In this document: piece after piece, positions 1 to 64,000 of the stretch
Numbering within the stretch: position 1 is the first letter of the stretch
How the letters are laid out: the number at the start of each line of letters is the position of its first letter
Source of the DNA: Flavobacterium sp. N2038
GTDB lineage: Bacteria > Bacteroidota > Bacteroidia > Flavobacteriales > Flavobacteriaceae
Reading direction: 5' to 3'
Assembly: GCF_025947185.1 (NCBI RefSeq)
Contig: NZ_CP110001.1
Span: 1,922,001 to 1,986,000 of the forward strand
Length of the DNA: 64,000 nucleotides
The notes under the pieces: generated by a model
What the model saw: only the letters and a program-made list of their open reading frames with translations
What the model was told of the DNA's origin: nothing
Databases searched by the model: none
Made by a program: the position numbers and the translations under genes

Positions 1-230
1 CTCCTATTTCTTCCCGTTTTATTCAAAAAGATAATTATATAGCCGGAGAAGCTCTTCGTATAGGATACAGAGTAACCAACAGAGAGTGGCTGAAGAAATC
101 AGGGATGGCCGGATTAGGATTTAATGCATATGCCAATGATTTTTTTAAAGTTTCGACTATGAAAGTCGAACGAGGGATTAGCTATCCTTTTTCAAGAATT
201 TTTTCTTTAAGTCTAAGCGTAACATTTTAA
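1..230 (+). CDS. SusC/RagA-family TonB-dependent outer-membrane porin, C-terminal end only
   Basis: The frame is open from the window edge and stops with TAA at 228-230. The last residues (SLSLSVTF) form the aromatic-ended final beta-strand typical of SusC-type barrels, and a SusD gene follows after 10 bp. SusC proteins form the outer-membrane channel through which a SusD-capped substrate enters with TonB energy. Only about 75 residues are visible, so plug, signal and substrate class cannot be judged. The call rests on the terminal strand motif and the SusD neighbour. Confidence 0.85.
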   Translation, partial: PISSRFIQKDNYIAGEALRIGYRVTNREWLKKSGMAGLGFNAYANDFFKVSTMKVERGISYPFSRIFSLSLSVTF

Positions 231-240
231 TACCATTATT

Positions 241-1686
241 ATGAATCAGTATTTAAATAAAATTGCATTATCAATCCTGATAGCGTTTTCGGCAGTAAGC
301 TGCAGTAATTTTCTGGATGTGGTGCCTCAGGATAAAATTTTAGAGTCTCAAATATTTAAAGATGAAGCCGGAATGCAGAATGTGCATAACGGACTTTATA
401 TGATGCTTGCATCTGATGAGCTTTATGGCAGACAGCTTACAATGGATGCGGTAGATATTTTAGGGCAGCAGTACAATATGCCGGCTTCGCATACAAAAAC
501 TAAAATGGCTATATACGCTTATGCGGAAGCCAATCCAAAAAAAGTTTTCACAGACATTTGGCAAAAAGCTTTTACTACAATTCTGTCTGCCAATAAATTT
601 CTGGAAAGTCTGGAAGAACATGGTGGAATTGTTTCTCAGGAAAAAACAGATCTTTTAAGAGGTGAAGCAATTGCAATACGAGCCATGCTGCATTTTGATA
701 TGCTGAGATTATATGGGCCAATTTACAAAGTAGATCCTTCTATGCCTGCAATACCTTATTATGATGCACCTGTGACTTCAAATAATCCAATTTTATCAGC
801 AAAAGATGCAATGAGTAAGATATTGGCAGATATTGATATGGCATTGACACTGTTAGGAAAAGATCCAATCCTGACAACAGGAAAATACAAAGCTACCAGC
901 GACTATGATGCAAATCCTTATTATTCTCAAAACAGAGGTATGAGAATGAATTATCTTGCCGTAAAATGTTTAAAAGCACGTGTACTTTTATATGCCGGAG
1001 ATAAAGGGGGAGCATCGACAGTAGCAAACGAAGTAATTACGTTTACAAAATCGACGACGTTTTTTCCGTGGACTACCTTTTTAGATGCTACGAATCCTGC
1101 AACTCCTGACAAAATTTTTTCTTCAGAGAACTTCTTTGCTTTAAGTGATTACACTTTGTATAAAACGCAAGAAGATTTGTTTGATTCTAAGTTAGGAGAT
1201 GCCATGATTTATGCTCCATTATTAAACAGATTAAATACAGTTTTTGAGTCGAATGATAATGATTACCGAAGCCTGCCGAGTTGGAAGATTCCTGTTGTGG
1301 GCGGAAAAACGCAAAAAACATTTTTTAAATATGCAGATGTGCCAGACAGCAGAATGGTTTTTCGCTTGCAGATCCCAATGTTCAAGCTTTCAGAAATGTA
1401 TCTAATTGCAGCAGAAACGGCAACAGTACCCGCAGATGGTATTGCTTTACTAAATACGCTTCGTTATAACAGAGGATTAACAAATCTGGCCGCTACTGCA
1501 GTTTTGGCAACAGAAGTGACAAAGGAATACAGGAAAGAATTTATGGGTGAGGGACAGTTGTTCTTTTATTACAAAAGAAATAATACCACTGCAATACCAA
1601 ATGGCTCAGCAGCTTCCGGAAATATTGCAATGGGAGCGCTTCAATATGTTGTGCCTTTGCCGGATGCCGAAATCAACTTTCAATAA
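241..1686 (+). CDS. RagB/SusD family nutrient-uptake outer-membrane lipoprotein
   Basis: 481 aa. The signal peptide ends in a lipobox with the lipidated Cys at residue 21 (AVSC), followed by the typical SusD start (SNFLDVVPQDKI). The helical TPR-like region (GEAIAIRAMLHFDMLRLYG, about residues 140-160) and the C-terminal R-KEF-GEGQLFFYYKR block are classic for the family. SusD caps the SusC channel and binds the ligand at the cell surface. It is the second gene of an operon beginning with SusC. The downstream thioredoxins and peptidases suggest a peptide or protein ligand rather than a glycan; that is inference. Confidence 0.95.
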   Translation: MNQYLNKIALSILIAFSAVSCSNFLDVVPQDKILESQIFKDEAGMQNVHNGLYMMLASDELYGRQLTMDAVDILGQQYNMPASHTKTKMAIYAYAEANPKKVFTDIWQKAFTTILSANKFLESLEEHGGIVSQEKTDLLRGEAIAIRAMLHFDMLRLYGPIYKVDPSMPAIPYYDAPVTSNNPILSAKDAMSKILADIDMALTLLGKDPILTTGKYKATSDYDANPYYSQNRGMRMNYLAVKCLKARVLLYAGDKGGASTVANEVITFTKSTTFFPWTTFLDATNPATPDKIFSSENFFALSDYTLYKTQEDLFDSKLGDAMIYAPLLNRLNTVFESNDNDYRSLPSWKIPVVGGKTQKTFFKYADVPDSRMVFRLQIPMFKLSEMYLIAAETATVPADGIALLNTLRYNRGLTNLAATAVLATEVTKEYRKEFMGEGQLFFYYKRNNTTAIPNGSAASGNIAMGALQYVVPLPDAEINFQ

Positions 1687-1701
1687 TTTAAAAAGATAAA
1701 C

Positions 1702-2475
1702 ATGAAAAAAATATTGATTTTAAGCTTTGCATTTTTATTCTTTTTAGGATTTACTTCATGCAATCAGGAAGAAATAGAAACCTATCACAATACAGATAAC
1801 ATTTATTTTTCGCCATCTGTTTTTGCAATTCCTGTAAATGGGATGGTAATTATGACAGATAGTACAGGATTTAGTTTTGCACTGGATAAAGCAGCAGTAG
1901 TAGAGCGTATTTACAAAATTCCCATTAGAGTACAAGGAAAGGTAAGTGATGTAGACAGAAAAATAAAAGTTGCAATCGATTCAAAAAGTACAGCCATAGA
2001 AGGAACTCATTTTAAGCTTCCGGATAATATTGTTATGCATGCCGGTAAAGAACTTGACTCACTTGAGGTGAAAGTGTTTAGAACTGCTGATATGAAAACG
2101 AATAGCTTTTTGCTAATCTTAAATTTAGAAGAAAACGAATCGTTTACTACTAATATGAAAAGCAAGGTAATCAACCCGCTTACCAACAAAACCATGAGTC
2201 ATATTTCATACAAATTAACATTTGATGATAAGTTATCGCAGCCGCCAGGATGGTTTGCAGGCTTTTTAGGTGTTTTTACAGCAAAGAAATTTTTCTTAAT
2301 GTGCGATTTAATGCATTTAGAACCAAGTATGTTTAATCAGAAGTTGGGATCATTGGGATTGACAATTCCCGATATTCAGTATTATCAAAACTATATGAAA
2401 CGCTATCTGGCAGATCAAAAAGCAGCGGGAAATATTATTTATGAAGATGATGGAAAAGAAATGATCTTTCCTTAA
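1702..2475 (+). CDS. DUF4843-type surface lipoprotein
   Basis: 257 aa. Lipoprotein signal with Cys at residue 20 (FTSC), followed by an acidic stretch and the DNIYFSPS motif that opens DUF4843 domains, which have an Ig-like beta fold. DUF4843 proteins sit beside SusC/SusD pairs in Bacteroidota and are thought to be extra surface subunits of the uptake complex; their activity is not known. It lies 15 bp after susD and 34 bp before the PKD-like gene, so it is very likely co-transcribed. Confidence 0.8.
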   Translation: MKKILILSFAFLFFLGFTSCNQEEIETYHNTDNIYFSPSVFAIPVNGMVIMTDSTGFSFALDKAAVVERIYKIPIRVQGKVSDVDRKIKVAIDSKSTAIEGTHFKLPDNIVMHAGKELDSLEVKVFRTADMKTNSFLLILNLEENESFTTNMKSKVINPLTNKTMSHISYKLTFDDKLSQPPGWFAGFLGVFTAKKFFLMCDLMHLEPSMFNQKLGSLGLTIPDIQYYQNYMKRYLADQKAAGNIIYEDDGKEMIFP

Positions 2476-2509
2476 AACGCATTTATTTTAAACTAAAAAA
2501 TATAACAAG

Positions 2510-4000
2510 ATGTTAAAAAATATAAAAATTCATTTAGCTCTTTCGGCATTGCTTGTTTTGGTTTGCAGTTGTGCCGATGATGAAGGAAATTACAATTATA
2601 ACCCAATCAACGAGATCAACGCAACCGGAATAGAAGCATCGTATACCGCTTATACAGGTGAAAAACTTAAAATTACACCAAATTTAAATGCGACCTTAGA
2701 CGATAGTACCGATCCTGACCGCTATACTTATGAATGGGTAGCTATCAATCCGGTAAAACTTGTAATGGATTCTAAAACTGTGATAGGTACAAATAAAAAT
2801 TTTGATGCCGAATTAAAGTTACCACCTGCAAAATATACCGTTTATTATTTTGTAAAAGACAAAGTGACCGGAATAACCTGGAAGCATGAGCCTTTTACTT
2901 TAAATGTTGTTTCTTCCATTTATGAAGGTTGGATGATTATTGGTGATGTTGACGGAAAACCACGTCTGGATATGATATCAATTCTTCCTGGCGTAGCAAC
3001 GCCGCGTATTATTACAGATGTATTAGATGCTACAGGTTCAGCTCTTAAGTTAACAGGAAAAGCAGTAGATGTAGAATGTTTTAATCAACCCATATCTTCA
3101 CCACTAATTTATGGAATTTACGTAACTACAACAGAAAACGGAACAGCAAGATTAGATCCGGATTCTTTTGGATGGACACTAGCGCAAAATTTAGCGTATG
3201 AAACCGTAGGAGGATCGCTGCCTACCAATTTTGGAGTCGATTTTATGAAATCTAATGGAAGCGGAGAAAATTTGATTTATAGTAAAGGAGATATTTACTA
3301 CTATTACAGGGTATTGCAAATCAAATACGGTCTGCCCCAAAACAAATTAGAATCTGAAACTAAAACTTTTTATGCAGCGCCATTTATTGCAGAGAACGGA
3401 GGTACGTTTGGAACGCCGGTTTTTTATGATCAGACCGCCAGACGTTTTGTAAGATATTCGACTTCAAAAGGAACATGTGCGCCAATGCCACCTGTTACGG
3501 GATCAGACACCGCTTTAGATTGGAATAATACCAATTCTGATTTGATTTATATGACCACTTCTGCCTTCAATCAAGATGAGAACTTTGCAATTCTGAAAAA
3601 TCTGACTTCTGGAAAATTCAATTTGCTTCGTTTCAACAGAGCTTTGGCACAAGTGTATTACAAAGAAATTTTGAACGCACCAGATTTTGATAAAGCCACA
3701 AAATTTGCTGTAAGTCCCGATTCAGGATATTTGTTTTATGCTGTTGGAGGCAAATTATATGAGTATGATAACGGAACCCAAACGGCTAAATTGATGTTGG
3801 ATAAAGGAGCTGAAGAAATCACCTATATTAATTTCAATCCAAGAGCTACAAATAAAAACAAATATTTGATTGTTGGAAGTTATGGAACTACCGGAAAGTT
3901 AGAACTCTATCAGGTTCCTCCGGTAAATGGTAATTTAATTTTATTAAACAAATACGAAGGTTTATGCAAAATTGTTGATGTTGCATACCGCGGTAGATAA
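2510..4000 (+). CDS. PKD-like family surface lipoprotein
   Basis: 496 aa. Lipoprotein signal with the likely acylated Cys at residue 21 (LVCSC), followed by a short acidic segment. The N-terminal third (about residues 40-130) has the beta-sandwich pattern of the PKD-like family found in SusCD loci (TYEWVAINP, KYTVYYFVKDKVTG). The rest looks beta-propeller-like, with repeated strands that include GWMIIGDVDGKPRLDMIS and YLFYAVGGKLYEYD. The likely role is an accessory surface subunit of the SusCD complex. A hairpin follows the stop codon. Confidence 0.75.
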   Translation: MLKNIKIHLALSALLVLVCSCADDEGNYNYNPINEINATGIEASYTAYTGEKLKITPNLNATLDDSTDPDRYTYEWVAINPVKLVMDSKTVIGTNKNFDAELKLPPAKYTVYYFVKDKVTGITWKHEPFTLNVVSSIYEGWMIIGDVDGKPRLDMISILPGVATPRIITDVLDATGSALKLTGKAVDVECFNQPISSPLIYGIYVTTTENGTARLDPDSFGWTLAQNLAYETVGGSLPTNFGVDFMKSNGSGENLIYSKGDIYYYYRVLQIKYGLPQNKLESETKTFYAAPFIAENGGTFGTPVFYDQTARRFVRYSTSKGTCAPMPPVTGSDTALDWNNTNSDLIYMTTSAFNQDENFAILKNLTSGKFNLLRFNRALAQVYYKEILNAPDFDKATKFAVSPDSGYLFYAVGGKLYEYDNGTQTAKLMLDKGAEEITYINFNPRATNKNKYLIVGSYGTTGKLELYQVPPVNGNLILLNKYEGLCKIVDVAYRGR

Positions 4001-4016
4001 CTAAAAACCTTAAACA

Positions 4017-4055
4017 AAGCCGAATGAAGAGCGAAATTCATTCTTCATTCGGTTT
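4017..4055 (+). terminator. Hairpin between the surface module and the enzyme module
   Basis: AAGCCGAATGAAGA pairs with TCTTCATTCGGTTT (about 14 bp with one G-T pair), followed by a weak T-rich stretch. It lies between the PKD-like gene and the thioredoxin gene. It could be a partial terminator or attenuator that lowers expression of the downstream enzymes, or an mRNA stability element. The T-run is short, so read-through is expected. Confidence 0.6.
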
Positions 4056-4072
4056 CTTAAAAACCACATTTT

Positions 4073-4945
4073 ATGAAACGTTTTTTTAAAATCGCAAGTG
4101 CAGTTTTGCTGCTTGCCTGTCCTTCTATTGTCTTAAAAGCACAGACACAATCAACTGATGAAAGTTGGGAATTGGCCAAAAAACAAGCCCAAACGGAGAA
4201 AAAATTAATCTTTGTCGATTTGTATTTTACGGGTTGTATGCCGTGTGCACAAATGGACAAAGAGGTATTTCCGGATCCTAAAGTGGCCACTGTTTTAAGT
4301 GCTGATTTTGTCACTTTCAAATCTGATATTCTTAAAGAAGAAATCGGTAAAAAATTATGTATGAAGTATGGCGTTACCGGATTTCCGACTTTTTTATTTA
4401 TGAGTGCAGATGGAAAAGTAATTGATACTGAAGGCGGTTTTCAAAACGCAGCGCAATTTACAGCCTTACTGCAAAATGCAAAAGAAGCAGCTAAAAAAGG
4501 GCTTTTCAAAAAGTATAGTACGAAAATTGAGGAAAAAGAGTATCCCGATTTTTACAAAGAGGCTTATCTGAACGGAAAAAGGAATGTTTCTTTTGAAACT
4601 GCCGATGCCTATTTAAAAGCACAGCCTTCACTAACTGCCGAAGTTCCATTCGTTATCATAAGTGGTTTAAGAATCGGACGTCAATACGATGATTTTTATT
4701 TAAAGAATGCAAAACAACTTTATAAAGACTACGGTTCCGGAAGCGTTTCTAATCATGTGTTTACCATTTTACAGCGCAAGAAAAAAGACTTTGAAAAAAC
4801 GAAGGATTTAGCGGGTTTCAAAAAATTACTTGAAGAAATGAAACCGCTTTATTCTGCAGAAGACTGGACAAAATTTGAGGGTATTTTATTGAAAGATTTT
4901 GGCGTAGAAAAAGTGGTAACTAATCCCTATACTTTACAAAAGTAA
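4073..4945 (+). CDS. Exported thioredoxin-fold protein (CMPC active site)
   Basis: 290 aa. N-terminal signal sequence (residues 1-23), then a thioredoxin-like domain with active site C55-M-P-C58 and the cis-Pro segment GVTGFPTFLFM. This is the DUF255/thioredoxin_7 style, in which a nucleophilic CxxC protein acts in the periplasm. About 140 residues of helical extension follow the thioredoxin domain. The likely role is reducing or rearranging disulfides of imported or exported polypeptides. It is the first gene of a tightly packed set ending with the M16 peptidase, with 6 bp to the next gene. Confidence 0.85.
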   Translation: MKRFFKIASAVLLLACPSIVLKAQTQSTDESWELAKKQAQTEKKLIFVDLYFTGCMPCAQMDKEVFPDPKVATVLSADFVTFKSDILKEEIGKKLCMKYGVTGFPTFLFMSADGKVIDTEGGFQNAAQFTALLQNAKEAAKKGLFKKYSTKIEEKEYPDFYKEAYLNGKRNVSFETADAYLKAQPSLTAEVPFVIISGLRIGRQYDDFYLKNAKQLYKDYGSGSVSNHVFTILQRKKKDFEKTKDLAGFKKLLEEMKPLYSAEDWTKFEGILLKDFGVEKVVTNPYTLQK

Positions 4946-4951
4946 TCTGAA

Positions 4952-6424
4952 ATGAAAAAGATATTCTTATTTTCAATAATGATTTTTGGATATTCAGTTT
5001 GCGCTCAAAACGGCGTTCAAAAATCTATTGAATCTTTCGAAAAAGCCTTTCAAAATAAAAATTATAATGATATAAAAAATCTTCTGGCGCCAGAATTTAA
5101 TGTTGGAGCCGGAGATTCTTCTTCAAATGAATTTTACTTAAACGCTATTTTTAATGCTTTTCCGGTTTTAGATTCTATCCAAATGGGAAAATCAGTGACT
5201 ATTAAAAATGAAACTTTTGTTTCGGCTGATTTTTGTTTCAAAGGAAAAGAAAAGAAACCCACTCAAATAGTCTTCAATAAAGAAAACAAAATACGCTATG
5301 TTACTTTTTTTGACGGATTATACAGAGTAGATCGAAATGCTGAGGTAAAAAAAATGGCCAGCATTCCGTTTGAAATTGTAGAGAACGGAATCGCCATCAA
5401 AATAAAATTAAACAAAGCAAACAGAGAATTTTTAATGCTTTTTGATACGGGCGCAGACGGAATGGCTCTAAATCCGGACAGTGCTTATAAAGCAGGAGTT
5501 GTGGTTACTAAAAGTAAATCGGCATCTGTGGTTGGCGGAAGTCAGCAAGTGCAGTATTCGGCAGATAATACGATTTATATTGGCGATCAGGTTTTAAAAA
5601 ATCAAGGCTTGGTCATTTTTCCAAAACATGGCGTTTATGACGGATTATTTGGCGCCAATTTGCTGCGTAATTATATCACGTCTGTCAATTTTGACACCAT
5701 GACAATTGACTTGTACAATTTTGGAAATTTCAATTATTGGGGAAAAGCAAAACCATTAGTTTTTGATTATAAATCGGGACTTCCGGTAGTACAAATGAAT
5801 CTGACTTTTGAAGATAAAAAAACAGTCGAAGGCAATTTTACTTTTGATACCGGCGCTGGTTATGATCTAATTGCTTACGGCCCTTTTAATCACAAAAATA
5901 ATCTGGAAACCAGTTTAAAAAACGAATATACATCTGTCAATTACAGCTTAGGAAAACAAACTAAAATTGTGGGAGGCGCAATACCAAATGTTGCTATTAA
6001 CGGAAATAATTTTCCAGATGTAACAATTGCGGTTCAGGAATATGACGAAGCCAATAAAAACTGGGCTTTTGCAGATGGATCTTTGGGAATTGATTTAATA
6101 AAACGCTTCAATTTTACAATAGATGTACTCCATAAGACCGTTTATTTGGAACCCAATAAAAACTTTAAAAAGAGATCTTCATTTTATATCGCCGGACTTA
6201 ATTTGGATTTTGATGAAAACCAGAATCTTATAGTAAAACGAATTTTAGATCAGGAAAACGAAGATTTGAAGAAAGTCAAAACCGGTGCAAAAGTTACACA
6301 GATTAATGATTTTGAAGCCAAAGATTTATTGAAACCGGAAAATCTTAAAAAACTAAAAGAGAATAAAGAAAGTAAAGACCTGATTATTGAACAAGAGGAT
6401 CAGTCAATGCGCATTACAATTTAA
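4952..6424 (+). CDS. Exported aspartyl-protease-like protein with two DTG motifs
   Basis: 490 aa with signal peptide (cleavage near CAQ-N). The N-terminal region (about 20-120) resembles an NTF2-like domain (IESFEKAFQNKNYNDIKNLLAPEF). Two retropepsin-like halves follow: FDTGAD with D165 and FDTGAG with D299. Both have the catalytic DTG triad, so one chain may form a pepsin-like bilobed site. The C-terminal stretch (VKTGAKVTQINDFEAKDLL) resembles a shortened PDZ segment. The likely role is periplasmic or surface proteolysis. It sits between two thioredoxins, which supports a peptide-processing operon. Confidence 0.75.
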   Translation: MKKIFLFSIMIFGYSVCAQNGVQKSIESFEKAFQNKNYNDIKNLLAPEFNVGAGDSSSNEFYLNAIFNAFPVLDSIQMGKSVTIKNETFVSADFCFKGKEKKPTQIVFNKENKIRYVTFFDGLYRVDRNAEVKKMASIPFEIVENGIAIKIKLNKANREFLMLFDTGADGMALNPDSAYKAGVVVTKSKSASVVGGSQQVQYSADNTIYIGDQVLKNQGLVIFPKHGVYDGLFGANLLRNYITSVNFDTMTIDLYNFGNFNYWGKAKPLVFDYKSGLPVVQMNLTFEDKKTVEGNFTFDTGAGYDLIAYGPFNHKNNLETSLKNEYTSVNYSLGKQTKIVGGAIPNVAINGNNFPDVTIAVQEYDEANKNWAFADGSLGIDLIKRFNFTIDVLHKTVYLEPNKNFKKRSSFYIAGLNLDFDENQNLIVKRILDQENEDLKKVKTGAKVTQINDFEAKDLLKPENLKKLKENKESKDLIIEQEDQSMRITI

Positions 6425-6449
6425 AACAATCAAAAAACAAATAACTATT

Positions 6450-7832
6450 ATGAAAAAACACATTTTTTATTTCATTTTGACCTTTATTGCGGTTCAAATG
6501 AGTTTTGCTTCCAGCATTTCAGAATATGCAGTAATTAAAGGAACAGTTTCGATTCCGGATTTTATAGCAAAAGAAGTTACACTTTATAATGTTGAAGAGG
6601 GAAAGCCAGCGGTTGCTGCAACTGCTAAAGTCAATACTCTGGGGGAATTTGGCTTTATGATACCAGTTTCAGCGTCTGGCTTCTATTATGTAGATTACGG
6701 ACAATTTAAGGGAAGAACTCAGTTAATTCGTTTGTATTTAGAACCAAAATTGGATATCAATTTGGTTATCAACAAAGAACATTATGTTTTGAGCGGAAAA
6801 AATGTGGGTCAGAATGTTCTGGTTCAGAAAGCAAACGAAATTTACAATGAATTTGCACCATTTGCAAGACTTGGAGGAAATGTAACTTATGTACAATTTT
6901 ATCCTTGGCTTGATAAAGGTGTAGCAAAAGCAAATGAATTTTCAAAATCAATAAATACAAAAGATGCTAATTTCAATAAGTTATTAAAATTGGCAGTAGC
7001 AACAGATGTTGAAGAATCGACTTATACTTTTTTTAGATTACCTAGAACTGCATTTCCGGATAAAGACGATCGTCCTGCAGTTATAAAAACGTGGCAGACA
7101 GATAAAAAGTTTACAGATCCGGATTTGTTAAAATTACATAACGGTGTCACTTTAATGTCAAATTATTTCTTTTATATAAGTGTAAGCGGAGCCGCAGTTC
7201 CAAAGCGTTTAGATATTGTTGAAACATTAAATCATATTACTGATCCAGCTTTAAAGGATGTGTACCTTCGTGAAGAAGTTGCAACGTCAAGAATGAAAAT
7301 TGAAGAATATGAAAAAGTAGCACCAAGTATAAAACCTTATATGATTTCTGATGCCAGTAAAACATTTTTAGTTGAATACGAAAAAGTATTGCATAAAAAC
7401 GTAGGTCAGAAAGGATTAAATTTTTCATATAATGACATAAATGATAAACCGGTTTCATTTTCTGATTTCAAAGGAAAATTTGTTTACATTGATTTATGGG
7501 CAACCTGGTGTGGACCTTGTAAAGCTGAAATTCCTCACATGAAAAAAATTGAAGAAGATTATCACGGAAAAAATATTGTATTCGTAAGTCTTTCGTTAGA
7601 TAAATCAAAAGATGCACAAAAATGGAAAGATTTTGTTACTAAAGAGCAATTAAAAGGAATTCAGTTAATGGCCGATAAAGATTTCAATTCTGATGTCGCT
7701 AAAAATTATGAAGTAAATGCGATTCCGAGATTTTTATTGTTCGATACTAAAGGTAACATTATCAACACCGATGCTTTGCGTCCATCTAATCCTGAGTTGA
7801 GAGAACAACTGGATAAATTATTGAAAGGTTAA
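6450..7832 (+). CDS. TlpA-family exported thiol-disulfide oxidoreductase
   Basis: 460 aa. The ATG at 6450 is preferred over an upstream in-frame ATG at 6387 that lies inside the previous gene, because a signal peptide (MKKHIFYFILTFIAVQMSFA) begins here. The N-terminal half is a beta-rich DUF4369-like region (KGTVSIPDFIAKEVTLYN). The C-terminal half is a TlpA/ResA thioredoxin domain with W-C354-G-P-C357 and the cis-Pro loop VNAIPRFLLFD. Proteins of this build are reduced by membrane partners of the DsbD/CcdA type; dsbD lies 3 kb downstream. Confidence 0.92.
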   Translation: MKKHIFYFILTFIAVQMSFASSISEYAVIKGTVSIPDFIAKEVTLYNVEEGKPAVAATAKVNTLGEFGFMIPVSASGFYYVDYGQFKGRTQLIRLYLEPKLDINLVINKEHYVLSGKNVGQNVLVQKANEIYNEFAPFARLGGNVTYVQFYPWLDKGVAKANEFSKSINTKDANFNKLLKLAVATDVEESTYTFFRLPRTAFPDKDDRPAVIKTWQTDKKFTDPDLLKLHNGVTLMSNYFFYISVSGAAVPKRLDIVETLNHITDPALKDVYLREEVATSRMKIEEYEKVAPSIKPYMISDASKTFLVEYEKVLHKNVGQKGLNFSYNDINDKPVSFSDFKGKFVYIDLWATWCGPCKAEIPHMKKIEEDYHGKNIVFVSLSLDKSKDAQKWKDFVTKEQLKGIQLMADKDFNSDVAKNYEVNAIPRFLLFDTKGNIINTDALRPSNPELREQLDKLLKG

Positions 7833-7842
7833 TATAAGTTTT

Positions 7843-10653
7843 ATGAAATACAGCAAAAAAATATCAGTTTTACTGCTTTTTATCGGAAGCTTGACATTCG
7901 CACAGAATTACAAGACAAATGACCCAATTGCAGTCAATCAGAAAATAAAAAAAGGCGTTTTGCCAAACGGTATGACGTATTATATTTACCCGACAGATGT
8001 AAATAAAAATACGGCAAGTTATTACATCATTCAAAATGTAGGTTCGATTTTAGAAAACGATCAGCAGAAAGGTTTAGCGCATTTTCTGGAACATATGGCG
8101 TTTAACGGAACCAAAAATTTTGAAGGAAAAGGCATTCTGAATACGCTTCAGAAACAAGGAGCCGTTTTCGGAAAAAATATTAATGCTTACACTAGCACAG
8201 ACGAAACGGTTTACAATTTAGACAATATTCCGTCAAAAGATGGCGGAGTAGTAGATACTTGTTTGCTTGTTTTGCACGACTGGTCTAACTTTTTGTCTCT
8301 GACAAATGAAGAAATCGATGCCGAACGCGGTGTAATTACCGAAGAATGGCGTACCAGACAAAATGCAAGAGCAAGAATTTACAATCAGTTAGCGCCGTAT
8401 TATTACAACAATTCGCTGTATGCAGACCGTATGCCAATTGGAGATATGGATATTGTTAAGAATTTTAAATATCAGGTTTTAAAAGATTTTTATAAAGATT
8501 GGTACCGTCCCGATTTACAGGCAATCGCAATTGTTGGAGATATCAATGCGGACGAAATTGAGGCAAAAATCAAAAAGCTTTTTGCTGATATTCCAGCACC
8601 TCAAAATCCTAAAAAACGTTTTGAAATTGCTATTCCAGAAAGAGCAGAACCAACTTTTAAACTGGCTTTAGACAAGGAAATTTCAGCTTCGGGAATTAGT
8701 TATATGATTCGTCATGTTTCTGAAAAACCAACCGGAACTTATGCCGATTTAGAAAAATCTACACAACGTAGCATAGCTTTTTCTATTTTGAATAATCGTC
8801 TGGGAGAAATGGCGCAAAAACAAGAATGCCCGTTTAAAGGCGCACAAATTGGGTATCAGAGTTATTCTCGTCTTAACGATATCTGGGTTTTATCTGTTTC
8901 ACCAAAACCGGGAAAACAAGAAGAAGCGTTTGCAATGGTAATGAAAGAATGGGTTCGTGCTTATAAATTTGGTTTTTCAAAAGGAGAAATCGAAAGAGCA
9001 GTAACTGAAACCATTTCGGGCTACGAAAATTATTTAGAAAAAATAAATGAGATTTCACATAAGGATGTCATCGGAATGGTAAAAGATGATTACCTAAATC
9101 ACGAAGTTATTGCCGATCCTAATGCAGAATTTGAAATAACAAAAAGCATTTTAAAAAATATTGACACCAAAATTCTTCAGGAACAAATTAGTAAATTATA
9201 CACCTCGCAAAACCGTGTTGTAACAGTTACTGGTGTAGAGGGTGAAGAAAATTTAACGCAGGAAAAAGCATTTGCTGCTATTCAGAAAGCAGAGAACGAT
9301 GCGTCGTTGCAGCCTTATGTGGACACTTTTGAAGGAAAAACACTTTTAGGAAATCTGAAAATCAATTCTGGAAAAATTGTTTCGGAGAAAAAAGAAACGG
9401 CGATCGATGCTACCACTTTTGTATTGAGCAATGGTGTAAAAGTACATTACAAATTTGCCGATAAAAATAAAAAAGAAGTAGAGCTTAAAGCCGAAAGTTT
9501 TGGCGGAACTTCATTGTATGAGCCGCAAGATCTTCCATCAATCGGGCGCACTACAGCTTTGGCAATGATGTCTGGTGTTGGAGAACTTTCAAATGTTGAT
9601 TTAGACAAAGTTTTAAAAGGAAAAATTGCCAATTCTTCTGTAAGCATCAGTTCACTTAAAGAAACCGTTTCGGGTTCGGCAAATGTAAAAGATATCGAAA
9701 CGATGATGCAATTGATTCATTTGCGTTTTGTACAGCCAAGATTTGATAATCAGATGTATGCGCTATTAAAACAAAGATTAGAAAATTCGCTTAAAAACAG
9801 AGCAAATGATATCAATGCAAAAATGGAAGACAGTTTATCTGTGGTAGTTTATGGAAAAAACAACCCGAGAGTACAGCTGTTTAATCAAAAATATATCGAC
9901 GATTTATCTTTTGATAAAATGAAAGCGTTCTATCTGGATCGTTTTGCAGATGTATCTAATTTTGAGTTTTACATTGTAGGAGATGTTTCACCAGAAGTTT
10001 TAAAACCCTTGCTGGAAAAATATATTGCCAGTATAAACGGGATTAAACGTAAAGAGAAATTTAAAAGCGATGTTCCAAAATGGGTTTCAAACAAAATAGA
10101 TCAAGATGTTTTTATTAAAATGCAAACACCAAAAAGCTCGGTTCGTATTGCATTTGTAAAAGATTGTGCGTTTACACAAAAAAACAGAATCTTAGTTTCT
10201 TTCTTGTCTGATGTTCTTACGTTGCGCTATACAGAAAGTCTGCGTGAGAAAGAGGGCGGAACTTATGGTGCACAGGTAAAAGCCAGTATTGATAAATTGC
10301 CGGTTTCAAAAGCAAACCTTCAGATTTTATTTGATTGTGATGCAGAAAAAGTAGAACACTTACTGCCAATTGTGTATCAGGAAATTGATAAAATCAAAAA
10401 AGGTGAAATCGCGGCAGAAGATGTAGAAAAAACGAGAACGAATTACCTTAAATCCAAAGAAGACAGCAAAAACTTCAATTCTTACAGTATGAATTTGATT
10501 TATAATTATTTTGAAAATGATTATAATATGAATGATCCTGCTACTTACGAAAATATTGTAAAAAGCGTTACCGCAAAAGATATTCAGGAATTTGCCACTT
10601 CACTTTTAAGTAAAGCCGACGCTATGGAGGTTGTTTTCAAGCCATTAAAATAA
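7843..10653 (+). CDS. M16-family zinc metallopeptidase, exported, two-domain
   Basis: 936 aa with signal peptide (LTFAQNYK). The inverted zinc motif HFLEH is at H80-E83-H84 (GLAHFLEHMAFNGTKNF), and E168 in AERGVITEEW is the likely third zinc ligand. The second, non-catalytic half keeps the R/Y segment (SLREKEGGTYGAQV) that helps substrate binding in pitrilysin/insulysin enzymes. Members cut peptides small enough to fit a closed chamber. As the last gene of the tight operon (10 bp after TlpA) it would degrade peptides delivered and reduced by the preceding proteins. Confidence 0.94.
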   Translation: MKYSKKISVLLLFIGSLTFAQNYKTNDPIAVNQKIKKGVLPNGMTYYIYPTDVNKNTASYYIIQNVGSILENDQQKGLAHFLEHMAFNGTKNFEGKGILNTLQKQGAVFGKNINAYTSTDETVYNLDNIPSKDGGVVDTCLLVLHDWSNFLSLTNEEIDAERGVITEEWRTRQNARARIYNQLAPYYYNNSLYADRMPIGDMDIVKNFKYQVLKDFYKDWYRPDLQAIAIVGDINADEIEAKIKKLFADIPAPQNPKKRFEIAIPERAEPTFKLALDKEISASGISYMIRHVSEKPTGTYADLEKSTQRSIAFSILNNRLGEMAQKQECPFKGAQIGYQSYSRLNDIWVLSVSPKPGKQEEAFAMVMKEWVRAYKFGFSKGEIERAVTETISGYENYLEKINEISHKDVIGMVKDDYLNHEVIADPNAEFEITKSILKNIDTKILQEQISKLYTSQNRVVTVTGVEGEENLTQEKAFAAIQKAENDASLQPYVDTFEGKTLLGNLKINSGKIVSEKKETAIDATTFVLSNGVKVHYKFADKNKKEVELKAESFGGTSLYEPQDLPSIGRTTALAMMSGVGELSNVDLDKVLKGKIANSSVSISSLKETVSGSANVKDIETMMQLIHLRFVQPRFDNQMYALLKQRLENSLKNRANDINAKMEDSLSVVVYGKNNPRVQLFNQKYIDDLSFDKMKAFYLDRFADVSNFEFYIVGDVSPEVLKPLLEKYIASINGIKRKEKFKSDVPKWVSNKIDQDVFIKMQTPKSSVRIAFVKDCAFTQKNRILVSFLSDVLTLRYTESLREKEGGTYGAQVKASIDKLPVSKANLQILFDCDAEKVEHLLPIVYQEIDKIKKGEIAAEDVEKTRTNYLKSKEDSKNFNSYSMNLIYNYFENDYNMNDPATYENIVKSVTAKDIQEFATSLLSKADAMEVVFKPLK

Positions 10654-10750
10654 ATTTTATCAGTTTTTTTTATAATAGAGTTTAATTGTTTTCCCTATCA
10701 ATTATTATTTTGAGTTAGTAAGCAAATTAGTTGTTATAGCGGATTATCAG

Positions 10751-10788
10751 GAGGGTTGTTTTTTGCTATTCAGCCCTCTTTTTTTTAA
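10751..10788 (+). terminator. Terminator-like hairpin immediately upstream of dsbD
   Basis: GAGGGTT pairs with AGCCCTC (7 bp with one G-T pair) around a 13-14 nt loop and is followed by eight T. It ends the peptidase operon. It also stops only about 10 bp before the dsbD ATG, so any dsbD transcript starting upstream must read through it. It may be a shared terminator and leader attenuator. Confidence 0.7.
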
Positions 10789-10797
10789 ATTTAACCC

Positions 10798-12843
10798 ATG
10801 AACAAGAACATATTTTTAGGGAGTCTTTTGTTGTTGTTTTCAGTAATAACACAGGCTCAAATTTATAATCCGTTAAAATGGAAAACCAGTATCGAGAAAA
10901 TTTCCGATACAGAATACGAGTTGCAGGCAAAAGCCATAATCGAATCGGGCTGGCATTTATACAGTCAGGAAGTTTCAGATGGAGGTCCGATTCCTACCCG
11001 TTTTACCTTTACAAAAACGCCCGAATTTCAGTTAATTGGGGAGGTAAAAGAAGAAAAAGGAAAAACGATCAACGATCCGGTTTTTAAAATGCAGATTAAG
11101 TTCTTTGAGAAGGAAACTACTTTTTCACAACGCATAAAAATACTTTCAGCTAAGCCTTTCAAAATCAAAACAGAAGTAGAGTTTATGGTTTGCAATGATG
11201 AAAACTGTCTTCCGCCAAGTTCAGATGAACTGGAGTTTGCTGTTAGCCCATCCGCCAAAGCGATAACTTTAATTGAAAGTAATGTAAAGAAAGAAATTAA
11301 AGCAACAGAAATCGATTCTTCGATTTCTGATGTTAAAGAAAAAACAGAGGAAATAATCCAGACAGAAATTGTAAAAACGCGCAAGAAAGAGCTGAAAAAA
11401 CAGCAACCGGAAACGGAATCAAGAAGTTTGTGGGCGATTTTTTTACTGTCTTTTTTCTCCGGATTTGCAGCCTTGTTAACGCCTTGTGTTTTTCCGATGA
11501 TTCCAATGACGGTAAGTTTTTTTACCAAGCAAAGTAAAACCAAATCACAAGGGATTAGAAAAGCTGTTTTTTACGGAATTTCGATTATCGCTATTTATAT
11601 CTTTTTGGGTGCGATTGTAACCTGGGTTTTTGGTGCAGATTCTCTAAACGCACTTTCAACGAATGTTTGGTTTAACCTTGTATTTTTTGTGCTTTTAATG
11701 TTTTTTGCCTTTTCTTTTTTAGGAGCATTCGAAATTATGCTTCCAAATGCGTGGGCAAACAAAGTAGATTCGCAGGCAGATAAAGGCGGAATTGTTGGAA
11801 TATTATTCATGGCTTTGGCTTTGGCGATTGTCTCATTTTCTTGTACGGGACCAATTGTTGGGACTTTACTTGTTGAAGCTGCTTCGCGTGGAGGAATTGC
11901 ACCTTTTGTCGGAATGTTTGGTTTTTCTCTGGCTCTGGCATTGCCTTTTACCTTATTTGCGGCATTTCCGGGTTGGTTAAATTCACTGCCAAAATCGGGT
12001 GGCTGGCTGAATTCGGTTAAAGTATTTTTAGGGTTTCTGGAAATGGCTTTGGCTTTTAAATTTTTATCCAATGCCGATTTGGTTTTGCAATTACACTGGC
12101 TGGAAAGAGAAACTTTTTTGGCTATTTGGATTGCGATTTTCGGGACATTGACTTTTTATTTATTTGGGAAAATTCAGTTGCCTCATGATAGTCCGGTTTC
12201 CAATATTAGTGTTGGAAGATTAGGACTTGGTGTTTTGGTTTTGTCTTTTACCATTTATCTCATTCCCGGAATTTGGGGCGCACCATTGAAAATGATTAGC
12301 GGTTTTCCGCCGCCAATGCATTATAGCGAAATTCCGAATGGATTAAGTAATTCAGCATCACGTGAAATAACAGAAAATCTGCCGGAAGGAGCAGAGCTTG
12401 GCCCTCACGATATTATGGCCTTTACCGATTATGATTTAGGAATGCAATATGCCAAAAAAATTGGGAAACCGGTTATGATTGACTTTACAGGACATGCCTG
12501 TGTAAATTGTCGCAAGATGGAAGACAATGTTTGGTCTGACGATAAGGTGCAGAAAATTCTAAAAGGCGAAGTAGTTTTGATTTCTTTGTATGTTGACGAT
12601 AAAAGAGAATTGGCTTCACATGAACAAAAAGTTTCTGAATTAACAGGTAAAAAAATAAAATATATTGGGCAGAAATGGAGTGAATTTCAAACCATAAAAT
12701 ATAAAACAAATGCACAGCCTTTTTATGTATTAGTTGATCACAATGGAGAACCACTAAACGAAACTTCAGCCTATAATCCTGATGTTACAGAATATCTGGA
12801 TTGGTTAAAAAATGGAATTTCTAATTTTAAAGCAGATATTTAA
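10798..12843 (+). CDS. dsbD: Protein-disulfide reductase DsbD (thiol:disulfide interchange protein)
   Basis: 681 aa with the three-part DsbD layout. A signal peptide is followed by an N-terminal periplasmic domain with C132 and C137 (VCNDENCLPPS). The membrane core of about eight helices carries C230 (LTPCVFPMIP) and C349 (FSCTGP). The C-terminal periplasmic thioredoxin domain has C568-V-N-C571 (GHACVNCRKM). It moves electrons from cytosolic thioredoxin to periplasmic reductants. It lies on the same strand just after the operon with two exported thioredoxins, so it probably keeps them reduced. A Lys/Glu-rich linker (about residues 160-205) precedes the membrane core. Confidence 0.93.
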   Translation: MNKNIFLGSLLLLFSVITQAQIYNPLKWKTSIEKISDTEYELQAKAIIESGWHLYSQEVSDGGPIPTRFTFTKTPEFQLIGEVKEEKGKTINDPVFKMQIKFFEKETTFSQRIKILSAKPFKIKTEVEFMVCNDENCLPPSSDELEFAVSPSAKAITLIESNVKKEIKATEIDSSISDVKEKTEEIIQTEIVKTRKKELKKQQPETESRSLWAIFLLSFFSGFAALLTPCVFPMIPMTVSFFTKQSKTKSQGIRKAVFYGISIIAIYIFLGAIVTWVFGADSLNALSTNVWFNLVFFVLLMFFAFSFLGAFEIMLPNAWANKVDSQADKGGIVGILFMALALAIVSFSCTGPIVGTLLVEAASRGGIAPFVGMFGFSLALALPFTLFAAFPGWLNSLPKSGGWLNSVKVFLGFLEMALAFKFLSNADLVLQLHWLERETFLAIWIAIFGTLTFYLFGKIQLPHDSPVSNISVGRLGLGVLVLSFTIYLIPGIWGAPLKMISGFPPPMHYSEIPNGLSNSASREITENLPEGAELGPHDIMAFTDYDLGMQYAKKIGKPVMIDFTGHACVNCRKMEDNVWSDDKVQKILKGEVVLISLYVDDKRELASHEQKVSELTGKKIKYIGQKWSEFQTIKYKTNAQPFYVLVDHNGEPLNETSAYNPDVTEYLDWLKNGISNFKADI

Positions 12844-12987
12844 AGATCAATAATTTTTAAAAATTCAGGAGAAATTGAATGTCCTTCATAAAAAAAGGAT
12901 TTAATACACAAAAGCATAGCCTGTGTTTGAAATGTTTTTCAGGATCAAAAAGCGATGTCTCTATGTGCTTAAATTAATTGAAATAAG

Positions 12988-13025
12988 AAAAGCGGAACAA
13001 TCGAAGAAGTTGTTTCGCTTTTTTT
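12988..13025 (+). terminator. Bidirectional terminator between dsbD and the MocR gene
   Basis: AAAGCGGAACAA pairs with TTGTTTCGCTTT (12 bp, one G-T) and is followed by a T-run. It lies between two convergent genes, and the reverse strand also ends in T-rich sequence. Confidence 0.8.
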
Positions 13026-13049
13026 ATTGGAAAAAATCAGAATCAAAAA

Positions 13050-14552
13050 TTAGATTTTATCTTTATTGATGTTCATCGCATCAATAGACTGACATAAAAT
13101 TGATACCGCTTTTTCCATTTCTTCTTTCTCCAGATGTCCAAATCCAAGTCGGGTCGCTGTGAGATCTTTTGTTTGGTATAAAATAGTTTTAGGCAGGAAT
13201 AATCCGTTTGCGGCACATTCTTTCTGCAGGGTTATAAGATTAAAGTTTTCCAGCCATTCAATCCAGATAGCCAATCCGCGCAACGGAACTTTAAATTTAA
13301 TTCGGCTCCCTAATTTTTCATTCAGTAAACCAACAAAATAATCCCTGCGCTCTTTATATATTTTTTTATTCTTTTTTGAAAGTCGGTGTACTTCACCTTC
13401 GTTAATCCATTCTGTCAGAACTTGTTCCTTTAGAACATCAATTCCCGGTTCCAGAATATTTTGGTGTTTTTCTAATTCTTTTATAAAGTCCGGTGGAGCG
13501 GTAACAAAACCATAGCTAAATCCCAATGGAAGCGATTTTCCAAATGAGCCAATATAAACCACTTTCTGATTCGTATCGAAAGCTGCCAAAGGTAAAACCG
13601 GGTTATTATCAAAATGGAAATCAAAATCATAATCATCTTCCAGAATCACAAAACCGTATTGATTAGCGAGTTCCAGAACTTCCATTCTTCTTTTGGCACT
13701 TAAACCAATTGTTGTTGGATAATGAAAATTGGAAGTAAGATATAAAACCCTGATTTCAGATTCTTCGCAAATTTTTTTCAGTCTGTTAGTATCAATTCCG
13801 TTCTGGTCTACAGGTATCGTAATAATCTGCGCGCCAGTGCTCGTTAACGTCATATTGGATATAAAATAACCCGGAGAAGCTACCACAACTTTATCTCCCG
13901 GAGCAATTAATACTTTGGTAACCAGATAAAGACTGATTTCATGACTGCTTGTAGTGAGAAGGTTCGAAGTCGAAATTCGAATACCTCGCGTAAGATTCAG
14001 ATAATTGGAGAAATGCGTTTTAAAATTCAAATGAGACTGCATCTGAATTTGTTCGTAGGTTTTAGAAGTTTTCTGCCGTTTAAGTTTAGAAACATACAAT
14101 CTGGCCAAAATATCATTCTGAATCAATCTCAAATCAGGCATTCCGTCATTGAATTGATAAGGAAGTTCGCTGTTTTCGAAAGGATTTTCGAGAATTGTAG
14201 ATTGTTTAAAACTAAAACCTTTGCTTTCTATTGACAAACTGGATTCTCTGATTGGAGTAAATTCTGATTTGCCTTTCTTTTTATTTTGCGATAAAATAAA
14301 AGTGCCTTTATTAGGTAATGTTTCAATCCAGCCCTGAGCTTCCAGATCCTGAAAGGCCTTGATAAGCGTGTTTCTGTTAACAGACAATAGTTTACATAAT
14401 ATGCGGGTACCCGGTAGTTTTGTTCCTTCAGGAAGAAATCCGGTCTGAATCGCTTTAATAAATTCAAAAACGATCTGAAGATAAATTGCAGTGTTTTCTT
14501 CAGGTTTTAACTGAATAAAGCTTTTAAAAGGAATTTCAACCGGACCACTCAT
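13050..14552 (-). CDS. MocR/PdxR-type regulator (GntR helix-turn-helix fused to a PLP aminotransferase fold)
   Basis: 500 aa from the ATG at 14552. A longer frame starts at 14603, but its first 17 residues look unlike the family and would run into the divergent promoter. The N-terminal GntR winged helix (about 20-90: SVNRNTLIKAFQDLEAQGWIETLPNKGTFIL) is followed by a class I aminotransferase domain with EDDYDFDFHFD and GSFGKSLPLG; K339 is the likely PLP lysine. Such proteins sense PLP or amines and often control the divergent gene. Here that is a TonB receptor, so the regulated process may be uptake of a vitamin B6-like or amine compound (inference). Confidence 0.9.
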   Translation of the reverse strand: MSGPVEIPFKSFIQLKPEENTAIYLQIVFEFIKAIQTGFLPEGTKLPGTRILCKLLSVNRNTLIKAFQDLEAQGWIETLPNKGTFILSQNKKKGKSEFTPIRESSLSIESKGFSFKQSTILENPFENSELPYQFNDGMPDLRLIQNDILARLYVSKLKRQKTSKTYEQIQMQSHLNFKTHFSNYLNLTRGIRISTSNLLTTSSHEISLYLVTKVLIAPGDKVVVASPGYFISNMTLTSTGAQIITIPVDQNGIDTNRLKKICEESEIRVLYLTSNFHYPTTIGLSAKRRMEVLELANQYGFVILEDDYDFDFHFDNNPVLPLAAFDTNQKVVYIGSFGKSLPLGFSYGFVTAPPDFIKELEKHQNILEPGIDVLKEQVLTEWINEGEVHRLSKKNKKIYKERRDYFVGLLNEKLGSRIKFKVPLRGLAIWIEWLENFNLITLQKECAANGLFLPKTILYQTKDLTATRLGFGHLEKEEMEKAVSILCQSIDAMNINKDKI

Positions 14553-14565
14553 AATTATAAAACTG

Positions 14566-14600
14566 GTATACTTTATTAGTACGGCAAGATAGTACTTTTG
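14566..14600 (+). promoter_or_regulatory. Promoter of the TonB receptor with repeated TAGTAC/GTATAC boxes
   Basis: A perfect -7 element TACTTTTG lies at 14593-14600, about 18 bp before the receptor ATG. GTATAC (14566-14571) and two TAGTAC copies (14577-14582 and 14590-14595) lie in the gap between the divergent MocR and receptor genes. The last copy overlaps the -7 element. The repeats are likely MocR binding sites. No good TTG -33 box is visible, which fits activator dependence. Confidence 0.6.
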
Positions 14601-14618
14601 CAAAAATTTTAAACCAGA

Positions 14619-16484
14619 ATGAAAAAAATCTATTTTGCTGTCTTAATATTAATTTGTTTTAATATGTATTCTCAAACCAAAAAGGATACTATTATTGAGT
14701 TTGATGAAGTAATAATTAATGAAAACAGACTAAGCACTCCAATTTCTAAACAAAACAGAAATGTTTATGTGATCAATAGTGAAACTATAAAAAAGCTACC
14801 GGGAAAAACGCTTCAGGAAGTATTACAATACGCAAATGGTGTTGATATCAGGCAAAGAGGACCGTTTGGTGGACAAGTCGATATAAGTGTAGACGGCGGA
14901 AGTTTTGAACAAACCGTTGTTTTGCTTAACGGCGCAAAAATTATTGACTCTCAAACTGCTCACAATATGCTTAATCTGCCACTTCCGGTAGAAGCAATCG
15001 AAAGAATTGAGGTTTTGCGTGGTCCGGCTGCCAGAATTTTTGGAATTAACAGTTTAACCGGAGCAATTAATATTGTGACTAAAAAACCTAAAGATTCGGG
15101 AGTATTAGTGAGTACTTATGCCGGTTCTAATTTTGAGAAAGATACGCAAGACACGGGAGATACTTTTTATGCAGGCGGTGTTCAGGTTGGAGCTGTTTTA
15201 GGAAAAGAAAAACAGCAACATTCGATTTTTGCTTCGCATGATAAAAGTAATGGGTATCGTTATAATACCGGATTTGAAAACAATAAAATATTGTATCAGG
15301 GAAATGTACAAATCAACGATTCAAATGAAATTTTAGGAGCTGTTGGTTATGTAAATAATGATTTTGGTGCAAATGGTTTTTATGCAGCTCCGGGCGATAA
15401 GAATTCTACAGAAATTGTGCAGACAACATTTGCCAACATTCAGTCTAAGCATCATATTACCGAAAGATGGAAAATAATGCCGAGAGTTACATACAGATAT
15501 AATTATGATGATTACAGATACTTAGGAGATAATAATCTAAAAGTTGGAAGAAGTCAGCATTATACTAATTCGATTGCAGCAGAACTTAATTCATCGATAA
15601 AAACTGAAAAAGGTGAAATTGGTTTTGGAGCAGAATTTAGAAATGAAAACATTCATTCATCAAATATTGGAGATCATGATCGTGATAATGTTGGACTTTA
15701 TGCAGAATACAGAACCTATTTGTTCGAAAAGCTTAATGTAAATTTAGGAACATATCTGAACTATAATTCGGATTATAAATGGCAGATTTATCCGGGATTA
15801 GATGCTAGTTACGAATTGACAAATAGTTTGAAGATTGTTGGAAATTTAGGAACAAGTCAACGAATTCCTTCTTTTACAGATTTATATCTGAATCAGCGCC
15901 CGGGAAATATTGGTAATCCGGATTTAACTTCAGAAAATGCTTTCCAGAGCGAAATAGGATTTAAATACACAAAAAAAGCACTGAACTTAAATGTAAATTA
16001 TTTCTACAGAGAAATCAATAATTACATTGACTGGACACGTATGGTAACTACGGTGCCGTGGCAAAGTCAAAACTATGGTGATTTGATTACAAACGGAATC
16101 AATATGCGCGGAACATACAGAATCGATTTATCAAAAGATTCTAAACTGAGTTTCTATCTTGGATATTCTTATCTGGATTCGAGGTTTAAAGATACACGTC
16201 CGGAGCCTTATTCAAAATATTTAATTTCATCATTAAAACATCAGATAACCAATACGATCGATTACCAACATAAAGATTTTTCTGTTTTGTTGGCGACTCG
16301 TTTTAACGAAAGAGTTACAGGAGCTTCGTACTGGATTAATGATTTTAGAATCAGTCAGGGACTTAAAAAATTCACTGTATTTGTAGATGCTCAAAATATA
16401 TTTAATACAACTTATTACGAAGTTGGGGCTTTCCCTTTACCGGCAAGATGGTTTAGCGCTGGTGTAAAATTTGTTACTTTTTAA
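14619..16484 (+). CDS. TonB-dependent outer-membrane receptor (BtuB/siderophore-receptor type, not SusC)
   Basis: 621 aa. Signal peptide to about residue 20 (NMYSQ), then a TonB-box-like segment (DTIIEFDEVIIN) and a plug domain (about 45-160: LPGKTLQEVLQYANGVDIRQ, IERIEVLRGPAARIFG). A 22-strand-type barrel ends in PARWFSAGVKFVTF. There is no carboxypeptidase-regulatory N-terminal domain and no SusD partner. Its short length fits receptors for small ligands such as cobamides, siderophores or similar. The divergent MocR regulator points to an amine or vitamin B6-like ligand, but the sequence does not prove this. Confidence 0.9.
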   Translation: MKKIYFAVLILICFNMYSQTKKDTIIEFDEVIINENRLSTPISKQNRNVYVINSETIKKLPGKTLQEVLQYANGVDIRQRGPFGGQVDISVDGGSFEQTVVLLNGAKIIDSQTAHNMLNLPLPVEAIERIEVLRGPAARIFGINSLTGAINIVTKKPKDSGVLVSTYAGSNFEKDTQDTGDTFYAGGVQVGAVLGKEKQQHSIFASHDKSNGYRYNTGFENNKILYQGNVQINDSNEILGAVGYVNNDFGANGFYAAPGDKNSTEIVQTTFANIQSKHHITERWKIMPRVTYRYNYDDYRYLGDNNLKVGRSQHYTNSIAAELNSSIKTEKGEIGFGAEFRNENIHSSNIGDHDRDNVGLYAEYRTYLFEKLNVNLGTYLNYNSDYKWQIYPGLDASYELTNSLKIVGNLGTSQRIPSFTDLYLNQRPGNIGNPDLTSENAFQSEIGFKYTKKALNLNVNYFYREINNYIDWTRMVTTVPWQSQNYGDLITNGINMRGTYRIDLSKDSKLSFYLGYSYLDSRFKDTRPEPYSKYLISSLKHQITNTIDYQHKDFSVLLATRFNERVTGASYWINDFRISQGLKKFTVFVDAQNIFNTTYYEVGAFPLPARWFSAGVKFVTF

Positions 16485-16507
16485 TTGAAAAAATAATAAT
16501 AGATTTC

Positions 16508-16549
16508 AAAAGCCTTTAAATAGTGATATTTAAAGGCTTTTTGTTTTTT
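16508..16549 (+). terminator. Rho-independent terminator after the TonB receptor
   Basis: A 15-bp stem AAAAGCCTTTAAATA with loop GTGA and the matching arm ending in CTTTT, followed by a T-rich tail. Confidence 0.9.
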
Positions 16550-16849
16550 CAGAATTTTACTGAAGTTTAAAAAATCGTTTAATTGCAGAGTGATATTATC
16601 CGTTTTTAAATCCCTTTTTGGCTGTATTGCGATATAGAGATGTTTTTTTATTTAAAGAGCAATATAGTTTTAGTAAAAAGAGCTTACGCTATCAAATTAT
16701 TTGATCTGTAAGGAAAATTAATTGAAACTTCCTCTTTACATTTGACTGAAAAAGAGATTTTGCTAGTCTCTATAAATTTATCTTTTGCACATAAAGAATT
16801 CAAATACTGGATATAGCAGAAAAAAAATATAAAGAAATAAAACTCAAAC
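16550..16849 (+). other. Intergenic region before nagA
   Basis: No gene is visible. The only candidate signal is TTG (16760-16762) followed 16 bp later by an imperfect -7 element TATCTTTTG (16779-16787, one base longer than TAnnTTTG), about 60 bp before the nagA ATG. An antisense frame here is AT-rich and has no family features. Confidence 0.4.
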
Positions 16850-17968
16850 ATGAAACAAGCAATTATCAATGCTATTGTGCATACGGGAGATGACATAATT
16901 GAAAATGGAGTCGTAATAATTGAAAACGGAGTCATTATTTCGATACAAAAAGAAATTCCAAATGATATTAAGCAAATTGATTTGAGAGGAAAGCATCTTG
17001 CAGCAGGATTTATAGATATTCAGATTAATGGAGGAGAAAAGTATTATTTTAGTCAGACTCCAAACGAAGAAACTATTCAGGATATTTATGATGCCAGCTT
17101 GAAATATGGTACAACGCATGTTTTACCGTGTTTAATTTCATCTTCAAGAGAAACCATTTTAAAAGGTATTGAAGCGGTTCGTGATTATATGAAAAAGCAT
17201 CAAAATGGTGTTATCGGAATGCATTTGGAAGGACCATTTTTAAATCCCCTAAGACGTGGTGCGCATAGCATTGATCAGGTTAGAAAGCCAACCAACGAAG
17301 AGCTTGAAGAAATAATCAGAAAAGGAAAAGATGTTATAAAAGTTATTACGATCGCTCCGGAATGTTTTACAGAAGAACAGTTAAATATGTTGCTTGAAAG
17401 CGGAATTACTATTTCTATTGGACATTCAACGGTTACACATAAAGATGCACAGTTTTATTTTTCAAAGGGAATTAATCTTGTTACGCATTTGTTTAATGCC
17501 ATGACACAATTTGGTCATCGTGAACCTGGATTAGTAGGAGCTGTTTTTGAAAATGAAGATGTTTATGCACCCGTTATTTTAGATGGTGCCCATTGTGATT
17601 ATGCGGCTGCAAGAGTGGCGTATAAGTTGAAACAGGAGAAATTCTTTTTGATTAGCGATGCTACATTTTTAGGTAGAAAAGTAACCAATTTTAGATGGGA
17701 TAATTTTGATGCTCATTTAGAAAACGGATTTTATAGAAATGAAGATGGAAATCTGGCTGGAGCTACAATATCAATGTTAGAGGCAGTACAAAATGCCTAT
17801 AATAATCTAAATGTTTCAGCCGATGAAGCAGTAAAGATGGCTACCACAAGAGTTGCTTCGGCAATTGGGATGCAAAATAAAGTAGGGAAAATTAAATCTG
17901 GTTTTCCGGCCAGTTTTGTTCAGTTCAATGCCAATTTATCTGAAATTGAAACATTAAATTTTTCTTGA
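16850..17968 (+). CDS. nagA: N-acetylglucosamine-6-phosphate deacetylase
   Basis: 372 aa, full length for the family. Amidohydrolase metal ligands are visible: E127 in HLEGPF, H192 in IGHST and H213 in THLFNAM, with catalytic D270 in LISDAT. It removes the acetyl group from GlcNAc-6-phosphate, giving glucosamine-6-phosphate for cell-wall recycling or glycolysis. No nagB or sugar transporter is nearby, so it stands alone between terminators. Confidence 0.95.
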   Translation: MKQAIINAIVHTGDDIIENGVVIIENGVIISIQKEIPNDIKQIDLRGKHLAAGFIDIQINGGEKYYFSQTPNEETIQDIYDASLKYGTTHVLPCLISSSRETILKGIEAVRDYMKKHQNGVIGMHLEGPFLNPLRRGAHSIDQVRKPTNEELEEIIRKGKDVIKVITIAPECFTEEQLNMLLESGITISIGHSTVTHKDAQFYFSKGINLVTHLFNAMTQFGHREPGLVGAVFENEDVYAPVILDGAHCDYAAARVAYKLKQEKFFLISDATFLGRKVTNFRWDNFDAHLENGFYRNEDGNLAGATISMLEAVQNAYNNLNVSADEAVKMATTRVASAIGMQNKVGKIKSGFPASFVQFNANLSEIETLNFS

Positions 17969-17999
17969 GCCTATTTGTAAAATGATTAATAAAAAATTG

Positions 18000-18036
18000 T
18001 CCAGTCTGTAGATAAATCAAAGACTGGATTTTTTTT
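18000..18036 (+). terminator. Rho-independent terminator after nagA
   Basis: TCCAGTCT pairs with AGACTGGA around a 13-nt loop, followed by eight T. Confidence 0.9.
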
Positions 18037-18334
18037 GCTTAATATTTAGCTTTTTGATCGCTTATTTTATTGTCACGGAGGCTTTGACTTTGTATACTTT
18101 TTTTGGAGCACTCTTCGTAATAACAGAATCATATATGAGACTGATTTTTAAAGGACTAAAATAATAAAGACAAAAATGAGTTAATTATAACTACATCGTT
18201 TTAAAATGAAATGGTTTAAAAAGCCTGTTTTGAATAGCATCCAAATTAAAACTTTTCTGTCAATAGACTTGCATTTTGCAGGCTTATTGATAGTTTTGTA
18301 CTAAATATTCCCAAATTTTTTACCTACTTAACCT
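18037..18334 (+). other. Intergenic region between the nagA terminator and the metzincin gene
   Basis: It holds no visible gene. Apart from the promoter at 18269-18298, listed separately, no repeat or structured element was seen. Confidence 0.5.
18269..18298 (+). promoter_or_regulatory. Bacteroidota-type promoter of the metzincin/propeller pair
   Basis: TTG at 18269-18271, 19-bp spacer, then the perfect -7 element TAGTTTTG at 18291-18298. It lies about 36 bp before the ATG of the lipoprotein gene at 18335, giving a leader of about 30 nt. Confidence 0.7.
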
Positions 18335-19558
18335 ATGAAAAAAAACACGCATTATTTTTTACTTGCCTTGTTTTCAAGTATTTTTTTTAGCTGTAGTGAT
18401 CACGACATCGATGGTGATTTGTATCAGCCCAATTATTTGCCCAGCATAGATGCTACAAACCTGCCAAAGGAGAATCGGCCAATGACGATGTTTGAAGATG
18501 CTGAAAGTCCTTCAAAAATGTATGACAATGCAGACCGTTGGTTTAGAGTTAATCAGCCCCTTCAAATTATTCAAAAAGGAAAAGATTCTGTACAAGTATC
18601 ACTTTACTCTCCAGTTGGACTTTCAGATGTCAAGATTTATGCAAAATTGCCTAATTACGAGAAGCGATTTTTAATTTACAACTTTACAAAAATCCCTGCC
18701 TTTCACAGATCGTTTCATAAAATTCCAATGACAACCGGAAAAAATGACTATTTGTTAGAAACAGGAAACACCGTTACAATTGATAAAATTGATGGTTTTT
18801 CTTCTGGAGCTGTTGAATTTTCAGTTGAATCTGAAGATCCGTTATTTCAGAAATTCAAAAAAATAAAATCATCACATTTAGTTCGTTTCAGCGACTCTTA
18901 TCATACGAATGAATTAGGGAAATATCTGCCGATGAATCCTGTATTGGCCAAAGAAGCGATCACGATGATTATTAATTATTCTTATGCATTAAGTCATCCT
19001 TTGTACTACAGTACTTTTGTCAATTTTGATAAATACAAGCAAGAACAGGCAGCAACGGCAGGAACAGCTGTAAATGGTGCTTTAAATTGGCATGGAAATG
19101 CAGAAGATACAAATGGAGTTTACGATTATCTGACTAAAGAGGAAATTGAAAAAATATATCTGAATTATCTGGATGGCCGTAACCTGAATATGGCAATGGT
19201 TGGTGGTGATTCTGCCTGGGGTGGAGGAGCTTTGGCCTCACAATGGGAATCTGGTTATGTAACCGGACATTGGTTAGGCGAAATGTCGGTTTGGTCACAT
19301 GAATATTCACATCATATTGGTTTTAGCCATTCGAGCAATTTAGCAAATAGTGGCGAAGGAGGAGGGCAGCAGGAAATGTTGACTCATTTTTATAAATATT
19401 TAATTTATTTAAATGACCTTCCTTTTACAGATCCGGAGGTTTTAAAAGGATGGACAAAAACAGCTTATTTAACCGGAACGTACAAGAAACCAGTATTTAC
19501 TATTAATCCAAAAAATCCGTTTTTACTGAAATATAAAGGTGAAGGAAAATGGAAATAA
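18335..19558 (+). CDS. Metzincin-like zinc metallopeptidase lipoprotein
   Basis: 407 aa. Lipoprotein signal with Cys at residue 20 (FFSC). The C-terminal third carries H322-E-Y-S-H326-H-I-G-F-S-H332, an exact HExxHxxGxxH metzincin zinc site. M348 in QQEML is a possible Met-turn. The region between about residues 60 and 140 is beta-rich (SVQVSLYSPVGLSDVKIYAK). I do not recognise a named family. A surface protease that acts with the following propeller lipoprotein is likely. It has its own promoter and a tight junction with the next gene. Confidence 0.75.
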   Translation: MKKNTHYFLLALFSSIFFSCSDHDIDGDLYQPNYLPSIDATNLPKENRPMTMFEDAESPSKMYDNADRWFRVNQPLQIIQKGKDSVQVSLYSPVGLSDVKIYAKLPNYEKRFLIYNFTKIPAFHRSFHKIPMTTGKNDYLLETGNTVTIDKIDGFSSGAVEFSVESEDPLFQKFKKIKSSHLVRFSDSYHTNELGKYLPMNPVLAKEAITMIINYSYALSHPLYYSTFVNFDKYKQEQAATAGTAVNGALNWHGNAEDTNGVYDYLTKEEIEKIYLNYLDGRNLNMAMVGGDSAWGGGALASQWESGYVTGHWLGEMSVWSHEYSHHIGFSHSSNLANSGEGGGQQEMLTHFYKYLIYLNDLPFTDPEVLKGWTKTAYLTGTYKKPVFTINPKNPFLLKYKGEGKWK

Positions 19559-19572
19559 AATATAAAATCAAG

Positions 19573-20583
19573 ATGAAGAATATTTTGCCCTTAATTCTAA
19601 TGCTTTGTTTTTTTACCAATTGCAGTAAAGATTCTTTGAGCATGGAACCTACAAACTACGATTATTATTATCCAAGTGATGAAGCCTCTATAACAGAAAA
19701 ACAAATTGGTGATGGCAAAGGAACGCTGGACCCAAGAGGAATTGCAGTTTCTAATGATAAGTTATATGTATGTAATGGCGATGTACTGGAGGTTTTTAAC
19801 GCTGTTACTTTAGCACATCTAAAAACAATTACCAATTATATAAAAGGAACTACCACAATCCCGCTTACCAATCTTACGTCTATTAGTATTGATAACGGAC
19901 GTATTTATCTTGGAAGTACTGATTCAAGATTATTTGTAATGGATGAAGCAACCACACTTGGAATTAGTACAGTAGGAAACGGACAATGGTGGCAGACTTT
20001 TGTGCACGTTTTTGGTGTTGTTGTTAAAGACGGATTGGTATTTGTAAAAGAAAAAGAAAAATCAATTAAAGTATTTGAAACATCACAAATTACCGATACA
20101 AGCAATTGGAATATTGTGCCAATTGCAAAATTAAATACTTTAAACGGCTACACCGAAATTTATTCTATGGGTGTTATCTCCGGGAATTTGGTTGTAGCGG
20201 GAAGAGATGCAAAAAGCTATTTGTATTATGATATCGCAAATATTAAAGCTAACGCAGCAAACTCGCTTACAACACCAATAGAACCTGTAAAAGCACCATT
20301 TTCAGACATAAAACCAGTTTCGGTTCTTTTTAATGCGGATTGGGCAATTACTTCAGAAAATGAAGGAAGTGTTTCTTATTTAAGAATTTATCCAAAAGAC
20401 GAATTCAATAATAAAAACTACAAAGCCATTATTAATGCTTCAGATGTTATGGGACAAAACTCATTTGGTACTATTGTAGGTACTGCACAATTAAACGATC
20501 GTATTTTTCTGTCGGACAATACGAATAAAAAAATCAGAGTTATTAAACTGAATAAATCTACCATTGCTGAGCAGAAGAATTAG
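19573..20583 (+). CDS. Beta-propeller-like lipoprotein
   Basis: 336 aa from the ATG at 19573. An earlier in-frame ATG at 19549 would overlap the previous gene and add eight charged residues before the signal. Lipobox FFTNC with Cys at residue 17 of this start. Repeated blades resembling NHL/YVTN propellers are visible (GIAVSNDKLYVCNGDVLEVFN, SISIDNGRIYLGSTDSRLFVMD, VVKDGLVFVKEKEKSIKVFE). The likely role is protein-protein or ligand binding at the cell surface, probably partner of the co-transcribed metzincin. No catalytic residues were recognised. Confidence 0.7.
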   Translation: MKNILPLILMLCFFTNCSKDSLSMEPTNYDYYYPSDEASITEKQIGDGKGTLDPRGIAVSNDKLYVCNGDVLEVFNAVTLAHLKTITNYIKGTTTIPLTNLTSISIDNGRIYLGSTDSRLFVMDEATTLGISTVGNGQWWQTFVHVFGVVVKDGLVFVKEKEKSIKVFETSQITDTSNWNIVPIAKLNTLNGYTEIYSMGVISGNLVVAGRDAKSYLYYDIANIKANAANSLTTPIEPVKAPFSDIKPVSVLFNADWAITSENEGSVSYLRIYPKDEFNNKNYKAIINASDVMGQNSFGTIVGTAQLNDRIFLSDNTNKKIRVIKLNKSTIAEQKN

Positions 20584-20610
20584 ATAAATCTTATATAGAT
20601 TTTGATTTTA

Positions 20611-20647
20611 AAAAAGCCTGTAAACTTATTGTTTACAGGCTTTTTTT
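20611..20647 (+). terminator. Rho-independent terminator, copy 1 of a repeated hairpin
   Basis: AAAAAGCCTGTAAAC, loop TTATT, then GTTTACAGGC and a T-run. The same 15-bp stem with other loops recurs at 22261, 31333 and 32283. Confidence 0.9.
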
Positions 20648-20787
20648 ATGGGCTTGTTGGACTAGGGGGATCGCGTTTTTGCTGCACTAATATTTGCAAT
20701 TCTAAATTTTTAAAAACAATAGTTGTTCGTTATTTTACAATTTTCTGCTTTTTGGAATGAGTTACTTTGTTTAAAAATAGTATAAAA

Positions 20788-21234
20788 ATGAAAAGAAAAC
20801 TTATTTTAAGCGGAATGTTGATGCTTACCTTTTGGTGTAATGCACAAACTACAGAACCAGATTTGAAAGCTGTTCGAAAAGCGATAGAAGCAAGCAATGC
20901 TATCTATGCCGATTTAGCGAACAAAAATGACGGATCTATTCTTACGAGGTATACAGATGATGCCTGTCTTTACCCTCCCAATGCTGCACCACTTTGCGGA
21001 AAGGCACAAATAGTCTCATTTTTTAAAGGCGGACCTCAGGTACATGTTAAATTTACGATCCAACACCTGTATGGAGATGGAAAAACATCTGTAACAGAGG
21101 AAAGTTATTATGAAATGACAGATATGGAAGGAAAAAAACTAGATGATGGAAAAGTAATTGTAATTTGGAAAAACACAAAAAACGGTTGGAAAATGCATCG
21201 TGATATGTTCAGTAGTAACCATCCTGCGAAGTAA
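20788..21234 (+). CDS. Secreted SnoaL/DUF4440-like protein
   Basis: 148 aa from the ATG at 20788. A longer frame starts with a non-signal heptapeptide at 20767. Signal peptide MKRKLILSGMLMLTFWCNAQ, then a cone-shaped NTF2-like domain (AIEASNAIYADLANKNDGSILTRY, ending VIWKNTKNGWKMHRDMFSS). Such domains bind or turn over small molecules, and the substrate cannot be read from the sequence. Its stop codon is 2 bp from the convergent AraC gene, and there is no terminator between them. Confidence 0.75.
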   Translation: MKRKLILSGMLMLTFWCNAQTTEPDLKAVRKAIEASNAIYADLANKNDGSILTRYTDDACLYPPNAAPLCGKAQIVSFFKGGPQVHVKFTIQHLYGDGKTSVTEESYYEMTDMEGKKLDDGKVIVIWKNTKNGWKMHRDMFSSNHPAK

Positions 21235-21236
21235 TT

Positions 21237-22055
21237 TTAGAAACCAATATTAACAGCCTGTTGAAAATCGGTATCATTTTTTATCAGCGATTGTCTACAG
21301 GCTGATGGTGTTATCCCTGTAAATTTTCTGAATTCTTTTATAAAATGTGCCTGGTCATAATATCCACAGTCGTAAGCTATTGTAGTTAATGATTCAGTCG
21401 TATTAAGCACCAGTTGCAGGCTTTTATTAAATCGTGTTACAGAAGTTAACGCTCCCGGGCTAATCCCAATATTTGACAGATAAAGTTTTTGGATATACCT
21501 TTCTGATAGTCCTGAATGTTCAGACAGGGAAGATAAATCTAATGACTGATGATTAGAATATAGTTCCTGACTAAGATTTAGAATTGTAGAGACTTTCTTT
21601 AATCGTGTTTCATTTTTTTTGAGCTGCTGGAGTAAATAGTTTTCTAAGATTTTGATTTTGGAGTCAAGTTTAGGTGTCTCCATGATACGATCATATAGGT
21701 CTCTGTTTTCAGCCAATGCTACGTCGTACATATCAGTAGCGTAATTTGTGAATTCAGACAATGGATCAGAGAAAAATAGAGCACTGGCATGCGGATAAAT
21801 ACGTGCTATAAGTACCGATGTTCCCTGTGATACTGTAAGACGTGTTGGTAAAGTTAGATGGCCTAATAATTCTATGGCCGGAGTATCTTTTCGTTTGCCA
21901 TTGATAATTGTTGCTGCCGCTCCTCCAGATATGTTTATAACCAAGTCAACATAACCACTTGGATAAAACACCTCGTTAACAAGATTCTTGTCAATAGTAA
22001 CGAGGGTATAGTTTTTTATATACGGTGCTAAACTGGTGCAAGGTAAAATTTGCAT
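21237..22055 (-). CDS. AraC-family transcriptional regulator
   Basis: 272 aa. The C-terminal two-helix-turn-helix domain (about 165-260) contains DLSSLSEHSGLSERYIQKLY and the second motif AYDCGYYDQAHFIKEFRKFTGITPS. The N-terminal half (LPCTSLAPYIKNYTLVTI, PSGYVDLVINISG) matches the DUF6597-type sensor often fused to this domain. Effector and target are unknown. It is convergent with, not divergent from, the SnoaL-like gene. Confidence 0.92.
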   Translation of the reverse strand: MQILPCTSLAPYIKNYTLVTIDKNLVNEVFYPSGYVDLVINISGGAAATIINGKRKDTPAIELLGHLTLPTRLTVSQGTSVLIARIYPHASALFFSDPLSEFTNYATDMYDVALAENRDLYDRIMETPKLDSKIKILENYLLQQLKKNETRLKKVSTILNLSQELYSNHQSLDLSSLSEHSGLSERYIQKLYLSNIGISPGALTSVTRFNKSLQLVLNTTESLTTIAYDCGYYDQAHFIKEFRKFTGITPSACRQSLIKNDTDFQQAVNIGF

Positions 22056-22260
22056 AGGATTGTTCGTCGTATTTTAAATAGTAGTCTGTTGATTTTTAGC
22101 CAGTTCTAAATTAAGAATAAATATAATATACTCTGTTGTAAATGATTAAAAAATGTATTTTTTCTGACAAGCTACTTGATTAAACTGTTGAACACAGAAA
22201 TTACATTATCCGGACAGCAATTAGATTAGATGGAAGAACAACAAAAAGGGACAAAAAAAC

Positions 22261-22296
22261 AAAAAGCCTGTAAACAAATAGTTTACAGGCTTTTTT
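22261..22296 (+). terminator. Hairpin terminator, copy 2 of the repeated stem
   Basis: The same 15-bp stem as at 20611 with loop AAATA. It lies downstream of the frameshifted minus-strand gene and upstream of the AraC start, so it can serve the gene at 22354-22886 when read on the minus strand. Confidence 0.85.
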
Positions 22297-22353
22297 GAAT
22301 TGAGTTGCGTTTTAATTAAATATTTTTTTCCTAGATATTCTTCGTTTAATTTT

Positions 22354-22886
22354 TTATTTTTCCACTTTTAGACCTGTGATATTATATTTTGCAATTAGTC
22401 CGAAAACAATTCTTTTGCCTAAAGTACTATCTTCTTTAGAATGTACTCCAAAAGCATCATTTGTTTGAACAAAAATTCCTCCCATGATTCTATTGTCATT
22501 GCTGTTATAAGCATGAAGACCCAATCCTAATACAGTATTGTTTTTTAAAGAATCACTATGATCATAAATTCTGTGACGGATGTATGGGTTGATATTTATG
22601 TATATATTGGACAATGTTGAGTCGGTAGTATTTGGACTTTCTTTTAGAGACAATAGATAAACATAATCACAATTTATATCATATCTAATAAAGGAATCAA
22701 ACGTTCCTGATAGCGCCTTTACTTCTGATACTGCTGTAAATTGACCTTCTGTTATGGTAGAATCTAATTTCTGAAATTTAAAAGTTGTAGGAATCCATCC
22801 ATTTTATTTGAAATAGCTACTTCAAGGTTCGATAAATAATTAGAATATAGAATAAAAGTAAGCTGTCGTTTACAGTTGGAGTCCAT
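22354..22886 (-). pseudogene. Hypothetical protein gene broken by a one-base frameshift
   Basis: An ATG at 22886 opens the frame MDSNCKRQLTFILYSNYLSN, which runs to LEVAISNK and soon stops. From about 22801 the next frame continues without a break (NGWIPTTFKFQKLDS through to GLKVEK at 22354). The switch falls in a T4 run on the plus strand (22802-22805), where one lost base explains it. The combined product would be about 178 aa, beta-rich and of unknown family. A sequencing error or a real lesion are both possible. Confidence 0.6.
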
Positions 22887-23376
22887 ATTTTATGATGAAT
22901 TTTTTAGTTGTTTTTAAGTAAAAGATTAACTGCATTGACTTATTTGAAATGAAAATTTGGTATGCATATAAATGAATTGTAGCTCTGATTTTTCATGTTA
23001 AAAAAAAAGTAATGTTTTGATTGTTAGTATTTTGTAATTTACTATTTTTACAGTAAATCAATTAAAAGTAGGATTTTTATTAAAATAATTTATTACGTAT
23101 AAGAACTCTTCTTTTAAACTTTTACATCTTAAATAACTTGTTTCTTTAAGAGATATAATATGGACTGAGCTTTAAAAACATGTTGTTTTAAAGTGATTTG
23201 TAATTACCTATTTTTTTACGATATCGATTTGTTAGTTAAAGCCATTTATTTATCATTTCCCTGATAAATTTAAAAGATGTTAAAAGAAACATTTGATTAT
23301 TTGCCTCATTTTTTGCCTCTATTTTTTTGTTTCCGATTAGTTAAATTGTTCAATAATCATAAAATAATTGAGACTT
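22887..23376 (+). other. Long AT-rich intergenic region before the repeat-protein gene
   Basis: About 490 bp with no coding potential seen on either strand and no clear TAnnTTTG promoter or hairpin. It probably holds the regulatory region of the three-gene surface cluster that starts at 23377. The last 100 bp is very T-rich, and candidate -7 elements such as TATTTTTTTG have wrong spacing. Confidence 0.4.
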
Positions 23377-26300
23377 ATGAAGAATAAATTACTTTCATTG
23401 TTTTTACTTTTTGGTATTTATACGGCTTACGCTCAGGTTGGTATTGGAACACCAATGCCTAATGCTTCAGCTCAGTTAGAAGTTGTAGCAACTGATAAAG
23501 GGGTATTAATTCCCAGGATTAATTTGACAGGTTCGACGGATATTACTACAATTAAGAATGGCAATGCAAATAGCCTATTAATATTCAATATAGCTAATAC
23601 ATCAGATGTAAAACCAGGATATTATTATTGGTATGACAACAAATGGAACAGAGTTGTTATATCAGATGAAATTACAGCAAGCCCGGGAACTGTTATTTAC
23701 AACCCGGTTAATCAGCAGTTTAGTTATGTTGATGCTTCAGGAAACATGCAATCGCTCGATTTTAATGCGATTGTAAAAGCTAATGAAACTATAACAACCC
23801 AATCTCAGAATTTGACTTCGGGAGCAATAACCTATACGAATGAAGCAGGTACAGTAGTTACTTCACAAGTTGTAAGTACAGATCCCAATAATATTTTGAC
23901 AGCTGGAATAGACGGAGGAGCTTTATTGACGCCATCTGTACTTTCAACAATAACAACAGTTTCTAATACAAGTTTAGGAAATGATTTAAGTACTACCGTA
24001 AACGGGGTAGCGGGAGCAGCAGTTCCAATTATTAATACAAATGCTACATCATTAACAGGAGCGAGTTTGCTTACCACAGTAAATGGTGTTGCAAGTACAG
24101 CATTGGACTTAACACCGGCAATTGCAGCGGGTACAACAAATGCTTTATCTGCTACTAATGGTAGTTTAATATCAACGGTAAACGGAGTAGCTACAACACC
24201 AGGTGTGCCAGTTTTAATATCGGCAGAGAATGCTTTAACGGTTATAGACGGAAATACCCGTTTAGGAGGAACACTCATCATTCCCACATCCATAAATACA
24301 GATGCAGCCAATACTTTAGCTGTTACTGGTTTGCAAACAGGAGCTTTAACAGATAATATAGTTGTAGCAGATGCTACTACGGGGGTTTTAAAAACAATAG
24401 TACCAAGTTCCATAATTCCGGTAACAACAGTTTCTAATACAAGTTTAGGAAATGATTTAAGCACTATCGTAAACGGAGTAGCCGGAGCTGCAGTTCCAAT
24501 TATTAATACAAATGCTACATCATTAACAGGAGTGAGTTTGCTTACCACAGTAAATGGTGTTGCAAGTACGGCATTAGATTTAACTCCAGCCATCGCAGCG
24601 GGACAAACCATTACTAATTTAGCACAAGATCCTGCCAGTGGTCTGATAACTTATACAAATGAAAATGCTGTTAATCAAACCGCAGTTGTAACAAGTGCTG
24701 ATGCTACAAATATTTTAGAAGTTGGAACAGACGGAGGAAGTTTATTGACTCCGGCAGCTATTACGAGTGCTACAACAGTTTCAAATGCTAGTTTAGCTAA
24801 TAATTCAACCGTAACAGTAAATGGAGTAACTAGTACAGGAGCTCCAATTGTGAACAGCAATGCGACTTCACTAACCGGAACAAGTTTAACTACGACAGTA
24901 AACGGAGTTGCAAGTACAGCATTAGATTTAACTCCAGCCATTGCAAGTGCTACAACAGTTTCAAATGCTAGTTTGGCTAATAATTCAACCGTAACAGTAA
25001 ATGGGGTAACTAGCACGGGAGCTCCAATTGTGAATAGCAATGCGACTTCGCTAAGCGGGACAAGTTTAATTACTACTGTGAACGGAGTTGCAAGTACGGC
25101 ATTGGACTTAACTCCAGCCATCGCAGCGGGACAAACCCTTACTAATTTAACACAAGATCCTGCCAGTGGTCTGATAACTTATACAAATGAAAATGCTGTT
25201 GATCAAACCGCAGTTGTAACAAGTGCTGATGCTACAAATATTTTAGAAGTTGGAACAGACGGAGGAAGTTTATTGACTCCGGCAGCTATTGCAAGTGCTA
25301 CAACAGTTTCAAATGCAAGTTTGGCTAATAATTCAACCGTAACGGTAAATGGAGTAACTAGCACGGGAGCTGCAATTGTGAACAGCAATGCGACTTCATT
25401 AAGTGGAACAAGTTTAATTACTACTGTGAACGGAATTGCAAGTACGGCATTGGACTTAACTCCTGCAATTGCAGCGGGACAAACCCTTACTAATTTAGCA
25501 CAAGATCCTGCCAGTGGTCTGATAACTTATACAAATGAAAATGCTGTTGATCAAACCGCAGTTGTAACAAGTACTGATGCTACAAATATTTTAGAAGTTG
25601 GAACAGACGGAGGAAGTTTATTGACTCCGGCAGCTATTACAAGTGCTACAACAGTTTCAAATGCAAGTTTAGCTAATAATTCAACCGTAACGGTAAATGG
25701 AGTAACTAGCACGGGAGCTCCAATTGTGAATAGCAATGCGACTTCACTAACCGGAACAAGCTTAATTACGACAGTAAATGGAGTTGCAAGTACGGCATTA
25801 GATTTAACACCTGCAATTGCAGCGGGTACAACAAATACTTTATCTGCTACTAATGGTAGTTTAATATCAACGGTAAACGGAGTAGCTACAACACCAGGTG
25901 TGCCAGTTTTAATATCGGCAGAGAATGCTTTAACGGTTATAGACGGAAATACCCGCTTAGGAGGAACACTCATCATTCCAACATCCATAAATACAGATGC
26001 CGCCAATACTTTAGCTGTTACTGGTTTACAAACAGGAGCTTTAACAGATAATATAGTTGTAGCGGATGTTACTACGGGGGTTTTAAAAACAATAGTACCA
26101 GGTTCCATAATTCCGGCAACAACAGTTTCTAATACAAGTTTAGGAAATGATTTAAGCACTACCGTAAACGGAGTAGCCGGAGCAGCAGTTCCAATTATTA
26201 ATACAAATGCTACATCATTAACAGGAGCAAGTTTGCTTACCACAGTAAATGGCGTTTCAAGTACTGCATTGGACTTAACACCGGCAATTGCAGCGGGAGA

Positions 26301-27414
26301 AACTACTACTGATTTGGTTCAGAATACCGCTACAGGAAGTATCACATATACAAATGAGGATGCTGTTGCTCAGACCGCTGTTATAAGAAGTTCAGATTCA
26401 GGTAATATTATTACTGTTGGAACTGATGGAGGAAGTTTTATAGATTCAGCAACTATTAAAGCGAATGAAACCATAACAACGATAACTCCGATAGTAACAA
26501 CCGGAAGCACCATTGCAACCTATACTAATGAATCAGGAGGAACTCCGGTAGATATTAAACAGACTCTTACATCTTTAACAGATGTTGTGACACAAGTTAC
26601 AGATCCGTCAGGAAGCATCAAAGATGTGCACACATTGACTTATACAGACGAATCAAATACTTCTTTTCCAATTGATTTATCAATTCTGGTAAAAGGGGTT
26701 GAAACATTAACATCATTAAATTATGATGGGACTGCTCATTCCTTAATTTACAATGATGAAGCCGGAAATGCAACAGAGTTTAAAATGGTCGATTTAATAG
26801 GGGATTCTGAAACATTGACCACTCTGGCAGTAAATTCTACTACCGGTACATTAGATTATACTGATGAGGATAAAGTTTTAACTCCATTAGATTTAAGTGC
26901 AGCAGTAAAAGAACCTTGGTATAGTGCAACAACTCATATTGGAGCAACATTAAATGCTGAAGATATTTATACCGGTGGCTGGGTAGGGATTGGGTTTACT
27001 GCTCCATCAACAGCTCTTAACGAAAAACTGAGAGTAAATGGCGCAATAACAACAGTTAACAGTTATTATGCTGATTATGTTTTTGAAGACTATTTTAATG
27101 GATTCTCTAAAATTAAAACAGATTATAAATTCAAACGCTTGTCTGAGATAGAGGAATTTATTAAAATAAACAGACATCTTCCGGGTATAACTTCTATAAA
27201 TGAACTAGTCAAAACAAAAGAAGGTTATTCCTTTAATATGTCAGAATTATCAGTTCAGTTATTAGAAAAAACAGAAGAAATTTATCTTCATATTATAGAA
27301 CAGAATAAAGAAATTGAAGCCAAAGACAAAGAAATAAAAGAATTAAAAGAAGCTTCAAGATTGATGAATCTACGTTTAGAAAAATTGGAAAAGCTTATAG
27401 TGGATAAAAAATAA
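23377..27414 (+). CDS. Large exported repeat protein with tail-fibre-like C-terminus
   Basis: 1345 aa from the ATG at 23377 (an upstream TTG at 23368 is less likely). Signal peptide MKNKLLSLFLLFGIYTAYAQ, then the common Bacteroidota head VGIGTPMPNASAQLEV. Residues of about 190-975 consist of repeats rich in Thr, Asn, Ala and Val (TTVSNASLANNS, TTVNGVASTALDLTPAIA, ILEVGTDGGSLLTP). The C-terminal 130 residues (SYYADYVFEDYF, ELSVQLLEKTEEIYLHIIEQ) form a coiled-coil trimerisation segment like that of tail-fibre or S74-type proteins. It is likely a long surface fibre or adhesin. No T9SS C-terminal domain is present. Confidence 0.75.
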   Translation: MKNKLLSLFLLFGIYTAYAQVGIGTPMPNASAQLEVVATDKGVLIPRINLTGSTDITTIKNGNANSLLIFNIANTSDVKPGYYYWYDNKWNRVVISDEITASPGTVIYNPVNQQFSYVDASGNMQSLDFNAIVKANETITTQSQNLTSGAITYTNEAGTVVTSQVVSTDPNNILTAGIDGGALLTPSVLSTITTVSNTSLGNDLSTTVNGVAGAAVPIINTNATSLTGASLLTTVNGVASTALDLTPAIAAGTTNALSATNGSLISTVNGVATTPGVPVLISAENALTVIDGNTRLGGTLIIPTSINTDAANTLAVTGLQTGALTDNIVVADATTGVLKTIVPSSIIPVTTVSNTSLGNDLSTIVNGVAGAAVPIINTNATSLTGVSLLTTVNGVASTALDLTPAIAAGQTITNLAQDPASGLITYTNENAVNQTAVVTSADATNILEVGTDGGSLLTPAAITSATTVSNASLANNSTVTVNGVTSTGAPIVNSNATSLTGTSLTTTVNGVASTALDLTPAIASATTVSNASLANNSTVTVNGVTSTGAPIVNSNATSLSGTSLITTVNGVASTALDLTPAIAAGQTLTNLTQDPASGLITYTNENAVDQTAVVTSADATNILEVGTDGGSLLTPAAIASATTVSNASLANNSTVTVNGVTSTGAAIVNSNATSLSGTSLITTVNGIASTALDLTPAIAAGQTLTNLAQDPASGLITYTNENAVDQTAVVTSTDATNILEVGTDGGSLLTPAAITSATTVSNASLANNSTVTVNGVTSTGAPIVNSNATSLTGTSLITTVNGVASTALDLTPAIAAGTTNTLSATNGSLISTVNGVATTPGVPVLISAENALTVIDGNTRLGGTLIIPTSINTDAANTLAVTGLQTGALTDNIVVADVTTGVLKTIVPGSIIPATTVSNTSLGNDLSTTVNGVAGAAVPIINTNATSLTGASLLTTVNGVSSTALDLTPAIAAGETTTDLVQNTATGSITYTNEDAVAQTAVIRSSDSGNIITVGTDGGSFIDSATIKANETITTITPIVTTGSTIATYTNESGGTPVDIKQTLTSLTDVVTQVTDPSGSIKDVHTLTYTDESNTSFPIDLSILVKGVETLTSLNYDGTAHSLIYNDEAGNATEFKMVDLIGDSETLTTLAVNSTTGTLDYTDEDKVLTPLDLSAAVKEPWYSATTHIGATLNAEDIYTGGWVGIGFTAPSTALNEKLRVNGAITTVNSYYADYVFEDYFNGFSKIKTDYKFKRLSEIEEFIKINRHLPGITSINELVKTKEGYSFNMSELSVQLLEKTEEIYLHIIEQNKEIEAKDKEIKELKEASRLMNLRLEKLEKLIVDKK
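23953..26297 (+). repeat. Internal DNA repeats of the fibre gene
   Basis: Three modules repeat at DNA level. Module A (about 175 bp, beginning ACAACAGTTTCTAATACAAG) occurs near 23953, 24423 and 26118. Module B (about 165 bp, containing TTTAGAAGTTGGAACAGACG) occurs near 24603, 25123 and 25480. Module C (about 180 bp, containing AATTCAACCGTAAC) occurs near 24763, 24946, 25290 and 25638. A block of about 476 bp at 24124-24600 is nearly identical to 25819-26295. Such identity invites recombination that changes repeat number. Confidence 0.85.
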
Positions 27415-27504
27415 TAATAAAAGTCAATTATTAGTGTTCGACATTGAGAGTTTAATATCAACTAAAAAATAATAAATATTATTTTAGATTTAAATGCTAA
27501 GATT

Positions 27505-29901
27505 ATGAAAATAACAATATCTAAAAAGCAAAAAAAAGGTTTTGCACTACTCTTCAGTTTGTTCTGTTTCTGTTCTGTTATTGCTCAGGGAAATAATGCA
27601 AAAATAAAAGACGGAACAATAAGTACCGGAGCAGAACAAGCTAAACCTGGAGCTATTTTTGAATTAGAAAGTAATAATAAAGGAATGTTAACTTCACGAT
27701 TAACAACTGCACAGCGAGATGCGATACCGGTTGCTAACTTAACAGATGGGTTGTTGATTTATAATGTAACTACCGGATGTTTTGATTATTGGAGTCAAAT
27801 ACAAAACATTTGGTTAAGTATGTGTGGTACGCTACCTCCGGCAGTATTTAATATTACTTCTGCACAATGTAGTCTGGTACAGGCTTGGGGATCATACAAG
27901 CAAGGAGAAATGTTGATAGCATCTAATTATTTAACAATTCCTGTTACAGTGACACAGCCCGGGGTTTATTCAGTTTCGGCAACTACAACTAATGGATATT
28001 ATTTTGGTGCAAGCGGAACCTTTCCTACTGCAGGAACCTATACCTTAAATTTACCGGGTACAGGTACACCTAATAATGGATATGTTATACCAGATCCCGG
28101 AGATGCAGTTAATATTGCTTTAAATGGAAAAACGAGTTCTTGTATTCCTCATATTTTTGTTGAAAATGCCAATGTTGATTATGTTGTAAACTGTGGTGTT
28201 ATAAATTCGTTGGGGAATTATAATGTTGGTATTCCTTTAACAGAATCAAATAAATTAACAGTAAGCGTAAATCCCACAGTTCTTGGGTTTTGGAGTATGA
28301 ACACCAATGTCGTAAACGGGTATTCTTTTAGTGGAACAGGGACATTTACAAGTTTAACACCTAATCAAACCATTGAGTTGTTAGGAACAGGAACCCCTAT
28401 TGCATCTGGGATAAATAATTTTAATCTTGTTTCTAATGCTACAACTCAGGCTACAGCATCATGTACTGGTATTCCGGTTACAGTTCAAACAATTGCCTAT
28501 ACTATGAATTGTTTAAGCGCAACACAAAATGGCACCTATTTACAGGATGTTGCATTAAGTACTTCTAACACAATAACACTGCCAATAACTGTTACAGCAA
28601 CAGGGCAAACTACAATTTCAACCACTACTGCTAACGGAATTACATTTACTTCCGGCTTGATAAATTTATCAACTTTAGGGGTACAAAATGTAACATTAAC
28701 AGGTTCAGGAACACCTGTAGCTTCAGGAACAACATCTCTAACAGTTTCGGGAAGCCCGGGCGCTGTTGCAACATGTTCATTAAGTGTAACCATAGCGGCT
28801 CAACCTGTAACATATACTACAAACTGTGCAGGAATTACAACTAGCGGTAGTTATTCACCGGGAATAGCAATGACTGCAACAAATACGATGACCGTTCCGG
28901 TAAATGTAACCTATGTGGGAGCGTACACCATTACAACAAATACTGTAAATGGAATTAGTTTCTCAGGAACAGGAACATTTGCAACAACAGGAGCACAAAA
29001 TGTAGTGATGACGGCAACGGGAACTCCTACTGATGGTGGTACTTTTTCTTACGCAATTAGTGCTAATAGTACCAATGGAAGTATTACTTGTTCTAAATCA
29101 GTTTTATGTGCATTTAGAGCAATGAAAATATTAGGATTGGGAGAAGGAATTTACCAGCCGGCAAGTACTACTACAACTTATACTGCAAGATCAGTATTAG
29201 CATCTTCTGCCAATTTTGGTCCCACAGGTACAGTTCAGATAGAGCAGGCACTTACTTTTGTAAATGGGGCATATTCTGTAGGAACAGCCCTAAAAAATCT
29301 TATTAATACCAATAATATTGATATTATTTATGTTGGATACAACTGGTATTATTATACAGATGCACCTACAATACAGGTTTTAAACGATTTTGTTAAAGTG
29401 AAAAAAGGGGTGTTAATTTTTGCTAACGAAAGGCTGCAGGCAAAAGATGTAATCGATGGTATTTGTGGGTCTAATATTACTATTTCTACAACCAATAGTG
29501 GTTATATTTATAATGTTACAACTACGCCCGATCCTATTTTAAGTGGTCCTTTTGGGGATCTTACAGGTAAACTTTTAGGAGGCGATGGTACTAATTCTGT
29601 TTTTATCAGTAACGGAGTTCCGGCAAATACAACATCATTGGCAACGCAGGGTACAAATATCTTTGGAATTAAACATAATACGTTAGGTTTTGTATTTTTA
29701 GGTGATGGAGGTTTTAATGCAGGTTATTCAGGAAATACTAGTACAGGATCATATCCTGCAGCTGTTTCTGCAACAGGTTTGCCGCTAACCAAAGCGTATT
29801 CAGGTGGTACAATATACAACAGTATTTTGTATGCCAATACGATGGCATGGGCAATTAAATATGCGCAGCAAAATACGAATAGTACATATGTCCTTCCTTA
29901 A
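27505..29901 (+). CDS. Exported Ig-like repeat protein with a C-terminal GATase/ThuA-like domain
   Basis: 798 aa. Signal peptide to about residue 29 (SVIAQ), a head domain (KPGAIFELESNNKGMLTSRLT) shared in style with the previous protein, then four to five repeats of about 90 residues. Each repeat has a conserved Cys, a Gly-x-Tyr, an N-G-x-x-F motif and a GTGTP/GSGTP motif, suggesting stalk-like beta-sandwich domains. The last 260 residues change to an alpha/beta pattern (NNIDIIYVGYNWYYYTDAP, LNDFVKVKKGVLIFANERLQ) like a class I glutamine amidotransferase or ThuA fold, without an obvious catalytic Cys. Function unknown; likely surface-exposed. Confidence 0.65.
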   Translation: MKITISKKQKKGFALLFSLFCFCSVIAQGNNAKIKDGTISTGAEQAKPGAIFELESNNKGMLTSRLTTAQRDAIPVANLTDGLLIYNVTTGCFDYWSQIQNIWLSMCGTLPPAVFNITSAQCSLVQAWGSYKQGEMLIASNYLTIPVTVTQPGVYSVSATTTNGYYFGASGTFPTAGTYTLNLPGTGTPNNGYVIPDPGDAVNIALNGKTSSCIPHIFVENANVDYVVNCGVINSLGNYNVGIPLTESNKLTVSVNPTVLGFWSMNTNVVNGYSFSGTGTFTSLTPNQTIELLGTGTPIASGINNFNLVSNATTQATASCTGIPVTVQTIAYTMNCLSATQNGTYLQDVALSTSNTITLPITVTATGQTTISTTTANGITFTSGLINLSTLGVQNVTLTGSGTPVASGTTSLTVSGSPGAVATCSLSVTIAAQPVTYTTNCAGITTSGSYSPGIAMTATNTMTVPVNVTYVGAYTITTNTVNGISFSGTGTFATTGAQNVVMTATGTPTDGGTFSYAISANSTNGSITCSKSVLCAFRAMKILGLGEGIYQPASTTTTYTARSVLASSANFGPTGTVQIEQALTFVNGAYSVGTALKNLINTNNIDIIYVGYNWYYYTDAPTIQVLNDFVKVKKGVLIFANERLQAKDVIDGICGSNITISTTNSGYIYNVTTTPDPILSGPFGDLTGKLLGGDGTNSVFISNGVPANTTSLATQGTNIFGIKHNTLGFVFLGDGGFNAGYSGNTSTGSYPAAVSATGLPLTKAYSGGTIYNSILYANTMAWAIKYAQQNTNSTYVLP

Positions 29902-30003
29902 TGACAATTGAAACATAAAATACCTCTCTTGTAGATTTATAATAGAGGTGTTTATAATATCATATTTTTTATGTGCATTAGACATCATTTTAAATAAAGT
30001 AAT

Positions 30004-31254
30004 ATGAACAAGATTTATATAAAGATTAGCATTGTATTAATACTTTTTATTGATCATCTTTCAGCGCAAACAGTCAATTTAGGCGATTTGTCAATTGCGC
30101 CAAATGCACAGTTTGCCACGTTATTTGATTTTGATAATAAGTCAAGCGGAGATTTTTTAATCGATGGAGATTTTATTACTTATGCAGATTTTAATAATGA
30201 CGGATTAGTTACTTATAGTACAATTAGTAACGGAAAATCATTTTTTGTCGGAACACAGGAACAGCTTATCAAGGGGCTGCAAATTGCACATTTTCAAAAT
30301 ATTATTTTTGATAATGTATCATCATTAGTACCTTTTCATTTAAGTACATCAATCGAAATTGGCAATAATGCAGCATTTAAAAACGGAATAATAGATGCTG
30401 ATAGTTATAATGGAAAAATGATTTTCGATGAAAATGCCTTTCACTCGAATGCCAGCAACCTGAGTTTTGTTGATGGTGAAGTAGAAAATTTAGGAAATCT
30501 GGAATTTGAATTTCCTATTGGAGATGATGTATATTTTAGACCTTCTTATCACAATAAAGCGGTAAATGAAAGTAATATTTATACCACTCAATATCTTTTT
30601 GAAACTGCAGGAATCCTTTATCCTTATACAAGTAAAGAAGAGTCGATACTATCTATTGATGAAGTAGAGTATTGGAATGTGATTCAGGATCAGGGGAGTG
30701 AAAAAATTGTTTTAAGTCTTACCTTAGATACTCGTACAACTCCCGCTTCTTTTTTTGAAGAAAATGCTGATACAGAATTGGCGATAGTACGCTGGGATGA
30801 TACTGCTTCAAAATGGATCAATGAAAAAGGAGTAACTACGGATCTTCTGACCGGTGCAGACTATACTAAAATGATTACCACACAAGTTACCGGATATGGT
30901 CTTTTTGCAATTGCAATTGTCAAAAAAAAGCATATTGTTCCTGATCATGATATTACTGTTTTTAATGCAATATCTCCAAATGGAGATGGTATTAATGACA
31001 GTTTTTATATAAAAGGAATTGATAAATATCCTGAAAACAGGGTCGAAATATACAACCGTTGGGGAGTAAAAGTTTATGATGCTGATTCGTACAATGAGAG
31101 CGATGTTATGTTCAAAGGATATTCTGACGGACGTGATACAGTTAATAGAAATGCCGGACTTCCGTCAGGTACCTATTTTTATATCCTAAAATATAAGAAA
31201 GGAAACGAAACAATTAGTAAAACAGGATATTTATATATTAGTAGTGATAAATAA
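30004..31254 (+). CDS. T9SS type B sorting-domain (gliding-motility-associated C-terminal) protein
   Basis: 416 aa with signal peptide (IDHLSAQTV). The last 95 residues are a typical CHU_C / type B C-terminal domain: FNAISPNGDGINDSFYI, then VEIYNRWGVKVYD, then GLPSGTYFYILKYK and TISKTGYLYI. This domain directs export by the type IX secretion system and surface attachment. It follows the two fibre-like genes on the same strand (102 bp gap). It lacks a neighbouring PorP/SprF partner, which type B cargo often has. Confidence 0.85.
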   Translation: MNKIYIKISIVLILFIDHLSAQTVNLGDLSIAPNAQFATLFDFDNKSSGDFLIDGDFITYADFNNDGLVTYSTISNGKSFFVGTQEQLIKGLQIAHFQNIIFDNVSSLVPFHLSTSIEIGNNAAFKNGIIDADSYNGKMIFDENAFHSNASNLSFVDGEVENLGNLEFEFPIGDDVYFRPSYHNKAVNESNIYTTQYLFETAGILYPYTSKEESILSIDEVEYWNVIQDQGSEKIVLSLTLDTRTTPASFFEENADTELAIVRWDDTASKWINEKGVTTDLLTGADYTKMITTQVTGYGLFAIAIVKKKHIVPDHDITVFNAISPNGDGINDSFYIKGIDKYPENRVEIYNRWGVKVYDADSYNESDVMFKGYSDGRDTVNRNAGLPSGTYFYILKYKKGNETISKTGYLYISSDK

Positions 31255-31318
31255 GATGTTGGAAAAATATGTGAAAAAAGCCCCCGATGATTAATTAGAT
31301 AATAGATTGAAAAAATGC

Positions 31319-31374
31319 ATCAACCCAAAAACAAAAAGCCTGTAAACATTAAGTTTACAGGCTTTTTTTGTGGA
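31319..31374 (+). repeat. Direct repeat A (copy of the ssrA terminator flank)
   Basis: About 54 bp nearly identical to 32269-32323: CAACCCAAAAACAAAAAGCC here against CAACCTAAAAACAAAAAGCC there, then the hairpin and the GTGGA that begins the tmRNA 3' end. Differences are one C/T, one A/G and one extra T. The two copies flank about 895 bp with the GNAT gene. Confidence 0.85.
31333..31369 (+). terminator. Hairpin terminator, copy 3 of the repeated stem
   Basis: The stem AAAAAGCCTGTAAAC with loop ATTAA and a seven-T tail lies 79 bp after the T9SS cargo gene and ends the surface cluster. Confidence 0.9.
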
Positions 31375-31413
31375 TTTATCAGGAATTATTCTTATTAAAT
31401 ACTGTTTCAATTA

Positions 31414-31465
31414 TTGATAAGTAAATATTCAAGACTTTATATTTGTAATGTATTTCTTATATTTG
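31414..31465 (+). promoter_or_regulatory. Two TATATTTG elements upstream of the acetyltransferase gene
   Basis: The -7 consensus TATATTTG occurs twice, at 31438-31445 and 31458-31465. A TTG at 31414-31416 lies 21 bp before the first. The gene starts about 140 bp later, so the leader would be long. The rest of the 31375-31605 gap shows nothing else. AT-rich sequence makes chance matches possible. Confidence 0.35.
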
Positions 31466-31605
31466 TTATTACTGTGTTTTTTATGACTAACTAAAAAAGT
31501 GTTGTCAACTGAATGAAATGCACTTTCAATCTTAAAGAGCCAGATTTTTAGGTGAGTAACCTAGTGATATGGATAAATAGTATTTTTTAATTGAGGTAGT
31601 TTTTT

Positions 31606-32088
31606 ATGAAAATAGCAAAAATAAAATCTTCGGATTACAAAGACATTCAGAGAATATACAATTATTATGTACAAAAAACACCCTTTACTTTTTCTGATGA
31701 GTTAATGAAAGATAGTGAGGCCATTCAATTAACAAACGATGGAATAAAATATGCAGGATACATTGCTTTGAAAGATGAGATAGTTATAGGTTTTGGTATT
31801 GCCTATCCTTTTCGAGTAGAAAACATTTTTAATAAGACAATAAAATTGACATACTTTTTAAATCCTACTTATTTAAGAAAAGGTATAGGAACTAAAATTT
31901 TAAATCACCTTTTTGCAGAATTAAAAGAAAAAGGATTTAAAGAAATAATAGTTAATATATCTTCTTTAAATAAACCAAGTATTGAATTTCATAAAAAAAT
32001 TGGGTTTGTGGAGTGTGGTTTTTTTCAAAATATTGGCACAATTAAGGAACAGGAAGTTAGTATGGTATGGATGCAAAAGAAAATATAG
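31606..32088 (+). CDS. GNAT-family N-acetyltransferase (phosphinothricin acetyltransferase-like)
   Basis: 160 aa, a usual length. The layout is MKIAKIKSSDYKDIQRIYNY, a PFTF motif and the acetyl-CoA loop LRKGIGTKIL near residues 89-98. The C-terminal NISSLNKPSIEFHKKIGFVECG is the standard GNAT motif B. Pat/MnaT-type enzymes acetylate small amines or amino-acid analogues; the substrate here is unknown. The gene looks even more AT-rich than its neighbours and lies between direct repeats next to ssrA, both hints of recent acquisition. Confidence 0.88.
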   Translation: MKIAKIKSSDYKDIQRIYNYYVQKTPFTFSDELMKDSEAIQLTNDGIKYAGYIALKDEIVIGFGIAYPFRVENIFNKTIKLTYFLNPTYLRKGIGTKILNHLFAELKEKGFKEIIVNISSLNKPSIEFHKKIGFVECGFFQNIGTIKEQEVSMVWMQKKI

Positions 32089-32090
32089 AA

Positions 32091-32245
32091 ATGATACAAA
32101 AATTAGCTGATAGTTTCATTAAAAGTCTATTTCATGATATGAACAAAAGCTAATTAAAAGATTAGAAGAATTGGAATTTACTCAAAAACGTTATTTAAAC
32201 GATGGAAAACTGGTCAATTTTGAGAATAAATATTTTCCAGTATGA
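32091..32245 (+). pseudogene. Possible small degenerate gene
   Basis: An ATG at 32091 gives MIQKLADSFIKSLFHDMNKS and then stops. Another frame continues at once with EQKLIKRLEELEFTQKRY and ends KYFPV at 32245. One base change would join them into about 50 residues. The charged, helix-like composition looks coding, but I recognise no family. It could equally be chance in AT-rich DNA. Confidence 0.35.
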
Positions 32246-32268
32246 TAAAAATTTATTAACACTTAATT

Positions 32269-32323
32269 ATCAACCTAAAAACAAAAAGCCTGTAAACATT
32301 GAGTTTACAGGCTTTTTTGTGGA
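32269..32323 (+). repeat. Direct repeat B at the 3' end of ssrA
   Basis: Partner of the repeat at 31319-31374. It contains the ssrA terminator and reaches the first bases of the tmRNA acceptor stem (GTGGA). tmRNA 3' ends are common integration sites, so the pair may be attachment-site remnants. Confidence 0.8.
32283..32318 (-). terminator. ssrA terminator, copy 4 of the repeated stem
   Basis: The same 15-bp stem with loop ATTGA on the plus strand. Read on the minus strand it follows the tmRNA 3' end directly and has a T-run on each side, so it works in both directions. Confidence 0.9.
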
Positions 32324-32714
32324 GTCGCCGGGAATCGAACCCGGGTCCAAACAAGCAACTAAAGAGCTTTCTACACGCTTATTTCCTGATTAGATTTTCG
32401 TTGTTAAGCTAGGCCAGAAACAGCCACCGAACACTTATCTTCTTAATTTTCGAAACCCACCCGAAGCTCATAGATATCTAGGTTTATTTTTACGGTTCCC
32501 CTTGACGGAACGCCACAAACCAAGGCTTTCCAGGAGAATCCAGCTTCTCTACCTTGTAGAGACGTGGCGCAATCTTACTATGATTCGGATTATGCAGCTA
32601 AAGCGTAATTATTTTCGCCGTGTAAAATTTTGAGATCTTATATTTACGAGCAAGGTCTCAATGCTCGACGTGCTTACTGTTCAATTCGACTTGCTGTCAA
32701 AACCAGTCGACCCC
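32320..32714 (-). ncRNA. ssrA: Transfer-messenger RNA (tmRNA)
   Basis: About 395 nt on the minus strand. The 5' end GGGGTCG pairs with the 3' CGACTCC to form the acceptor stem, and the T-arm GGGTTCGATTCCC is complete. The CCA is not fully encoded (the sequence after the discriminator is CAA). A tag reading frame runs from 32619 to 32590: GGC GAA AAT AAT TAC GCT TTA GCT GCA TAA, giving GENNYALAA, ending with the ALAA degron. tmRNA rescues stalled ribosomes and marks the unfinished protein for proteolysis. Confidence 0.97.
32590..32619 (-). other. tmRNA proteolysis-tag reading frame (GENNYALAA)
   Basis: Nine codons plus TAA inside ssrA. After trans-translation the tag would be A-GENNYALAA, with the ALAA end recognised by ClpXP-type proteases. 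Confidence 0.9.
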
Positions 32715-32727
32715 AAAAATAAGTTTG

Positions 32728-32735
32728 CAAATTTA
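32728..32735 (-). promoter_or_regulatory. ssrA: -7 element of the ssrA promoter
   Basis: On the minus strand the element reads TAAATTTG and lies 13 bp upstream of the mature tmRNA 5' end. No clear TTG -33 box is visible. Confidence 0.55.
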
Positions 32736-32777
32736 TGCTATTTGAAATTACTTTCTATTAAAAATTTCAGAAAAAAT

Positions 32778-32955
32778 AGTCAAAAGTTGTAAAGTCAAAA
32801 GTCGAAACTCCAAGAGCGAAAGTAAAAAGTTATAAAGTTTTTAAAGTCAAAAGATTACTTTCTGTTGCTTCTCTTTATTTTTCCATAATTGGTATGTTTA
32901 AAAAAGAACAAAATTAATATTGTCAACTGCTTTACGACTTTACGACTTTATGACT
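32778..32955. repeat. Intergenic inverted repeat, AGTCAAAAGT/ACTTTACGACT type
   Basis: The left arm (about 32778-32804) contains AGTCAAAAGTTGTAAAGTC. The right arm (about 32923-32955), read in reverse, contains AGTCATAAAGTCGTAAAGTC. Related short copies (AAAGTCAAAAG) lie between. The arms flank about 120 bp without genes, next to the stop codon of the serine hydrolase. Confidence 0.6.
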
Positions 32956-32958
32956 ATG

Positions 32959-34161
32959 TTACTCTTCGTCTTTAAAATTAAAAGGATAATCTCCAAATAT
33001 TGGTGCCAATTTACGCACTGCATAAGTATTTCTGGTCATTTTATTAGAAAGGGCAATAATCGTAACGCCTTCTTTCTTTAAAGTAATGTAAGATGAAGTA
33101 TTACCGTGCCACCAGCCATTATGAAAATAAAAGTTTTGTCCTGTTTCCCAGTTAATCATTCTAATTCCTAAACCATAATTTTTAGTTCCTTTACGCTCAT
33201 TGCTATAACCGGTGTAAACTTGTTTTAGTAAAGCAGGTTTTAAGAAATCCGGTGATTGTCTTGCGCGATCAAATTTTAAAAGATCTCTGACAGTAGAAAA
33301 AACGTTCTTATCTCCGTAAACATTATCTAAATAGTCGAAACCAATTTCTGCGCCATTTCCTTTATATGATGGAACAATTTTTTTTCTGTCTTTATCGTCA
33401 TCAAAAACATAAGTATGAGTCATACCTAAAGGTTTGAAAATCATTTGAGACATTGCTTCTTTAAATTTTAAACCAGTTATTTTTTCAACAATTAAGGCTA
33501 GCATGGCATAATTGGTATTGCAATAGCTAAAACGTGTTCCCGTTTTAGACTCCAAGCCAATATCTTTTGTTGCCAAAATATTTAATATATCCTGATTAGT
33601 AAGTTGGTTATGTCTGTCCCAAACCGATTTATCATGATCTGTAAAATAGGCATAATTGCGCATTCCGGTACGATGACTTAGAAGCATTCTTATCGTGCAG
33701 TCTTCGTATGGAAATGTTTTTAAAATAGTATTTACTTTCTGGTCTAGATCAATTTTTCCAGCATTTACAAGTTTTAAAATTGCGGTAGCTGTTAAAACTT
33801 TGCTCACAGAAGCAATTTGCACCGGTGTATCGGCGGTTATTTTGGTACCTTCATTTTTATTAGCAAAACCATTGTATCGTTCAAAAATTATTTGTCCGTT
33901 TCTGGCAACCAAAAAACTACCGTTCATGCTATTATTTGGCCAGTTTTTGTTGTAAAAATGATTAATTCTGCCTGTTACTGAATTTTTATAAGCCTGTGAT
34001 ATTTTCTTTTCGGGACCTAAAGGCTTCATTTTAGGTAATGTATCTTCAACTGTGGGAGTAGTGGCTGAGTCTGTTTTTTTGTCTTTACCACACGAACTCA
34101 AAACTAGTATTGAGAAAAGTATTTGTGGTATCTTTGTTTTTTTAAGGAAAATCATTTGCAT
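32959..34161 (-). CDS. Serine hydrolase lipoprotein of the class C beta-lactamase family
   Basis: 400 aa. Lipobox SSC with Cys at residue 24. Motif 1 is S118-V-S-K121 (IASVSKVLTATAIL), motif 2 Y213-C-N215 (FSYCNTNYAML), and a late FHNGWWHG segment stands in for the third motif. Proteins of this type are esterases or D-amino-acid peptidases as often as beta-lactamases, so antibiotic resistance should not be inferred. It is a single gene with its own -7 element 14 bp upstream. Confidence 0.9.
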   Translation of the reverse strand: MQMIFLKKTKIPQILFSILVLSSCGKDKKTDSATTPTVEDTLPKMKPLGPEKKISQAYKNSVTGRINHFYNKNWPNNSMNGSFLVARNGQIIFERYNGFANKNEGTKITADTPVQIASVSKVLTATAILKLVNAGKIDLDQKVNTILKTFPYEDCTIRMLLSHRTGMRNYAYFTDHDKSVWDRHNQLTNQDILNILATKDIGLESKTGTRFSYCNTNYAMLALIVEKITGLKFKEAMSQMIFKPLGMTHTYVFDDDKDRKKIVPSYKGNGAEIGFDYLDNVYGDKNVFSTVRDLLKFDRARQSPDFLKPALLKQVYTGYSNERKGTKNYGLGIRMINWETGQNFYFHNGWWHGNTSSYITLKKEGVTIIALSNKMTRNTYAVRKLAPIFGDYPFNFKDEE

Positions 34162-34174
34162 CGTTCTTTAAAAA

Positions 34175-34182
34175 CAAATATA
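34175..34182 (-). promoter_or_regulatory. -7 element for the serine hydrolase gene
   Basis: The minus strand reads TATATTTG 14 bp before the start codon, giving a very short leader. No obvious -33 TTG. Confidence 0.45.
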
Positions 34183-34340
34183 TCGAATTCAATTTTGATG
34201 TTTTCGCATTTTAGGCACTTAAAAACACCTCTTTAACATAGTTTTAACTATTCTGTCATATAGTAGTTTGTTTTTCAGTATCTAATGGTTTTGAAACATT
34301 CTAAATAATAAATTAAAGATAAAACTTTAACTAAATTTGT

Positions 34341-34348
34341 TATATTTG
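34341..34348 (+). promoter_or_regulatory. -7 element for the NAD(P)-dependent dehydrogenase gene
   Basis: A perfect TATATTTG lies 52 bp before the ATG at 34401. The -33 region is not clear. Confidence 0.5.
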
Positions 34349-34400
34349 AAACAAAAACTACCAAAAAAGTTATATTATTAAAAGTAAAAAGACCTTATAA

Positions 34401-35603
34401 ATGAAATTTGGAATAATAAAAGAAAGAAAAAACCCGCCAGATCGTCGTGTGGTATTTGCTCCGGATGAGCTTGCGAAATTAAAACAACAATATCACAATG
34501 CAACTGTTGAAGTAGAAAGCTCTGATATCAGAATATTTTCTGATGATGATTATAAAAACATGGGAATTACAATTACAGATGATGTTTCTGATGCTGATGT
34601 TTTATTTGGCGTAAAAGAAGTTCCGGTTGAAAATTTGATTCCAAATAAAGCATATTTCTTTTTTTCCCATACCATCAAAAAACAGCCGCACAATAGAAAA
34701 TTATTGCAAGCGATTCTGGAAAAAAACATTGATTTGTATGATCATGAAACCATTGTTAATGAACATGATCATCGTTTAATTGGTTTCGGAAAATATGCCG
34801 GAATGGTTGGTGTTTACAACGGAATTCGTGCTTTCGGTTTAAAATTTGAATTGTTTAAACTTCCAAAAGCAGAAACACTTTCTGGAAAAGAGGCTTTGAT
34901 TATGCATTTAAAGCGTATCACAATGCCAGCCTTAAAATTTGTTGTTACCGGAACTGGAAAAGTTGGTAGCGGAGCAAAAGAAATTCTGGATGCTATAAAA
35001 GTAAAAGAAATCACGGTTGATAATTATTTAAACAAAAAATACACACAGGCTGTTTATGTTCAGCTAGATGTTTTAGAGTATAACAAGCGTAAAGATGGAC
35101 AAGTTCTGGATTTTAAGGATTTTGTAGCGCATCCTGAAGAATATGTTTCAGATTTTGAAAGATTTACGAAGGTTTCGGATATCTATTTTGCCGGACATTT
35201 TCATGCGAGTAATGCACCAATGATTTTAACTCGTGAAATGCTCAATGCAAGTGATTGTAAATTGAAAGTTGTGGCAGATATTTCCTGTGATGTAAATGGA
35301 CCAATTGCCTGTACAATTCGTTCTTCGACTATTGCAGAACCTATTTATGGATACTTTCCTCTTGAAGATAAAGAGGTAGATGTGTTTCATCCGGCAGCTG
35401 TGGCTGTAATGGCAGTAGATAATTTACCTTGTGAAATTCCGAAAGATGCGAGTGAAGGTTTTGGTGAGCAATTTATGGAATTTGTTATTCCGGCTTTCTT
35501 TAACGGAGATAAAGATGGAATCTTAAAGCGTGCTAAAATCACAGAAAAAGGAAAACTTACTCCAAGATTCAGCTATTTGCAGGATTATGTAGACGGTAAA
35601 TGA
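34401..35603 (+). CDS. NAD(P)-dependent oxidoreductase, saccharopine/alanine dehydrogenase-like
   Basis: 400 aa. The N-terminus FGIIKERKNPPDRRVVFAPDEL matches the AlaDH/PNT N-terminal domain, and FFFSHTIKKQPHNRKLL carries the conserved His of L-lysine-forming saccharopine dehydrogenases. The C-terminal Rossmann part includes VVTGTGKVGSGAKEIL (about 175-190) and VVADISCDVNGPIACT. Genome annotation in Flavobacteria often calls this alanine dehydrogenase, but the N-terminal pattern is closer to Lys1. The reaction would be reductive or oxidative handling of an amino acid. It is a single gene. Confidence 0.75.
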   Translation: MKFGIIKERKNPPDRRVVFAPDELAKLKQQYHNATVEVESSDIRIFSDDDYKNMGITITDDVSDADVLFGVKEVPVENLIPNKAYFFFSHTIKKQPHNRKLLQAILEKNIDLYDHETIVNEHDHRLIGFGKYAGMVGVYNGIRAFGLKFELFKLPKAETLSGKEALIMHLKRITMPALKFVVTGTGKVGSGAKEILDAIKVKEITVDNYLNKKYTQAVYVQLDVLEYNKRKDGQVLDFKDFVAHPEEYVSDFERFTKVSDIYFAGHFHASNAPMILTREMLNASDCKLKVVADISCDVNGPIACTIRSSTIAEPIYGYFPLEDKEVDVFHPAAVAVMAVDNLPCEIPKDASEGFGEQFMEFVIPAFFNGDKDGILKRAKITEKGKLTPRFSYLQDYVDGK

Positions 35604-35745
35604 GTTATGAATTATTAGTTATGAGTTTTGCTCATTGTTAAATTATAAAAAAGGTAAAAACATTATGTTTTTACCTTTTTGTTTTAAGAGAATTATGATT
35701 TTGTAAGTTAACTCATAACTCAAAATTCAAAATTCATAACTTGAA
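35604..35745. repeat. Intergenic inverted repeat flanking a terminator
   Basis: The left arm GAGTTATGAATTATTAGTTA (from 35603) and the right arm (about 35708-35740), which in reverse reads AAGTTATGAATTTTGAATTT, are imperfect mirror copies. They bracket the terminator at 35648 between two convergent genes. Confidence 0.6.
35648..35685 (+). terminator. Bidirectional terminator between the dehydrogenase gene and fumC
   Basis: AAAAAGGTAAAAAC, loop ATTAT, GTTTTTACCTTTTT: a 14-bp stem with T-run. It serves the convergent pair. Confidence 0.9.
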
Positions 35746-35746
35746 A

Positions 35747-37132
35747 TTAAACCATCTCCTCAGGTTTTACCCAGGCATCAAAGTCTTCTGCAGTTACGTA
35801 GCCTAAACGTACTGCTTCTTCTTTTAAAGTTGTTCCGTTTTTATGAGCGGTTTGAGCAATTTCGGCGGCTTTGTAATAGCCTATTTTAGTGTTTAAAGCG
35901 GTAACAAGCATTAGAGAGTTGTCTACTAACTCTTTGATGCGTTTATAATTTGGTTCGATTCCCTGAGCACAATGTTCGTCAAATGAAATGCAGGCATCAC
36001 CTAATAAATGAGCAGATTGTAAAAAGTTTGCGGCCATAACAGGTTTGAAAACATTTAGTTCATAATGTCCCTGCATTCCACCAACAGCAATTGCCATATC
36101 ATTTCCAATTACCTGGGCACAAACCATTGTTAAGGCTTCGCATTGTGTTGGATTTACTTTTCCGGGCATAATTGAAGATCCAGGCTCATTTTCCGGAATA
36201 TGAATTTCCCCAATGCCTGAACGTGGTCCCGAGGCCAACATTCTTACATCATTTGCAATTTTATTTAAAGAAACCGCCAATTGTTTTAGTGCTCCGTGTG
36301 TTTCAACAATTGCATCGTGTGCTGCAAGCGCTTCAAATTTATTCTCTGCGGTTACAAAAGGATGATTGGTAAATTTTGCAATATATTCGGCAACTTTTAC
36401 ATCATATCCTTTTGGAGTGTTAAGACCGGTTCCAACTGCAGTTCCGCCCAAAGCGATTTCAGATAAATGTGTCAGTGTATTTTTTAAAGCTTTTAATCCG
36501 AAGGCTAATTGAGTAGCATAACCGGAAATTTCCTGTCCTAAAGTGAGCGGTGTTGCATCCATAAGGTGTGTACGGCCAATTTTGACAACATCCTTGAATT
36601 CTATCGCTTTTTTGACAAGAGTTGTATGTAGTTTTTCTACTCCTGGAATTGTGGTTTCTACAACCATTTTGTAGGCTGCAATATGCATTCCGGTCGGGAA
36701 GGTGTCATTTGATGACTGTGATTTATTGACATCATCGTTGGCTTTGATGAATTGTTCGCCTTCGCCAATTTCAAAACCTTTAAGAACCTGAGCACGGTTA
36801 GCAATTACTTCATTAACATTCATGTTACTTTGCGTTCCCGAACCTGTTTGCCAGATTACCAATGGAAATTGATCGTCTAGTTTTCCTTCGAGAATTTCGT
36901 CACACACTGCTGCGATGGCATCTCTTTTTTCGATTGGTAAAACGCCTAAATCGTAATTAGCATAAGCGGCTGCTTTTTTTAAGTAAGCAAAACCTTCTAT
37001 AATTTCTTTTGGCATAGATGCCGATGGTCCTATTTTAAAATTATTTCTGGAACGTTCTGTTTGTGCTCCCCAATACTTATCGGCAGGGACCTGAACTTCG
37101 CCCATGGTGTCTTTTTCTATACGGTATTTCAT
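35747..37132 (-). CDS. fumC: Fumarate hydratase, class II
   Basis: 461 aa, full length. It has the fumarase/aspartase signature G318[10 protein letters not shown] (catalytic Ser region), the substrate-binding [17 protein letters not shown] block and the N-terminal [22 protein letters not shown]. It converts fumarate to malate in the citric acid cycle. The enzyme is iron-free. It is a single gene convergent with the dehydrogenase. Confidence 0.97.
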
Positions 37133-37194
37133 TTTGTTGTTTGTAAAATGTTATTTAAAAAATGTAAAGTGTATTTGTCTTATCTTTTGAAAAC

Positions 37195-37283
37195 GAGTTC
37201 TATAGCCCTGATGGAAGCGGCATCCTTTTATGGTGGCGTTCACCATAAAAGATATAGCGGACAGCAGGAAGCAGCTCCCGAAA
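37195..37283 (+). ncRNA. Candidate structured RNA element (Flavo-1-like)
   Basis: A GC-richer island in AT-rich intergenic DNA. It contains GAGTT...AGCTC outer pairing, CCTG...CAGG, the block TAGCCCTGATGGAAGCGGCA, an 11-bp hairpin CTTTTATGGTG/CACCATAAAAG, then GATATAGCGGACAGCAGGAA. From memory, near-identical elements are scattered through Flavobacterium genomes and resemble the Flavo-1 motif; I could not check this. Strand is uncertain. The rest of the 37133-37461 gap is plain AT-rich DNA plus the promoter at 37404. Confidence 0.55.
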
Positions 37284-37403
37284 ATTAGTATAATTTTTAA
37301 TAAACTCTTTGTTTAAAAGGCCTCGCAATCAAAAAAAAGCTTATTTAAAATGAGTATAAATATACGCATAAATGTTATTTCATGAAAATTGATTTAGATT
37401 TTA

Positions 37404-37434
37404 TTGCTGAAAAACAATATATAACCTACATTTG
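37404..37434 (+). promoter_or_regulatory. Promoter of the 57-aa membrane protein gene
   Basis: TTG at 37404-37406, a 20-bp spacer and the perfect -7 element TACATTTG at 37427-37434. The ATG is at 37462. Confidence 0.7.
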
Positions 37435-37461
37435 TCGTAACATTCAAAAATTCCGGAAAAC

Positions 37462-37635
37462 ATGTTTGAATTTTCACAGTACTTAGGCTTTTTACTTTTC
37501 TTAACCATTCTTACTATAGGATTTTGGTTAATGTTTTTCTTAGTTGGTTTCGTATCTTATTGGGTTACGGGAGCAAGCTGGGAAATGTTCAAAGAAAAGA
37601 GAGCTAAAAAAAGACAAGAAGAGCAATCTATTTAA
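37462..37635 (+). CDS. Small membrane protein, 57 aa
   Basis: The reading frame MFEFSQYLGFLLFLTILTIG... ends at TAA 37633-37635. One long or two short hydrophobic segments (about residues 7-37: FLLFLTILTIGFWLMFFLVG) are followed by a charged tail ending KEKRAKKRQEEQSI. A consensus promoter lies upstream and a strong terminator 17 bp downstream, so it is a real transcription unit. Function unknown. Confidence 0.7.
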   Translation: MFEFSQYLGFLLFLTILTIGFWLMFFLVGFVSYWVTGASWEMFKEKRAKKRQEEQSI

Positions 37636-37652
37636 TTTTAGATTGATGTCAT

Positions 37653-37683
37653 AAAAAAAGAACCCTTTTGGGTTCTTTTTTTT
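37653..37683 (+). terminator. Terminator after the small membrane protein
   Basis: AAAAAAAGAACCC, loop TTTT, GGGTTCTTTTTTTT: a 13-bp stem ending in a T-run. Confidence 0.92.
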
Positions 37684-37692
37684 GTTTAAAAG

Positions 37693-37800
37693 AGAAATTC
37701 CAAATTCCAATCTTTCATTGGTAAATTCTAAAAAAGAAATTCCAAATCCCAATTGGTAAAGTTGGAATTTGGAATTTGAGATTTTTAGTATTGGAATTTT
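37693..37800. repeat. Intergenic repeat, AAATTCCAAATTCCAA type
   Basis: Two forward copies (GAAATTCCAAATTCCAAT at about 37693 and GAAATTCCAAATCCCAAT at about 37736) and two inverted copies (GTTGGAATTTGGAATTTGAG at about 37761 and ATTGGAATTTT at about 37790). A related palindrome lies at 42841. Confidence 0.65.
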
Positions 37801-37808
37801 AGTTAATG

Positions 37809-40268
37809 TTAACCTGGAAAGTCTCCGCCGCCATCACCTTCTTTAGGCTGTCCGCCTTTTTCTCTTTCACTTTTTGGTTTGTTGAAACGATAAGTGAATG
37901 ATAAGTTGAACTGACGTTTACGAAATTGCATTTCGCTATAAGATGTCTGGCTTTCAAGAGTTGTAGCATTTTGAAGGTACGTATAGGATCTCATAATTCT
38001 TGAGTTGAAAATATCGCTGATGTTGAAAGCAATTGTTCCTTTGTCTTTTAGAACATCTTTGCTAAATGCAGTATTCATCCCAAATTGATCTAAGTTTTTT
38101 CCCTGAGCTGTTTTTTGTTCACCATTGTATGTGGCGTTTAATTGCCAGTCTATTTTGTAAGGTAAAGTTAATTTTGAGTTGATTCTGGCAAACCAGGTGT
38201 TGGCTTGATTGTCAAGATTTTGTACAACTGTATTGCCATTGAAATCAACATAAGTGTTTTCTCCCGTTGTTTTTACATTGTAAAGGTTGAAGTTACTGTT
38301 AATTCTCCACCATTTGAAAGGAGTATAATTGAATGTGAATTCGAAACCAAATTTTTGCTCTTTTCCTAGGTTAATAGGTCGGTTTAGAATAACCGGAATA
38401 CCATCAACTAATTTACCATTTGGAGTTCTCACAAAGCTGAAAACATCTTTTGTATCTTCAAAATAAGCAGATGAACTGAAAGTTACTTTATCCCAACGCT
38501 TGATGTAGCCAATATCGTACTTGTCAGTTAAAGACGGATCTAAATCCGGATTTCCCTGAAAAATATTGATGTTACTTGAATAGTTAACCGCAGGATTCAT
38601 AAAACGTCCTCTTGGTCTTGTTAAGCGTTTACTGTAACTTGCTGTAAAATTACTCTGATCTGAAATTTCGTAGCTAATAAATGCGCTAGGAAAGAGGTTG
38701 TTGTATTTTTTTGTATTGAAATCATTCGTGTCTAATAAGTTGACATGAATGTTGGTGTCTTCCCAGCGTAAACCAAATAAATAAGAGAATTTATTTACTT
38801 TAAGACCATATTGCGTGTAAATCGCGTTGATGTTTTCTTTGTATTCTAAGGTATTTGATAAGTTCGGATCTTTTACGTCATTTTCATCTTTTACAAAATA
38901 CTCATTATTCAAATCTCCAAAACTACCTTTATATCCGGCCTCAAATTGACTTCCTTTTCCTAATGGCAAAACATAATCGGCTTGTAATAATACTTGTTTT
39001 TGAACCTGGTCGTTTAATGTTGTATTGTAATTTGGAGAAGCTGTGATGGTGCTGTTACTGTCATCATCATTTTTTGAAATCGATAAGTCGGCGGTAAGTT
39101 TGTGTCCTTTATCGTTAAAATTTTTAATTAAATTAGAAGTGTATTCTATATTTTGATTTCCGGTATCACCATTGTTTAAACGGAAAGAGGTTCCTGTAAA
39201 GTTATGTGATGCATCGAAATTGTTGTAATTAATTAAATCTCTTGTATCTCCCGAGTTTTTTTGATAATTGATAGCATTTGTCCAGAAAGTGGTTGGAGTA
39301 ATAGTCCATTCAACTCCGGCTCTTCCGTTAAAACCATCCGAAGTTCTTTTGGTATCGCGATCTTCATCCAGATATCCTTTAGGAGTTCCGTTAGCGTTTA
39401 AATATTCGGTATTAGTTAAACCGGAACCTTCATTGGTTCTATGGTTGTATCCCATAGTGGTGAAGTAGTTTAATTTTTCGGTTTTATAATTTAAGTTGGC
39501 ACTTAAACCATATGCTTCAGGAATTCCTGTTGAGGCAATAAAAGTACCGTTAAAGCCTTGGTTTTTACCTTTTTTTAGAATAATATTGATTAATCCTGAA
39601 CCTCCTTCGGCATCATAACGTGCAGATGGATTGGTGATTACTTCAACTTTATCGATGGCATCGGCAGGAAGCTGACGTAGAGCCTCAGCAATATTTATGG
39701 CTGTTGATGGGCGCCCGTCTATTAAAATTCTGATATTATCACTTCCTCTTAAGCTTACATTTCCTTCGGTATCAACAGAAACTGAAGGAACATTGTCAAG
39801 AACATCACTTACAGTTCCTCCTTTTACCATCATGTCCTGACCAACATTATAAACTTTTTTGTCTAGTTTAATTTCAACTGTCGATTTCTCAGCACGAACA
39901 ACTACTTCGCTTAATTGCGCAGCATCTTCTGAAAGGTTTACAACTCCAAGATTGGTGTCTCCTGAGATATTTTTTCCTTTTATTTCGGTTGCTTTAAAAG
40001 AAATAAATTCAACCTTTATGTCATAGGTTCCCGGTGCAACTGCTACTTCAAATTCGCCTTTTGGATTGGTAATCCCTCCCGCTATAACTTTGGTATCATT
40101 TGGAGCCATAATCGATACAGTCGCATACTCCAGAGGTTGTTTGCTTACTTTCTCAAAAACTTTTCCGGTTACTTTTACCTTGTTCTTACCAGGAGGTGCC
40201 TGTTGTGCGTAGTTGTAAAAACTTGTAAAAAACAGCACAAGGAGTACAGCAAATTTCAATTTTTTCAT
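37809..40268 (-). CDS. Outer-membrane beta-barrel receptor-like protein with carboxypeptidase-regulatory domain
   Basis: 819 aa from the ATG at 40268, where the signal peptide MKKLKFAVLLVLFFTSF begins. An upstream ATG at 40304 adds 12 polar residues. Layout: a CarboxypepD_reg-like domain (about 30-110: VKVTGKVFEKVSKQPLEYATVSI), a TonB plug-like domain (about 120-225: MMVKGGTVSDVLDNVPSVSVD, AEGGSGLINIILKKGKNQGF) and an OMP_b-brl_3-type barrel. The tail is rich in Gly, Glu and Lys (GGQPKEGDGGGDFPG). It has no classical TonB box or SusD partner. It may import or export a ligand or act in envelope assembly. Confidence 0.88.
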   Translation of the reverse strand: MKKLKFAVLLVLFFTSFYNYAQQAPPGKNKVKVTGKVFEKVSKQPLEYATVSIMAPNDTKVIAGGITNPKGEFEVAVAPGTYDIKVEFISFKATEIKGKNISGDTNLGVVNLSEDAAQLSEVVVRAEKSTVEIKLDKKVYNVGQDMMVKGGTVSDVLDNVPSVSVDTEGNVSLRGSDNIRILIDGRPSTAINIAEALRQLPADAIDKVEVITNPSARYDAEGGSGLINIILKKGKNQGFNGTFIASTGIPEAYGLSANLNYKTEKLNYFTTMGYNHRTNEGSGLTNTEYLNANGTPKGYLDEDRDTKRTSDGFNGRAGVEWTITPTTFWTNAINYQKNSGDTRDLINYNNFDASHNFTGTSFRLNNGDTGNQNIEYTSNLIKNFNDKGHKLTADLSISKNDDDSNSTITASPNYNTTLNDQVQKQVLLQADYVLPLGKGSQFEAGYKGSFGDLNNEYFVKDENDVKDPNLSNTLEYKENINAIYTQYGLKVNKFSYLFGLRWEDTNIHVNLLDTNDFNTKKYNNLFPSAFISYEISDQSNFTASYSKRLTRPRGRFMNPAVNYSSNINIFQGNPDLDPSLTDKYDIGYIKRWDKVTFSSSAYFEDTKDVFSFVRTPNGKLVDGIPVILNRPINLGKEQKFGFEFTFNYTPFKWWRINSNFNLYNVKTTGENTYVDFNGNTVVQNLDNQANTWFARINSKLTLPYKIDWQLNATYNGEQKTAQGKNLDQFGMNTAFSKDVLKDKGTIAFNISDIFNSRIMRSYTYLQNATTLESQTSYSEMQFRKRQFNLSFTYRFNKPKSEREKGGQPKEGDGGGDFPG

Positions 40269-40301
40269 TGTGATTTTTGGTTTCTTTTGATCGTTAGACG
40301 A

Positions 40302-40309
40302 CAAATGTA
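40302..40309 (-). promoter_or_regulatory. -7 element for the beta-barrel protein gene
   Basis: The minus strand reads TACATTTG 34 bp upstream of the ATG at 40268. Its position also supports the later start codon, because the longer frame would begin inside the promoter. Confidence 0.6.
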
Positions 40310-40363
40310 GCTTTTGGTTTAAAGAGCTGAATCACAAAAAAATGTTAATTTACCTTTTTATAA

Positions 40364-40708
40364 TCAATCTAAAAAAGAAGCTACAAGGTCTAAATCTCGT
40401 CCAATAATTGCCTTTCCGTCTTTAATAACGATCGGACGTTCAATTAAAATAGGATGATCTGCCATTGCCTGAATAATTTCGTCATTGCTTAGATTCTTGC
40501 CTTTATAATTTTCTGTCCAGATAGCTTCTTTAACTCGTACTAATTGAATGGGATCCAGATTTAGTTTTTCTAGTAATTCTTTTAGCCCATTAAAACCTGG
40601 GGTATCTGTTAAATACGGAATGATTTCATATTCTTGTTTTGTCTGATCAATAAAAGCAAGACAGTTTCTAGATTTGCCACAACGTGGGTTATGATAAATT
40701 TGTATCAT
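40364..40708 (-). CDS. arsC: ArsC/Spx-family arsenate reductase-like protein
   Basis: 114 aa from the ATG at 40708; a longer frame starts at 40771 but lies upstream in promoter DNA. Active-site C10 in YHNPRCGKSRN and the basic motif PILIERPIVI are diagnostic of glutaredoxin-dependent ArsC. No arsR, arsB or arsM gene is nearby, so it may be a housekeeping thiol protein of the YffB type rather than a true arsenic resistance gene. Confidence 0.85.
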   Translation of the reverse strand: MIQIYHNPRCGKSRNCLAFIDQTKQEYEIIPYLTDTPGFNGLKELLEKLNLDPIQLVRVKEAIWTENYKGKNLSNDEIIQAMADHPILIERPIVIKDGKAIIGRDLDLVASFLD

Positions 40709-40768
40709 TTTGTTATATTTTAGATGTTCTACGACTGATAAAATAAAAAATTGGTATTTTAGCGAGAC

Positions 40769-40776
40769 CAAAAGTA
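40769..40776 (-). promoter_or_regulatory. -7 element for the arsC-like gene
   Basis: The minus strand reads TACTTTTG about 60 bp before the ATG at 40708. Confidence 0.45.
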
Positions 40777-40819
40777 AGATTTAGTTACTAAATTGTATTC
40801 TCATTTAAATTTAAAATTT

Positions 40820-41746
40820 ATGTTTTTAGAACAAGGAATTAAAACTCAAAATAAATTTGGGCTATATCTTGTAGGATCTGTCTTAATTATTATCGCTTCG
40901 TTTATTGGTCAGATCCCTTTTTCAGCGGCAGTTTTATATTCTAGTTTTATAAATAAAAAAGAAGTTCCGACAGATGATGCAGCGGTAATGAAAATCTTTG
41001 AACCAAATTTAACATTGTTTCTGGTAATGATTTCGTTTGCCTTTGCTTTGGTGGGTGTTTATTTTGTGGTAAAATATATTCATCATCAGACCTTTTTGTC
41101 TGTAACCACTTCCAGAAAAAAAGTAGATTGGAAACGTATTTTGTTTTCATTTGGGCTTTGGTCTTTTTTTTCGGTATTGAGTTTTGTCGCGGTTTATTTT
41201 AAATCACCAGAGAGTTTTGTTTGGAATTTTAAGTTGGTTCCGTTTCTGATTTTATTCGTTGTAGGTTCAGTATTGATTCCGATTCAAACTACTACAGAGG
41301 AATATGTTTTTAGAGGATATCTAATGCAGGGTTTTGCTAATCTGGCCAGAAATAGATGGTTTCCACTATTAATGACTTCAATTATTTTCGGAAGCTTGCA
41401 TATTTTTAATCCTGAGGTTGAAAAAATGGGTTATATTGTAATGGTCTATTATATAGGGACTGGCTTGTTTTTAGGAGTTATTACGCTTATGGATGAAGGA
41501 ATGGAATTAGCACTTGGTTTTCATGCGGCTAATAACCTGGTTGGGGCATTGTTAGTAACTTCAGATTGGTCAGTTTTTCAGACGCATTCTATTTTTAAGG
41601 ATATGTCTGAGCCTTCAGCCGGTTTTGATGTGATTTTGCCAGTTGTAGTGGTTTATCCAATTTTGCTTTTTATCTTTAGTAAAAAATATAATTGGACCAA
41701 TTGGAAAGAAAGATTAACGGGAGAAATTAATGTTTTGGAATCTTAA
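40820..41746 (+). CDS. CPBP-family intramembrane metalloprotease
   Basis: 308 aa from the ATG at 40820. About seven to eight membrane helices. The glutamate motif E160-E161-Y-V-F-R165 (TTEEYVFRGYLMQG) and the later metal His motifs IIFGSLHIFNP and GFHAANNLVG define the Abi/CPBP fold. In Bacteroidota such genes commonly sit beside menaquinone genes without a known link. The gap to the next gene is only 15 bp, so the two are co-transcribed. Confidence 0.9.
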   Translation: MFLEQGIKTQNKFGLYLVGSVLIIIASFIGQIPFSAAVLYSSFINKKEVPTDDAAVMKIFEPNLTLFLVMISFAFALVGVYFVVKYIHHQTFLSVTTSRKKVDWKRILFSFGLWSFFSVLSFVAVYFKSPESFVWNFKLVPFLILFVVGSVLIPIQTTTEEYVFRGYLMQGFANLARNRWFPLLMTSIIFGSLHIFNPEVEKMGYIVMVYYIGTGLFLGVITLMDEGMELALGFHAANNLVGALLVTSDWSVFQTHSIFKDMSEPSAGFDVILPVVVVYPILLFIFSKKYNWTNWKERLTGEINVLES

Positions 41747-41761
41747 AAAGAAATAAATACC

Positions 41762-42805
41762 ATGTTGGAGTTAACACATAAAAAAGTACACAACTATTTC
41801 AAATTAAACGGTTATCACTTAAACGCAAAAGATTTGTGTCGTGTAGGATACAGTTTTATAAAAGAAGGTGATGCTTATGAAAGAGCTATCGGAGAATTTT
41901 TTCTGGATTGGTTTGATCATAAGGATTATATCGAAATGACCACTTCTGGAACTACAGGACTTCCTAAATTGGTGAGATTAGAGAAGAAGGCAATGATTCA
42001 ATCAGCATTGGCTACAGGAGATTTCTTTGGCCTGGAGCCAGGAAATAAAGCTTTGCTTTGTCTGCCAACGCAATTTATTGCAGGTAAAATGATGCTGGTT
42101 CGCAGTTTGATTTTAGGATTAGAATTAGATGTTGTTGTTCCAAGCACAGAGCCATTGGCTTATAATAATAAGCAGTATGATTTTGTAGCGATGGTACCTT
42201 TGCAAGTTCAAAATTCGATTGAAAAACTTGGAAATATAAAAAAGTTAATCATTGGCGGAGCAAAAATTGACAGCGCCCTTGAGGAGAAGCTTTTGCCATT
42301 AAAAACAGATATTTACGAAACCTACGGAATGACGGAAACCATAACGCATATTGCTGCTAAAAAAGTGGGAGTGAAAGCTTTTTCGATTTTGCCAAATGTA
42401 AAAATTCAGAAAGATGACCGTGGTTGTCTGGTAATTTATGTTTCGTCTATTTCTGATGAACCGATTGTTACTAATGATTTGATAGATTTAGTAAATGAAA
42501 ACCAATTCACTTTTTTAGGAAGAATAGATAATGTTATAAATAGTGGAGGAGTGAAGCTGATTCCGGAACAGATAGAAGCTAAATTAATTGGAAAAATTAC
42601 CAATAGGTTTTTTGTTACCGGAGTTCCCGATACGGTTTTAGGTGAAAAATTAATTTTGGTTATTGAAGGAGAAAAACAGGATTTTGCACCTGATTTTTTT
42701 GATGTTTTAGGGAAATTTGAAAAACCAAAAGAAATTGTTTTTGTTCCTAAATTTAAAGAAAATGAAAATGGAAAATTGTTACGTAAACCAAGTTTACAAG
42801 ATTAA
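41762..42805 (+). CDS. menE: AMP-binding enzyme, o-succinylbenzoate-CoA ligase (MenE)-like
   Basis: 347 aa, short for an adenylating enzyme but normal for Flavobacteria MenE. P-loop TTSGTTGLPK, A5 motif YETYGMTETITHIA and the C-terminal block GRIDNVINSGGVKLIPEQIE. The last Lys-containing motif (ENGKLLRKP) completes the adenylation domain. It would activate o-succinylbenzoate for menaquinone synthesis. No other men gene is in view, so the assignment rests on length and family. Confidence 0.78.
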   Translation: MLELTHKKVHNYFKLNGYHLNAKDLCRVGYSFIKEGDAYERAIGEFFLDWFDHKDYIEMTTSGTTGLPKLVRLEKKAMIQSALATGDFFGLEPGNKALLCLPTQFIAGKMMLVRSLILGLELDVVVPSTEPLAYNNKQYDFVAMVPLQVQNSIEKLGNIKKLIIGGAKIDSALEEKLLPLKTDIYETYGMTETITHIAAKKVGVKAFSILPNVKIQKDDRGCLVIYVSSISDEPIVTNDLIDLVNENQFTFLGRIDNVINSGGVKLIPEQIEAKLIGKITNRFFVTGVPDTVLGEKLILVIEGEKQDFAPDFFDVLGKFEKPKEIVFVPKFKENENGKLLRKPSLQD

Positions 42806-42840
42806 ATTCCAATTCGTTATATAAATATTGAAGAAAAAAT

Positions 42841-42879
42841 AAATCCCAAACTCCAGTATAAAGTTGGAATTTGGGATTT
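42841..42879. repeat. Palindromic intergenic repeat between menE and rsmB-like
   Basis: AAATCCCAAACTCCA pairs with TTGGAATTTGGGATTT (15 bp, one mismatch). It resembles the element at 37693-37800 and may act as a weak bidirectional terminator for the convergent genes. A further AAATTCCAA copy is at about 42804. Confidence 0.65.
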
Positions 42880-42903
42880 TGAATATTTAATATTTATAAA
42901 AGC

Positions 42904-44118
42904 CTAAGCTTTACGCTCTAAAAGTGCCATATAAAATCCGTCAAAGCCAGATTCTGAAGCTAAAATTTTACGATCCTGAATGAATGTAAATTGTTTTCCG
43001 ATTTCTGTTTTTAAGAATTTCTCAACCTGTTCCTGATTTTCTGATGGTAAAACAGAGCAGGTTGCATAAACTAATTTTCCACCTGGTTTTACAATTTTAG
43101 AATAGCTTTCTAAAACTTCACTCTGAACTTTACGAATGTTATCGATAAATTCAGGTTGTAATTTCCATTTAGAATCAGGGTTTCTTTTTAAAACACCTAA
43201 ACCACTACAAGGCGCATCGATTAAAACACGGTCTGCTTTTTCATGTAGTTTTTTGATGACTTTTGTAGAGTCAATAATGCGGTATTCAATATTAAAAGCA
43301 CCATTTCTTTTTGCTCTTAATTTTAATTGTTTTAGTTTGCTTTCATACAAATCCATTGCAATTAATTGTCCTTTGTTTTCCATTAAAGAAGCAATGTGCA
43401 ATGTTTTTCCACCTGCACCTGCGCAAGTATCAACAACACGCATTCCAGGTTTTACGTCAAGGAAACCGGCAACTAATTGTGAGTTTGCATCCTGAACTTC
43501 AAAAAGACCTTGCTTGAAAGCGTCTGTTAAAAATACATTTGCTCTTTCTTTTAAAACTAAAGCTTCCGGTTGATCTTTTAAATATTCTGTTTCAATATTC
43601 AAATCCATCAAAGTGTTTCTCAGATTCTCTTTAGTTCCTTTAAGTGTATTGGTTCTTAAAATAACTTTTGCAGGTTGATTTTGAGCTGCAATTTCTTTAG
43701 CCCAAACTTTTTCGCCAAGTTCTTTTACGCCCAATTCATCCATCCAGTCCGGGATAGATTCTTTTAGAGCTCTAACTTTTGAAAGTTCGTCAAAACGACC
43801 TTTTATTTTTCTTTCCGGTGTTCCTTCTAATTGTCTCCAATCAGGAATTGGATATCCTCTTAAAACTGCCCAAACCGCAAACATTCTCCATAAATTATCT
43901 CTGTCATAAGGTTCTTTAACCTCCGCAATTTCTGCGTACAGACGTTTCCAACGAACAATTTCGTATATTGTTTCAGCAACAAACTTCCTGTCAGAACTTC
44001 CCCAACGTTTGTCTTTTTTTAATGCTCGTGCTACCACTTTGTCTGCATATTCTCCTTCATTGAATATCGCATTCAAAGAATCTATGGTAGTATAAACTAA
44101 ATTTCTGTGTAATCTCAT
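42904..44118 (-). CDS. RsmB/NOP-family rRNA cytosine-C5 methyltransferase
   Basis: 404 aa. SAM-binding motif VVDTCAGAGGKTLHIASLM, catalytic VLIDAPCSGLGVLKRNPDSKW and the second Cys in YATCSVLPSENQEQV. The N-terminal NusB-like helical domain (about 1-140) is present. It methylates C5 of cytidine in 16S rRNA using SAM. Confidence 0.92.
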   Translation of the reverse strand: MRLHRNLVYTTIDSLNAIFNEGEYADKVVARALKKDKRWGSSDRKFVAETIYEIVRWKRLYAEIAEVKEPYDRDNLWRMFAVWAVLRGYPIPDWRQLEGTPERKIKGRFDELSKVRALKESIPDWMDELGVKELGEKVWAKEIAAQNQPAKVILRTNTLKGTKENLRNTLMDLNIETEYLKDQPEALVLKERANVFLTDAFKQGLFEVQDANSQLVAGFLDVKPGMRVVDTCAGAGGKTLHIASLMENKGQLIAMDLYESKLKQLKLRAKRNGAFNIEYRIIDSTKVIKKLHEKADRVLIDAPCSGLGVLKRNPDSKWKLQPEFIDNIRKVQSEVLESYSKIVKPGGKLVYATCSVLPSENQEQVEKFLKTEIGKQFTFIQDRKILASESGFDGFYMALLERKA

Positions 44119-44135
44119 TTCTATAATTTGAGTTG

Positions 44136-44143
44136 CAAAGGTA
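44136..44143 (-). promoter_or_regulatory. -7 element for the RsmB-like gene
   Basis: The minus strand reads TACCTTTG 18 bp before the ATG, so the leader is short. Confidence 0.5.
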
Positions 44144-44207
44144 CTATTAATTGATTGAAAGTTAAATTTTTAATTTCTGATTCTTATTTAGCTTTCTTTT
44201 AAAAATA

Positions 44208-44244
44208 AAAACACTCTTATAAAAGTTTTAAAAGAGTGTTTTTT
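44208..44244 (-). terminator. Terminator of kup
   Basis: AAAACACTCTT pairs with AAGAGTGTTTT across a 13-nt loop. T-rich on both sides, it lies just past the kup stop codon. Confidence 0.85.
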
Positions 44245-44266
44245 ATGATATTTCTGCAAGCAGTTT

Positions 44267-46240
44267 TTATTTTGTAATTCTTGTTAGTCCAATGTTTTCC
44301 GGAGCGTGAAGAACCATTGGGAATTTTTCTATTTTCACCGAGCTGCTGTCTAATCCAAAAGCTCTTTCTTCAGACAAACTCAGTTTCTTGATAAAGAAAT
44401 AAGAATTCATGATAATATTCTCATGCCATCTTAGGTCATTGTCATTTGAAAGGAATTTCTCTGACAGTACAAATTTAAAGTCACCAATGATATTGTTTTT
44501 GTTCAATGATTCGTAACGGCTTGTAATGTCTACTTCGCCACGTTTTACCATGTCACGAATTACTTCTCTAAACATCAGATTGATTTTGGTTGGTTCTCTA
44601 AAACCTAAATTAAAATCGATTCTGTAAATATCGTCTTTAGCAATTTCTGTAACTTTATATTGTGTTTTATAAGGCTCAGTTAGAATGTTTACGTGTACAA
44701 ACCAATAAATATCAGCTCTTTTTGGTCGTTTTTGTAAAATCGAATAAATTACTTTTTCCTCCAATTCATCTACGCGACTTGCATTGGTCATATAAACTAA
44801 ATGAGTAGCATATTTTGGTATTGATAAGTCTTCGCTCAACTCCATTAATACTTTTTTGTAATCATCAATCTTAACAACTTTCGTGTAGTTTTTGTTGATT
44901 TTCTTAGCGAGATACCAAATCGTCATTATTGAGATAAGTAGTATAGCAATGATCAAAGTTACATAACCACCTTCTGCAAATTTCGTAATGTTGGCAATAA
45001 GGAAACTGAACTCAATCAATAAGTAAATCGTAATTAACGGTACCATAAAGTACAGTTTTACACGTTTCATGATTAAATAATAGTTAAGTAAAATGGTTGT
45101 CATAATCATACATAAAATGATAGCTAAACCATATGCGTGTTCCATATTTCCCGATTTTTGAAAGTGAAGAACGATTCCAACACAACCAAAAAACAATAAC
45201 CAGTTGATTGAGGGGATATATAATTGTCCTTTTACTTCGGTAGGATATTTGATTTTTACTTTTGGCCAGAAATTTAAACGCATAGCCTCATTAATCAATG
45301 TAAATGAACCACTGATAAGGGCTTGAGAAGCGATTACTGCTGCTAGAGTTGCAACCACAATTCCGAATGGAAGAAACCAATGAGGCATAATCAGATAAAA
45401 TGGATTACCATTCTCTCCGCCTAATTGTTGTAAAGTACTACCTTCATGATGTGTTAAGTAAGCCGCCTGGCCAAAATAATTTAGAACCAGGGTTGCTTTT
45501 ACAAACATCCAACTGATTCTGATATTTTTTCTACCACAGTGTCCCATATCTGAGTACAATGCTTCAGCTCCTGTTGTACATAAGAATACAAATCCAAGAA
45601 CAAAAAAGCCATCAGGATGAATAGACAATAAATGGTAAGCATAATAAGGATTAATAGCTTTTATTACTTCCGGATAATGAAACACCTGAATTGCTCCTAA
45701 GGTTCCTAACATAGCGAACCAAATTAACATCATTGGAGCAAAAAACTTTCCAACCAGTTTAGTTCCAAACTGCTGGATAGTAAATAAAACAAATAAAATG
45801 GAGATTACGATATAAACAATCGTTTCAGTTTCCATTGTAGGATAAAAAGCTCTAATTCCTTCTACGGCAGATGAAATCGAGATAGGTGGTGTTATAATAC
45901 CGTCGGCAAGTAAGGCACTTCCTCCAATAATGGCGGGCACAATGAGCCATTGTATTTTAGTTTTTTTGACTAATGCATATAATGCAAAAATTCCTCCCTC
46001 ACCATGATTATCCGCGCTTAAGGTTATAAGTACATATTTTATCGTAGTTTGTAGAGTCAAAGTCCAGAAAACACAGGAAATTCCGCCTAAAACAATGTCA
46101 GCATTAATAATGTGTTCACCAAGGATGGCCTTCATTACATATAAAGGAGAAGTACCAATATCTCCATAAATAATTCCTAATGTGATCAATAAACCCCCTA
46201 TAGACAACTTACTGTGTAAGTTTTTATGCGATGCGCTCAT
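44267..46240 (-). CDS. kup: KUP/HAK/KT-family potassium transporter
   Basis: 657 aa from the ATG at 46240; an upstream ATG at 46267 would overlap the -7 element. The N-terminal motif GIIYGDIGTSPLYVMKAIL is the family signature. About 12 membrane helices run to residue 440, followed by a cytoplasmic C-terminal domain of about 200 residues. It imports potassium with protons. It is a single gene. Confidence 0.95.
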   Translation of the reverse strand: MSASHKNLHSKLSIGGLLITLGIIYGDIGTSPLYVMKAILGEHIINADIVLGGISCVFWTLTLQTTIKYVLITLSADNHGEGGIFALYALVKKTKIQWLIVPAIIGGSALLADGIITPPISISSAVEGIRAFYPTMETETIVYIVISILFVLFTIQQFGTKLVGKFFAPMMLIWFAMLGTLGAIQVFHYPEVIKAINPYYAYHLLSIHPDGFFVLGFVFLCTTGAEALYSDMGHCGRKNIRISWMFVKATLVLNYFGQAAYLTHHEGSTLQQLGGENGNPFYLIMPHWFLPFGIVVATLAAVIASQALISGSFTLINEAMRLNFWPKVKIKYPTEVKGQLYIPSINWLLFFGCVGIVLHFQKSGNMEHAYGLAIILCMIMTTILLNYYLIMKRVKLYFMVPLITIYLLIEFSFLIANITKFAEGGYVTLIIAILLISIMTIWYLAKKINKNYTKVVKIDDYKKVLMELSEDLSIPKYATHLVYMTNASRVDELEEKVIYSILQKRPKRADIYWFVHVNILTEPYKTQYKVTEIAKDDIYRIDFNLGFREPTKINLMFREVIRDMVKRGEVDITSRYESLNKNNIIGDFKFVLSEKFLSNDNDLRWHENIIMNSYFFIKKLSLSEERAFGLDSSSVKIEKFPMVLHAPENIGLTRITK

Positions 46241-46264
46241 GTATATTTTGATAAAAGACGGTTG

Positions 46265-46297
46265 CAAATTTACTGTTTTAAAATAAATTAGCTACAA
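46265..46297 (-). promoter_or_regulatory. kup: Promoter of kup
   Basis: On the minus strand TTG (46297-46295), about 22 bp, then TAAATTTG (46272-46265). The start codon is 25 bp downstream. This supports 46240 rather than 46267 as the start. Confidence 0.55.
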
Positions 46298-46317
46298 TTA
46301 TAATTAAAAAGATAAAA

Positions 46318-46345
46318 AAAAGCACAATCTGTAAATTGTGCTTTT
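46318..46345 (-). terminator. Terminator of the Arg/Ser-rich lipoprotein gene
   Basis: AAAAGCACAAT pairs with ATTGTGCTTTT around a 6-nt loop, 27 bp after the stop codon on the minus strand. Confidence 0.85.
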
Positions 46346-46371
46346 CTTTATTATCTAATAGTAAGGTTTTA

Positions 46372-47658
46372 TTAGCCTCGTCTTCCTCCGCCTCTTGAAC
46401 CTGAATTGTATTCTCTTTGTGGTTGAGCGCCTCTGTTTTCCTGACTTACTCTTGCAGATTCTGAACGTTGTGAGCTCTGGCCTCCGGCATTTGATCGTTC
46501 ATTAGAATAACCTCTTGATGTTTCAGCTCTTTGAGGTACTTCTGCTCTTGGGGTACTCATTCTGTTTTCAGAATAATTTCTGGAAGACTCTGATCTTTGT
46601 GAAGTCTCTGGTCTTGGTGTGCTCATTCTGTTAGAATAGGATCTGTTTTCTGAACTGGCTCTTGGTGTTGAAACGGTCGAATTGTTACGATCATAATTTG
46701 TTGACGGAGTTCTTTGGTTATTTTCAGATCTTGATGAAGTATTTACAGTACCATAACTATCTCTGTTTCCAGTTGAAGCACGATTCGTATTGGTGTACGT
46801 TCTGTCTGTAGCAGATCTGTTAGTATTGTAATTTCTGTTATCTGACGAAGAAACTCTGTTTGTACTAGTTCTGTTAGTACTGTAGGTGTTTTGAGATCTG
46901 TTTGATTCTCTGCCTGCCATTCGTCTTTGATCTAAATCATATCTGTTGCTTACATTAGCATGTCTTTGTTCAAAGCTATAATTTGGTCTGATTCTTTCAT
47001 AGCCATAGGTACGTCTTGTTTCATACATTACTGGAGCTCTGTAGCTTCTTCTGTAATTCACATAGTTGTAACTGTTATGTACATTTATACACACATTTAT
47101 GTTATTTCTGTATCTGTAGATTGGATATGGATTCCATGCTACATAATAGGTTGGGTAATAATTCCAATTCCAGGTTGAATAATAAGGTCGGTAGTTTGTA
47201 ACCCAAAATGAAGAATAAATTACAGGAACAACGTTATAAACAGGTTCATAAATGTAATTTGCTCCATATAAATAAGTGTTTCCAACAATCTGTACGCTTA
47301 CTTTGTTGTAATTATCTCTTTCAACATCTAGAGTAGCAACATCCTGATAAACGTCACGATCTAAAACAGCCTGAATAATTACTACGTGTGTTCTGTCTTC
47401 TACAGATTCTATTACTCGAAGGTAATCAACCTGATCATCTCCGTTTAAATCGAGATTTGATATTTGATATTTAGGGTCATTTAATCTTCTTTCAAAATCC
47501 TGAAGATTTGATGATTCTCCAAACATTGAAGCAACAGCTCTTAAATCTAAATTGTCGCTGATATCTGAATTTTTTGCGTAAACGGTTGTTTGACTCTGAA
47601 CAGAACAAGAGCTTAATCCTATCGTTAATAATGCTAGTATGAGTAGTTTCGTTTTCAT
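46372..47658 (-). CDS. Lipoprotein with Tyr-rich middle and disordered Arg/Ser/Asn-rich tail
   Basis: 428 aa. Lipobox LSSC with Cys at residue 18. An EF-hand/dockerin-like stretch NLDLNGDDQVDYLRV (about 68-82) may bind calcium. Residues of about 130-215 are rich in Tyr, Asn and Trp (YYSTWNWNYYPTYYVAWNPY). The last 200 residues are low complexity, with repeats such as NRMSTPRPETSQR and NRMSTPRAEVPQR, and end SGSRGGGRRG. The charge is strongly positive. Function is unknown; binding to nucleic acid, polysaccharide or peptidoglycan is possible. Confidence 0.8.
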   Translation of the reverse strand: MKTKLLILALLTIGLSSCSVQSQTTVYAKNSDISDNLDLRAVASMFGESSNLQDFERRLNDPKYQISNLDLNGDDQVDYLRVIESVEDRTHVVIIQAVLDRDVYQDVATLDVERDNYNKVSVQIVGNTYLYGANYIYEPVYNVVPVIYSSFWVTNYRPYYSTWNWNYYPTYYVAWNPYPIYRYRNNINVCINVHNSYNYVNYRRSYRAPVMYETRRTYGYERIRPNYSFEQRHANVSNRYDLDQRRMAGRESNRSQNTYSTNRTSTNRVSSSDNRNYNTNRSATDRTYTNTNRASTGNRDSYGTVNTSSRSENNQRTPSTNYDRNNSTVSTPRASSENRSYSNRMSTPRPETSQRSESSRNYSENRMSTPRAEVPQRAETSRGYSNERSNAGGQSSQRSESARVSQENRGAQPQREYNSGSRGGGRRG

Positions 47659-47893
47659 GGCAAATAATATTAAAAATTATTATTGTCAAATATCCAATTA
47701 CTGTGCCAAAAAATTATAGTGATCTTATTTTGATTTTAAGATATTGATTTTTAATTTGTTATATTTTTGGTGGGATAATTTTAATTTTGGTTTTGAAAAA
47801 AAATGACCGCGAAAATTATTAATCATAAAAAAACGAAACCTATTTTATTTATTATAAATAATTGTATTTTAGCAACACCTAAATCTATATTCA

Positions 47894-48955
47894 ATGAAAA
47901 AAATAATTTTGTTTTGTGGCGCTTTTGTCTTATTTGTGTCTTTTAAATCTTTGACTAACAGAGAAGAAGAAGTTGTAAATGGTGGTTTTGTTTCAATGCA
48001 GACAGAGGTTTTATTTCAGGATAAAATTAGTATTCGAGCTATTGCAATAGATAATAACAGAGTATGGTATGGGGCAGATAATTCTCGCTTTGGTTATTTT
48101 GATTTAAATAAAAGAGAAAAATTTGAAGATCATATTTATCGCGACACTTTAAATCTTGAATTTAGAAGTATTGCGCAGACTTCTAAAAGTGTGTTTTTAT
48201 TAAGTGTTGGAAATCCGGCTCTATTGTATCAGGTTTCTAAAAAAGATCAAAAAGTTAAATTAGTTTACAAAGAGATAAATTCTAAAGTCTTTTACGATAG
48301 CATGCAATTCTGGAATGATAAAGAAGGAATCGCTATTGGAGATCCGACTGAAGATACTTTTTCTATAATTGTTACTCGTGATGGAGGAGAAACCTGGACT
48401 AAATTGTTGTCAGATAAATTGCCTACTAATACCACAGGTGAAGCTGCTTTTGCGGCAAGTAATACCAATATTGTAATAAAAGGAAATGATACCTGGCTGG
48501 TTTCGGGAGGAAAAAAAGCACGTGTTTTTTATTCGCCGGATAAAGCAAAGACATGGAAAGTGGTTGAAACACCTATTGTTCAGGGTAAAGAAATGACAGG
48601 AATTTTTACGGCCGATTTCTATGATTCTAAAAACGGATTTGCGGCCGGAGGGGATTATGATTACCCGACCATTAATTCAGATAATAAGATTATTACAAAA
48701 GATGGAGGAAAAACTTGGGAGTTAATAGGGCAAAATCAAGGATTTGGATATGCTTCATGCATACAATATGTTCCTGGAAGTAATGCTAAAGAGCTTGTTT
48801 GCGTTGGAGCTTCCGGTATTCAGTATTCTCAGGATAGTGGAGCAACATGGAAACAGTTATCTGATGAATCTAAACTTTTTACAATTCGATTTATTAATAA
48901 AAACACTGCTATTGCTGCAGGTTATAATAAAATGATTCGAATTACTTTTATATAA
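47894..48955 (+). CDS. Exported BNR/Ycf48-like beta-propeller protein
   Basis: 353 aa with N-terminal signal sequence (IILFCGAFVLFVSFKSL). Four S/T-x-D-x-G-x-T-W motifs mark propeller blades: TRDGGETWTKL, SPDKAKTWKVV, TKDGGKTWELI and SQDSGATWKQL. Such proteins are often annotated as oxidoreductase or photosystem assembly-like, but here no partner is visible. The likely role is binding in the periplasm. A near-consensus -7 element (TATTTTAG) lies about 25 bp upstream. Confidence 0.85.
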   Translation: MKKIILFCGAFVLFVSFKSLTNREEEVVNGGFVSMQTEVLFQDKISIRAIAIDNNRVWYGADNSRFGYFDLNKREKFEDHIYRDTLNLEFRSIAQTSKSVFLLSVGNPALLYQVSKKDQKVKLVYKEINSKVFYDSMQFWNDKEGIAIGDPTEDTFSIIVTRDGGETWTKLLSDKLPTNTTGEAAFAASNTNIVIKGNDTWLVSGGKKARVFYSPDKAKTWKVVETPIVQGKEMTGIFTADFYDSKNGFAAGGDYDYPTINSDNKIITKDGGKTWELIGQNQGFGYASCIQYVPGSNAKELVCVGASGIQYSQDSGATWKQLSDESKLFTIRFINKNTAIAAGYNKMIRITFI

Positions 48956-48962
48956 TAATAAA

Positions 48963-49006
48963 AAGAACCCTAAATAATAAAGTAAGTATTATTATATAGG
49001 GTTCTT
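48963..49006 (-). terminator. Terminator between convergent genes
   Basis: AAGAACCCTA pairs with TAGGGTTCTT, with further AATAATA/TATTATT pairing inside. The T-run lies on the minus-strand side, so it mainly ends the sigma operon. Confidence 0.75.
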
Positions 49007-49023
49007 CGCTGTTGTATTTTTAA

Positions 49024-49485
49024 TTAATCTTTCGCGGCGGCTTTATCTCGATATTGTTTTAATAATTTTCGATTAAAATCGTCTTCAGATTTTTTTAGCT
49101 TCAATATTTTCTTTGCTGAAAGTATTTTTTTGAGGTTTGAATTGTATTTATCACGTAAAACATAAAGTTCTTTATCTGTACTTTCCATTTGAGAAAGCAA
49201 AACAGCCGCTTCTTTTTCTGAAATAGAGTTGATCTTGTCATCGTCAAGCTGTTTCATAAAGGTTTTCATCTTTTGATGTCTCAATTCAAACTGCTTATCA
49301 TCATAAGCATTGTAAATAGGCCAAAATTTCTCAGCTTCTGTTGGAGTTAATTCTAATTCGGTCGTTAAAAAGGAAACTTTGTAAGCTTTAATCTTTTCGC
49401 GTTTTTCATCTGTTTTTCCATTTTGTGCATAAAATGAAAAACTTACTAAAAATAGAAGTATCGGTAGTATATTTTTGATTTTCAT
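49024..49485 (-). CDS. Spy/CpxP-like periplasmic protein, sigma-operon sensor type
   Basis: 153 aa with signal peptide (LVSFSFYAQ). The mature part is helical and charged: FLTTELELTPTEAEKFWPIYNAYDDKQFELRHQK is the LTxxE-style pattern seen in Spy-like proteins. Annotation in Flavobacteria often calls it a sensor of an ECF sigma factor. It is the last gene of the sigma operon, 17 bp after the anti-sigma-like gene, and probably senses envelope state. Confidence 0.75.
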   Translation of the reverse strand: MKIKNILPILLFLVSFSFYAQNGKTDEKREKIKAYKVSFLTTELELTPTEAEKFWPIYNAYDDKQFELRHQKMKTFMKQLDDDKINSISEKEAAVLLSQMESTDKELYVLRDKYNSNLKKILSAKKILKLKKSEDDFNRKLLKQYRDKAAAKD

Positions 49486-49502
49486 ATTTTAAGTTTTATT
49501 TT

Positions 49503-49919
49503 TTATTCAGAAATTAAGTGTTCAATATTTGGATTTGTTGCCAGGATATCTTCAAGTGTTTCATCTTCAATAGCAACGTTTTTATTTAGTTTTTGAATGT
49601 CTTTTGTGTCCAGATTCTGAATCAGGTCATATTGGTTCAGATTTGACTGATAGGATAAGTAAGTTTCCAGAGTTGCTTCATCAAGATCTTTTGATGTGGC
49701 ATTGTAATTGTTTACTATCGGAATCATTAAGGCTATAAAAACAACAGCTGCGGCTGCCATTGAAAGTACATTTTTGCGTTTATAAAACGGAATTACTTTT
49801 ACTTCTTTTTCATTCTCTAACTGCTGTAAAACTTTTACCGAAAAATCATCAAAATAATGCTCCGGAGTATTAAATCCGGATTTGATTTTTGGCTCGTTTT
49901 CTAATTTAAATGCTTTCAT
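49503..49919 (-). CDS. Membrane protein of the sigma operon, putative anti-sigma factor
   Basis: 138 aa with one transmembrane helix (about 50-70: VLSMAAAAVVFIALMIPIV), a short cytosolic N-terminus (FKLENEPKIKSGFNTPEHYFDDFSVKVLQQ) and an acidic periplasmic part. Position and topology fit an anti-sigma factor, but no zinc-binding anti-sigma motif is present, so this is inferred from context. Confidence 0.65.
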   Translation of the reverse strand: MKAFKLENEPKIKSGFNTPEHYFDDFSVKVLQQLENEKEVKVIPFYKRKNVLSMAAAAVVFIALMIPIVNNYNATSKDLDEATLETYLSYQSNLNQYDLIQNLDTKDIQKLNKNVAIEDETLEDILATNPNIEHLISE

Positions 49920-49942
49920 AATATCTATAAGACAGGTTTTGT

Positions 49943-49959
49943 TACAAAAGGTTTAATTT
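49943..49959 (-). promoter_or_regulatory. 17-bp motif, copy at the sigma gene end
   Basis: The plus strand reads TACAAAAGGTTTAATTT across the sigma stop codon, 24 bp before the anti-sigma start. The identical motif occurs upstream of the sigma gene at 50541. Confidence 0.5.
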
Positions 49960-50495
49960 GATGTAACATGAATTTCAATTTTTTTTACTGCATGATGGTA
50001 AGATGCTTTTAATGCTCCGACAGATGTGCCAAGTATTTCTGCGATTTCTTCGTATTTTAATTCCTCAAAATATTTCATTTTAAATACAAGTTGTTGCTTT
50101 TCTGGCAGCGTTACTATTGCTTTTTGAAGTTTAATCTGAATTTCATCTCCATCAAAATAAACATCCGATTTTAAATTATCGATTGTTTTATTCTGTAGTT
50201 CTTCTGATGAAATTCCTTTTAATTTTGCCTTTTGGCTCAAAAATGTCAAAGCTTCATTTGTCGCAATTCGATACATCCAGGAAAAAAGCTTGCTTTCTCC
50301 TTTAAAGTTTTTTAAGTACTGAAATACTTTTACAAAAGTGTTCTGCAAAACATCATCTGTATCATCATGATTCAAAACAATGTTTCGAATATGAGAATAC
50401 AAGGGTTTCTGATAATCAGATATAAGTTTTTGAAACGCTGTGTTTTGCGTTTGAGGGTTTAATAATTGTTGTATAAATTCCTTTTCGTCTCTCAA
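49953..50495 (-). CDS. ECF RNA polymerase sigma factor
   Basis: 180 aa. Region 2 DDTDDVLQNTFVKVFQYLKNF and SKLFSWMYRIATNEALTFL; region 4 KYEEIAEILGTSVGALKASYHHAVKKI. No extra domain. It directs transcription of an envelope-related regulon. It heads an operon with a membrane protein and a Spy-like protein. The short gaps (33 bp and 17 bp) indicate co-transcription. Confidence 0.93.
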   Translation of the reverse strand: MRDEKEFIQQLLNPQTQNTAFQKLISDYQKPLYSHIRNIVLNHDDTDDVLQNTFVKVFQYLKNFKGESKLFSWMYRIATNEALTFLSQKAKLKGISSEELQNKTIDNLKSDVYFDGDEIQIKLQKAIVTLPEKQQLVFKMKYFEELKYEEIAEILGTSVGALKASYHHAVKKIEIHVTSN

Positions 50496-50540
50496 ACTTT
50501 TTGATTTATCAAGCTTTAAAAAGAGTTAGAATGAATTTGA

Positions 50541-50557
50541 TACAAAAGGTTTAATTT
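50541..50557 (-). promoter_or_regulatory. 17-bp motif upstream of the sigma gene
   Basis: Identical TACAAAAGGTTTAATTT (plus strand), 46 bp before the sigma start codon. It may be part of an autoregulated promoter; the minus strand reads AAATTAAACCTTTTGTA. Confidence 0.5.
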
Positions 50558-50563
50558 CTGGTA

Positions 50564-51781
50564 TTAAAATTCTGATTCTTCTTCTTTTGTTGTAGTTGGA
50601 GCAGGTTTTGGTGCTGCTGGTTTTGGTGTTGCAGGTTTTGCTGCTACGGGTTTAGTGGCTACAGGTTTTGGAGCGGCTGCTTCTGTTCCGGTTTCAGTTT
50701 CTGTCTCCGTTTCAGTTCCATAAACAGGTGTTCCAACAGGAACAGTAGTAGCAGGAACTACTTTTGGTTTAATTGGAAAATAAACTTCTGTTACTAATTT
50801 CGATGGACTTTTTACATCTAACTTGCTTACTGTCAAAATCTCAAGATGCGACCAGCTTAGGTCTGGAATAATTTTTTCGTTATTAATATAAGCTTTAGTT
50901 TTTGTAATAGCTTCATTGGTATGCGAATAATCGCCTGTTAAGGTTGTTTTAACAGCGTCAAATCCATTTAGTTTTCCAGCTAAAATATCACTCCCTGAAC
51001 TTGTAGAGATTTCTTTGTTAATAGGTAAACAGATTGAAATTTTTGCTAATCCGGTTGTAGTATCGTAAGTATGGTAAATTACAAATGGTTTTCCTGTAAT
51101 GCTTAAACCGTTTGTTTCGCTAAACTGGATAAGTTTCGGAATAACAATTCGGGCATTTTTATTTACTTTTTGGATTTCGCTTGTAAATGTTTGCTTAATA
51201 TAGGCAGTTTCGTTTTTTTGCACAACCCCATCTACTTTTACAGCAAATGTCTTGGTTTCGTAATCCAGATTTTTGTCAATGTTTACAAGCGTTTTTTCAT
51301 AAATCGTTCCGATAATATTATCAGAGCCGCCATTTAGCGCTGTATAAATCTTAAACAAAAAGCTCATGGTTCCTTTAGCTTTCCAGGTTACTTTAGTTTT
51401 TCCGCCTAAAGTATCTTTAAAAGTCCAGTTAACATCAGCTTCTGTTCCGTCATATTTCATTTTTTGGTGAATACTTTCTCCTTCTTTGGTTTTTAAAGTA
51501 ATAGCGTTTCCAGTGCCTTGATTGCCAGTCCAGTAAAAAGATGCTCCGTTTCCGCTTGTTTTATTCGGATAAGTCATTTGAATTGAAGGATCTTCAAGTG
51601 CCCAAGACTCAAAATCTTCGTAATTTCTAAAATCATTTACATAGTTGTACACAGTAGCTCTAGGTGAATTGATTACTTTACTTCTTTCTACAGAAAAAAT
51701 ACCCTTTTGGGTAGCAACAAAAACAGTAAGTGCAACTAGGCTTAATAATGCTAAAAGAAATAAATATTTTAGAATCTTCAT
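50564..51781 (-). CDS. SRPBCC-domain membrane-anchored protein with GyrI-like C-terminal half and repeat tail
   Basis: 405 aa. An N-terminal membrane segment (KYLFLLALLSLVALTVFVA) is followed by a SRPBCC/polyketide cyclase-like domain (about 30-180: ERSKVINSPRATVYNYVNDFRNYEDFE). The second domain (about 200-335) has the effector-binding GyrI pattern (YHTYDTTTGLAKISICLPI). The end is low complexity: TETETETET, then repeated KPVATKPVAAKPATPKP. It would bind a hydrophobic small molecule. It is upstream of, and same-strand with, the sigma operon. Confidence 0.8.
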   Translation of the reverse strand: MKILKYLFLLALLSLVALTVFVATQKGIFSVERSKVINSPRATVYNYVNDFRNYEDFESWALEDPSIQMTYPNKTSGNGASFYWTGNQGTGNAITLKTKEGESIHQKMKYDGTEADVNWTFKDTLGGKTKVTWKAKGTMSFLFKIYTALNGGSDNIIGTIYEKTLVNIDKNLDYETKTFAVKVDGVVQKNETAYIKQTFTSEIQKVNKNARIVIPKLIQFSETNGLSITGKPFVIYHTYDTTTGLAKISICLPINKEISTSSGSDILAGKLNGFDAVKTTLTGDYSHTNEAITKTKAYINNEKIIPDLSWSHLEILTVSKLDVKSPSKLVTEVYFPIKPKVVPATTVPVGTPVYGTETETETETGTEAAAPKPVATKPVAAKPATPKPAAPKPAPTTTKEEESEF

Positions 51782-51942
51782 TGGAGTAGGAGGTTTGGTG
51801 TCGTAAAGTTATAAATTTTATCGCTAGCTGTAATAGTAGCGTCAAAAAATAAAGATATTGTATTTAATTGTATTCCTGACTAGGAAAACGTTTTTGAAAT
51901 ATATTAATTGTAATTTTTATTAAAAATATATTCAGAGAGACT

Positions 51943-52131
51943 TTATCTCTTGAGAAAGATTTTGATCACAAACAAAATTACAATGAAAAGTAAAAAGCCA
52001 ATTAATACCTTATAATTTCCTTTATAAAAAATTTTGTGCAGTGCCAGATCTTTTCGATAAGCAAATATCATAACGATTACAAAGGCGATAAAAAAACAAA
52101 CTGCAAATATTAATTGTCCCTGACTAAACAT
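51943..52131 (-). CDS. Small membrane protein, 62 aa
   Basis: Two hydrophobic helices (about 7-25: LIFAVCFFIAFVIVMIFAY, and 42-58: VLIGFLLFIVILFVIKI) separated by a basic loop RKDLALHKIFYKGNYK. A -7 element lies just upstream. I recall similar proteins in Flavobacteria, of unknown function. Confidence 0.7.
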   Translation of the reverse strand: MFSQGQLIFAVCFFIAFVIVMIFAYRKDLALHKIFYKGNYKVLIGFLLFIVILFVIKIFLKR

Positions 52132-52149
52132 AATTTAAATAATTTTTGA

Positions 52150-52157
52150 CAAATTTA
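52150..52157 (-). promoter_or_regulatory. -7 element for the 62-aa membrane protein
   Basis: The minus strand reads TAAATTTG, 19 bp before the start codon at 52131. Confidence 0.5.
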
Positions 52158-52213
52158 GAGAATTGTATATGAATAGTTGCTAATTTGCCACTTCATTTAA
52201 TCAATAAAAAATC

Positions 52214-52594
52214 ATGAAGAAACAACTTGATGCAGTTACTGAATTTCATACTGCTTTTAGAATAGGTCATAGCCAAAGTCCAATTGCTGATTTGGGTGCA
52301 ACAAAAAAAATGCTTCGTTATAATTTGATGAAAGAAGAAAATGAAGAATATCTTGAAGCAGTTCAGAATAATGATTTAGTTGAAATCGCTGATGCACTGG
52401 GCGATATGATGTATATTTTGTGCGGAACTATTATTGAACATGGTTTACAGGATAAAATTGAAGCTGTTTTTGATGAGATTCAACGTAGTAATATGAGTAA
52501 GCTTGGAGAAGACGGGCAGCCGATATATCGTGAAGATGGTAAAGTAATGAAAGGGCCTAATTATTTTAAACCCGATTTTTCGAAGTTACTATAA
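52214..52594 (+). CDS. MazG-like nucleoside triphosphate pyrophosphohydrolase
   Basis: 126 aa. The all-alpha NTP-PPase motif is visible as KEENEEYLEAVQNNDLVEIADALGDMMYILCG (EExxE ... ExxD). It hydrolyses NTP or dNTP to the monophosphate plus pyrophosphate, probably to clean the nucleotide pool. The conserved tail GPNYFKPDFSKLL is shared with phage and bacterial members. Confidence 0.9.
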   Translation: MKKQLDAVTEFHTAFRIGHSQSPIADLGATKKMLRYNLMKEENEEYLEAVQNNDLVEIADALGDMMYILCGTIIEHGLQDKIEAVFDEIQRSNMSKLGEDGQPIYREDGKVMKGPNYFKPDFSKLL

Positions 52595-52598
52595 TAGA

Positions 52599-52631
52599 AA
52601 ACCCGACAGGTTTTTGAAACCTGTTGGGTTT
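52599..52631 (+). terminator. Bidirectional terminator between the NTP-PPase gene and ilvE
   Basis: AAACCCGACAGGTTT, loop TTG, AAACCTGTTGGGTTT: 15 bp with one G-T pair, between convergent genes. Confidence 0.85.
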
Positions 52632-52652
52632 GTGTTATAAATTTAGTTGGAA

Positions 52653-53723
52653 TTACTGAACCTTAACAGTCCATCCATAAGTATCTTCAGAAAGCTTGTT
52701 TTGAAGACTTGTTAGTTTTTCTTTCAAGAATGAAGCGTATGAATTCTCGATTGGAGCCATTTCATAATATTCACCTTTATATGAGAATCCTTTAATAACG
52801 CTGATAACTGCTGCAGTACCAGCTCCAAAGATTTCTTTTAAAGATCCGTTTTTAGCTGCTTCAACTAATTCTGAAACAATAACCGGACGAACTTCAACAT
52901 TTAGACCTTCTTTTTCTGCCATTGCAATTAAACTTTTTCTGGTAATACCATCCAAAATTCTTTCGCTTGTTGGAGCAGTCATTAAAGTATCATTAATTCT
53001 AAAGAAAACGTTCATTGTTCCAGCTTCCTCTAGTTTAGTGTGTGTAGCATCGTCAGTCCAGATAACTTGTTGGAAACCGTCTTTGTTTGCTAAGTTAGTT
53101 GGGTAAAACTGTGCAGCATAGTTCCCTGCTGCTTTTGCAGCACCAATTCCGCCATTTGCAGCTCTACTGTAATGCTCTGCAATAATTACTTTTACTTCGC
53201 CTCCATAATATGATTTTGCAGGAGAAAGTAAGATCATGAATTTATATTCGTCAGAAGGGTTTGCAATAACTCCTGGTCCTGTAGCAATCATAAAAGGACG
53301 GATGTACATACTTGCTCCGTTTCCTCTTTGAATCCATTCCTGATCAATCTTTAATAATTCATTTAAACCTTCCATAAATACATCTTCCGGAACTTCTGGC
53401 ATAGCCATACGTACAGCAGAATTGTTGAAACGTTTATAATTTTCATCAGGTCTGAATAACCAAACATCATTGTTCTCATCTTTATAAGCTTTCATTCCTT
53501 CAAAAATGGCTTGTCCATAATGGAAGACTTTTGAAGATGGATCCATTAAAATTGGAGCATATGGCTTAATGACCGGAGTCTGCCACTGTCCGTTTTTATA
53601 ATCACATTCTAATAAATGGTCTGTAAATACAGCACCAAAGCTTAAGTTTTCAAAGTCTACAGAGCTTATCTTAGAAGAAGTAGCTTTTCTGATTTCAATT
53701 TTGCTTGTTTGAGTTGTACTCAT
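52653..53723 (-). CDS. ilvE: Branched-chain-amino-acid aminotransferase
   Basis: 356 aa from the ATG at 53723 (MSTTQTSKIEIRKATSSKI). A longer frame to 53813 would begin on top of the -7 element. Fold type IV PLP enzyme: IRPFMIATGPGVIANPSDEYKF, GGIGAAKAAGNYAAQFYP with the PLP Lys, and LEEAGTMNVFFRINDTLMT. It makes or degrades Leu, Ile and Val. Confidence 0.95.
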   Translation of the reverse strand: MSTTQTSKIEIRKATSSKISSVDFENLSFGAVFTDHLLECDYKNGQWQTPVIKPYAPILMDPSSKVFHYGQAIFEGMKAYKDENNDVWLFRPDENYKRFNNSAVRMAMPEVPEDVFMEGLNELLKIDQEWIQRGNGASMYIRPFMIATGPGVIANPSDEYKFMILLSPAKSYYGGEVKVIIAEHYSRAANGGIGAAKAAGNYAAQFYPTNLANKDGFQQVIWTDDATHTKLEEAGTMNVFFRINDTLMTAPTSERILDGITRKSLIAMAEKEGLNVEVRPVIVSELVEAAKNGSLKEIFGAGTAAVISVIKGFSYKGEYYEMAPIENSYASFLKEKLTSLQNKLSEDTYGWTVKVQ

Positions 53724-53810
53724 AATTATGTGTTTTTTGTCTAATTTGTATTCCTGACTCAGATAAAAATCTAACGTAATGATCTGATGAAGAATAGGTT
53801 TTCTTAAATG

Positions 53811-53818
53811 CAAAATTA
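53811..53818 (-). promoter_or_regulatory. ilvE: -7 element for ilvE
   Basis: The minus strand reads TAATTTTG, leaving a leader of about 85 nt. No riboswitch or leader peptide was recognised. Confidence 0.45.
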
Positions 53819-53973
53819 CGGAAAAATATATAATTTACTTGGTAAAACTGCATTAATTCCTGTGTTTAATTGAGATTTGTTTATCTTATAATAAACCTAA
53901 AATTTTGGCTAAGTTTTATAAAGAATTTATGAAAAAACTGTCATTTTTTAAGGCTTTACGCATTTGTTTTGAT

Positions 53974-53981
53974 TAAATTTG
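53974..53981 (+). promoter_or_regulatory. mnmD: -7 element for mnmD
   Basis: TAAATTTG ends 10 bp before the ATG at 53991, so the transcript would be nearly leaderless unless the GTG at 54036 is the start. Confidence 0.5.
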
Positions 53982-53990
53982 GCGTCTAAA

Positions 53991-54701
53991 ATGGACTGGA
54001 AATCAGTAAATCTCCATTGTAAATTTCGAAAAATTGTGAAAAGAGAAATAATTAAGACGCTAGATGGCTCAACAACAATTCATTTGGAAGAATGGAATGA
54101 GAGTTATCATTCAAAACACGGAGCAATTCAGGAAGCGAAGCATGTATTTATTAAAAACGGATTGTCATTATTTGAGGCAAATCCGGTTTCGATTTTAGAA
54201 ATTGGCTTTGGTACTGGATTAAATGCTTTTATTACTTTTTTAGAATCAGAACAAAAAAAGCAAAGAATCGATTACGTTGGTGTAGAAGCATATCCTGTAA
54301 ATGCAGAAGAGGTTTTGGCAATGAATTATGTGGCAGAATTGGAAGCGGAACATTATTCTCCGGTTTTTAAAAAAATGCACGAAAGCGAATGGAATAAGAA
54401 AATTGAAATTAGTGCGGATTTCTCGTTAACCAAAAGAAAACAATTTTTTGATGAAATTGACGATTATGAAATTTTTGATTTGATTTACTTTGATGCCTTT
54501 GGATATCGCGTGCAGCCGGAGTTATGGAGTACCGAAATTTTTCAAAAAATGTACAATAGTTTAAAGCCTAATGGAGTTTTAGTAACATATGCTGCAAGGG
54601 GAGTTGTTAAAAGAAGTATGATTTCAGTTGGATTTACAGTCGAAAAATTGGCAGGCCCTCCCGGAAAACGTGAAATGTTTAGAGCTTTTAAAAAGTTATA
54701 G
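53991..54701 (+). CDS. mnmD: tRNA 5-methylaminomethyl-2-thiouridine methyltransferase MnmD
   Basis: 236 aa from the ATG at 53991. An in-frame GTG at 54036 would give MKREIIKTLDGSTTIHLEEW, the way I recall family members starting, and is a good alternative. The SAM motif ILEIGFGTGLNAFITFL and the block IYFDAFGYRVQPELWSTEIF are those of DUF752/MnmD, with no FAD domain (MnmC2 only). It completes mnm5s2U in the tRNA wobble position. Confidence 0.9.
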   Translation: MDWKSVNLHCKFRKIVKREIIKTLDGSTTIHLEEWNESYHSKHGAIQEAKHVFIKNGLSLFEANPVSILEIGFGTGLNAFITFLESEQKKQRIDYVGVEAYPVNAEEVLAMNYVAELEAEHYSPVFKKMHESEWNKKIEISADFSLTKRKQFFDEIDDYEIFDLIYFDAFGYRVQPELWSTEIFQKMYNSLKPNGVLVTYAARGVVKRSMISVGFTVEKLAGPPGKREMFRAFKKL

Positions 54702-54813
54702 ATTAGCTATTTAGAATAATTCTACATTGATATATGTGCAGTAAGAAAACGTATTCGGTTATAAAGTTTTTAAAAAAATAAGTTAAAAATAATCTTTATA
54801 TAGCATATTTGTT

Positions 54814-54821
54814 TAAATTTG
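54814..54821 (+). promoter_or_regulatory. -7 element for the 65-aa protein
   Basis: TAAATTTG 46 bp before the ATG at 54868. -33 box unclear. Confidence 0.45.
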
Positions 54822-54867
54822 GTGCGAGTTTAAAAATATAGATAACCCCCGAAAATCTTATTTTATT

Positions 54868-55065
54868 ATGTCAAAAATGATGTTTGATTACACGAAATCA
54901 ATACTTGAGAGAGTAAGTTTCGATCCGATACTTTTCTGTAAAGAATTAGAAAAAGCTATCAAAACACTGTTACCTTATGAAATGGAACAATTGCAAGAAT
55001 GGTTGTTAAATTTTATAATTGAGAAACCAGAATTAAAACAAAGTCTACTACTAATTAAAGTATAG
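54868..55065 (+). CDS. Small conserved-type hypothetical protein, 65 aa
   Basis: Soluble and helical: MSKMMFDYTKSILERVSFDP, with a Leu-rich second half (LPYEMEQLQEWLLNFI). It has its own -7 element and a terminator beginning at its stop codon, so it is a real short transcription unit. Similar proteins occur widely in Flavobacteriia as far as I recall; no function is known. Confidence 0.75.
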   Translation: MSKMMFDYTKSILERVSFDPILFCKELEKAIKTLLPYEMEQLQEWLLNFIIEKPELKQSLLLIKV

Positions 55066-55093
55066 AAAAAAGGAGCCAATTGGCTCCTTTTTT
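55066..55093 (+). terminator. Perfect palindromic terminator between the small gene and oxyR
   Basis: AAAAAAGGAGCCAATTGGCTCCTTTTTT, bidirectional, between convergent genes. Confidence 0.95.
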
Positions 55094-55096
55094 ATT

Positions 55097-56038
55097 TTAT
55101 TTCTTTTGTAGTGGACTAATGATTTGAACATTTTGAAAAACAATGGCTCCTTTTACTACTCCGGAGATTGTAGATCTTAATGCATCAATGATTTGCATTT
55201 TTAATTCGCTTTTAGGGTAGATTAAGCTTACCTCACGAGCGGGTTTTGGTTCCTTAAAATTACGCAGTTTTAGTTTATCGGATTCTTTTAGATCTAAGGT
55301 GTGCAAATACGGAAGTAATGTTGTACCAAGACCTTCGTCGGCTAATTTAATTAAGGTTTCAAAACTTCCACTTTGAATCTGAAAATTATTTTGTTCGATA
55401 TCAGTCCCGTTTTTACATAAATTTAAAATTCCGTCTCTAAAACAATGCCCGTCCTGTAAAAGTAAAATTTCATTTAGGTTTAAATCCGTCACCTCAATTT
55501 CTTCTTTCTGAAAACTGGCGTGGTGCTCAGGAATATAAGCTACAAAAGGCTCAAAATAAAGAACAATTTCCTTGATTTTTTCATCTTCAAGAGGCGTTGC
55601 GGCAATGGCAGCATCAAGATGACCATTTTTTAATTTTACAATAATTTCATCAGTATTAAGCTCCTCAATTAAGAGCTTAACTTTTGGATATTTTTTAATA
55701 AAATTATTAAGAAACATAGGTAAAAGCGTTGGCATAATGGTCGGGATAATACCCAAACGGAATTCACCACCAATAAAACCTTTTTGTTGTTCTACAATAT
55801 CTTTAATTCTATCAGCTTCGTTTACGATATTTTTGGCTTGATTTACAATTTTTTGGCCAATATCAGTAAGCTGAATTGGTTTTTTGCTTCGATCAAAAAT
55901 TAAAATATTAAGTTCTTCTTCAATTTTCTGAATTTGCATACTTAAGGTTGGCTGCGTTACAAAGCATTTTTCGGCAGCAAGGGTAAAATTCTTATGTTCG
56001 GCAACTGCTAATACATATTGTAGTTGTGTTATAGTCAT
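55097..56038 (-). CDS. oxyR: Hydrogen peroxide-inducible activator OxyR (LysR family)
   Basis: 313 aa. N-terminal LysR helix-turn-helix (NFTLAAEKCFVTQPTLSMQIQKIEEELN). The redox pair is C199 in GHCFRD and C208 in LNLCK, the same spacing and numbering as in the E. coli protein. Oxidation to a disulfide switches it on. It is divergent from dps with overlapping promoter region, a classical target. Confidence 0.95.
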   Translation of the reverse strand: MTITQLQYVLAVAEHKNFTLAAEKCFVTQPTLSMQIQKIEEELNILIFDRSKKPIQLTDIGQKIVNQAKNIVNEADRIKDIVEQQKGFIGGEFRLGIIPTIMPTLLPMFLNNFIKKYPKVKLLIEELNTDEIIVKLKNGHLDAAIAATPLEDEKIKEIVLYFEPFVAYIPEHHASFQKEEIEVTDLNLNEILLLQDGHCFRDGILNLCKNGTDIEQNNFQIQSGSFETLIKLADEGLGTTLLPYLHTLDLKESDKLKLRNFKEPKPAREVSLIYPKSELKMQIIDALRSTISGVVKGAIVFQNVQIISPLQKK

Positions 56039-56058
56039 TTTGATAGTAATTTTTGATG

Positions 56059-56118
56059 CAAAAATAAGAAAATATAATTTTTTTTTATAATTTTTTTGAA
56101 GAAGTTCCCTTAAATTTG
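56059..56118. promoter_or_regulatory. Divergent oxyR / dps promoter region
   Basis: oxyR: TATTTTTG on the minus strand at 56066-56059. dps: TAAATTTG on the plus strand at 56111-56118, about 30 bp before its ATG. The dps promoter has no well-spaced -33 TTG, which fits activation by OxyR bound in the AT-rich middle. Confidence 0.65.
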
Positions 56119-56147
56119 TAGTAAACTTAGTTATAAAAAAGAAGATT

Positions 56148-56627
56148 ATGAAAACAAATATTTTAGGATTACCTGTAAAAGAATCAGAGTTATTAGTAAA
56201 AGAATTAAATGTTTTATTGTCTAATTTTCAAGTATATTATCAAAATTTGAGAGGAATTCACTGGAATATTCGTGGAAAACGTTTCTTTGATTTACACGTG
56301 AAATTTGAAGAATTATACACAGATGCTCAATTAAAAATAGATATGATAGCCGAAAGAGTTTTAACAATAGGAGGAACTCCATTACATACGTTTGAAGATT
56401 ATATCAAAAACAACAAATTAGCTGTTGGAAAAAATATTTCAAATGACGAAAAAGCAGTTCATTTGATTGTGAATTCATTATCAGATTTGTTAAAAATTGA
56501 GAGAGAAATACTGAATCAATCTGCCGAAATCAATGATGAAGGAACAAATTCTATGATGAGTGACTTCATTGCAGAGCAGGAAAAAACAATTTGGATGATG
56601 AATGCATGGCTTGAAGAAGAGCTTTAA
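56148..56627 (+). CDS. dps: Dps-family ferritin-like DNA-protection protein
   Basis: 159 aa. The ferroxidase residues sit in GIHWNIRGKRFFDLHVKFEELYTDAQLKIDMIAERVLTIGG (H, D, E pattern of the Dps dimer interface). The 12-mer stores iron and removes peroxide. Divergent from oxyR. Confidence 0.95.
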   Translation: MKTNILGLPVKESELLVKELNVLLSNFQVYYQNLRGIHWNIRGKRFFDLHVKFEELYTDAQLKIDMIAERVLTIGGTPLHTFEDYIKNNKLAVGKNISNDEKAVHLIVNSLSDLLKIEREILNQSAEINDEGTNSMMSDFIAEQEKTIWMMNAWLEEEL

Positions 56628-56648
56628 TGTTTTGTCTATGAAAGAATT

Positions 56649-56686
56649 AAAAGCAGAATTGTCGTTTTAGATAATTCTGCTTTTTT
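56649..56686 (+). terminator. Terminator after dps
   Basis: AAAAGCAGAATT pairs with AATTCTGCTTTT, followed by a T-run. Confidence 0.9.
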
Positions 56687-56725
56687 ATTTATGTTAAATT
56701 TCTATAAAATTTTTTGCTTCACGCT

Positions 56726-56754
56726 TTGATTTTATTTGTTTAACGCTATTTTTG
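56726..56754 (+). promoter_or_regulatory. Promoter of a nearly leaderless transcript
   Basis: TTG at 56726-56728, 18 bp, then the perfect TATTTTTG at 56747-56754. The ATG of the next gene at 56760 lies where transcription should start. Confidence 0.65.
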
Positions 56755-56759
56755 CCTCA

Positions 56760-57044
56760 ATGAAATTAGTTGCCCGCATATTATTATTCATATTCATTGC
56801 TTTCTTATCGACGCCTACCATTGTAACGTTGATTAAGAAAAACAGTGATACGTCTATATTTTTCAGTTTTTCTGAAGAGGAGCACTCGCATAAAGAACTT
56901 AAGGCAGCTGTTTATCCGGCAATACTTCAACATGAAGTAATAATGCCCGTTTATATTGAAAAAAAGACTATAGTGTCTGAAAATATTGTAAAACTGGACA
57001 ATATTTCTCCAAGCATATTTGCTCCCCCTCCCAACTTGGCATAA
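56760..57044 (+). CDS. Small exported or membrane-anchored protein, 94 aa
   Basis: Starts at the ATG at 56760; a TTG upstream at 56736 falls inside the promoter. N-terminal hydrophobic helix (LVARILLFIFIAFLSTPTIVTLI), then an acidic/His segment SFSEEEHSHKELK and a tail ending FAPPPNLA. It lies 82 bp before the SulP transporter on the same strand, so it may be part of that anion or bicarbonate module. Function unknown. Confidence 0.7.
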   Translation: MKLVARILLFIFIAFLSTPTIVTLIKKNSDTSIFFSFSEEEHSHKELKAAVYPAILQHEVIMPVYIEKKTIVSENIVKLDNISPSIFAPPPNLA

Positions 57045-57126
57045 TACTTCCGATTATTTTGAACCTGAACTGCATTTTGAATAAGTGCGGTTACTCTTTA
57101 ATGAATAATTTTTTTAGTATTGTGTT

Positions 57127-58776
57127 ATGACAAAAAAAATCAATCTTTTTGCTAACCTTAAATCTGATTTTGCTTCAGGTTTAGTGGTTTTCTTGGTGGC
57201 TCTTCCATTGTGTTTAGGTATTGCAATGGCATCTGGAGCGCCGTTATTTTCTGGAATTATTGCGGGTGTTGTTGGTGGTATAGTAGTTGGATATCTGAGC
57301 CAGTCGCATATTAGTGTTTCCGGACCAGCTGCCGGATTAACAGCAATTATATTAACAGCAATTACCGATTTTGGTGCTTTTGATGTGTTTTTACTGTCAG
57401 TATTTATTGCAGGATTAATTCAATTGGCGTTAGGGTTTTTAAAAGCCGGAAGTATCTCTAATTATTTTCCAACTAATGTTATTGAGGGAATGCTTGCAGG
57501 TATCGGAATTATTATCATTCTGAAACAAATACCGCACGCTTTTGGGTATGATGCTGATTTTGAAGGAGATCAGGCGTTTATTCAAAATGATGGCAGCAAC
57601 TCTTTTTCGTTCTTGTTTGATATCTTAAATCATATTCAGCTTGGAGCTGTTGTTGTTTCATTAGTTTCGTTGGTAATATTAATTTCCTGGGATAAAGTTT
57701 CTTTTTTAAAGAAATTAAAACTGGTACCCGGAGCTCTTGTGGCTGTTATAGTGGGTGTATTGCTTAATGAGTTTTTTGTTTCAACAGGAAGTTCTTTGGC
57801 AATTGCAAATGAGCATTTGGTTTCCTTACCGGTTCCAAAATCTTTTGATGAATTTAAAGCAATCATTGTTACGCCAAATTTTTCGGCAGTTACAAATCCT
57901 CAGGTTTGGGTTGTTGCAGTTACAATTGCTATAGTTGCTTCTATTGAAACACTTTTGTGTATTGAAGCTTCAGACAGAATGGATGTTCAAAAGCGTTATA
58001 CTGATACAAATGTTGAGCTTAGAGCACAAGGTATTGGAAATATAATAAGTTCGCTTTTAGGAGGTTTACCAATGACATCTGTTGTGGTAAGATCATCAGC
58101 AAATAATAATGCTGGTGCAAAATCTAAAATGTCAGCGATTATTCACGGTGTACTTTTGTTAATCAGTGTTTTATCTGTTCCGGCCATTTTGAACAAGATT
58201 CCGTTGGCAACATTAGCAACCGTTTTAATTTTAGTAGGTTATAAATTAGCCAAACCAGCAACTTTTATGCATTTCTGGGAAAAGGGTAAATATCAATTTA
58301 TTCCTTTTATTGCAACTTTGGTCTTTGTTGTTGCAACAGATTTGCTAAAAGGTGTTGCGTTGGGTATTATCATAAGTATTATTTTTGTTTTAAGAGGAAA
58401 TTTAAAACGCGCTTACAACTTTAAAAAGGAAGAATACGAAGATGGAGACATTATTCATATTGATCTGGCACAAGAAGTTTCGTTTTTGAATAAAGCGGCT
58501 ATCAAGCAAACTTTGAACGAAATTCCAGAGAACTCAAAAGTGATTATCAATGCTCATGATACAGAGTATATTGCTCATGATGTTTTGGATTTAATTCGCG
58601 AGTTTAAAGAAACTCGTGCTATTGATGATAATATTAAAGTGAAACTTAAAGGTTTTAAAGAAGCATACGATTTAGAGAATACTCCCGAAAATAATAATCA
58701 TGTTACTATCGAGCATTATTATGATGTTTCCAAAAGGGCTTTGGTGAAAAAAGAAACATTAAAAGAAGAGTTTTAA
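57127..58776 (+). CDS. SulP-family anion transporter, probable bicarbonate importer
   Basis: 549 aa. About 10-12 helices with the family motif QSHISVSGPAAGLTAI and PFIATLVFVVATDLLKG. The C-terminal 110 residues are STAS-like (HIDLAQEVSFLNKAAIKQTLNEIP). SulP carriers move sulfate or bicarbonate with sodium. The beta-carbonic anhydrase gene starts 116 bp downstream, which argues for bicarbonate. Confidence 0.88.
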   Translation: MTKKINLFANLKSDFASGLVVFLVALPLCLGIAMASGAPLFSGIIAGVVGGIVVGYLSQSHISVSGPAAGLTAIILTAITDFGAFDVFLLSVFIAGLIQLALGFLKAGSISNYFPTNVIEGMLAGIGIIIILKQIPHAFGYDADFEGDQAFIQNDGSNSFSFLFDILNHIQLGAVVVSLVSLVILISWDKVSFLKKLKLVPGALVAVIVGVLLNEFFVSTGSSLAIANEHLVSLPVPKSFDEFKAIIVTPNFSAVTNPQVWVVAVTIAIVASIETLLCIEASDRMDVQKRYTDTNVELRAQGIGNIISSLLGGLPMTSVVVRSSANNNAGAKSKMSAIIHGVLLLISVLSVPAILNKIPLATLATVLILVGYKLAKPATFMHFWEKGKYQFIPFIATLVFVVATDLLKGVALGIIISIIFVLRGNLKRAYNFKKEEYEDGDIIHIDLAQEVSFLNKAAIKQTLNEIPENSKVIINAHDTEYIAHDVLDLIREFKETRAIDDNIKVKLKGFKEAYDLENTPENNNHVTIEHYYDVSKRALVKKETLKEEF

Positions 58777-58892
58777 AAAATAAATAAATTATACTATTTC
58801 TATAACGTGTGGACTGTCAAAATTTGGGTAACTTTACAGTAATCTATTTGATAGGTCTAAATACATAGAAATACTATTCAAAAAACAAAAAA

Positions 58893-59528
58893 ATGAAAGA
58901 ATTTTATAAGCAGTTATTAGAAAACAATAAAAAGTGGGTAGAAACTTCATTAGCAAAAGATCCTAATTATTTTGCTGATTTGGCAAAAGGACAACAGCCA
59001 CCATTATTATGGATTGGATGCTCTGACAGTCGTGTTCCTGCAAACGAAATTGTTGGTGCAAAACCTGGAGAAGTTTTTGTTCACAGAAATATTGCAAATA
59101 TGGTAGTACATTCTGATATGAATATGCTAAGCGTTTTGGATTATGCGGTAAATGTTTTAAAAATTAAACATATTATTGTTTGCGGACATTACGGTTGTGG
59201 TGGTGTAAAAGCAGCAATGGGGAATCAATCTGTTGGAATTATCGACAACTGGATTCGTCACATTAAAGATGAGTACCGTTTGCATGATAAATATTTAAAT
59301 TCAATTGAGGACGAAACAGAGCGTTTTAACGCCTTTGTTGAAATTAATGCTAAAGAGCAAGTTTACAATTTGGCTAAAACTTCAATCGTTCAGGGAGCCT
59401 GGAAAAATGGACAGGACCTAATGCTGCACGGTTGGGTTTACGGTTTAAATTCTGGTTTTGTAACCGATTTAAATGTAACAATTAGTTCGAACGATGAATT
59501 AGATTCAGTTTATCAGTTAGATTTATAA
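58893..59528 (+). CDS. Beta-class carbonic anhydrase
   Basis: 211 aa. Zinc ligands C43 (GCSDSRVPA), H99 and C102 (VCGHYGCGG), with the D45/R47 dyad. It interconverts carbon dioxide and bicarbonate in the cytosol. It pairs with the SulP carrier for bicarbonate supply to carboxylases. Confidence 0.95.
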   Translation: MKEFYKQLLENNKKWVETSLAKDPNYFADLAKGQQPPLLWIGCSDSRVPANEIVGAKPGEVFVHRNIANMVVHSDMNMLSVLDYAVNVLKIKHIIVCGHYGCGGVKAAMGNQSVGIIDNWIRHIKDEYRLHDKYLNSIEDETERFNAFVEINAKEQVYNLAKTSIVQGAWKNGQDLMLHGWVYGLNSGFVTDLNVTISSNDELDSVYQLDL

Positions 59529-59535
59529 TAGAAAT

Positions 59536-59568
59536 AAAAAATCGCCTTTAATTAAGGCGATTTTTTTT
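59536..59568 (+). terminator. Terminator after carbonic anhydrase
   Basis: AAAAAATCGCCTT pairs with AAGGCGATTTTTT around TAATT, followed by T. Its end touches the stop codon of the convergent LETM1-related gene. Confidence 0.9.
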
Positions 59569-60769
59569 ATTCATTTTCATCCAGATTTTCGTTAAAAGCG
59601 GATGGTAACATCGTTGGGATAAACTTTATGAGTATAGGCAATAATAAACTGCCGCCCGGAAGTAAAAATATAGTCAGCGACGGAATTGTTTTGCAAATAT
59701 CCAAAAGCTGTTTTTTTACTTTTTTCTTTTCTTTGGCATCCAGATCTCTGGTAGTAGAATAAGCCAAAAGAACCATTAATTCTTTACTCTGAACAATTTC
59801 TTTTACCAGTCTGTTTTTGTTTCTTATGATCAGTTTTACAACCGTGTGGGTCATTTGATCATAAAAGTGTTTCACCGGATTGGAATAGTTAAAGTACGGA
59901 ATTTTCTTTTTATGAGTAGTTATAAAATCATTTGTCGTTGCAATACTTTTGGCTACAAATTCATCAGTGACATGCATCATAGAACCTAGTGAATATAAAA
60001 AATAAGCCTCTTCATTTTCTACAACACCATCGCTCCATAGAGCCATTCCTGCCATATCTATTAAATAATATTGTTCTAATTTATTGCTAAAATGTTCTAG
60101 TTGTAATGTTTCTAAAGTTTCAACAGTAACCTTAGAAAATTTAGAATAGCGTATTGAAGCTTCAAATAGTTTTATTAATAAATCATCGTGCTGTGATTTT
60201 ATGGTTTTGGTTTTTAATGCCAAACCAACAATACCAAGAACGGTTTCTTCAATTCGTTTTAAATATTTTTCAGGAATATGACCATGTTCTAAATACTGCC
60301 TAAATGCTAAAACGTCAATAAATAATAAAGCATTAGTCACCAAATGAGAAAAGTTTTTACTAATAATACTGTCATTAGTCTGAACTCTCTGGTCAATGAT
60401 ATTTTCTAATGAAAGAGAAGGAGTGTCTTTTGGAAGTAAAATTTTAAATAAACTAAATCCTTCAGGATTCATTTCTTTATAGAATTTTAAGACTTCTGAA
60501 ATAAAGTTATTGGGTTCAGAATTTCTTTTTTCTAAACAAAAAACATGGTATAAGGTATTTAATAAGGCAACTTTAGAAATTTCGGTTTTAAACCAGCCTT
60601 TTATCGGAATTGGAATTTGTGAATCAATTGCAATGATATGACCGTAAATGAATCCGGTTTCTCTCACTTTATAATAGAACGAATCTGCAGTTTCAAAAGG
60701 AATTGCTTCTGAATACTTTTGCTCGCTAAAAAACTTATCTATCCAGCCTGATGCCGATGCGTTAATCAT
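59567..60769 (-). CDS. LETM1-related membrane-associated protein
   Basis: 400 aa. The C-terminal segment KKQLLDICKTIPSLTIFLLP ... LPILIKFIPTMLPSAF (about 345-395) is the LETM1 membrane motif. The middle carries a TerB-like helical stretch (DMAGMALWSDGVVENEEAYFLYSLGSMM). The name LETM1-related biofilm-associated protein is used for Flavobacteria homologues. No partner is seen; role is uncertain (ion homeostasis or envelope). Confidence 0.85.
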   Translation of the reverse strand: MINASASGWIDKFFSEQKYSEAIPFETADSFYYKVRETGFIYGHIIAIDSQIPIPIKGWFKTEISKVALLNTLYHVFCLEKRNSEPNNFISEVLKFYKEMNPEGFSLFKILLPKDTPSLSLENIIDQRVQTNDSIISKNFSHLVTNALLFIDVLAFRQYLEHGHIPEKYLKRIEETVLGIVGLALKTKTIKSQHDDLLIKLFEASIRYSKFSKVTVETLETLQLEHFSNKLEQYYLIDMAGMALWSDGVVENEEAYFLYSLGSMMHVTDEFVAKSIATTNDFITTHKKKIPYFNYSNPVKHFYDQMTHTVVKLIIRNKNRLVKEIVQSKELMVLLAYSTTRDLDAKEKKKVKKQLLDICKTIPSLTIFLLPGGSLLLPILIKFIPTMLPSAFNENLDENE

Positions 60770-60876
60770 TAACTTTAATTTGAGGCTACAAAGCTACTTT
60801 TTTTTCTTGTTTAGAATTCACTTTAAATAAAATAACCACTAAATTTTGTGAAAAATAGTGGTTAAAATATGATTTT

Positions 60877-61404
60877 TTATTTGATGATTCCTGCACAGGC
60901 TACTCTTCCGCCGGCATTTCCTGTTGGCTGAGTGGTAAAATCATCTGTTCCCTGATGTACAATCAGACCTTTTCCAAGAACGTCTTTAGTTTCATCTCCA
61001 CAACCAACACACCATTCGTCTGTGGTTAAAGTTATAGTTCCGTTACCTTTTGCATCAGCAGTAAAGTTTCCAATATCTCCTTTGTGATATTCAGCAACTC
61101 CCCATTTTCCGTGTTTTTTAAAGGTTGGATTCCAGTGTCCTCCAGCAGAACTTCCGTCTGCTGCAGAACAATCAGATTTTTCATGAATGTGAATCGCATG
61201 AACTCCGGGTTGCAAACCAGCTACTTTTGCAACAAATGTTACTTTTCCATTTTTCTCTGTAAAAGTTGCCGTTCCGCTAACAGTACTGTTGCTTTTTGGC
61301 TCTAAATTTACGGTTAAAGTTTTGGCATCATTTGATTTGGTACTGGTCTTACAGCCAATAATTAAGGCTGTAATTATAGCGAAAGAAACAATTGCTTTTT
61401 TCAT
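60877..61404 (-). CDS. sodC: Cu/Zn superoxide dismutase lipoprotein
   Basis: 175 aa. Lipobox IIGC with Cys at residue 18. Copper/zinc ligands in HAIHIHEKSDC, GGHWNP, YHKGDIGNF and IVHQGTDD, with the terminal Arg in GGRVACAG. A loop with CVGC (DEWCVGCGDETK) is unlike the E. coli enzyme. It removes superoxide in the periplasm or at the surface. Confidence 0.93.
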   Translation of the reverse strand: MKKAIVSFAIITALIIGCKTSTKSNDAKTLTVNLEPKSNSTVSGTATFTEKNGKVTFVAKVAGLQPGVHAIHIHEKSDCSAADGSSAGGHWNPTFKKHGKWGVAEYHKGDIGNFTADAKGNGTITLTTDEWCVGCGDETKDVLGKGLIVHQGTDDFTTQPTGNAGGRVACAGIIK

Positions 61405-61617
61405 ATGTGAGGCTTTTAAATTAAAGATTAAGTAAATTTAACATAAAAAAGCCGATATAAGAGACACTAAAAGTTAAATAAATCTAAAACTATTGCCTGC
61501 AATTTAATCTGATTTAGAGGCGAGAACACAAAAATATTGCTTAAATTCGTATACGTTTTTAACGAAAAATTTCCCAAATAGAGTTTTCTAATTCATTAAT
61601 TTTTAATACTTAACATT

Positions 61618-62043
61618 ATGATGAAGAATTTTTTTATACTTGTTTTTTTTAGTTGCATAGTAATTTCCTGTAAATGCAAAAAAGATGATTCGCTTTCAAA
61701 ATTAGAAGGCAATTGGGAGTTAAATTATATCGCAGAGCCCACAGCTGATTTTGATGCGTTATTTCCAAATAAGAAACCGGCCATTAATTTTAATGTAAAA
61801 GAAAATCATGTTTCCGGAAACAATGGTTGTAATTCATTTAATGGAAAATTGAGTTTAACAGATAATAAAATAGATTTTACTCAACCAATGGCTGTTACCA
61901 AAATGATGTGTATGGATGGGAAAGGGGAGCAGGTTTTTATGAATACTTTACAACGAGTAACGTCGTATGATATTACCGATGATGGAAAAACCTTAAATTT
62001 TATTTCCGGGGATATTGCCACGATGCGATTTACCAAAAAATAA
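61618..62043 (+). CDS. META-domain lipoprotein (HslJ-like)
   Basis: 141 aa. Lipobox VISC near residue 18; the start may be 61618 or 61621. META fold: LEGNWELNYI, ENHVSGNNGCNSFNGKLSL, KMMCMDGKGEQVFMNTLQRV and TLNFISGDIATMRF. HslJ-like proteins are linked to heat and novobiocin response in other bacteria; the role here is unknown. Confidence 0.9.
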   Translation: MMKNFFILVFFSCIVISCKCKKDDSLSKLEGNWELNYIAEPTADFDALFPNKKPAINFNVKENHVSGNNGCNSFNGKLSLTDNKIDFTQPMAVTKMMCMDGKGEQVFMNTLQRVTSYDITDDGKTLNFISGDIATMRFTKK

Positions 62044-62079
62044 AATCATTGTTACTTAACTCTATTAAATTTATAAGTT

Positions 62080-62601
62080 ATGTCAGCTAAACTATCTATT
62101 TTATTAGTGTTATTTTGGTTTTTGAATTTTCCGGCTCTTGGACAGGAAAAGTCTAAAAAAGAACTTAAAGCCGAACAACAACAGCAAAAGCAAAAAGAAA
62201 TAGAAGCATTAATAGACAGTAAAAATTTCGTTTTTGAAGCACAAAAGGCAACTCCGCTGGGAGGCAGACTTCTTCACTTAGATTACAATACGTATTTTTT
62301 GAAGTTTAGTCTGGAAAAAACAACTTGTGATCTTCCTTTTTTTGGACGTGCTTATAATGTGGCTTACGGAGGTGATGGAGGAATTAAATTTGAAGGCGTA
62401 CCTGAAAATATAAAAGTGGAGAAAAAGAAAAAGAGCTACATTTTAAAAGCTTCGGTTAGAGGTAAAGATGATGTATATGATTTATTATTTACTATTTTTT
62501 CTGATGGAGGAGCATCTCTGTCGGTTAATAGTAATAATAGAGCTCCGATTTCATATGATGGTGAAATTGAAGCACCAAAAACAGAAGAAGTTAAAAAATA
62601 A
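62080..62601 (+). CDS. DUF4251-domain exported protein
   Basis: 173 aa with signal peptide (FWFLNFPALGQ). Charged linker KSKKELKAEQQQQKQKE, then DUF4251: KNFVFEAQKATPLGGRLLHLDYNTYFLKF, GRAYNVAYGGDGGIKFEG and SVRGKDDVYDLLFTIFSDGGASLSVNSNNRAPISYDG. Function unknown. It is 36 bp after the META gene, so probably the same operon. Confidence 0.9.
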   Translation: MSAKLSILLVLFWFLNFPALGQEKSKKELKAEQQQQKQKEIEALIDSKNFVFEAQKATPLGGRLLHLDYNTYFLKFSLEKTTCDLPFFGRAYNVAYGGDGGIKFEGVPENIKVEKKKKSYILKASVRGKDDVYDLLFTIFSDGGASLSVNSNNRAPISYDGEIEAPKTEEVKK

Positions 62602-62642
62602 GAGTTGTAGTTTTCGTTATTGTATCGCCAATCCTCTCATTT

Positions 62643-63560
62643 ATGCCAAAAAAGACATTTCTAGTTTTACCGAAAAAATACCTTTATGTGTTATTGTTTT
62701 TTTTACTGAAATATGTTGCTTTCAGCCAGGATTTAGAACCAAGGGTATATGCAAATGTGCCTAAAAAACTAAATGTTGCTGCATTTGGCTATGTATTTAT
62801 GGATGGAAATGTTCTTACAGATCCGTCATTACCTATTTCCGATTTTACGCTGCAAAGTCATAATCTGGCAGCAAGTTATGTGCGAACTTTTGGGTTAGCC
62901 AACAAATTGGCGCGTGTGCAAGTTTCTCTTCCTTTTACCTTTATGGATGGTTCTGCAATGGTAAATGGTGCAATGGTTACAGGTTCAAGAACTGGTTTTG
63001 CAGATATGAAAGTCCGTTTTGGAATCAACTTACTGGGATCGCCTGCGCTTGATAAAACGAATTTCAGGAGTTTTGAGCAAAAAACAATTTTAGGGGTTAG
63101 TCTCGTAACTTCAGTTCCCACCGGAAGATATTATGGAGACAAACGGGTTAATATTGGTACAAATCGCTGGGGAATAAAACCCGAGATTGGTATTTCAAAA
63201 AAGTTTTCTCATGTTTATGCAGAAGTGTATGGAGGTGTATGGTTCTACACCGATAATAATGATTTTTTAGGAAAAAAGATGGAACAAAAACCGACTTATA
63301 GCTTACAGGCACATGCGAGTTATTATTTTAAGAATAACATGTGGGTTGGTTTTAATACCAATTGGTTTTTTGGTGGTAAAACAATTGTAGATGGTGTATC
63401 TGAAGCTAGTGAGATTGATAATTGGCGGGTAGGAGGAACTTTTTCGACACCGGTTGGTAAAGGCCAATCAATAAAATTGCAATATCATGTTGGGGCTTAC
63501 ACAAACAATGGTTTGAATTACTATGCTTTGTCTGCAGTATATCAATACTCGTTTTTTTAA
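62643..63560 (+). CDS. Outer-membrane transporter-like barrel (MetA phenol-degradation family)
   Basis: 305 aa with signal peptide ending near AFSQ. Barrel strands are of the Phenol_MetA_deg type: RVQVSLPFTFMDG, TILGVSLVTSVPTGRYYGDKRVNIGTNRWGIKPEIGISKKF, VYAEVYGGVWFYTDNNDF, ending VGAYTNNGLNYYALSAVYQYSFF with the C-terminal Phe of outer-membrane proteins. The family name is historical; substrate unknown. It follows the DUF4251 gene by 41 bp. Confidence 0.85.
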   Translation: MPKKTFLVLPKKYLYVLLFFLLKYVAFSQDLEPRVYANVPKKLNVAAFGYVFMDGNVLTDPSLPISDFTLQSHNLAASYVRTFGLANKLARVQVSLPFTFMDGSAMVNGAMVTGSRTGFADMKVRFGINLLGSPALDKTNFRSFEQKTILGVSLVTSVPTGRYYGDKRVNIGTNRWGIKPEIGISKKFSHVYAEVYGGVWFYTDNNDFLGKKMEQKPTYSLQAHASYYFKNNMWVGFNTNWFFGGKTIVDGVSEASEIDNWRVGGTFSTPVGKGQSIKLQYHVGAYTNNGLNYYALSAVYQYSFF

Positions 63561-63595
63561 AGTCAGTAAGTGTAGTTTAAAATGCTTAAAATCAG

Positions 63596-63603
63596 TATAT
63601 TTG
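63596..63603 (+). promoter_or_regulatory. -7 element for the last gene
   Basis: A perfect TATATTTG lies 42 bp before the ATG at 63646. -33 box not clear. Confidence 0.5.
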
Positions 63604-63645
63604 AGAATGTGTAATTATCTAAAAACAAATCTAAAAATCAAAACT

Positions 63646-64000
63646 ATGAAAAAATTAAGTCTTATTCTTATTATGGCTTTTGCCTCATTTTCAGTTAATG
63701 CTCAGTCTGCTTTTAAAGAGGACGTGGATGTTTTGCAAAGTGTTTACGGAAAATCAAAAAGTGAGTTGGTAACGCAGTACATGAATCTGTCTGATGCACA
63801 AGCAACAGCTTTTACAAAGGTTTATGATAATTACGAAACCGAGCGCAAAGCATTAGGACGAACTAAGTTTCAGCTGCTTAATGACTATGCTGCAAATTAT
63901 GCAACCTTAACAGATGCAAAAGCAGATGAATTAGCCAAAGCAACTTTAAAAAACCATATTGCTTATGAAAAGTTATATGAAAAAACATATAATCAGGCAA
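63646..64000 (+). CDS. Exported helical protein, Spy-like, cut by the window end
   Basis: At least 118 aa, open at the window edge. Signal peptide MKKLSLILIMAFASFSVNAQ. The mature part is helical (VLQSVYGKSKSELVTQYMNLSD, AFTKVYDNYETERKALGRTK) and resembles the Spy-like protein at 49024 in overall pattern (LxxxxAxxFxxxYxxYExxR). Function unknown. Confidence 0.7.
   Translation, partial: MKKLSLILIMAFASFSVNAQSAFKEDVDVLQSVYGKSKSELVTQYMNLSDAQATAFTKVYDNYETERKALGRTKFQLLNDYAANYATLTDAKADELAKATLKNHIAYEKLYEKTYNQA

Follow-up and report, generated by a model that had tools for sequence, protein, structure and literature searches.

SusCD importers have been studied mainly for glycans and free peptides, and peptide-loading SusCD systems are already known in RagAB and BT2263-64, the BT2261-64 genes of B. 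thetaiotaomicron reportedly encoding a SusCD peptide complex. In Bacteroides fragilis, SusCD shufflons diversify the receptor, the breakpoint lying within susC. RagAB of Porphyromonas gingivalis is described in four divergent types, within a surface-protein mosaic unrelated to the SNP phylogeny (PMC5266723; PMC11817032). The Fus system comprises a TonB-dependent receptor and a single-chain periplasmic M16 peptidase, for which protein import has been proposed (PMC6793856); in Pectobacterium an iron- or cofactor-bearing protein is described as imported and destroyed for its cofactor (PMC6793856, PMC6071955). The section on Fus in PMC6793856 covers Proteobacteria, and thioredoxin, TlpA, SusD and disulfide are absent from its main text. 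No description of the gene combination reported below was recognised among the papers listed in our literature search, which left subscription journals mostly uncovered.

We analysed a 64,000-nucleotide stretch of DNA (the window) from Flavobacterium sp. N2038, a soil-type bacterium. The + strand reads ECF sigma factor, FecR, SusC, SusD, DUF4843, PKD/beta-propeller, thioredoxin, aspartyl protease, TlpA, M16 and DsbD, the sigma factor and FecR genes (both above cut-off) lying upstream of susC, outside the window. The original prediction listed this set from SusC onward on one strand, and the genes are present as it stated at 241-12843; SusC also exists, but nearly all of it lies outside the window, where just its last 230 bases fall (3' end, 1-230, +) and the remainder is found upstream at L009 10850-14230. 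Its 1126 aa product contains a CarbopepD_reg domain (137-217), a plug (228-347) and then the barrel, and an STN match at 46-76 is weak (20.5 bits vs. a cut-off of 28.4). At E 0.01 it matches 11 PDB sequences, nine of them called SusC or RagA and two bearing general names as TonB-linked or TonB-dependent proteins; 8aa4 (1.7e-49) and 5t3r (2.6e-42), both termed ‘SusC homolog’, outscore RagA (1.1e-33) and BT_2264 (3e-21). SusC adjoins a SusD-like lipoprotein lid (241-1686, +; SusD-like_3 and SusD_RagB both above the Pfam cut-off, PDB SusD homologues, lipobox SCSNFLD), and these domain and PDB matches make this a SusCD-type TonB-dependent uptake locus. There follow a DUF4843 lipoprotein (1702-2475, +; PF16132, 79.8 bits), whose N-terminal beta-sandwich is like Calx-beta/DUF1735 domains in fold searches with an AlphaFold2 model (pLDDT 83), and a PKD_2 lipoprotein (2510-4000, +) with a PKD-like domain and a beta-propeller at residues about 134-496 that resembles BtuG. 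By sequence these last two gave weak, unrelated PDB matches only, none of them to BT2261/2262 chains. All three lipoproteins carry a lipobox followed by acidic residues, which we take to be a surface-export signal.

The enzyme run begins with an exported thioredoxin-fold protein (4073-4945, +), identified by domain search and a motif count in which the active site is CMPC in 26 and CAPC in 9 of 35 orthologues. Next come an exported retropepsin-like aspartyl protease (4952-6424, +; PF13650, 53.5 bits, with agreeing homologue names), both of whose DTG motifs are conserved (35/35 orthologues), and an exported TlpA-like thioredoxin (6450-7832, +), likewise assigned by domain search and motif count, with CGPC conserved in 37/37. 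The single-chain M16 peptidase (7843-10653, +) is of PqqL/FusC-type length and its HFLEH motif is kept in all 57 orthologues; the closest chain of solved structure is 9ldy (4.8e-167), for which no associated paper was traced in the literature search, and PqqL (1.1e-73) and FusC (5.5e-42) match near full length. The predicted gaps of 6-25 bp were measured as 6, 25 and 10 bp, and dsbD, expected downstream on the same strand, lies there after 144 bp (10798-12843, +). Domain search and comparison with the other copy in the genome (59% identity) identify it as a second DsbD with all six redox cysteines, each conserved in 48/48 orthologues. By eye, the N-termini of the enzymes look like signal peptides and show no lipobox.

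The original prediction proposed a search of Bacteroidota for the gene order, and held that neighbours not conserved together elsewhere would count against it. Among 150 genomes of the genus, 11 have an M16 that is at least 70% identical, and the entire order recurs in 11/11. F. johnsoniae strain CI04 also carries the locus (L047). Loci were ranked by M16 similarity, the best 80 of 158 matches giving 76 distinct loci, and partner genes were recognised by profiles built from the window orthologues (E 0.001). At 36 loci with M16 identity of at least 70%, within those best 80 of 158 matches, SusC/D and thioredoxin are present in 36/36 and DsbD in 35/36. At 44-62% identity 6 of 21 loci have no partner at all (L041-L043, L055, L057, L063; L043 is a 7.8-kb contig), and at 32-36% partners occur in 0/19, again among the best 80 of 158 matches; these absence counts are upper bounds because the profiles miss divergent SusD, five of which were found by Pfam only. 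Twenty distant loci were picked by hand (18 M16 places and two DUF4843 places), with Pfam scans of relatives' loci confined to representatives. SusC/D and thioredoxin occur in 14 of these 18 more distant M16 loci, and a thioredoxin-fold gene adjoins DUF4843 at 16 of 18 above-cut-off places. Many paralogous loci retain SusCD, thioredoxin and M16 with a different second peptidase, S8, S9 or S33/S15-like hydrolases replacing the aspartyl protease at the distant M16 loci scanned. Other loci are reduced or rearranged. L030 (F. chilense) and L045 (F. phragmitis) are without thioredoxin and aspartyl protease, L045 having an S9 dipeptidyl-peptidase-like gene at the expected position of DsbD; L111 and L113 have DUF4843 with thioredoxin not detected; L170 has SusCD and M16 with thioredoxin not detected; and an ABC-2-type membrane protein stands in the thioredoxin's stead in L111 and L170. 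Loss of the association was absent in close Flavobacterium relatives; more distant ones have partly lost or recombined it.

Within the N2038 genome, a genome-wide profile search found DUF4843 once, DsbD_TM twice and M16 at three places. This locus is the only one of 17 SusD_RagB matches with an AhpC-TSA gene within 7 kb, a co-location count made by hand over 18 places of that thioredoxin family only; beyond that distance come first a frame of 152 aa, at 7.9 kb from one SusD, and then a gene that lies 8.2 kb away from a SusD match below the threshold. No CAZyme domain was found in the eight window genes, the sigma factor, FecR or SusC, and the five other SusCD loci scanned in the genome carry glycoside hydrolases in three, a sulfatase in one and an esterase-like hydrolase in one. 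A search of a plasmid collection gave no match. The Bacteroidetes promoter motif was absent from L009 and present four times in the window, all beyond 39 kb and not above chance. Scans of 1-13300 found 40 sigma-70 sites (46.0 in shuffles) and 9 terminators (8.6 in shuffles), none of the terminator-like sites on the + strand falling in a gap; these scans speak neither for nor against a common transcript. The 144-bp gap ahead of DsbD allows separate transcription.

We consider it probable that the locus imports disulfide-containing peptides or small proteins under TonB power and reduces and cuts them in the periplasm with enzymes dedicated to this task. The surface lipoproteins SusD, DUF4843 and the propeller would capture a polypeptide and SusC would bring it inside; cytoplasmic electrons would reach the CxPC thioredoxin and TlpA by way of the dedicated DsbD, and these two proteins would open the polypeptide's disulfides; and the chain would be cut by the aspartyl protease and the clam-shell M16 peptidase, which may additionally hold the incoming chain from inside. 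The N-terminal domain of SusC would signal to FecR and the sigma factor. SusC, SusD, DUF4843 and the aspartyl protease are Cys-poor and therefore not obvious thioredoxin clients; internal clients are possible because the median Cys count is 4 in PKD2 and 3 in M16. Of the single job of import, reduction and proteolysis originally predicted, one conserved gene unit with active sites kept is observed, and from it we infer localisation, substrate, order of steps and joint function.

The receptor half of this system, which starts at about residue 100-240 of SusC and takes in the whole propeller gene, has been exchanged between strains, probably by recombination. We compared pairwise identities with rpoB in 30 Flavobacterium genomes, starting from 33 sequences with all nine genes (32 genomes matched, L010 and L017 dropped; the window genome is not in the set; L027, L028, L030 and L045 were excluded for a cut SusC or missing genes). 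The Spearman correlation was 0.14 for SusC (a slight residual correlation; 48/999 permutations), -0.03 for SusD, -0.11 for DUF4843 and -0.18 for PKD2, whereas the five enzyme genes reached 0.55-0.76 (0/999 permutations each); FecR gave 0.59. In a single control, available in 12 of the 30 genomes, SusC of a GH16 locus reached 0.75, and DsbD just 0.31 in the same 12. The SusC N-terminus tracks rpoB and the protein ceases to do so from about residue 100-240 onward (the M16-centred loci are without about the first third of SusC, which was examined from L171-L200). The enzyme average in the windowed comparison includes the thioredoxin itself. Three sister pairs of strains have sharp junctions at the receptor block, and three receptor types fail as clades on a tree built from three enzymes, the types being defined on receptor data and the tests made on a quick tree. 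M16 is partly discordant in L024, L025, L026 and L029. A within-genome invertible shufflon was rejected, as the single DUF4843 in the genome leaves no DUF4843-bearing silent cassette; among the 11 locus-bearing genus genomes nine have one copy above cut-off and two have two (G239, G303), the second sitting in a different, divergent locus.

What drives the exchange may be phages or bacteriocins that use the surface complex, not substrate differences, a reading we hold to be quite possible if somewhat short of probable: the exposed proteins lie in the exchanged part and the enzymes are constant, as though the cargo were unchanged, but the plug is exchanged as well. More tentatively, and on balance unlikely, the locus could be a modular form of protein piracy, in which a roughly 7-kb receptor cassette, starting in SusC behind its signalling domain and ending with the final propeller blade, is traded among flavobacteria onto a constant signalling-digestion chassis while DsbD and the thioredoxins unfold a disulfide-locked protein and M16 pulls it through the TonB-dependent channel; the prey protein could then be switched in one recombination event, with the digestive line unchanged.

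Fus-like import and destruction of an iron- or cofactor-bearing protein for its cofactor and not for amino acids, with the thioredoxins helping to release the cofactor, strikes us as improbable. FecR and sigma genes are present, but such pairs also serve non-iron SusCD, and although M16 resembles PqqL and FusC, its closest solved structure is 9ldy, not FusC. Fus in Pectobacterium is a precedent (PMC6793856, PMC6071955); against it, FusA-, FusB- and FusD-like genes went unrecognised among the operon genes, and the M16 loci at 32-36% identity are without partners in 19/19 cases among the best 80 of 158 matches. That the redox genes look after envelope thiols in general and only happen to lie beside the importer is decidedly improbable: the gap before dsbD and the Cellulophaga loci L049-51 and L072, which have M16, TlpA and DsbD with SusC/D unrecognised within about 10 kb, would suit it, but the genome has a separate DsbD elsewhere, the thioredoxins sit within the closely spaced run and the association recurs at divergent SusCD loci. 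Uptake of a small ligand (corrinoid, peptide siderophore), bound by the propeller lipoprotein as BtuG binds B12, is very unlikely. The likeness to BtuB-BtuG is a propeller lipoprotein next to a TonB-dependent receptor, but the propeller is about 10% identical to BtuG and has an extra PKD domain. Cobalamin uptake was rejected despite the BtuG-like fold, no upstream riboswitch matching at the gathering score, which could miss a diverged one.

If import with reduction and cutting is the function, disulfide-bonded proteins would be a defined food source, and the locus would offer a genetic handle on folded-protein entry via SusCD. With the receptor half exchanged, the enzyme half unchanged and the junctions placed where the signalling region ends, the locus is a natural experiment: two strains under the name F. 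anhuiense, RCM74 (L011) and CGMCC 1.6859 (L038), are near-alike in the enzymes (average about 97%) but not in the receptor block (70%).

The locus shares SusC, SusD and extra surface lipoproteins with glycan PULs, yet has peptidases and reductases where these carry CAZymes. The predicted unlikeness to loci that normally use SusCD is borne out as regards glycan loci; peptide-loading SusCD systems had been known before. RagAB is also a SusC/SusD pair, one for peptides, with divergent types; compared with it and BT2263-64, two more lipoproteins are exchanged here, the breakpoints fall within SusC itself, and the operon continues with thioredoxins, peptidases and DsbD. B. fragilis shufflons differ in that this genome holds one DUF4843 cassette and exchange is between strains. 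With Fus (FusA-FusC, YddB-PqqL) the locus has in common a TonB-dependent receptor with a single-chain M16 of FusC/PqqL type, but the receptor is of SusC/SusD type with FecR/sigma and not FusA (no FusA among the 11 PDB sequences it matched at E 0.01), no TonB (FusB-like) domain was found among the operon genes, and thioredoxins, aspartyl protease and DsbD are extra here. Under the preferred reading recombination would trade the receptor half, and each host would keep its own signalling end and enzymes. Such a receptor cassette, exchanged against a processing module that stays the same, resembles both RagAB mosaicism and Fus-type import, and equals neither.

In the single-contig, 4.67 Mb genome of Flavobacterium sp. 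N2038, eight + strand genes in the window (SusD, DUF4843, a PKD_2/beta-propeller lipoprotein (PKD2), thioredoxin, an aspartyl protease (AspP), TlpA, M16 and DsbD) fit the gene set of the original prediction, which had read them as a SusCD importer of a disulfide-rich peptide or protein that is reduced via DsbD and then cleaved. SusC, also placed in the window by that reading, does adjoin SusD but lies directly upstream, with 230 bases inside the window and its bulk outside, and is preceded by genes for an ECF sigma factor and a FecR anti-sigma factor. The window spans bases 1,922,001-1,986,000 of this genome, and the loci nearest to it come from Flavobacterium. Genome-wide, DUF4843 occurs once and M16 in three places, SusD_RagB and AhpC-TSA give 17 and 18 matches, and a second DsbD_TM gene lies at 3.94 Mb and shares 59% identity with that of the operon, which therefore has its own DsbD. 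Adjoining the operon, at 13050-16484, a regulator that looks MocR-like by eye is transcribed divergently from a gene for a TonB-dependent receptor with plug and barrel. At 18335-19558 a lipoprotein without a Pfam match carries HEYSHHIGFSH (HExxHxxGxxH, metzincin-like) and matches a metzincin metallopeptidase in the PDB (9tpb, E 3.4e-10); a tmRNA gene lies at 32317-32714 (-) and a Flavo-1 RNA at 37200-37275 (+).

An M16 scan gave 76 distinct loci, from the best 80 of 158 matches ranked by M16 similarity, in which same-strand partners within 11 kb of M16 were detected with profiles based on the window genes plus orthologues. Co-occurrence of M16, thioredoxin and SusCD held at M16 identities of at least 70%, where SusC/D and thioredoxin were present in all 36 loci and DsbD in 35, but not at 32-36%, where none of 19 loci (mostly Bacteroidales and Sphingobacteria) had any partner within 11 kb. 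At 44-62% (21 loci) all three partners were found in eight, SusC/D and thioredoxin only in three, thioredoxin and DsbD only in four (Cellulophaga) and no partner in six. Gene order was conserved as anticipated: across 150 genomes of the genus, 11 (including the window genome) had M16 at 78% identity or above, the next best full-length match being 61%, and all 11 showed DUF4843 within 6.5 kb of M16 and the complete FecR-to-DsbD order. In the reverse direction, a thioredoxin-fold gene adjoined 16 of 18 distinct DUF4843 places above the cut-off and was not found at the other two (loci L111 and L113). In locus L027, TlpA and M16 are separated by two additional open reading frames of 602 and 147 aa (7677-9940). 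Thioredoxin and AspP are missing from the locus version in L030 and L045, the latter with a gene resembling S9 dipeptidyl-peptidase IV downstream of M16, at the expected place of DsbD.

The theme recurs in more divergent loci. Among 18 further M16 places (33-61% identity) selected from the genus-wide M16 matches and examined with profiles and with Pfam on unrecognised neighbours, 14 had SusC or SusD together with a thioredoxin-fold gene; in L157 and L158 thioredoxins were present and SusC/D was not found in the stretch examined, in L170 SusCD was present and thioredoxin not found, and in L167 neither was found. The accessory peptidase was an S33/S15/S9-like hydrolase with DsbD (L159, L164, L166), S9 (L160, L162, L169) or an S8 subtilase (L044, L046) in the loci scanned, and a DUF4843 locus lacking M16 (L152) encodes a trypsin-like PDZ protease. 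SusCD, a thioredoxin-fold protein and M16 thus recur jointly whilst the second hydrolase varies, which speaks for a polypeptide substrate, and the repeated thioredoxins for disulfides, both by inference. In L157 and L158 two M16 genes occur together with two thioredoxins, another arrangement of the same parts. In L111 (10771-13014) and L170 (5239-7494), SusCD loci in which thioredoxin was not detected, the locus instead encodes a membrane protein of ABC-2 type that bears an ABC_transp_aux domain.

When the 33 sequences that contain all nine genes were compared in pairs, identities split into two blocks, SusC/SusD/DUF4843/PKD2 (within-block correlation 0.31-0.74) and the five enzyme genes (0.44-0.89), with -0.19 to 0.22 between them. 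The enzymes track rpoB (0.55-0.76 in 30 genomes, 0/999 permutations as high for each), whereas the receptor genes do so hardly or not at all: SusC 0.14 (48/999 permutations as high), SusD -0.03 (619/999), DUF4843 -0.11 (847/999) and PKD2 -0.18 (993/999). FecR correlates at 0.59 with rpoB and 0.62-0.74 with the enzymes. SusC windows in residues 1-240 correlate at 0.27-0.78 with the enzymes and -0.03 to 0.05 with the other receptor genes, those from 241 on at -0.03 to 0.27 and 0.17 to 0.65, and none of the windows of SusD, DUF4843 and PKD2 (the last up to residue 480 of 496) exceeds 0.20 with the enzymes; the first thioredoxin window returns to 0.74 with the enzymes, an average that includes thioredoxin itself, and 0.69 with rpoB. 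There are 17 receptor types among the 30 genomes at 85% identity, and the tree of thioredoxin, AspP and TlpA rejects three types, defined on receptor data, as clades (p-AU 8e-7, 4e-44 and 7e-40). A control SusC from a GH16-gene locus in 12 of the 30 genomes gave 0.75 with rpoB (0/999 permutations), a single SusC that does not establish that other SusCDs are exempt from exchange; in the same 12 genomes the operon's SusC gave 0.17, SusD -0.14 and the enzymes 0.31 (DsbD) to 0.80. The enzymes are imperfectly clock-like, and M16 may have been exchanged separately in L024, L025, L026 and L029, as it is 78-80% identical to the window there while TlpA is 89-94%.

The junctions show in three pairs of loci whose backgrounds are nearly identical: L011/L038 (F. 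anhuiense by name in both cases), L023/L039 and L024/L025. DNA identity inside susC drops from 90-100% to 63-75% in the following windows, remains at 44-90% beyond, and recovers towards the end of the PKD2 gene, over roughly its final 340 bp in two pairs and its final 40 bp in one. In window numbering (converted by hand from FecR-SusC spacing) the junctions in susC fall at about residues 80-140, past a weak STN match (46-76) and no further than CarbopepD_reg (137-217), and across the whole set they apparently extend as far as about residue 240, where the plug starts; the SusC end that would talk to FecR thus stays with FecR. The exchange of receptors may bring either new cargo or escape from phages or bacteriocins.

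Active sites are intact throughout: CMPC or CAPC in thioredoxin (35/35 sequences), CGPC in TlpA (37/37), HFLEH in M16 (57/57), both DTG motifs in AspP (35/35) and all six cysteines in DsbD (48/48). Median cysteine numbers beyond residue 40 are 0 for SusC (chiefly from incomplete sequences; the full-length SusC of this operon has one cysteine, within its signal region), 1 each for SusD, DUF4843 and AspP, 3 for M16 and 4 for PKD2; SusC, SusD, DUF4843 and AspP therefore offer few disulfides, and PKD2 and M16 could be disulfide clients of the thioredoxins. In the three lipoproteins, with 37 sequences examined for each, at least two acidic residues follow the lipobox in 30/36, 35/35 and 36/37 of those with the lipobox pattern, which we take to be the Bacteroidota surface-export signal. 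The simplest model would run from surface capture through TonB-driven entry and reduction by thioredoxins fed by DsbD to cleavage by the two peptidases. Piracy of a cofactor, uptake of a small ligand, or a mere neighbourhood of redox genes and importer are possible explanations to which we give lower weight. The operon M16 could, by analogy, act like FusC, which has been described as one component of a Brownian ratchet taking hold of a linear stretch of ferredoxin (PMC6071955).

Among the matches listed in the open-licence literature, we found no description of SusCD coupled to a dedicated line of reduction and proteolysis, nor of receptor-half exchange with junctions inside susC. Already known are peptide-loading SusCD (PMC11817032), M16-linked import in Proteobacteria (PMC6793856) and mosaic RagAB alleles (PMC5266723).
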